21,144 nt of DNA from a virus, in the IMG/VR virus record IMGVR_UViG_3300017727_000216, positions 1 through 21,144 of that record; one strand, given 5' to 3'. Position 1 is the first letter of the stretch, and every line of letters starts with the position of its first letter. Shown here piece after piece: positions 1 through 21,144 of the stretch. The notes below the pieces were generated by a model. The model saw only the letters and a list, made by a program, of their open reading frames with translations, was not told the DNA's origin and ran no database searches. Position numbers and translations under genes: made by a program.

Positions 1-658
1 TGACAGAATGTATCCCAGGATTGCTACTATAACTGATAGTGCAATGTATATTATTAAACCCCATATCAAAAGAATCATAAGTGCCGTTAACATGTCGAGG
101 CTCCTGTCTTGTTACGTGTTTAAGGCCACGCTCAATGTGTTCTAGTCTACAACGTGGATGTGGCCTAAATATTATTGGTCTGTCTGTGTGTTTGCGTATT
201 TCGTCATATGTTTGTAGAAACCAATTGCTCATACTTGGCATGTTTTTCCACTGTAGACTTTTGTCGTGCTGACCGCATATGAGAATGTATTCGCCGTTTG
301 TTCTCCACGGCTTTTCTAAAAGTCCCAAAAGATGCTTACGACTATCATCGTTATTATTATCCCCAAAATAAGCATCTCTGTTGATTCCATTTAATCCTAC
401 TTTCCATGTTGTTCCACGTTTTATGCCGCCAACTTCTAGCACAATAACTTTACGTCCAGTATTGATATATCTATCCCATACTGCTTTGTTACCTGCCATA
501 CGACCGTTAAACAGCACACTCCAAATAACAGCAATATCACTATCGTCGTCATTTGTTATATTATAACCCGCATTCCTAAGACTGTGTTCAAACGCTTCAA
601 ATACAGGCTTACTATTCAAGGCACCAAACTGTTTATATAGAGTTATCCGTTTCTGCAT
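1..658 (-). CDS. KpsS-like glycosyltransferase, 3' end cut by window edge
   Basis: An open frame starts at ATG 658 and runs without a stop to base 1, giving about 219 visible residues; the C-terminus lies outside the window. I do not see the gene's full length. The visible part resembles the capsule polysaccharide biosynthesis (KpsS/KpsC, GT-B fold) group. It has 'EIRKHTDRPIIFRPHP' followed by 'CTISYSSNPGIHSV', the place where that family has a T/S-Y-N/S-S stretch near the nucleotide-sugar site. The same two blocks occur in the products at 2250-3155 and 3142-3927, so these are paralogs. It overlaps the upstream glycosyltransferase gene by 26 bases, like its neighbours, and no clear ribosome site precedes the ATG, so coupled translation is likely. 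Family membership is fairly sure; the donor and acceptor are unknown. Confidence 0.7.
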   Translation of the reverse strand, partial: MQKRITLYKQFGALNSKPVFEAFEHSLRNAGYNITNDDDSDIAVIWSVLFNGRMAGNKAVWDRYINTGRKVIVLEVGGIKRGTTWKVGLNGINRDAYFGDNNNDDSRKHLLGLLEKPWRTNGEYILICGQHDKSLQWKNMPSMSNWFLQTYDEIRKHTDRPIIFRPHPRCRLEHIERGLKHVTRQEPRHVNGTYDSFDMGFNNIHCTISYSSNPGIHSV

Positions 659-1406
659 TTACACTATCTACTAATTCTATTAGATCACCGTTGTTTAGAT
701 TTTCTTTTACACCTGCTTTATAATGATTTATATATGGAGCCATAACACTTCTACTAATAGGAGTTTTATGCTTTCCTGGATTTAACTCACAATATCTCAC
801 ATCCACTTGTTTTTTTAATTCAAGTAATGCTTTACCATATACTTCCCCATCGTAAAATCTACGCATACCTTCAGTATCGTCATGGTCGTATATACGAGTG
901 TATATGTCAACAAATTTTTGATAGTGTTCGTGATTTTGATTCAAGATAAAAAATCCTGTTTCACAACTAAAATACCATTTTTCATCTTGTTGATGCCATA
1001 CTCCGAAATGTGCGCTGAGTGTATCGTCTGGACACATTAGTCTTATTAATTGCGCCGGTATGCCAGCCTTAACTATTGTATCTGCATCTAGCCATACAAG
1101 TCGATCACAATCTATCTTATTCATACCGTCAATTATGCTGTATGCTTTTTTTGCAAACTGTTTTGTTCTTGAAGTATCTTTCCATCTACGTTGAAATAGA
1201 TTATATTGTTTTCCTAAATTCCATCCTCTTAGAAATAAACTTTTATTTCCTACTGTAGGTGTAAACCAACCTTCGTTATATAAGTTTAATCTTTGGCTTT
1301 TAAAATTAGTTGCAAAACTGTGTATCATTGCTTTGCCACAGTGATCATAATACTTTTTGTCCATACTAGTAAAGTATTCTATTTTAAAATCGTCAGTCTT
1401 ACCCAT
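633..1406 (-). CDS. DxD glycosyltransferase (GT-A-like), paralog A
   Basis: 257 residues from ATG 1406. I chose this start over TTG 1433 and ATG 1421 because GAAGGA sits 7 bases upstream and the ATG overlaps the previous stop as ATGGGTAA. The protein looks like a GT-A-fold nucleotide-sugar transferase. An N-terminal strand 'FKIEYFTSMD' is followed by the metal-binding 'LVWLDAD' at about residues 103-109 and 'CETGFFILN' further on. The products at 7430-8194 and 1399-2253 share the same order of blocks (W-L-D-A/S-D, then E-T/C-G-F-F/Y), so the three are paralogs. No membrane segment or signal peptide is visible, so it should act in the cytoplasm. The sugar and acceptor cannot be told from the sequence. 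Confidence 0.72.
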   Translation of the reverse strand: MGKTDDFKIEYFTSMDKKYYDHCGKAMIHSFATNFKSQRLNLYNEGWFTPTVGNKSLFLRGWNLGKQYNLFQRRWKDTSRTKQFAKKAYSIIDGMNKIDCDRLVWLDADTIVKAGIPAQLIRLMCPDDTLSAHFGVWHQQDEKWYFSCETGFFILNQNHEHYQKFVDIYTRIYDHDDTEGMRRFYDGEVYGKALLELKKQVDVRYCELNPGKHKTPISRSVMAPYINHYKAGVKENLNNGDLIELVDSVNAETDNSI

Positions 1407-2253
1407 TCCAATATCCTTCATTACGGTTAACAATTAAATCACCAGGCTTGTTACTTTTTTTCTTATCTTTTCTATCACCTTTTAGATGATCAAAATATTT
1501 TCCTAAATCAGTGTTAATTAATGGATGGCCGCCACCTCCTGATCTTGCTGTTTTTAATTTTATCTGTCCAGTATAATCATGCACTGTAGGTGCTTGCTGT
1601 TTATATTTTTTTAACAAATGACCAAATACAAAACTGTCGTGCCATTCAGTTAATCTAAATATACCGTTGTCTGCATCTTCATACATAAGTTCAAATTCTT
1701 TTAAAAATTCTACACATGTTTTCTTACGTAAATTCATACCGTAAAATCCGCACTCAGGCCATGATGCACTGCCTATACCTCTGCCAACATATGTAATCCA
1801 AGTTTTATCAGGTAACAATGCTCGCATGTCATTGTATGTTACTGGAGAGTGTACGTATGTGTCTGCGTCTAACCATACTAGCCAGTCTTGAGTTTTATGT
1901 TGTGCTTCAAACACTGCATATGTCTTGTTTGCAAATCTAACAGCATCCCATTTAAATTCTTTATGTGCATCACCTTTGCGTGTTCTTGCTATTTCTGGTG
2001 GACATTTTCCGTTTGCCTTAGGAACATCACGCCATTTGTTTTTAAATTCAACAAGTTTTGGCAAATGCTCAACTGCGTCTAGTATCTCAATTTGCTTTGG
2101 ATCTGGATTATGAGGCACACAATTTTCTGCATATATTACAAGTCTTATTTGTTTGTCAACATTTTTCGCAAAACTGTTTATTAGCCTCTGGCCGTATTTG
2201 TGCATTCCGTTGTCATTAAATGTACTAACAACTAAAATATCTCTGTGTTTCAT
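1399..2253 (-). CDS. DxD glycosyltransferase (GT-A-like), paralog B
   Basis: 284 residues from ATG 2253. This start is preferred over ATG 2277 because AAAGGA lies 6 bases before it and it overlaps the upstream stop as ATGA. The protein has an N-terminal GT-A-like strand 'DILVVSTFND' and the metal-binding motif 'LVWLDAD' at about residues 125-131. An 'ECGFYGMN' block follows, corresponding to ETGFF in the other two copies. A basic glycine-rich stretch ('ARSGGGGH') lies near the C-terminus. It is likely a soluble glycosyltransferase that adds one residue of a glycan. It is the most diverged of the three copies, with an insertion of about 20 residues before the DxD block. Substrates are unknown. 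Confidence 0.72.
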   Translation of the reverse strand: MKHRDILVVSTFNDNGMHKYGQRLINSFAKNVDKQIRLVIYAENCVPHNPDPKQIEILDAVEHLPKLVEFKNKWRDVPKANGKCPPEIARTRKGDAHKEFKWDAVRFANKTYAVFEAQHKTQDWLVWLDADTYVHSPVTYNDMRALLPDKTWITYVGRGIGSASWPECGFYGMNLRKKTCVEFLKEFELMYEDADNGIFRLTEWHDSFVFGHLLKKYKQQAPTVHDYTGQIKLKTARSGGGGHPLINTDLGKYFDHLKGDRKDKKKSNKPGDLIVNRNEGYWNG

Positions 2254-3155
2254 AGATAATCCTTTATAATATTCCACGCAACACCATTTTGCAAATCATT
2301 AAAACAAAAATGCGACATTGCTATTTTTTCTATCCATGATTGCCGCTCTGGCATAATTGGATTCTCGATTGTATTTAACGAGGAATTGCAAACATCAAAT
2401 GCTTGACTTTTTTGAGGTGTAGGATCAGTAACAAATACAGGTATGCCTTCAATAGCACTTGCTACACCCGGACTACTGTTATAAGTTACAGTTGCCCATG
2501 CATTTGCAAAATCATTTATTATAGAAGCACTTGTACTTACAGTAACATTAGGTTGATTTATTTTTAGATATGTTTTAACTTTTTTATCGCCTGGATGTCC
2601 ACGTACTAATATAGGTCTATCACTGTGTTGTTTAATTTGTTTAATAGTAGTATCTAACCAATCCATTACATCATAGCCCGACATACTCCAGCCGCCATTC
2701 CTTTGCAAGGCAATTAAAATATGTTTACCATTTGCACGCCAAGGTTGTAAATCAAACCCAATATCATTTTTAATTTGTTTCCATCTATTGGGGTCAACAT
2801 TATTAGTAAAATACACACCTGTTGTAGGAAAAACATCGTTCAAACTAAAACGTAAATATGTCTTGGTGTTAGCAGGATCTTTGTATAAAAACAAATTGCT
2901 ATCAATTGCTAGTGTTTGTTTTCCAATACGTTTTTGTTCTTCTATTATCTTTCTACGGAACATTAGGTGCGGTGTACGTCCACTATTAGCATGTACCCAA
3001 CCTTGCATTACAGCCAAGTCACTCGGCTCCCAATCCATTGTACGTATTTGTTTACTGTTATCTGCACCTTTATGAAAATAATCTAATACAAGTTCTTTTT
3101 CTTTATTTGTATTTTTTGCAGGTATTCCAGCATAGTAAACTCTAACTTGTTTCAT
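2250..3155 (-). CDS. KpsS-like capsule-type glycosyltransferase
   Basis: 301 residues from ATG 3155. I chose this start because GGAG lies 8 bases upstream and it gives the 14-base overlap with the previous gene typical of this cluster. The longer frame to 3233 lies wholly inside the neighbour. The C-terminal half has the capsule polysaccharide biosynthesis signature: 'QHSDRPILVRGHPGD' and then 'ATVTYNSSPGVASAIEGIPV', the T-Y-N-S plus G-I-P-V/A pattern of KpsS/KpsC-like GT-B enzymes. Bacterial KpsS and KpsC transfer Kdo from CMP-Kdo. That is suggestive because this operon encodes a CMP-sugar synthetase-like enzyme, but donor use here is inference. No membrane segment is seen. Confidence 0.75.
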   Translation of the reverse strand: MKQVRVYYAGIPAKNTNKEKELVLDYFHKGADNSKQIRTMDWEPSDLAVMQGWVHANSGRTPHLMFRRKIIEEQKRIGKQTLAIDSNLFLYKDPANTKTYLRFSLNDVFPTTGVYFTNNVDPNRWKQIKNDIGFDLQPWRANGKHILIALQRNGGWSMSGYDVMDWLDTTIKQIKQHSDRPILVRGHPGDKKVKTYLKINQPNVTVSTSASIINDFANAWATVTYNSSPGVASAIEGIPVFVTDPTPQKSQAFDVCNSSLNTIENPIMPERQSWIEKIAMSHFCFNDLQNGVAWNIIKDYL

Positions 3156-3927
3156 TAATAATTCTCCAAGCAGTTCCGTTGCGTAGTTCTTCAGTGTGAA
3201 ATTGTCCGTAAGCAATAGACGATGCCCATTCATATCTTTTTCTATAAGGAATCTCTGTAGGATTTTCTAGCAAACTTAAATCTTTATCGCAAACAGGATC
3301 TGCTGCTGTTGGTGCTAATGTAAATGCAGGAATACCGTACATCACTGCCTCAACAGCAGCAATACTTTGATATGTAACAACTGCAAAAGTATTTTGTAGA
3401 TCGTGATATATTGTATTAGATAGTCTTGTCCTGCGTGTTTCTTTATCTCGTATTTTGATAGGACGATCTGTATGTTTTCTTATTTCAGCAATAGTTTCTT
3501 TACGCCATTTTTTTAAATCTATGTCGTAATATTTACAAGGTTTTTCTGAAGGCGTAACTAACAAAATATTTTCGTTTGTATGATGTTTGTATTGATGTAT
3601 ACGCATTAATTGTCTACGTAGTCTGTCATCTCTAACTTGGAGAATATCAGTATGTTGTAGTCCATTTTTTACAATGCGATGCCAGTATTTCCAACCTTTA
3701 GGATTTGACGGTTGTCTGTAATTTCCAAAATACCCACTGTCCATATAATAATAATCTCTATTATTTTCAATACAGTACTTTATAATATTTCTTTTACCTA
3801 ATCCTCTTATTAATATAGGCTCATCAGAATCTTTCCAATTGTATGAATAGTCATAGATGGGCAATTCTGCACCTCGAGCAAATGCATTTACATAATCGTC
3901 TCTCAAGTCTTTACTTAAACATATCAT
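3142..3927 (-). CDS. KpsS-like capsule-type glycosyltransferase, short copy
   Basis: 261 residues from ATG 3927, inside the last codons of the upstream GT8-like gene (17-base overlap); the longer frame to 4038 lies entirely within that gene. The protein has 'YYYMDSGYFGNYR' in the N-terminal half, then 'EIRKHTDRPIKIRDKE' and 'AVVTYQSIAAVEAVMYGIPAF'. The last block is the T-Y-x-S...G-I-P pattern of the KpsS/KpsC-like family. It differs from its two paralogs at the usual R-P/G-H-P position, which reads 'IRDKE', so an important histidine of that motif seems to be lost. It may have different specificity or reduced activity. It ends 'NGTAWRIINE', very like 'NGVAWNIIKD' at the end of the next gene, which supports common descent. 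Confidence 0.7.
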   Translation of the reverse strand: MICLSKDLRDDYVNAFARGAELPIYDYSYNWKDSDEPILIRGLGKRNIIKYCIENNRDYYYMDSGYFGNYRQPSNPKGWKYWHRIVKNGLQHTDILQVRDDRLRRQLMRIHQYKHHTNENILLVTPSEKPCKYYDIDLKKWRKETIAEIRKHTDRPIKIRDKETRRTRLSNTIYHDLQNTFAVVTYQSIAAVEAVMYGIPAFTLAPTAADPVCDKDLSLLENPTEIPYRKRYEWASSIAYGQFHTEELRNGTAWRIINETS

Positions 3928-4582
3928 AAAGTTCTTGTTTCCATAAATCTGCAAATTTACAATCTCTGTAATTTTCAAACCATGGTCCGCCTTCTGTATA
4001 GTGAATAAGTTTAGGTTTTTCGATATCATCGTATACACCTACTAGATAGTTCCATGTATGATCTAGTTCACCTATTTCACTGTCAGGTAACCAACTAAAT
4101 CTATGTAAGAATGCTCCTGTTTTATCTAAGTCATTTACAAACTCTTTGTTAACTACTTTATTAGCAGGGTGTCCGCAATTAAACAATACAACGCTTGACC
4201 AATTCTTGCGTGGATAGATAGTTTGTTTTTGTCCATCCATCTTAAATTGTTCTTTGACTTTGTAATCATGTTGCACACACATTACTGCATATTTGTCATC
4301 TGCTTGATCAAACAATTCTTTAATGTCTGTAGTAAGAATCATATCACAGTCCATAAACAATGCCCAACCTTCAAAGTCCGCAAGTTCTGGCACAAGAAAA
4401 CGTGTAAAAGTAAATTCAGTACTTGCAAGTTTATCCACAGGACGAGTATACCAACCTGCGTCACGCAAGTCTTTTTGTATCAAGGGACGTACATCTGCAT
4501 CCGGTTGCTTTGATAAAATACTGTGCTTACATACTTGATAAGCAATGTCTTCTCGTGGATCATATCCTACAAATACTTTCAT
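3911..4582 (-). CDS. GT8-like glycosyltransferase
   Basis: 223 residues. It starts 'MKVFVGYDPREDIAYQVC', a typical N-terminal strand and helix of glycosyltransferase family 8. The metal-binding DxD is in 'FMDCDMI' (D78, D80), and the C-terminal 'IHYTEGGPWF' (H194) matches the HxxxGxxxPW motif of the family, which completes metal and diphosphate binding. Family 8 enzymes are retaining transferases that use UDP-glucose, UDP-galactose and related donors. Its ATG overlaps the upstream stop by one base (TAATG). The protein is short for the family but carries all key motifs, so it is probably active. The acceptor is unknown; the neighbours suggest it adds a hexose to the glycan made by this operon. 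Confidence 0.82.
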   Translation of the reverse strand: MKVFVGYDPREDIAYQVCKHSILSKQPDADVRPLIQKDLRDAGWYTRPVDKLASTEFTFTRFLVPELADFEGWALFMDCDMILTTDIKELFDQADDKYAVMCVQHDYKVKEQFKMDGQKQTIYPRKNWSSVVLFNCGHPANKVVNKEFVNDLDKTGAFLHRFSWLPDSEIGELDHTWNYLVGVYDDIEKPKLIHYTEGGPWFENYRDCKFADLWKQELYDMFK

Positions 4583-5364
4583 TATCGTCTCTCTATATCA
4601 TCTTCTTCGCATTTATCACCATATTGTATTTCAATAATATGCGCAGGTGTTTCTCCTGTGTTTGTAGTTTTGTGCCATGTGTCTACAGGTATTACATGTG
4701 TGTTATGTTCGTACAATTCTATGCTGGATTTAAATCCGTCAACAAATTCCATATCAATTTCAATTTGTCCAGACAATACATACCAATGTTCATCTCTGTA
4801 TGCGTGTTTTTGATCACTTAGACTTTTACCTGGATATATAACAAGTTCTTTTACCTTTGTAGGTTCAACAGGTTGCTTGTCATCTAACACACGCCAGTAA
4901 CCCCAGTCACGTTCTGTCTTTTGTGTTTTCCATTCATCAAGTATCCAACTGCTTGAATTCTTTTTATCATCGCCGCCGATGCCAAACAGAAAAGATATTT
5001 TACCTTCTTCAATTAATTCTTTGGCATACTCGACTTCAGGAGTTGTACCTTTTTGACGATCGCCGCCATTAGCAAAAATTATCTGAGAGTTTGGAAAATT
5101 AGACATCACTTGTCTAATTGCACCTACCGCAGTATTATCTGTGTCATCAAATTCAACAACTTCGTCAACACAACTTAATTCTTTAATAATTGCAATGCGT
5201 TCGTCATAGGGCATAAATGGTCTGCCTTTTTTGCGTGTAAGCCATTCGTCACTGTTAACACCTACAACAAGTTTATTACCTGCTTCTTTTGCTGCTTTAA
5301 AATACGCAATGTGTCCGCTGTGCAGTGGATCGAATCCACCTGTTACTAATACAATTTTTTCCAT
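4582..5364 (-). CDS. Cytidylyltransferase-cupin fusion, sugar activation
   Basis: 260 residues in two domains. Residues 1-145 are a cytidylyltransferase-like nucleotidyltransferase: 'VTGGFDPLHSGH' contains the HxGH motif (15-18) that binds the nucleotide phosphates, and 'NSDEWLTRKKGRPFMPYDER' (37-56) is the usual second block. Residues about 152-260 match the type II mannose-6-phosphate isomerase cupin: 'YWRVL', 'DEHWYVLSG', 'VIPVDTWHK', 'EIQYGD'. The cupin keeps H187, E192, H193 and H231, but the second histidine usual in that motif is A/Y here (188-189). The first domain would couple a sugar or polyol phosphate to a nucleotide; the second could isomerise mannose-6-phosphate, which fits with the GDP-mannose dehydratase nearby. 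A late box (CATAAATA) lies just 5' of the ATG. Domain calls are firm; the reactions are inferred. Confidence 0.8.
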   Translation of the reverse strand: MEKIVLVTGGFDPLHSGHIAYFKAAKEAGNKLVVGVNSDEWLTRKKGRPFMPYDERIAIIKELSCVDEVVEFDDTDNTAVGAIRQVMSNFPNSQIIFANGGDRQKGTTPEVEYAKELIEEGKISFLFGIGGDDKKNSSSWILDEWKTQKTERDWGYWRVLDDKQPVEPTKVKELVIYPGKSLSDQKHAYRDEHWYVLSGQIEIDMEFVDGFKSSIELYEHNTHVIPVDTWHKTTNTGETPAHIIEIQYGDKCEEDDIERR

Positions 5365-5368
5365 ACTG

Positions 5369-5376
5369 TATTTATG
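5369..5376 (-). promoter_or_regulatory. Possible late promoter box CATAAATA
   Basis: CATAAATA on the minus strand matches the T4 late consensus TATAAATA at 7 of 8 positions. It lies in the only true gap within the minus-strand glycan operon (5365-5383), four bases before the ATG of the cytidylyltransferase-cupin gene. In T4 the transcript begins about 5-6 bases after the box, so the mRNA would be leaderless or nearly so. It may instead be a chance match. Confidence 0.4.
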
Positions 5377-5383
5377 TGCGTAC

Positions 5384-6145
5384 TTAATTACGCCTGTTGT
5401 TTTTGTTTAAATGGTTATTAATTTGAGGATGTGTCATGTTAAACTTTTCTTTAAATCTACTAAAGTATTCTCTTTTATTTGCTCGCCAATATTCTTTTTG
5501 AGTATGTTCGCCTTTATTTTCCCTAAACGTACTATTTCTATACCAATCAATACTCAACATAGGTGTAGTAAATTCGTTCCAACCTGATGTTATGTTATAC
5601 ATACGCATATCTTCTGTTGCGCCTTGACCGTGATGATATGCTAAATCATACCAGCCGTGCTTTTGGTTACGTAATTCTTTTATATATTCTGTTTTCCATA
5701 TAGTAAAAATAGGTTGCGCATACATAGGATTTTTTACAAAGGTTGTTACATCTATTTGGTCAGGTATATTCTTTTCTATCCATCCGTCTACATTTTTTAT
5801 ATTACTGTAAATAGCACTCCATTTTTGATCCTGTAATGCTCCTACTGTTTCTATAATTTTTTTGTTGTAGTCTTGTTGAAGTAAAATAGCACTAGTTGTA
5901 ATAGTAGCAAAATACTTAGAATCTAAATTTATTTCTATATCGTATAAATGCCTGTAAGCGCCACTTACTTTTACATTGTTAGGTAATTGAATTTTAGTGT
6001 TAGCATGTGAAGGCTCTTTATCAGATCCATTGTCTAATATAAAAATATTATCTGCAGACATTGAATCTAACAACGTATTATAAATCTTGTCTGTATGAGC
6101 AGACATGTTATAGTTTAGTATATAAGTGTTAAAAGAGTCCGACAT
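5384..6145 (-). CDS. GT2-like protein lacking a clear DxD
   Basis: 253 residues. The N-terminus 'FNTYILNYNMSAHTDKIYNTLLDSM...NIFILDNGSD' fits the first Rossmann half of family 2 glycosyltransferases, including the donor-base aspartate in 'LDNGSD'. Where the family has its metal-binding D-x-D (usually after a hydrophobic strand), this protein reads 'YFATITTSAILLQQD', with no acidic pair. The rest ('YAQPIFTIWKTEYI', 'GQGATEDMRMYNI') could still contribute an acidic base at E/D. It overlaps the upstream gene by 17 bases and has no visible ribosome site, so translation is probably coupled. It may be a metal-independent transferase, a binding subunit, or inactive. I am fairly sure of the fold, not of activity. 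Confidence 0.6.
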   Translation of the reverse strand: MSDSFNTYILNYNMSAHTDKIYNTLLDSMSADNIFILDNGSDKEPSHANTKIQLPNNVKVSGAYRHLYDIEINLDSKYFATITTSAILLQQDYNKKIIETVGALQDQKWSAIYSNIKNVDGWIEKNIPDQIDVTTFVKNPMYAQPIFTIWKTEYIKELRNQKHGWYDLAYHHGQGATEDMRMYNITSGWNEFTTPMLSIDWYRNSTFRENKGEHTQKEYWRANKREYFSRFKEKFNMTHPQINNHLNKNNRRN

Positions 6146-7433
6146 TATTCAACACGTCAAAAGGATCAGCGCCAAATGTTGCTTCAAATTTGACAAGCAT
6201 TTCTTTTTTTAGTGCTTCCTTTGCATGTTCAAATACCAGTGGCCATTTTTCTGCTGGTATACAAACTAACCCATCTGGGTCTCCAAATATCATATCATTG
6301 TTGCGCACAGTTACACCGTTTATTTCAACTGGCATATTCATATCTTCTAGCGTACCTTCATAACGTATATCATCGGGCATTCTGGTATGTGCAAATACAG
6401 GCAATCCTATTTCTGTTACTCTATCTACATCTCTAGTTGGACCATCAACTACAACACCAACTGCACCTGCTCTGTAAGCAAAGTGTGCATTAAGGTCTCC
6501 GAAATACGCTTTGTCTTTTACATCATTGCTTACAATAATTACATCACCCGGTGCTACAAATTCATAACTACCTAACGCATCAAAGATACCTTCCCAATGT
6601 GGCAGTGCTGGATCTTTTTGTTCTTCAGGTAATTCTTTTAGTTTTAGTGTTTTTGCAAAACCTAAAAAAGTTCCGTTGTTCATAGATTTTATTTCACTAC
6701 TTAAAAAATGTTCAATACCGTTTTCTTTACATATATCACTTAGTAACGGACTGCTAATACTTTTACTAAGCATCTTAAGTTGCTGTACTTTTTTAGCACG
6801 TTGTCCTGCGCATATATCTTTTGCAAAGTCTAAATCTTCTTGGTTATTAATGTCTACTAACTGTAATGGAGTTACTGGCCATAATATTGCATCTTTGGTG
6901 TATCTTTTCGTAACAGGTTGCTTATTGGTCTTTACTGCATAAAAACTCATTGCTTCAATTGTATGTACAGGCAAGTCAACACTGTTAGGAATAGTATCAC
7001 CGTATTCTGGTTGTCCGTTTTTCCATAAGTATAACTTTTGTTCTGATACAGCAACTAAACTAGTCTTGCTGCTTTTCTTTAGTTCTGCTAGAGCAGGATC
7101 GATTACAGTCCTGTCTATAAACGGTGCAGTACATAACACCTGCACAACTATATCTGCTTCTGCAATATTAGATTCATTAGCAAACATGCCGTGTCCGTCT
7201 GTTGCGTTAGTTGCTAAACTAGGATCTCTATAGTGATGGTGTATGGGCAAATCTCGTGTTAAGTTATGTAAACTCTCACTTTCACTATCTAACCAAACTT
7301 CGTCAATTTCTTTGCATTCTAGCAATTGTCGTAATTTACGTTTGAATAGATATTCTCCATCTAATACTTGTAAATTTTTATTTTCAATTCTTTCACTTGT
7401 GCCTTTGGCAGGTACGTATGCTATAGTTTTCAT
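6129..7433 (-). CDS. CMP-sugar synthetase fused to RraA/HMG-aldolase-like domain
   Basis: 434 residues in two domains. Residues 1-210 are a CMP-acylneuraminate/CMP-Kdo synthetase-like cytidylyltransferase: 'YVPAKGTSERIENKNL' (6-21) is the CTP-binding loop, 'VVQVLCTAPFI' follows, and 'LVDINNQEDLDFA' (192-204) is the usual end motif. Residues about 222-434 belong to the RraA-like family: 'GDVIIV', 'GDLNAHFAYRAGAVGVVVDG', 'TRDVDRV', 'LPVFA'. D313 and R334-D335 form the D-x20-R-D pattern that binds metal and substrate in HMG/oxaloacetate aldolases; E. coli RraA, an RNase E inhibitor, lacks it. That points to aldolase or decarboxylase chemistry on a 2-oxo acid. A fused enzyme could make or trim a 2-keto sugar acid and activate it with CTP. 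The ATG overlaps the upstream stop (ATGA) after GAGGA. Confidence 0.82.
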   Translation of the reverse strand: MKTIAYVPAKGTSERIENKNLQVLDGEYLFKRKLRQLLECKEIDEVWLDSESESLHNLTRDLPIHHHYRDPSLATNATDGHGMFANESNIAEADIVVQVLCTAPFIDRTVIDPALAELKKSSKTSLVAVSEQKLYLWKNGQPEYGDTIPNSVDLPVHTIEAMSFYAVKTNKQPVTKRYTKDAILWPVTPLQLVDINNQEDLDFAKDICAGQRAKKVQQLKMLSKSISSPLLSDICKENGIEHFLSSEIKSMNNGTFLGFAKTLKLKELPEEQKDPALPHWEGIFDALGSYEFVAPGDVIIVSNDVKDKAYFGDLNAHFAYRAGAVGVVVDGPTRDVDRVTEIGLPVFAHTRMPDDIRYEGTLEDMNMPVEINGVTVRNNDMIFGDPDGLVCIPAEKWPLVFEHAKEALKKEMLVKFEATFGADPFDVLNNVGLF

Positions 7434-8194
7434 AATGTTTCCTCTATAGTGACAGTATTACCTTTTTCATAATTGCTTTTGTTTGACTTTGTTACCCAAT
7501 GTCTTAGATATTGTTTAAGTTCTGTATGCATAAAGGGAATTATACTATCTACTGCTGTTGCAAGATGTTTTAGTTTAGATCCTAATTTCTCTGCTCCATG
7601 TGTTGCGTTCCACCAAACTCCAGTGTCTAGTCTTCTACTAACTTGTAGTATTTCTAAAGTGTTATGACATTTTTTAAAATAGTCTTTTACAAAGGTAATA
7701 TTTGGATCGTTCATATTCAACATAAAAAATCCAGTTTCTGCTTCTTTGCCTTTTACTTTGCCGCCAGCAGGAATATCAACTGATAATGTATCTTCTGGTA
7801 ACAAGTTTTCAAAAAACTGTAAAGGAATTTGTTTATTTGTAATTACATCACTGTCTAACCAAATAAAAACATCTTGTTCACATTCTTGTAATGCGGCTGT
7901 AATTACATGACCTTTCATCCAACTAAACTTATATCGTGAAAACAAGTCTTTACCATTAGGATCGTGTGGAACATGTGGATAGATTAATTCTAAAAAATCA
8001 TCTAAGTCATTGCGTACTTTTTCAAAATCTTTTACAATCAATCTAGGATCATCAATATCGGGTGTAAAGCCTTCTGCCCACAATTCTATAGAGATGTTGT
8101 CAGGCCAGTATTCTAGGAAACTTGTAATACAGTCTTTTCCTATTTGATTATAATACGGTTCGTGCTGTGATGTTACTACTCTATAAGTTCGCAT
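7430..8194 (-). CDS. DxD glycosyltransferase (GT-A-like), paralog C
   Basis: 254 residues, the first gene of the minus-strand glycan operon. 'MRTYRVVTSQHEPYY' is a GT-A-like first strand, 'FIWLDSD' (110-116) is the metal-binding DxD, and 'ETGFFMLN' (153-160) follows. The block order and spacing match the product at 633-1406 ('LVWLDAD', 'ETGFFILN', 'PEDTLS' versus 'PDDTLS'), so these two are close paralogs at opposite ends of the cassette. AAGGAT lies 6 bases before the ATG, and a perfect late promoter box ends 28 bases upstream. It probably makes a glycosidic bond in the cytoplasm; substrates are unknown. Confidence 0.75.
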   Translation of the reverse strand: MRTYRVVTSQHEPYYNQIGKDCITSFLEYWPDNISIELWAEGFTPDIDDPRLIVKDFEKVRNDLDDFLELIYPHVPHDPNGKDLFSRYKFSWMKGHVITAALQECEQDVFIWLDSDVITNKQIPLQFFENLLPEDTLSVDIPAGGKVKGKEAETGFFMLNMNDPNITFVKDYFKKCHNTLEILQVSRRLDTGVWWNATHGAEKLGSKLKHLATAVDSIIPFMHTELKQYLRHWVTKSNKSNYEKGNTVTIEETL

Positions 8195-8221
8195 GTAGAT
8201 CCTTATTCAATTATATGCGTA

Positions 8222-8229
8222 TATTTATA
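8222..8229 (-). promoter_or_regulatory. T4-type late promoter, minus strand (TATAAATA)
   Basis: A perfect TATAAATA on the minus strand, 28 bases before the first glycosyltransferase gene. A start about 6 bases past the box leaves a leader of roughly 20 bases holding AAGGAT, the normal layout of a T4 late gene. It would drive the operon from 8194 towards base 1. Confidence 0.8.
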
Positions 8230-8230
8230 C

Positions 8231-8238
8231 TATAAATA
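8231..8238 (+). promoter_or_regulatory. T4-type late promoter, plus strand (TATAAATA)
   Basis: A perfect TATAAATA on the plus strand, one base away from its minus-strand twin. The ATG of the GDP-mannose dehydratase gene lies 27 bases after the box, with GGAG at 8257-8260 between them, which fits a short late leader. Confidence 0.82.
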
Positions 8239-8265
8239 CGTGCGTATTTAAATTACGGAGATAAT

Positions 8266-9240
8266 ATGAAAAAACGTGCATTAGTTACAGGCATTACAGG
8301 ACAAGACGGCGCCTATCTTGCAAAACTATTATTAGATAAGAACTACGAAGTTTATGGATTTGCTAGTCGCAGAGTAAACCAAAGTTATTCAAATACTGAT
8401 TACTTAGGTATTACACAGGATATCAATTTTGTACACGGTGACGTAACTGATATAAGCAGTGTTAATCATGCAGTAAAAGTATCAAGGCCACACGAATTAT
8501 ATAACCTAGCAGCAATGAGTTTTGTTGGGCTAAGTTGGCAAGAACCTATTCATACTGCAAATGTAGATGCAATGGGTCCGCTTTATATCTTAGAATCGTT
8601 AAGACATCATTCTCCAGATACAAAATTTTATCAAGCCAGTACTAGTGAAATGTATGGAAATAGTTACGAAGAAAATCATACTCAAAATGAACTAACTCCG
8701 TTACGTCCTAGATCACCATATGGTTTTGCAAAAGTATTTGCACACAATGCTGTTGTCAATTATAGAGAAAGTTACAGTATGTTTGCTACTAGTGGTATTT
8801 TATTTAATCACGAGTCGCCTATTAGAGGTAAAGAATTTGTAACAAGAAAAATTACAGATGGCGTTGCTAGAATTAAAGCAGGACTACAAGATACTATTGA
8901 GTTAGGTAATTTAGATCCACGCAGAGATTGGGGATTTGCAGGCGACTATGTAGAAGCAATGTGGATGATGATGCAAGAAGATAATCCCGACGATTATGTA
9001 ATATCTACTGGAAATACTTACAGCATAAAAGAATTGTGTCATGCTGCATTTAGTGCTGCTGGTATTGATAATTGGGAAAATAAAATTACAACTAATCCTG
9101 CATTTGTAAGACCTGCAGAACTATATTATCTAAAAGGTGATAGCACAAAAGCAAAAGAAAAATTAGGTTGGGAACCTAAAGTTCAATTTGAAGAATTAAT
9201 TAAAATGATGGTTGTAGCAGATATGAAACGCTATAGTTAA
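8266..9240 (+). CDS. gmd: GDP-mannose 4,6-dehydratase
   Basis: 324 residues, the only plus-strand gene in the window. It converts GDP-D-mannose to GDP-4-keto-6-deoxy-D-mannose, the branch point to GDP-fucose, GDP-rhamnose and related sugars. It is an extended short-chain dehydrogenase: 'GITGQDG' (9-15) binds NADP, 'ASTSEMYG' (124-131) holds T126 and E128, and Y152/K156 complete the T-E-Y-K set. 'RRDWGFAGDYVEAMW' is the characteristic substrate-side motif of this family. It is somewhat shorter than bacterial copies (about 340-370). No reductase or epimerase that would finish the sugar is seen in the window, so the host or the part beyond the left edge would have to supply it. It has its own late promoter and ends tail-to-tail with uvsY, overlapping it by three bases. 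Confidence 0.9.
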   Translation: MKKRALVTGITGQDGAYLAKLLLDKNYEVYGFASRRVNQSYSNTDYLGITQDINFVHGDVTDISSVNHAVKVSRPHELYNLAAMSFVGLSWQEPIHTANVDAMGPLYILESLRHHSPDTKFYQASTSEMYGNSYEENHTQNELTPLRPRSPYGFAKVFAHNAVVNYRESYSMFATSGILFNHESPIRGKEFVTRKITDGVARIKAGLQDTIELGNLDPRRDWGFAGDYVEAMWMMMQEDNPDDYVISTGNTYSIKELCHAAFSAAGIDNWENKITTNPAFVRPAELYYLKGDSTKAKEKLGWEPKVQFEELIKMMVVADMKRYS

Positions 9241-9692
9241 AGCGTTGCATCTTCCATACCTGCTACACGTAGTTTAACAACATTAGTAATTTGCCATTGT
9301 TTTTGATCTAGTGCTTTTAACACACCTAACCATTTGTTACGCAACAATGCAAATTCATTAATAATTTTTTCGTAGTCGACAACATCTGCTTCACCGTCTA
9401 CGTATTTCTCTACATCACGGCTTGACAAAGCACGTTGATAGTTTTCAAGATATTTCTTAAAAAACGAACTGCGCAAGCGGCGCAGTTCGATATTAAGATA
9501 GTTTAGAATGGCTTCGATTTCTTGAAGTTGGTTAAATCTATACTCAACAATACCAGGCATTGATGCCGCGGCTTTTTCAACATTTCCTGTTAACTTACAT
9601 TCGACTTTGGCGTCTAGTAGTTCTTTTTCGAAGTGTTGTATTGCATTGGGTATTTGATTAATATCTCTACTAACCTGACTATACCATCCCAT
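9237..9692 (-). CDS. uvsY: UvsY-like recombination mediator
   Basis: 151 residues. UvsY loads the UvsX recombinase onto single-stranded DNA coated with gp32. The protein is mainly helical and charged. It has the family layout: an N-terminal helix rich in E/K, 'YRFNQLQEIEAILNYLN', 'FFKKYLENYQRALSSRDVEKYV' and a C-terminal 'ALDQKQWQITNVVKLR', close to the 'I-K-S-R-x-F-x-I-K-x-I' tail of T4 UvsY. Its place after gp32 and uvsX in the same operon strengthens the call. A perfect 10-bp GC-rich hairpin followed by six T lies within codons 68-78. It is close to the T4 protein in size (about 137). Confidence 0.78.
   Translation of the reverse strand: MGWYSQVSRDINQIPNAIQHFEKELLDAKVECKLTGNVEKAAASMPGIVEYRFNQLQEIEAILNYLNIELRRLRSSFFKKYLENYQRALSSRDVEKYVDGEADVVDYEKIINEFALLRNKWLGVLKALDQKQWQITNVVKLRVAGMEDATL
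9459..9489 (-). terminator. Terminator-shaped hairpin inside uvsY
   Basis: On the minus strand CGAACTGCGC, a five-base loop and GCGCAGTTCG are followed directly by TTTTTT. The stem is perfect, seven of its ten pairs being G-C or C-G near the loop half, and it stands out against the AT-rich surroundings. It is in the sense direction of uvsY, at about codons 68-78, and is a textbook intrinsic terminator by shape. It still encodes ordinary protein ('IELRRLRSSFF'), so coincidence is possible. Confidence 0.6.
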
Positions 9693-9695
9693 ATT

Positions 9696-9923
9696 TTAAT
9701 CCCACTCATCATCTTCTACAGAATAATCTTCATCTAAGTCCAAGTAGTAACAAATTGCAGTATCAAGGTCATTGTCTGATCCAATAGCATCTTTAAAAGT
9801 AATATCACTTACTCCGTAATCTGCCAATAAATCTACAAACTTTTCTGCTGCAAGTTCTACTTGTTTCTTATCTAAATTAGGTTTAAAAACATTCCATATA
9901 TCGACAATTTGATCTTCATCCAT
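9696..9923 (-). CDS. Small acidic protein between uvsX and uvsY
   Basis: 75 residues from ATG 9923. I chose this start because it overlaps the uvsX stop (ATGGATGA) and has AGGAG ten bases upstream; the longer frame to 9953 lies inside uvsX. The product begins 'MDEDQIVDIWNVFKPNLDKKQ' and ends in a strongly acidic tail ('YLDLDEDYSVEDDEWD'). No catalytic motif, cysteine pair or membrane segment is seen. I recall similar small acidic ORFs next to uvsX in marine T4-like phages, but know no function. Its position suggests a part in recombination or its regulation; the acidic tail could bind a basic partner or mimic DNA. Confidence 0.72.
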   Translation of the reverse strand: MDEDQIVDIWNVFKPNLDKKQVELAAEKFVDLLADYGVSDITFKDAIGSDNDLDTAICYYLDLDEDYSVEDDEWD

Positions 9924-11004
9924 CGACCACAGACTCCTCTTCATGATCCACAACTTCTTCGGTTGCGTTAGCGATATTTACCATTTGTTCTTCTTTTGCC
10001 GGTAAATCGGCCATGATCATTTCGAGTTTGTCTCCAGTCCATTTCTTACGATATTCTAGTGTTTCTTCGCCATTACTATCAATGTACTTGTAGCGATTGC
10101 CTTGTTTCTCAAGCAAGCCTTTTGCTTCCAATAAATCAAACATACCGGAATACGGATTCATGCCTGTTTCATATGGAATCTCAACTTGTACACCTTCAAA
10201 GGGTTTAGCGTAACGTGTTTTCATTACCTTACACGCTGCTCTAATACCGTGTACTTGAGATGTTTTGTTACCATCGGCATCTACTTTAAGTTTTAGTTTC
10301 TTCATAGCAACAACCATTGAAGAAGCATACACAAAGCCGCTACCGCCACTAATCTTATCATCTGGATCAAACATATCCTGTGACGCATAAGTGTGGTTAG
10401 TAACACACATGCCTACATTGTAACTACCAAACATATTCACACAGTTTGTTACAAGTGCTTTCAATGCTTTCGCCTTACGACCAAAGTCACCTTTCATATC
10501 ACCTGCTTCAAACTGAGTAACTTCAGTTGGCGACATAAGCATACCTAAACTATCAACTACAAACAGTACCTTAGGACGATCTTCTTCTGGCATTGCCTTA
10601 TAGTCATCCATAAATGTTGAGATAGTTTTAGCAACATCGTCAATCATTGCCATGTTTAGTTTAAGTATTTTGTCGTCTGATGTATCGACTCCAAGTGCTT
10701 GTAACCAACTTTCGTCAAGTGCATTTTCACTGTCGATTAGTACAACAAAAATACCTTGCTCTTGTGCTGACTTTACAATGTTACCTGAAACAATATAGGA
10801 CTTGCCTGCGCCGGATTCACCGGCGAAGACACTTACTTTACCTAGCGGAATACCTTTTTGAAAGTCGCCGCTTAGGAGGTAGTTAAGTGCAAAGTTGCCT
10901 GTGCTGATCCAATCTTGCGGATCATTAAAGCCTGCACTCATACCTTTAATAGATTTTGTTAAACTGTTCCTAAACTTTGTAGGATCAAAAGATTTTGACG
11001 CCAT
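9916..11004 (-). CDS. uvsX: UvsX RecA-like recombinase
   Basis: 362 residues. UvsX is the phage RecA: it forms filaments on single-stranded DNA and drives strand exchange for recombination-dependent replication and repair. The core ATPase is clear: Walker A 'GESGAGKS' (62-69), Walker B 'VLFVVDSLGML' (146-156), a glutamate after 'IDSE' (90-93), and a DNA-binding loop region with 'DDKISGGSGFVYASS'. The C-terminal tail is acidic ('EEVVDHEEESVVDG'), as in many RecA-like proteins. The length is near T4 UvsX (about 390). The ATG overlaps the stop of the 63-residue ORF by one base (TAATG). The gene sits in one operon with gp32 and uvsY, its working partners. Confidence 0.95.
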   Translation of the reverse strand: MASKSFDPTKFRNSLTKSIKGMSAGFNDPQDWISTGNFALNYLLSGDFQKGIPLGKVSVFAGESGAGKSYIVSGNIVKSAQEQGIFVVLIDSENALDESWLQALGVDTSDDKILKLNMAMIDDVAKTISTFMDDYKAMPEEDRPKVLFVVDSLGMLMSPTEVTQFEAGDMKGDFGRKAKALKALVTNCVNMFGSYNVGMCVTNHTYASQDMFDPDDKISGGSGFVYASSMVVAMKKLKLKVDADGNKTSQVHGIRAACKVMKTRYAKPFEGVQVEIPYETGMNPYSGMFDLLEAKGLLEKQGNRYKYIDSNGEETLEYRKKWTGDKLEMIMADLPAKEEQMVNIANATEEVVDHEEESVVDG

Positions 11005-11195
11005 TAACTATCACGTTCCATTGATGTGATATCTTTGACTAGATCGATAATACCATCTACATCTCCTGTCATAATACGTGCAGTTTCGTAATCGTCTTCG
11101 TCGTTACGACCCGATACTTCAATCATATAACCGTTGTCATACATGTTTACTTGGAAATAGCCATCTACTTTTGCTAGTTTGTTTGATACTTTCAT
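11004..11195 (-). CDS. Small protein between gp32 and uvsX
   Basis: 63 residues, preceded by AAGGAG eight bases before the ATG; that ribosome site overlaps the region just past the gp32 stop. The protein has a compact alternating pattern ('YFQVNMYDNGYMIEVSGRNDEDDYETARI') that looks like a small beta-sheet domain, then an amphipathic helix. It is acidic overall with no cysteines or membrane segment. I do not recognise a family. The tight operon position between the single-strand binding protein and the recombinase suggests a minor role in the recombination machinery. Good ribosome site, stop-start overlap and codon usage like its neighbours make it a real gene. Confidence 0.75.
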   Translation of the reverse strand: MKVSNKLAKVDGYFQVNMYDNGYMIEVSGRNDEDDYETARIMTGDVDGIIDLVKDITSMERDS

Positions 11196-11206
11196 TGTTT
11201 AACTCC

Positions 11207-12214
11207 TTATTGTTCTTTGCGCTGACGAATCATTGCAAGAATGTCTTGCGCTCCGCCTGCTGTTTCTGCTGCTGGTGCTGCTGCTGGTGCTGCTGGTGCA
11301 GGATCTTTCCAGCCTGTGTCTTCCATGCGTGTGTCTGCTACTGGTGCTGCTGGAGCAGTAGCAGGTGCACTTTGACTTGTTGCAGTTGCTTGTGGGCTTG
11401 CCGCTTGTTGCGGATCACCTGTACGTGCTTGCATACCTGCAGGACGGAAGTAATTACTCCAACGTTCTGCGTCATATGCTTCACCGTCTACTGATGCTTC
11501 AAACATTTCAGTAAGAACTTTTACAGCAGTTTCATCTGGCTTCTTTGGAAGGAAGTCAGTTAAGTTAAACAACCCGTTTGTGTTTACAGCATTCATCTCT
11601 GCATCACCTAGCGGACGCTCACGACGTGCCCAATTACTTGCGCCATAGTCAGCGTAGCCACCTTTTGAGCCTTTTGACAAACGAAAGTCTACACCAGCAG
11701 TATAATCTGTTGGTAATTCTTCCATGTCTGGATCAAGCAGTGCTGCTTTGATTAGTTGAAAAATTTGTGGACCAATAATGAATCTACGAATTGGGTTTTC
11801 TGGAGAATCTTCTTTGAGTGGATCTTCAGTAACAAAACCTTGGAACAAATATGAACGCTTTTTCCAATACTTACGACCCATGTCTTCAAGACTTGCGTCT
11901 TTAAACCAACCACGTACTTCTTGTAAGATTGTGCATGATTCGCCATACATTTCCATACACGGAACTTGTACTTGTACTGGACGTGAATCTGTATCACCTT
12001 TTACACCAGCGAATGGAAGTTTGATCATCAAACGTTCTTTCCAAAAGAAAGTGTTTGTATCATCGCCGTCGGGCAAGAAACGTAGCGTTGCTTGCTCGCC
12101 TTCTTTCATATTCCAAAATGGGTAAATTGCGTTGTCGCCGCCGCCAGTGCGATTACCGCCACTGTTCTGTTCTTGTTCTTTGAGTTTTGCTCTAATTTCT
12201 GCTAATGATGCCAT
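11207..12214 (-). CDS. gp32: gp32 single-stranded DNA-binding protein
   Basis: 335 residues from ATG 12214, with AGGAGG seven bases upstream; the longer frame to 12265 starts inside the promoter. gp32 coats single-stranded DNA during replication, recombination and repair. The N-terminus 'LAEIRAKLKEQEQ' is the basic cooperativity helix. The core holds 'YPFWNMKEGEQATLRFLPDGD', typical of T4-like gp32, followed by the aromatic DNA-binding region ('FFWKERLMIKLPFAG', 'GRKYWKKRSYLFQGFV'). The C-terminus is a long A/P-rich linker and ends 'QDILAMIRQRKEQ', as I recall from marine phage homologs. Only two cysteines (in 'VPCMEMYGESC') remain where T4 gp32 has three Cys and a His for zinc, so the zinc site may be lost. 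Confidence 0.92.
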   Translation of the reverse strand: MASLAEIRAKLKEQEQNSGGNRTGGGDNAIYPFWNMKEGEQATLRFLPDGDDTNTFFWKERLMIKLPFAGVKGDTDSRPVQVQVPCMEMYGESCTILQEVRGWFKDASLEDMGRKYWKKRSYLFQGFVTEDPLKEDSPENPIRRFIIGPQIFQLIKAALLDPDMEELPTDYTAGVDFRLSKGSKGGYADYGASNWARRERPLGDAEMNAVNTNGLFNLTDFLPKKPDETAVKVLTEMFEASVDGEAYDAERWSNYFRPAGMQARTGDPQQAASPQATATSQSAPATAPAAPVADTRMEDTGWKDPAPAAPAAAPAAETAGGAQDILAMIRQRKEQ

Positions 12215-12271
12215 AGTTATGCCTCCTGTAATTTGCCTATGTGCTTGTGCCTTTGTGTGCAGCACTATTAC

Positions 12272-12300
12272 ATACTACACGAGTTATTTATCATTGTCAA
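12272..12300 (-). promoter_or_regulatory. gp32: Sigma70-type promoter for the gp32 operon
   Basis: On the minus strand TTGACA (12300-12295) and TAGTAT (12277-12272) are 17 bases apart. The -35 is a perfect match and the -10 matches TATAAT at four of six. Transcription would begin near 12265, leaving a leader of about 50 bases before gp32, and run on through uvsX and uvsY. Confidence 0.72.
12285..12292 (-). promoter_or_regulatory. gp32: Late box GATAAATA within the gp32 promoter spacer
   Basis: GATAAATA on the minus strand sits between the -35 and -10 elements. It matches the late consensus at 7 of 8 and is followed by AAC or similar, as at 14706 and 17528. It would start transcription around 12279 and allow gp32 to be made late as well. 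Confidence 0.45.
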
Positions 12301-12308
12301 GTACTTTT

Positions 12309-12965
12309 TTACAAATTTAGAAATTGTTTATCTTCAAATACTTGTAAAAAGTCTTTCATAAAAAGATCAATGTTTTTAAGGTAAAATAACTTTTCTTCTT
12401 TTGTGTATAATTTTACAAAATTAGATTTTGTTGTATCTACATTAAAATGCGTATGGAAATACGATTGTATATCGTTATACTCAATTACATGATCAAAATT
12501 ATCTCGCAAAAATGTAAATTGTATAAGATTGTTTTTTAATTTTTCTAGTGTTGTTTTGTATTCTTGTCTATATGTAGGAATAGAATTAGGTAGTGTTTTT
12601 TCGTCACTGTGCCATTGCATAGTTTCTAGTGCAAAAATGTAACTAAGTACCCAATCTATTAAATCATTTCTATACAATGCATAACTTACAGTTTTAGGTT
12701 CTCCTATCAAACGCCAAAACCATTTATGATCTAAATACGGATATTGTTTAGAATGAATTTTTAGACTGTAAGGTTTCTTATAGTCAGATACTTGTTTTTG
12801 CATAAATTGGCATTGTAAGTAAGGGTTTTCGCCCCACAAATTTTCAACGTTATGTGCTACCTTAAACACCTCGTCAAAATTGTGTAGATACTTTTGTTGA
12901 GTTAATGCATTAATTGCATGAGTACTGCCTGCACGACCTACTGTGTAACAAATATAATTTTGCAT
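12309..12965 (-). CDS. Sulfotransferase-like protein
   Basis: 218 residues. The N-terminus 'ICYTVGRAGSTHAINAL' (5-21) resembles the phosphosulfate-binding loop of sulfotransferases (usually P-R-S-G-S/T-T/S). 'ALYRNDLIDWVLSYIFA' (96-112) resembles the second PAPS motif, in which R and S bind the 3'-phosphate. The spacing between R99 and S108 is one residue longer than usual. The middle is rich in aromatic and basic residues, and no membrane segment is seen. If correct, it would move sulfate from PAPS to a sugar or other acceptor. It stands apart from the glycan operon and is very AT-rich. There is no ribosome site, but a hairpin ends seven bases before the ATG. It could also be another P-loop protein of unknown role. 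Confidence 0.55.
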   Translation of the reverse strand: MQNYICYTVGRAGSTHAINALTQQKYLHNFDEVFKVAHNVENLWGENPYLQCQFMQKQVSDYKKPYSLKIHSKQYPYLDHKWFWRLIGEPKTVSYALYRNDLIDWVLSYIFALETMQWHSDEKTLPNSIPTYRQEYKTTLEKLKNNLIQFTFLRDNFDHVIEYNDIQSYFHTHFNVDTTKSNFVKLYTKEEKLFYLKNIDLFMKDFLQVFEDKQFLNL

Positions 12966-12972
12966 AATAGTA

Positions 12973-13005
12973 GTTAGCGGAAATATTTAATCCGCTAACT
13001 TTTTT
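12973..13005 (+). terminator. Plus-strand intrinsic terminator between minus-strand genes
   Basis: GTTAGCGGA, a nine-base loop and TCCGCTAAC form a perfect 9-bp stem followed by TTTTTT on the plus strand. Both flanking genes are on the minus strand, so as a terminator it would stop antisense transcription. Read on the minus strand there is no T-run; the hairpin would then sit at the end of the 563-residue gene and just before the sulfotransferase-like ATG, where it could affect translation or mRNA decay. Confidence 0.6.
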
Positions 13006-13008
13006 AGA

Positions 13009-14700
13009 TTAAAGGCCTGCTAGTGCCTTAATCATATCAGTTTCTGGATATCTAGTGTTTGCTAAATCTTCTTGCTGACGCTGAGATACCATTGATTCTA
13101 CTTTTTGTATAAATTTAGCAGCCGGTTCAACGTATCGATCTCCGTAGTCTTTTTCTACCATAGTAAGCACTGCTGTTTCGCCTTTTGGGAAAGTTCCGTT
13201 TTCTCTATCAAAGTAAGATAGTATAAACTCTCCAATTGGTGTTTTTTGTTTTTCAAGTGTGATTTCGTCGCCGGATGGACCTTTGACTTTGTCGCCTTTT
13301 TTCTTACCGTTCATTTTAGCCTGGCGAACTGCGTGTGCAAATGCATTGCCTTCTTCTTGGGTATCGCACTCACAAGGTGAGCAGTTGCAATCATCGCAGT
13401 CTTTGCCTTCTGCAAACTGACCCATCATAGTGTTAAATGCTGATTCTAGTTCTATGTCTTCTTTAGTTTTTTTATTTTTTTCTGCTTTGCTATACTTGTC
13501 TTTTAGTGCGCCTAGTTCTTGTTGACTTGCGCCATCGCGGCCTGCTTGTGCTGCTTTGACCATGTATTCTTTACCGTGCTTCTTAACACCAGTATGGTAC
13601 TGTAAACCTGACTCATCTACCGACTTGTCTTTTTTCGCCCGTTCCTTTGCCTCTGCATCTGCTTTTGCATTGCCTGCTTTTTTCATTGCTTCAATGCCTT
13701 TGCTTGCTTCGTCAATTAAATCTTCTGGACCTAGTTCTGTTGCTTTTGATCCTTCACCTATTAAGTTATAGATATATGGAAACACATCTGCAATATCTTC
13801 TTTAAATTGCTTTACAGTTAATTGATCAATCCATGCTTCTTCTACATCTACAGGTACATCTTCTTTCAATGGTGCAGACCAACCATCTATAGTTTCTGCA
13901 TAGTAGTTAGGTTTTTGTAAGTTGGAAATTTCTTTGCGTACTTCTTTTACTCTTGTTTCAACAACGCCCATGTATCCTTGTAATGCTTCTGCCATTACAC
14001 TTTTACGATTCATGTAAGTTTTAAATTTACCTAAACTAGAAAGTTCTTCGCTAAGTCCTGTAATATACTTTCCAAAATCATCGTAAGCATGACCACCTTC
14101 ACTAACATGTAAAGCAAGTGCTCTTGCACCTTGTAAGTGTTTCACAGGATACTTAAATTTTTCACCTTCTGGTGATTCAATAAAAATTGATCCAATATTT
14201 TTAAGTCTACTTTCACCTTCACCAATTGGTGCTGTATGTCGGATAGCAACTCTTGCATTTCCTACTCTTTGATAACTTGTTTTATTTGTACCATACATTT
14301 TTGATTCAGCCATTTGTGTTTCTCCGCGAGCGTTAGCCATATACTCGTAATCTTTTTTGCTTAAATTTGATTTATTAATATCTCTAACATCAAACTTCAT
14401 CATACGTTTCTTTGCAAACTGTCTAATTTCTCTTAAAAATCCGTACCAGTTATCTTGAACTTCTTCTGATTCATTACCTACAATGTCTCTGCCTACAATA
14501 ACCGTTACACCATTTTCTTCGTCTAGACCTATACTAACTTTGCCTAACTGCATACCTTGCGTGTTATAAGTAAAGTCATAAAATCTTGCTTCTTCTGGCA
14601 TGTTTGTAACTTTGCCATTTTCGTCGCCAATAGTGACACTTGGAAAGCGTCCTCTAATTTTGTCAAATAAATCACTGGCAATAGTTTTAATGTTTTTCAT
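13009..14700 (-). CDS. Unassigned large protein with cysteine cluster
   Basis: 563 residues, directly downstream of gp17. I do not recognise a named family, though the N-terminal section ('WYGFLREIRQFAKKRMMKFDVRDINKSNL') recalls proteins annotated as virion or hypothetical proteins in marine T4-like phages. The N-terminal half (1-220) alternates strands and helices; 225-270 is helical and charged; 300-420 is low-complexity and rich in K/E/A, with likely coiled-coil parts. Residues about 435-450 hold a C-x2-C-x-C-x2-C-x-C cluster ('DCDDCNCSPCEC'), a probable metal site. No enzyme motif is seen. It has its own late-type box immediately before the ATG but no ribosome site. Position and late box suggest a structural or assembly role. 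Confidence 0.7.
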   Translation of the reverse strand: MKNIKTIASDLFDKIRGRFPSVTIGDENGKVTNMPEEARFYDFTYNTQGMQLGKVSIGLDEENGVTVIVGRDIVGNESEEVQDNWYGFLREIRQFAKKRMMKFDVRDINKSNLSKKDYEYMANARGETQMAESKMYGTNKTSYQRVGNARVAIRHTAPIGEGESRLKNIGSIFIESPEGEKFKYPVKHLQGARALALHVSEGGHAYDDFGKYITGLSEELSSLGKFKTYMNRKSVMAEALQGYMGVVETRVKEVRKEISNLQKPNYYAETIDGWSAPLKEDVPVDVEEAWIDQLTVKQFKEDIADVFPYIYNLIGEGSKATELGPEDLIDEASKGIEAMKKAGNAKADAEAKERAKKDKSVDESGLQYHTGVKKHGKEYMVKAAQAGRDGASQQELGALKDKYSKAEKNKKTKEDIELESAFNTMMGQFAEGKDCDDCNCSPCECDTQEEGNAFAHAVRQAKMNGKKKGDKVKGPSGDEITLEKQKTPIGEFILSYFDRENGTFPKGETAVLTMVEKDYGDRYVEPAAKFIQKVESMVSQRQQEDLANTRYPETDMIKALAGL

Positions 14701-14705
14701 ATAGT

Positions 14706-14713
14706 TATTTATC
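14706..14713 (-). promoter_or_regulatory. Late promoter box GATAAATA
   Basis: GATAAATA on the minus strand, overlapping the gp17 stop codon and five bases before the ATG of the 563-residue gene. The match is 7 of 8 to the T4 late consensus. The expected start point would fall at or next to the ATG, giving a leaderless message. Confidence 0.5.
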
Positions 14714-16296
14714 TAATATGCACTACTGATGAATATAGGCATGGGTAGATCTTCCTCGTCAATTTTTTCTGCGTGTGTAAATGTTTTGTATATGTTAGGA
14801 TCCCAGTCTTTCATTACTGTAATCATTCTAAGTGCCAGCAACATACTACTAACAAGATCATCTGTAATACCAGACTTTGCTTGAAAACTTGAGCCAGTTG
14901 CAATATAACCTTTTAATTCTGATATAAACGGTTTACTTCTAATTATTAATTGATCGTTTTCTATCATAGTTTTTAATCTAGCACACGCTGTTACTTTTGT
15001 ACCATGTGTAGTATTAAATCCTTTGCGGAACTTTCGTACATGTCCTTTACGCATCGGTTCACTTAAAAATAATCCAGGTATGTTTTCTTCACCTAAATCT
15101 TGTATTACAATTAATGCTGCTTCTCCTATACTGTTGTTTTCAACACTCCAATATATATTTGAGCCGCCTGTGCCTGTTTCATTAGCAATGTAATTACATA
15201 TGTCACGCAGTACTCGTATTTGTCCAGGTATAGCAGTTGTATTATGCTGCCATTCACCTACCTGTTCGTATGTGGGTAATTCAACAATCTGTATTGCTGC
15301 ATAGTCTCCACCTGTACCCATAGCAGGATCTAACGCAATTGCATAATTGTACTGACTGCTTGGTTTTTTATACCAACGTGTTTGACCCATGTTAAGTTTA
15401 GGAGTAGCACCTTCCATTACAGCAAGTTTCATACTGTTAACAAGTGTCTCGTCGTATACTAAGAATTCACAGCCGTATTCACGTCTAAACTTTTCTTCAC
15501 CAATGCGACCAATTTCTTCAACTTTCCACGCTTCATCTCTATCAGGATGTTCATGCCATTGAGCAATGAATGAATGGAAGCCATTACGACCTACCTCTTG
15601 CTCATTACCATGTTCGTCAAACTTATCTTCTGCTTGTTTCCAAATAGTAGCAAACGTATCTTCGTCTGAGTTTGGTGTTGATGTAATAATAGCACGACCA
15701 CCTGTTGCTAGTGTAGGTGATATTGATGTCCAAAATTCTTCGGCAATATTAGGCATAACAAATGCAAACTCGTCACAGTATAGTAATGAAATTGACATAC
15801 CACGTCCTGTGTTGCCTGTCGTTGTTTGACTAACTATTCGACTTCCATTTTCAAACTCAATCGAACCTTTGTTGTATGAAGTAACACCTGCTCTAATATG
15901 ATCGTCACAAGTTTCGTATACAAAACGTATACGTGACATAATCTCTTGAGCACCTGTATATTTGTGCGCTGCAATAAGAATAGTTTGGTCTGGATTAAAC
16001 ATAGCATACCATGCAAGGTAGATTGCTGCACATGTCGTTTTGCCTGTTTGTCTAGGCATCATGTTAATGTTAAATCTGTAACTATGATAACTGTCCATTA
16101 ATCCTAACTGATATTCATAAGGATCGTATAACAATTTTCCTTTTACAGGATGCTGAATATATGCAAACTTTGTTGCAAAGTACAAGTATCCCTTTTCAGG
16201 ATCCATGCATTGCATCAAGTCGTCTACTTGTTCTTGTGTAAATTTTTCTTGTTTATTGGCTTTTTTAATTAAAACGCCATCTAATGACTTTGACAT
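14713..16296 (-). CDS. gp17: Terminase large subunit gp17
   Basis: 527 residues. gp17 is the packaging motor and the nuclease that cuts concatemers at the start and end of headful packaging; it docks on the portal. Walker A 'PRQTGKTT' is at 81-88, Walker B 'SLLYCDEF' at 170-177 and the ATPase coupling motif 'TSTPN' at 205-209. The RNase H-fold nuclease follows: 'ALDPAMGTGGDYAAIQIVE' with D323 and D331, 'VENNSIG' near 400, and 'DDLVSSMLLAL' near 495 carrying the last acidic residue. All expected catalytic residues are present, so it should be active. It is a little shorter than T4 gp17 (610). No ribosome site is visible; a weak late-like ACTAAATA lies five bases before the ATG, just after the terminator of the preceding gene. 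Confidence 0.96.
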   Translation of the reverse strand: MSKSLDGVLIKKANKQEKFTQEQVDDLMQCMDPEKGYLYFATKFAYIQHPVKGKLLYDPYEYQLGLMDSYHSYRFNINMMPRQTGKTTCAAIYLAWYAMFNPDQTILIAAHKYTGAQEIMSRIRFVYETCDDHIRAGVTSYNKGSIEFENGSRIVSQTTTGNTGRGMSISLLYCDEFAFVMPNIAEEFWTSISPTLATGGRAIITSTPNSDEDTFATIWKQAEDKFDEHGNEQEVGRNGFHSFIAQWHEHPDRDEAWKVEEIGRIGEEKFRREYGCEFLVYDETLVNSMKLAVMEGATPKLNMGQTRWYKKPSSQYNYAIALDPAMGTGGDYAAIQIVELPTYEQVGEWQHNTTAIPGQIRVLRDICNYIANETGTGGSNIYWSVENNSIGEAALIVIQDLGEENIPGLFLSEPMRKGHVRKFRKGFNTTHGTKVTACARLKTMIENDQLIIRSKPFISELKGYIATGSSFQAKSGITDDLVSSMLLALRMITVMKDWDPNIYKTFTHAEKIDEEDLPMPIFISSAY

Positions 16297-16312
16297 GTTA
16301 ATATTTAGTCAT

Positions 16313-16338
16313 AAAAATAGCACCCGTGGGTGCTATTT
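16313..16338 (-). terminator. Intrinsic terminator before gp17
   Basis: On the minus strand AAATAGCACC, loop CACG and GGTGCTATTT form a perfect 10-bp stem, running into TTTTT then AT. It lies 26 bases past the stop of the 199-residue gene and 17 bases before gp17, so it separates the gp16-containing block from gp17. A second small hairpin, TTCCTA-CCGA-TAGGAA (16363-16348), lies directly after the stop codon. Confidence 0.8.
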
Positions 16339-16363
16339 GGTCCGTTCTTCCTATCGGTAGGAA

Positions 16364-16963
16364 TTACATTTTTACACAGTTGTCTACTGTCTTGCCACCT
16401 TTTTTCTTAGTGCCCATGCGCTTGTAGCCTTTCCAGCATACTTTGCCGTCTACGCCTTTTTGCTTTTCTTCATCTAATGAAGTGTAACTTGGCTTGCCGC
16501 ATTCTTTACATGTAGACTTTTTGTTTTTCTTTTCTGCAAGTGCTGCCTTTAACGATGATTTAATGGTTTCTACTGCCATTGCATTATCGCCTGGCTGTGC
16601 TGCTGCAAATGCATCTTTCTTTCTGTTGATGCCGCCACTAAGTTTATTCAACATATGATCATGATCGTCGTAGTGCTCTTCTGGCTCGTTTTCGTATTCT
16701 GTAACTGCTTCGTCTTCTACTGGTGCATCTTCTTGTGCGCCGCCTTGTATCATTTGCAGTGCTTTGAGAACTTGCGCCATTTGAGTTGGATCATCTAATT
16801 TTATATTAATTGATGCGCCACCAGCATCTTGGCCCATGTCTGGTGCCATTGGTGGTGCCATATCCTGACCCATGTCCTGACCCATTTCCGGTGGACACTC
16901 TGCTACTGGTTTATCTATTGCTGTTAGGCTTCTAAGTAAATTTGCCATTGCTGGATCTTGCAT
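16364..16963 (-). CDS. Unassigned protein, Met-rich repeats and Zn-ribbon-like end
   Basis: 199 residues with GGGAG eight bases before the ATG and one base between it and the previous stop. Residues about 26-46 form a repeat of D-M-G-Q and A-P-x-M units. Then comes a short helical segment ('DPTQMAQVLKALQMIQGG') and an acidic/histidine-rich stretch ('EPEEHYDDHDH'). The C-terminus is basic with two cysteine pairs: 'CKECGKPSYTSL' and 'VCWKGYKRMGTKKKGGKTVDNCVKM'. I recall this tail as recurrent in marine T4-like phage proteins, function unknown. It is probably DNA- or metal-binding. It is the last gene before the gp17-side terminator and is likely expressed late with gp16 and gp4. Confidence 0.72.
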   Translation of the reverse strand: MQDPAMANLLRSLTAIDKPVAECPPEMGQDMGQDMAPPMAPDMGQDAGGASINIKLDDPTQMAQVLKALQMIQGGAQEDAPVEDEAVTEYENEPEEHYDDHDHMLNKLSGGINRKKDAFAAAQPGDNAMAVETIKSSLKAALAEKKNKKSTCKECGKPSYTSLDEEKQKGVDGKVCWKGYKRMGTKKKGGKTVDNCVKM

Positions 16964-16964
16964 T

Positions 16965-17507
16965 TTAACTCCCTACTGCACTTTTACTGTTAGGTTTATC
17001 ATCAGTGTTTTCTAATTTAAAATCACTGTCACCTTTTTCTTTACGTGCTGTTTCTAATTCTTTAAGCAAGTTCATAACTCTTGAGTCTCCAACACTTTCT
17101 TGTGCTGATTCACCTGCTTCCATATCGGATCCAATTACAGGTGTATAAGTGCCGTCATCTGCTTTTTCGTCTTCTTCAATTTTTTCTGCTTCGTGTGCGC
17201 TTCGTACTAAAACATGTCCTAAATCACAAGTGCAAGTTTGTGCAATATATTCTTGTAAAACTGCTTGTGTTGTAGGGTAATTAACTTCTGCTTCAAAGTA
17301 TGTAACTTCAGTATTTTCTAAACTAGGAAAATCTAAAGGACGTTCTTGGATAGGTGTTTTCTTACCTTTACTCATGTTTACAACTTGAAACTTTTCCATT
17401 GCGGTTTTTAGTTTTGTTTCAAAACCTTCAGGAAGTTCGCCTGCAATACCAATCTTAAATTCGTATGTTTTCTTTGATTCTGTTAAGTATTCATTTAAAT
17501 GTTTCAT
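16965..17507 (-). CDS. Unassigned 180-residue phage protein
   Basis: Starts 'MKHLNEYLTESKKTYEFKIGIAGELPEGF', an N-terminus I associate with conserved hypothetical proteins of marine T4-like phages found near gp16 and gp17. Residues 15-95 alternate strands and helices and may form a small alpha/beta domain; from about 105 the chain is acidic and probably disordered. There are two cysteines ('TCTCDLG') and no enzyme motif. AGGAT lies five bases before the ATG, and a late box GATAAATA lies 20 bases upstream, the best-placed late promoter on the structural side. It is probably a minor virion or assembly protein, but that rests on position only. Confidence 0.72.
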   Translation of the reverse strand: MKHLNEYLTESKKTYEFKIGIAGELPEGFETKLKTAMEKFQVVNMSKGKKTPIQERPLDFPSLENTEVTYFEAEVNYPTTQAVLQEYIAQTCTCDLGHVLVRSAHEAEKIEEDEKADDGTYTPVIGSDMEAGESAQESVGDSRVMNLLKELETARKEKGDSDFKLENTDDKPNSKSAVGS

Positions 17508-17526
17508 ATATTGTATCCTATATTAC

Positions 17527-18033
17527 TTATTTATCTTCTGCTTCGCCTTTCAAACGACTTAATAGCGTATTCCTGTCAGTAACGACTACACCTTGACCTT
17601 CACTAAAGCCTGAATCATTGTTACTAAACGAATCACGATCCATCTTTTCTTTTTTCAATTGTAAGTCTACCATCTTTAATTTTTTATCTAATTTTGCTAT
17701 CTTTGCATCTAGTCCTGTTTTTAACATTGTACCTGCTACTTCAAATACTCTGCCACTGTAACGTGCTTCAACGTTCATTCCTAAATCCATTAAATCGTCA
17801 TATGCTGTCATTGCCTTGTCAGCAACTTCATTTAATTCTTTGTCGGCCATTTCGCCTAAGCCTTTAACGGCAGGTAGTGCTGAACTAATTTTATCAAGTT
17901 CATCAATTTGTCGCATATCTTCTGCGGCAGACTTCTTTACTTGCTTTGCTTTTTTTTGTTCTTTTTGTGTATCTTCTTCTACTATCGCTTTTGCTTCAGG
18001 AAGATTTAACATGTCTTCTAATTTTTTAGTCAT
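17527..18033 (-). CDS. gp16: Probable terminase small subunit gp16
   Basis: 168 residues. gp16 binds DNA and regulates the gp17 motor. The middle (about 40-130) is a long helical stretch: 'ELNEVADKAMTAYDDLMDLGMNVEARYSGRVFEVAGTMLKTGLDAK', then a coiled-coil-like 'KLDKKLKMVDLQLKKEKM'. This fits the central oligomerisation core of T4-type gp16, including the 'R-x-x-E-V-x-x-x-M/L' region. Size matches T4 gp16 (164). The N-terminus ('LEDMLNLPEAKAI') also fits marine homologs. It lies two genes upstream of gp17; in T4 they are adjacent. There is no strong ribosome site. A late box overlaps the stop of the gp4 gene 26 bases upstream. Confidence 0.72.
   Translation of the reverse strand: MTKKLEDMLNLPEAKAIVEEDTQKEQKKAKQVKKSAAEDMRQIDELDKISSALPAVKGLGEMADKELNEVADKAMTAYDDLMDLGMNVEARYSGRVFEVAGTMLKTGLDAKIAKLDKKLKMVDLQLKKEKMDRDSFSNNDSGFSEGQGVVVTDRNTLLSRLKGEAEDK
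17528..17535 (-). promoter_or_regulatory. Late promoter box GATAAATA
   Basis: GATAAATA on the minus strand, overlapping the stop codon of gp16. The ATG of the 180-residue gene lies 20 bases downstream, with AGGAT between, so the transcript would have a normal short leader. Confidence 0.6.
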
Positions 18034-18059
18034 TGTATACTACCATTATATGCTACTAT

Positions 18060-18067
18060 TATTTATC
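18060..18067 (-). promoter_or_regulatory. Late promoter box GATAAATA
   Basis: GATAAATA on the minus strand, formed across the stop of gp4 (GGATAA). It lies 26 bases before the ATG of the probable gp16 gene, giving a leader of about 20 bases. Match 7 of 8 to the T4 late consensus, the same variant as at 14706 and 17528. Confidence 0.58.
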
Positions 18068-18497
18068 CTTTACCATTATGGAATATGTCATTTTCAGTAA
18101 CTACTCTAAATGTAATATTATTCTGCCTACAATATGCTTGCGCTGCTTCCCATTTTGCAGCGTTCAATATAGCATGAGCAGCATTACGCTTATTTTTTTT
18201 GGCTTCTTGTAAACTTCTTTGAGCAGCGGGTTTTACTTCTATTAATTCTGTTTTTTGTTTTCCATTTGCGTCAACATAACTAATTAGAAAATCAGGAACA
18301 TACACTGTGTACTTTCCAGTAAAAGGATTTCTGTATGGTATTTTTATGCCTTCGCTTATCCACTTTACAATCGACGGATGTTCGTCGCAGAATTTCATAA
18401 ATGTAAATTCCCAACTAGATCTATAAATAGGTTCTCTATTTCCTAAGTATTTGTCTTTATTTTTAACAACAAATCTGCCTTGAGCATATTTAGGCAT
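18063..18497 (-). CDS. gp4: gp4 head-completion nuclease-fold protein
   Basis: 144 residues. T4 gp4 (gp50/65) is needed to finish filled heads before tails join. The fold is TnsA/PD-(D/E)xK: 'EPIYRSSWEFTFMKFC' holds the first glutamate, 'VKWISEGIKIPYRNPFTG' the usual linker, 'VYVPDFLI' the aspartate and 'TELIEVKPAAQ' the E-x-K. T4 gp4 has the same order and length (about 150). All nuclease residues are present. Its ATG overlaps the peptidase stop by eight bases (ATGCCTAA). It sits between tail/peptidase genes and gp16, consistent with a late head gene. Confidence 0.88.
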   Translation of the reverse strand: MPKYAQGRFVVKNKDKYLGNREPIYRSSWEFTFMKFCDEHPSIVKWISEGIKIPYRNPFTGKYTVYVPDFLISYVDANGKQKTELIEVKPAAQRSLQEAKKNKRNAAHAILNAAKWEAAQAYCRQNNITFRVVTENDIFHNGKG

Positions 18498-20022
18498 TTC
18501 TAATGCGACCTTGAATAGGATTGTTAAATGGCTGATACAAGTATCTATCTGGGCCGCCTTGTAAACTAGAATCGTCTGAGTAATCAGTGCCAGTACCTGT
18601 ACCTACATCTAAAGATCCTGATTGAGCATTTGCAATGACCCAATTTTTTAAATCTGCAGGTGTTGCATGTGGATTAATTTGTAAGTATTGAGCAAGGACA
18701 CCGCACACTTGCGGAGATGCCATACTAGTTCCAGAAATGCGTGAAATTTTATAATTAGAATTTGTAGGATATGTACTATCGTAAAAAGATCCATAGCCTG
18801 CTGTATTAGTTGCCGCTGTAATCTGTGATCCTGGAGCACATACATCTATCCTAGGTCCTTTTTCACTACTGTTAGCAATAGGTTCAACGCCAGCAACTGT
18901 ATTAGTGGCGTTTATATTTGCTACCATTATCATTCCGTCAGCATACGGAGAGCCTGGACGATTATAGAAAATAGGAGTTCCTGCAGAAACTGAGGCCCAA
19001 GATGTATCTAATGTCATACTATTGTCATAATCTAAGCCGCCTGCTACGTCTAATTTATGATAGTAATTTCCTGCTGCTCTAACTACCGTTATACCTGCAT
19101 CGATACAGTCTTCTGCTGCTGCATCATTTACGGCATCACGTAGACAGCCAACCCTACCTGAACTATTTACTTTCATTCCCCAATTAACTGATAATGATGT
19201 ACCTCTACTTACGCCTCTATATTGTATATCTGTAATTGCTCCGCCTTGAGCAGCATTATATCCTGGATAGTACCATCTATATCCCCAACTTGCATTTACT
19301 ATTGTAGGTCTTCTATATCCTGTGCGTGTAATAGGTTTACTTAAATGCCATAGTCTAATTAAGTCATACATATCATCTTCTGCCATTAGATCATAACGCA
19401 TACTATAAATTCTTGCGTTTTTAGCCCAGCCGTATAATTTGCCTGCAACCGTACTTGCTACATGTGTTCCGTGATTTCCAACATCGCCATAAAATCCAAC
19501 TGGCATAGTACCTGAAACACCTGCTGCCGTATACCAGTCATGTTCAACTAAACGTGTTACACCAAACTTGTCTTCCCATTCTGGATGCCCTGTCATAACT
19601 CCGCTGTCTTGTATAACAACATCAACACCTGTGCCGTCTAAATTGTATGTAAAGCCTTGATTATTGCTAAATGTTTCTTGAGAAGATTCATATGATGTTT
19701 GAATGCATCTTCTTAGTCCCCAATTTACTACGCCAGAATCTTTGTTCGTGCCTCTATAAAATCTTCCTGTTTGAGTACCAAAATCAGTTCTTGCTGATAC
19801 AGGTACAGGTAGTTGAACTGCAACTACTCGTGAATCTTGTCTTATAGTTTCTGCTTCGTCAGCAGATAAGTTATATAATGTACTTCTTAAATTATTAGGA
19901 CGTCTATCCGCTACATCTACTGATCTATCTGGAATATATAAAGAACCGCCGGGTGTTTCCATATCATCTGAAAACTCGTCTACGTCTACACCTTTTTTTA
20001 ATGTTACAAAATAATTTTCCAT
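18490..20022 (-). CDS. Subtilisin-like S8 serine peptidase
   Basis: 510 residues with no signal peptide. The catalytic triad is complete: D139 in 'VVIQDSG', H184 in 'GNHGTHVAS', S433 in 'GTSMASPQVCGV', with the oxyanion asparagine N319 in 'VVRAAGNYY'. Residues 1-75 look like an I9-type pro-domain ('FVTLKKGVDVDEF', 'LYNLSADEAETIRQDSRVVAVQ'), so the enzyme is probably made inactive and matures by self-cleavage. AGGA, overlapping the fibre gene stop, lies seven bases before the ATG. It follows a tail-fibre-like gene and precedes gp4, so it may be a virion part that cuts host surface protein or matures a phage protein. Its target is not known. Confidence 0.88.
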   Translation of the reverse strand: MENYFVTLKKGVDVDEFSDDMETPGGSLYIPDRSVDVADRRPNNLRSTLYNLSADEAETIRQDSRVVAVQLPVPVSARTDFGTQTGRFYRGTNKDSGVVNWGLRRCIQTSYESSQETFSNNQGFTYNLDGTGVDVVIQDSGVMTGHPEWEDKFGVTRLVEHDWYTAAGVSGTMPVGFYGDVGNHGTHVASTVAGKLYGWAKNARIYSMRYDLMAEDDMYDLIRLWHLSKPITRTGYRRPTIVNASWGYRWYYPGYNAAQGGAITDIQYRGVSRGTSLSVNWGMKVNSSGRVGCLRDAVNDAAAEDCIDAGITVVRAAGNYYHKLDVAGGLDYDNSMTLDTSWASVSAGTPIFYNRPGSPYADGMIMVANINATNTVAGVEPIANSSEKGPRIDVCAPGSQITAATNTAGYGSFYDSTYPTNSNYKISRISGTSMASPQVCGVLAQYLQINPHATPADLKNWVIANAQSGSLDVGTGTGTDYSDDSSLQGGPDRYLYQPFNNPIQGRIRNA

Positions 20023-20030
20023 TTATTTTC

Positions 20031-21144
20031 CTATGCTAATGCAAACAACATAAAACTAATATCGCAATCAATTGGGTTACCACTGGCTATGTTAATAACC
20101 TCTAAACCTACAGTTGTAGTATTTTTTGTTACGTTAACATAACAATCATCTTCGTTTGTTGGTGTAACAAATACGGCATAATTATCTATACCTGCAAATG
20201 ATCCAATGTTCATACTATATACACCAGTGTTTGATCTACTAAAGATATATCCGCCTGTGCCTATATAATCAGCAGCACCAGCATCACTACCTGTTATAAC
20301 TCCTACACCCTGATGCATAGGAACCCATTCACTGCCATTTGACACTTGTAATGCAGATGTAGTTGAGTTGAATATAGTATCACCTGCTACTGGTGAAATT
20401 GCGCCTCGCTGAGCGTTTGTTCTATTTGATACTTGTATCGGAGTATCTGTAATTACTACTCTATTAGTAGCATTCAATTCAATATTGTTTGCACTGTCAA
20501 TTGTTGTTGTACCTGATCCAGTGATAGTTAAGTCATCTGTTTCTAAAACACTTACTGTAAGTGTTCCTGTAACATCTAAATTGCTATCTACCTGTACTTG
20601 TGAATCACTACTAGTAAAAGTACTATTTGTTACTGTTAGGTTACCTATACTAGCGCCACCACTTTGATCTATAAAGGTAAAGTTGCCTAATCCGTCAGTT
20701 GAAAGTATTTGATTTGCAGTACCGTCAGTAATACCTAAATCAGTAAGTGCTGCTGGAATTGCAGTATCACCTGCAAGTGCAGTAGTAGAAGTTGTACCTA
20801 ATTGTAATGCATCTGTAATTCCGTATCCAGAAATTGTAGTAGGTTTACTTGTTAAACTAGCAAATACGCCGTCAAATGCATCTGTAATTCCATATCCAGC
20901 AATTGTAGTTGGTGTACCTGTAAGATCTGACCAACCACCGGATGTTGCTATTGCTGCAAGATTAGTAGTAAGTGTATAAACAGATAAATCAGGTTGTGTA
21001 AATGTAAACTGTCCGTTAGTATTGTTATACTGGAAGTCACCGCTGCCGCTTGGTGTTACTGCTACAATTGCACTAAGATCAGTTAGGGAAACTAAACCAC
21101 TCACGTCTGGTGGATTGTAAGTAATAATACCTGTTGCAGAATCA
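20031..21144 (-). CDS. Tail-fibre-like structural protein, 5' end cut by window edge
   Basis: The frame stays open to the right edge (371 codons visible), so the GTG at 21104 is probably internal and the start lies outside. The protein is rich in T, S, G, N and D, and low in charge. Near the visible N-terminus are repeats ending 'GYGITDA' ('TPTTIAGYGITDAF', 'KPTTISGYGITDAL') and 'YNPPDVSGL'/'FTQPDLSVY' elements typical of marine myovirus fibres. A 'NLDVTGTLTV...LTITGSGTTTIDSANNIELNA' section looks like a repeated-strand shaft, then a globular C-terminal tip. It probably forms trimers and binds the host surface. It is the first gene of a late block with the S8 peptidase eight bases behind it. 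Confidence 0.8.
   Translation of the reverse strand, partial: DSATGIITYNPPDVSGLVSLTDLSAIVAVTPSGSGDFQYNNTNGQFTFTQPDLSVYTLTTNLAAIATSGGWSDLTGTPTTIAGYGITDAFDGVFASLTSKPTTISGYGITDALQLGTTSTTALAGDTAIPAALTDLGITDGTANQILSTDGLGNFTFIDQSGGASIGNLTVTNSTFTSSDSQVQVDSNLDVTGTLTVSVLETDDLTITGSGTTTIDSANNIELNATNRVVITDTPIQVSNRTNAQRGAISPVAGDTIFNSTTSALQVSNGSEWVPMHQGVGVITGSDAGAADYIGTGGYIFSRSNTGVYSMNIGSFAGIDNYAVFVTPTNEDDCYVNVTKNTTTVGLEVINIASGNPIDCDISFMLFALA
20809..20913 (-). repeat. Two 36-base direct repeats in the fibre gene
   Basis: Copies at 20809-20844 and 20878-20913 differ at three of 36 positions and are 69 bases (23 codons) apart. They encode the two 'PTTI-x-GYGITDA' units. Such repeats in fibre genes can recombine and change shaft length. 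Confidence 0.85.

Follow-up and report, generated by a model that had tools for sequence, protein, structure and literature searches.

The product of the gene at 12309-12965 of an uncultured T4-like phage is probably a PAPS-dependent sulfotransferase of the Stf0 type, small and divergent, the acceptor of which would most likely be a sugar (of LPS, of a capsule or of a glycan from the phage's own sugar cassette). The window, which is the whole stretch of DNA that was analysed, is a virus record of 21,144 bases, and the gene, its flanks and its motifs are located in Table 1. The initial annotation had described the gene as sulfotransferase-like, and the comparison with profiles of the sulfotransferase families bears this out: the product, P0001, matches the Stf0 family (PF09037) above the controls and keeps residues of the PAPS site, so that kinship to Stf0 is supported at the level of sequence. 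Because the Pfam cut-off is missed, P0001 is called Stf0-like and not a certified member of PF09037. Phage sulfotransferase genes are already known; P0001 is unusually divergent. The named members of the Stf0 group sulfate trehalose and LPS, which gives phage genes of this type a concrete test, namely a sulfated surface sugar. The ORF shows that such genes can escape standard annotation, and the 3'-phosphate motif of Stf0 offers a means of finding more of them.

Table 1. Position of the putative sulfotransferase gene, its flanking elements and the motifs assigned to its product
Feature	Position	Strand	Remarks
563-aa protein, upstream flank	13009..14700	-	No Pfam match; adjoins large terminase
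Hairpin with 10-bp stem between 563-aa gene and ORF	12972..13000	-	-15.4 kcal/mol, z -7
Putative Stf0-like sulfotransferase gene, product P0001, 218 aa	12309..12965	-	ATG start, uninterrupted frame
Candidate P-loop (5'-phosphosulfate-binding loop) GRAGSTH, residues 10-16	12918..12938	-	R11, G13, S14 are invariant columns (11 cellular Stf0 proteins)
E32, candidate general base	12870..12872	-	Aligned with Glu of 1TEX 'GEPQEFF'
K69-I-H71 strand	12753..12761	-	K69 column invariant among 13 viral Stf0-type proteins
Candidate 3'-phosphate-binding strand-turn-helix R99-N-D-L-I-D-W-V-L-S108-Y-I-F-A112-L-E-T-M-Q-W118-H119	12609..12671	-	Stf0 alignment
Y163-N-D, counterpart of family Y-E-D (E to N)	12471..12479	-	Alignment with Stf0-type proteins
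Sigma-70-like promoter TTGACA-17-TAGTAT before gp32	12272..12300	-	-35 box 8 bases beyond ORF stop
gp32-like single-strand DNA-binding protein, downstream flank	11207..12214	-	Ribosome site AGGAGG at 12222-12227

The gene and its surroundings

The window encodes a T4-like large terminase (PF03237/PF17289; 14713-16296) together with a uvsX/RecA-like gene, a subtilase and a gp32-like gene, the last with a score slightly below its Pfam cut-off. In the phage collection, the terminases that rank highest are ~53% identical and come from Pseudomonas phages of 285-288 kb, and the close relatives of the virus that were found are uncultured contigs. A sugar cassette at 2-9240, ~3 kb from the ORF, contains by Pfam a family 8 glycosyltransferase, a GDP-mannose dehydratase and two cytidylyltransferase fusions. 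In one fusion (ORF 6129-7433) a CMP-sugar-type cytidylyltransferase (PF02348) is combined with an RraA-like aldolase domain (PF03737), and in the other (ORF 4582-5364) a cytidylyltransferase-like domain (PF01467) with a cupin of the mannose-6-phosphate isomerase type (PF01050). At 18063-18497 a TnsA-like endonuclease domain (PF08722) adjoins the subtilase gene (18490-20022). No sulfate-activation gene was recognised in a Pfam scan of 20 window proteins, thus the supply of PAPS would fall to the host or to genome regions outside the window.

As first described, the ORF stands alone between core genes (it is the single ORF between the 563-aa gene and the gp32-like gene), is very A+T-rich and has no ribosome site, here taken as a Shine-Dalgarno match of at least 4 bases. 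Its A+T content is 71.7%, and its G+C of 0.283 is the lowest of 24 coding stretches measured (others 0.304-0.449). The third-position G+C (0.211) falls within the range of the other coding stretches (0.172-0.347), so the A+T richness would derive mainly from amino-acid content. A Shine-Dalgarno match is absent in 15 of the 24 stretches, the ORF, uvsX and gp17 among them, a count made on uncurated starts with four of the 24 entries not beginning at a start codon. The recent gain that the initial annotation had argued from these two features can be kept only in part: the short spacer in most relatives favours an accessory gene, but the composition and the missing site do not discriminate and are weak evidence of recent gain, since third-position composition is ordinary and uvsX and gp17 also lack a site.

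The chance that the ORF is not a gene is negligible. The failure to find a close homologue and the lack of a Shine-Dalgarno match would fit such a reading, but the frame holds 218 open codons, for which the probability at the ORF's own base composition is ~3e-9 (0 of 5000 shuffles remained open). It is also on the strand of its neighbours, fits between the hairpin and the gp32 promoter, and its product matches the profile of an enzyme family.

Between the 563-aa gene and gp32 (12221-13008) lies a slot that holds the gene as a single accessory cargo, a view favoured by the shortness of this spacer in most relatives. Across 137 loci, defined as distinct contigs showing both flanks, the spacer measures at most 200 bases in 117, 201-400 in 3 and more than 400 in 17, and because near-identical contigs were left unmerged the 17 long spacers represent fewer events. 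The ORF starts 6 bases after the hairpin. In the five relatives examined (L004, L008, L010, L045 and L046), a similar hairpin is formed by the last codons of the upstream gene and extends across its stop codon. By eye, a similar promoter element occurs in the empty-site relatives examined. The position of the ORF between the 3' hairpin of the upstream gene and the gp32 promoter indicates that it is probably read from transcription starting upstream.

Kinship to Stf0 and the candidate PAPS site

Searches with P0001 alone returned no relative. PF09037 was not listed at E <= 10 and the Pfam gathering cut-off was not reached, the best Pfam match being FlgE_3rd (E 0.24); the best matches in PHROGs (E 0.047) and among PDB sequences (E 0.086) were a family of unknown function and a thioester protein, and NCBIfam gave 0 matches. 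With tblastn, the phages gave 0 matches at E <= 1 and one at E <= 10 (E 9). The plasmids gave one match at E 3, and the whole records of 50 of 80 relatives gave 0 at E <= 10. The best non-self phmmer match among 4984 ORFs of the collected loci (E 0.32) was a chance alignment. Scans based on P0001 picked out 3 viral-contig and 9 genome-contig pattern stretches, with 0 relatives in either. The loop pattern 'hGRAGSTHxhxxh' was found in 16 viral stretches, inspection of which revealed no sulfotransferase, and in 67 stretches from genomes. Of the latter, 18 stayed open for more than 120 residues beyond the motif, and these 18, on inspection, included 0 sulfotransferases; as the stretches inspected yielded no sulfotransferase, the loop does not serve as a signature of the family. 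Another scan, modelled on 'RNDLIDWVLSY', returned 36 stretches, and inspection showed nothing like a sulfotransferase in them.

Sulfotransferases were gathered by Pfam family from whole genomes and compared with P0001 by hhalign, with seven profiles tried in the main comparisons. Against six PF09037 proteins P0001 scored 34.4 over 126 columns (probability 45; 0 of 100 shuffles as high), and against 12 it scored 48.4 over 115 collinear columns (probability 91.7). Controls on the 12-row profile reached at most 21.4 (150 natural ORFs of 160-300 aa) and 26.2 (150 shuffles), with 14.2 for reversed P0001. The addition of 11 viral proteins to these 12 (23 Stf0-type rows) gave 52.5 over 129 columns at a probability of 94, the best of 60 shuffles scoring 19.3. 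In hhalign's own comparison with 11 PF09037 proteins the probability was 80.5 and E 1.3e-5, and this 11-row profile represents the right family because it matches the Stf0 crystal structure 1TEX at E 1.2e-43. The 11 viral Stf0-type proteins alone gave 35.8 over 30 columns, and a four-sequence viral profile (L356, L357, L360 and L368) gave 18.6, which was not significant (best of 60 shuffles 20.1). The PF13469 profile (28 rows) scored 16.3, reached by 4 of 100 shuffles, and the PF00685 profile (24 rows) 15.5, reached by 21 of 100; both families were also absent from the Pfam scan of P0001. A mixed sulfotransferase profile of 60 rows scored 17.1 (reached by 3 of 100 shuffles), and the score of a profile of two phage genes was reached by 37 of 100. 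The PF13469 rows omit L291 and L300, whose match started late in the profile and had no loop, the PF00685 rows omit 6 of 30 loci (L328, L329, L330, L337, L342 and L343), whose match started at least at profile position 42, and alignment A2 omits L319, one of the 12 PF09037 proteins.

Both motifs that had been likened to PAPS-binding motifs are present in P0001, 'VGRAGSTHAIN' at residues 9-19 and 'YRNDLIDWVLSY' at residues 98-109. The resemblance stands, and the 'extra residue' once remarked in the second motif proves to be the Stf0 spacing, one above the classical value and no defect. A passage of PMC10638397 names the Arg and Ser of the 3'-phosphate site as R143 and S152 in Stf0 and R132 and S140 in aryl sulfotransferase IV, spacings of 9 and 8; R99 and S108 of P0001 are 9 apart. 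Likewise, P0001 carries R11 in its loop, as Stf0 has an Arg where, according to a passage of a review (PMC11625862), most sulfotransferases have a Lys.

Invariant columns were counted without P0001 itself. Of the ten columns invariant in 11 cellular Stf0 proteins, P0001 retains six (R11, G13, S14, R99, S108 and A112), with L39, G50 and P52 lost and the fourth, Y204, misaligned (Y163 matches in alignment A5). It retains 10 of the 11 columns invariant, with at most one gap, in 13 viral Stf0-type proteins, among which M1 is a mere start and D101, A112 and W118 were demanded by the scan patterns through which those proteins were recovered, so the free evidence consists of R11, G13, E32 and K69, together with R99 and S108 for most rows. 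The column lost is the Glu of Y-E-D (E205 in A2), which reads N164 in A5. In alignment A1 the cellular columns lost, invariant or at 90%, are L39 (A17), G50 (H28), P52 (F30), G94 (S67), I127 (Y95) and Q137-A138 (W105-V106). The A and W that follow R-x8-S are kept as A112 and W118. A combined motif, composed after P0001 had been seen, matches P0001, 0 of 20000 shuffles and 0 of 2820 ORFs of at least 150 residues from loci fetched for other reasons.

The trehalose 2-sulfotransferase Stf0 (PDB 1TEX, Mycobacterium smegmatis; PF09037) has the P-loop Arg, Gly and Ser in the same order and spacing as P0001, and the two are alike in the Glu at the 'GxPxE' position, the LK strand, and R-x8-S followed by A and W. 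P0001 differs in its length (218 aa versus 287 in the 1TEX chain), in lacking the G and P of 'GxPxE', the Q-A before the Ser and the Glu of Y-E-D, and in falling below Pfam detection. The Glu of 'GEPQEFF' (1TEX chain residue 56, or 36 by the offset of 20 from R143/S152) is what we take to be the proposed general base of Stf0; the literature search found no printed source for this assignment.

Predicted structure and sulfotransferase genes in other viruses

The single-sequence AlphaFold model of P0001 was poor (pLDDT 42.8), and sulfotransferases were absent among the 50 PDB matches listed for it. A model built on viral Stf0-type rows (the 14-row alignment A5, omitting L365, the sequence of which equals L363, and with L369 standing for its seven copies) reached pLDDT 63.8 and pTM 0.58. 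Around the P-loop strand and the strand-turn-helix of the 3'-phosphate site, the ten-residue blocks of residues 1-20 and 91-120 were at 69-82, and the C-terminal end was poor (residues 182-186 and 196-218 below 50). In VIA-align, where a family missing from the results is not evidence of absence, 1TEX_D ranked first (Z 11.1, rmsd 3.7 Å, 183 residues) and shikimate kinase next (10.8, 148 residues), so that P-loop kinases are tied, with shikimate kinases less than 1 Z behind, in a fold that is partly circular. Foldseek ranked the uncharacterised 3fdi_A first and 1TEX_D second with several kinases near the top, and the best BFVD match was an uncharacterized phage protein, with named phage and giant-virus sulfotransferases at ranks 4, 12 and 14. 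The predicted structure is compatible with an Stf0 fold, and because its rows are of the Stf0 type this is compatibility rather than independent proof.

A pattern derived from Stf0 and not from P0001 identified 13 viral loci, 12 of them with an Stf0-type ORF (L362 had none). A second pattern, from the second motif of P0001, identified 24 loci, of which 14 were Stf0-type (seven of the L369 type, L384 and six found before), adding L369 and L384 as two viral Stf0 types; the ten remaining loci, with large phage proteins, were judged false by inspection. PF09037 was listed in 10 of 10 viral proteins scanned (L360, L361 and L365 were not included), nine over the cut-off and L384 below it, and L356, scanned separately, was also over the cut-off. 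By these motifs and profiles, P0001 and 13 further distinct viral genes would be placed in the Stf0 group. The viral genes (L356-L361, L363-L369 and L384) share with P0001 the P-loop (not seen in L359, a truncated sequence), the K and the R-x-D-x6-S-x3-A-x5-W columns, and differ in sequence, with 13-21% identity to P0001. Residues 66-123 of P0001 align by phmmer to L359, a viral PF09037 protein, at 15.3 bits, and L369, above the PF09037 cut-off at 186 aa, is shorter than P0001. The core genes of the window had no match on the fetched stretches of these viral contigs. A viral scan with alignment A3 (two Stf0-family proteins from one genome) gave 267 pattern matches and 0 relatives, and L350 and L355 had no match among the phages at E <= 1.

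The L356 gene adjoins an NAD-sugar epimerase, a DegT/DnrJ aminotransferase and a C-methyltransferase, and the neighbours of L360 are similar by inspection, both genes lying in sugar cassettes. A GDP_Man_Dehyd-type gene lies 3.7 kb from L365 and a cytidylyltransferase-like gene 3.1 kb from L359. No nucleotide-sugar gene was recognised in the inspected stretches of L366, L367, L382 and L384, where most neighbours were without a Pfam scan. Two of the viral proteins (L356:7674-9140 and L368:84-1550) continue after the Stf0-type domain into a second, methyltransferase-like domain of more than 200 residues that has no Pfam match. A second sulfotransferase-like gene stands beside the Stf0-type gene at L359:8737-9543 (PF13469) and L366:7413-8141 (P-loop only, no Pfam match).

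Environmental viruses are reported, in passages of the literature, to carry sulfotransferase genes. Sulfotransferases of the Sulfotransfer_3 type are described in parts of PMC10580990 from OM43 phage genomes and Synechococcus phage S-SRM01, with the comment that their function in phage genomes 'remains unclear'. A literature search of titles and the start of abstracts showed, among the papers listed, none on a phage Stf0 sulfotransferase. Phage proteins of the Sulfotransfer_3 type (from OM43 phages, S-SRM01, L082 and L156) are sulfotransferases or sulfotransferase-like, as P0001 appears to be. P0001 has no PF13469 profile match, and by eye L082 and L156 have the loop P-R-[ST]-G-T-T and an R-to-S spacing shorter than that of P0001. 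Relatives of the virus carry different sulfotransferase-like genes, directly upstream of the terminase gene (L082:1492-2280), upstream of the 563-aa gene (L156:1655-2404), near uvsX (L083:4-564) and elsewhere (L084:1375-2076). A Pfam cut-off is passed by L083 alone (PF17784), the PF13469 matches of L082 and L084 being weak (L082 below the cut-off), and L156 was judged by eye. On the 12-row Stf0 profile these proteins scored 34.2 (L156), 27.5 (L082), 26.1 (L084) and 17.2 (L083). Among the phages L082 had no match at E 0.1 and L083 none at 0.01.

Proposed function and alternative readings

The kinship to the Stf0 family and the retained residues make PAPS-dependent sulfate transfer a likely activity of P0001. 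In the proposed reaction, R11 and the GRAGST loop would hold the 5'-phosphosulfate of PAPS, R99 and S108 would bind its 3'-phosphate, and E32 (or H71) would remove the proton from the acceptor hydroxyl, with sulfate transferred by in-line displacement and PAP left. The acceptor may be a sugar of host LPS or capsule, or the glycan of the phage cassette, and its sulfation could alter surface charge or a receptor. Sulfation of a glycan, perhaps that of the cassette, is plausible by analogy, since family members act on trehalose and (LpsS) on LPS, some viral genes have sugar neighbourhoods and the cassette is 3 kb away. Activity of a Stf0-family member on trehalose is given in a passage of PMC10638397, and a table of PMC12445080 lists LpsS, the LPS sulfotransferase of Sinorhizobium meliloti, as 'Stf0 family' and LPS-modifying. 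LpsS offers a plausible model for a surface acceptor, as a host and not a phage enzyme that is likened to P0001 by family only and not by sequence.

It is unlikely that P0001 is a true Stf0-like sulfotransferase with a different acceptor, such as a small metabolite, a lipid, a nucleotide or a protein. An acceptor determinant was not recognised, the C-terminal end is poorly modelled, and four of the eight inspected viral neighbourhoods lack a recognised nucleotide-sugar gene, but the named members in these literature passages act on trehalose and LPS, and in the other four neighbourhoods (L356, L359, L365 and, by inspection only, L360) nucleotide-sugar or cytidylyltransferase genes lie no more than 4 kb away. 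A sulfotransferase that has decayed or been repurposed and lost activity is very improbable: the open frame, the loop and the Arg and Ser columns of the 3'-phosphate site are all kept, and the viral L369 passes the PF09037 cut-off at an even shorter length, against which stand the shortness of P0001, its missing family columns, Y-N-D in place of Y-E-D, the lack of a ribosome site and the homologues not found.

A further alternative is that P0001 is another P-loop enzyme, kinase-like, resembling sulfotransferases through the common P-loop fold only. The model searches would allow this, with shikimate and adenylate kinases close behind Stf0 in VIA-align (at most 10.8 versus 11.1) and 3fdi_A and several kinases near the top in Foldseek. 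P-loop kinases have the Walker A motif G-x4-G-K-[ST], but its G-K-[ST] is absent from the P0001 loop TVGRAGSTH, and P0001 shares its second motif, R-x-D-x6-S-x3-A-x5-W, with Stf0. Further, a kinase, uvsX and gp17 scored only 13-14 on the 12-row Stf0 profile versus 48 for P0001, and the kinase-like reading is accordingly highly improbable. An Stf0-type sulfotransferase acting on a sugar remains the preferred reading.

The longer spacers of relatives carry other genes, including a 240-aa unknown family (L138, L139 and L154), small pairs, a methyltransferase (PF13578) in L209 and, in L024 and L071, 'GDS'-motif proteins that resemble SGNH hydrolases and have no Pfam match; no detectable homologue of P0001 was present among the slot genes of relatives. 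A tentative and rather doubtful extension is that in the T4-like phages of this clade the slot rotates surface-remodelling genes, with a minimal Stf0-type enzyme here sulfating host LPS or the glycan of the phage's own cassette. If true, sulfation of LPS or glycan would alter receptor charge and could exclude competing phages or hide from defences. Separately, one contig of 33.3 kb (L137), in which 423 residues are identical to the 563-aa protein, ends within that gene, beside the variable slot.
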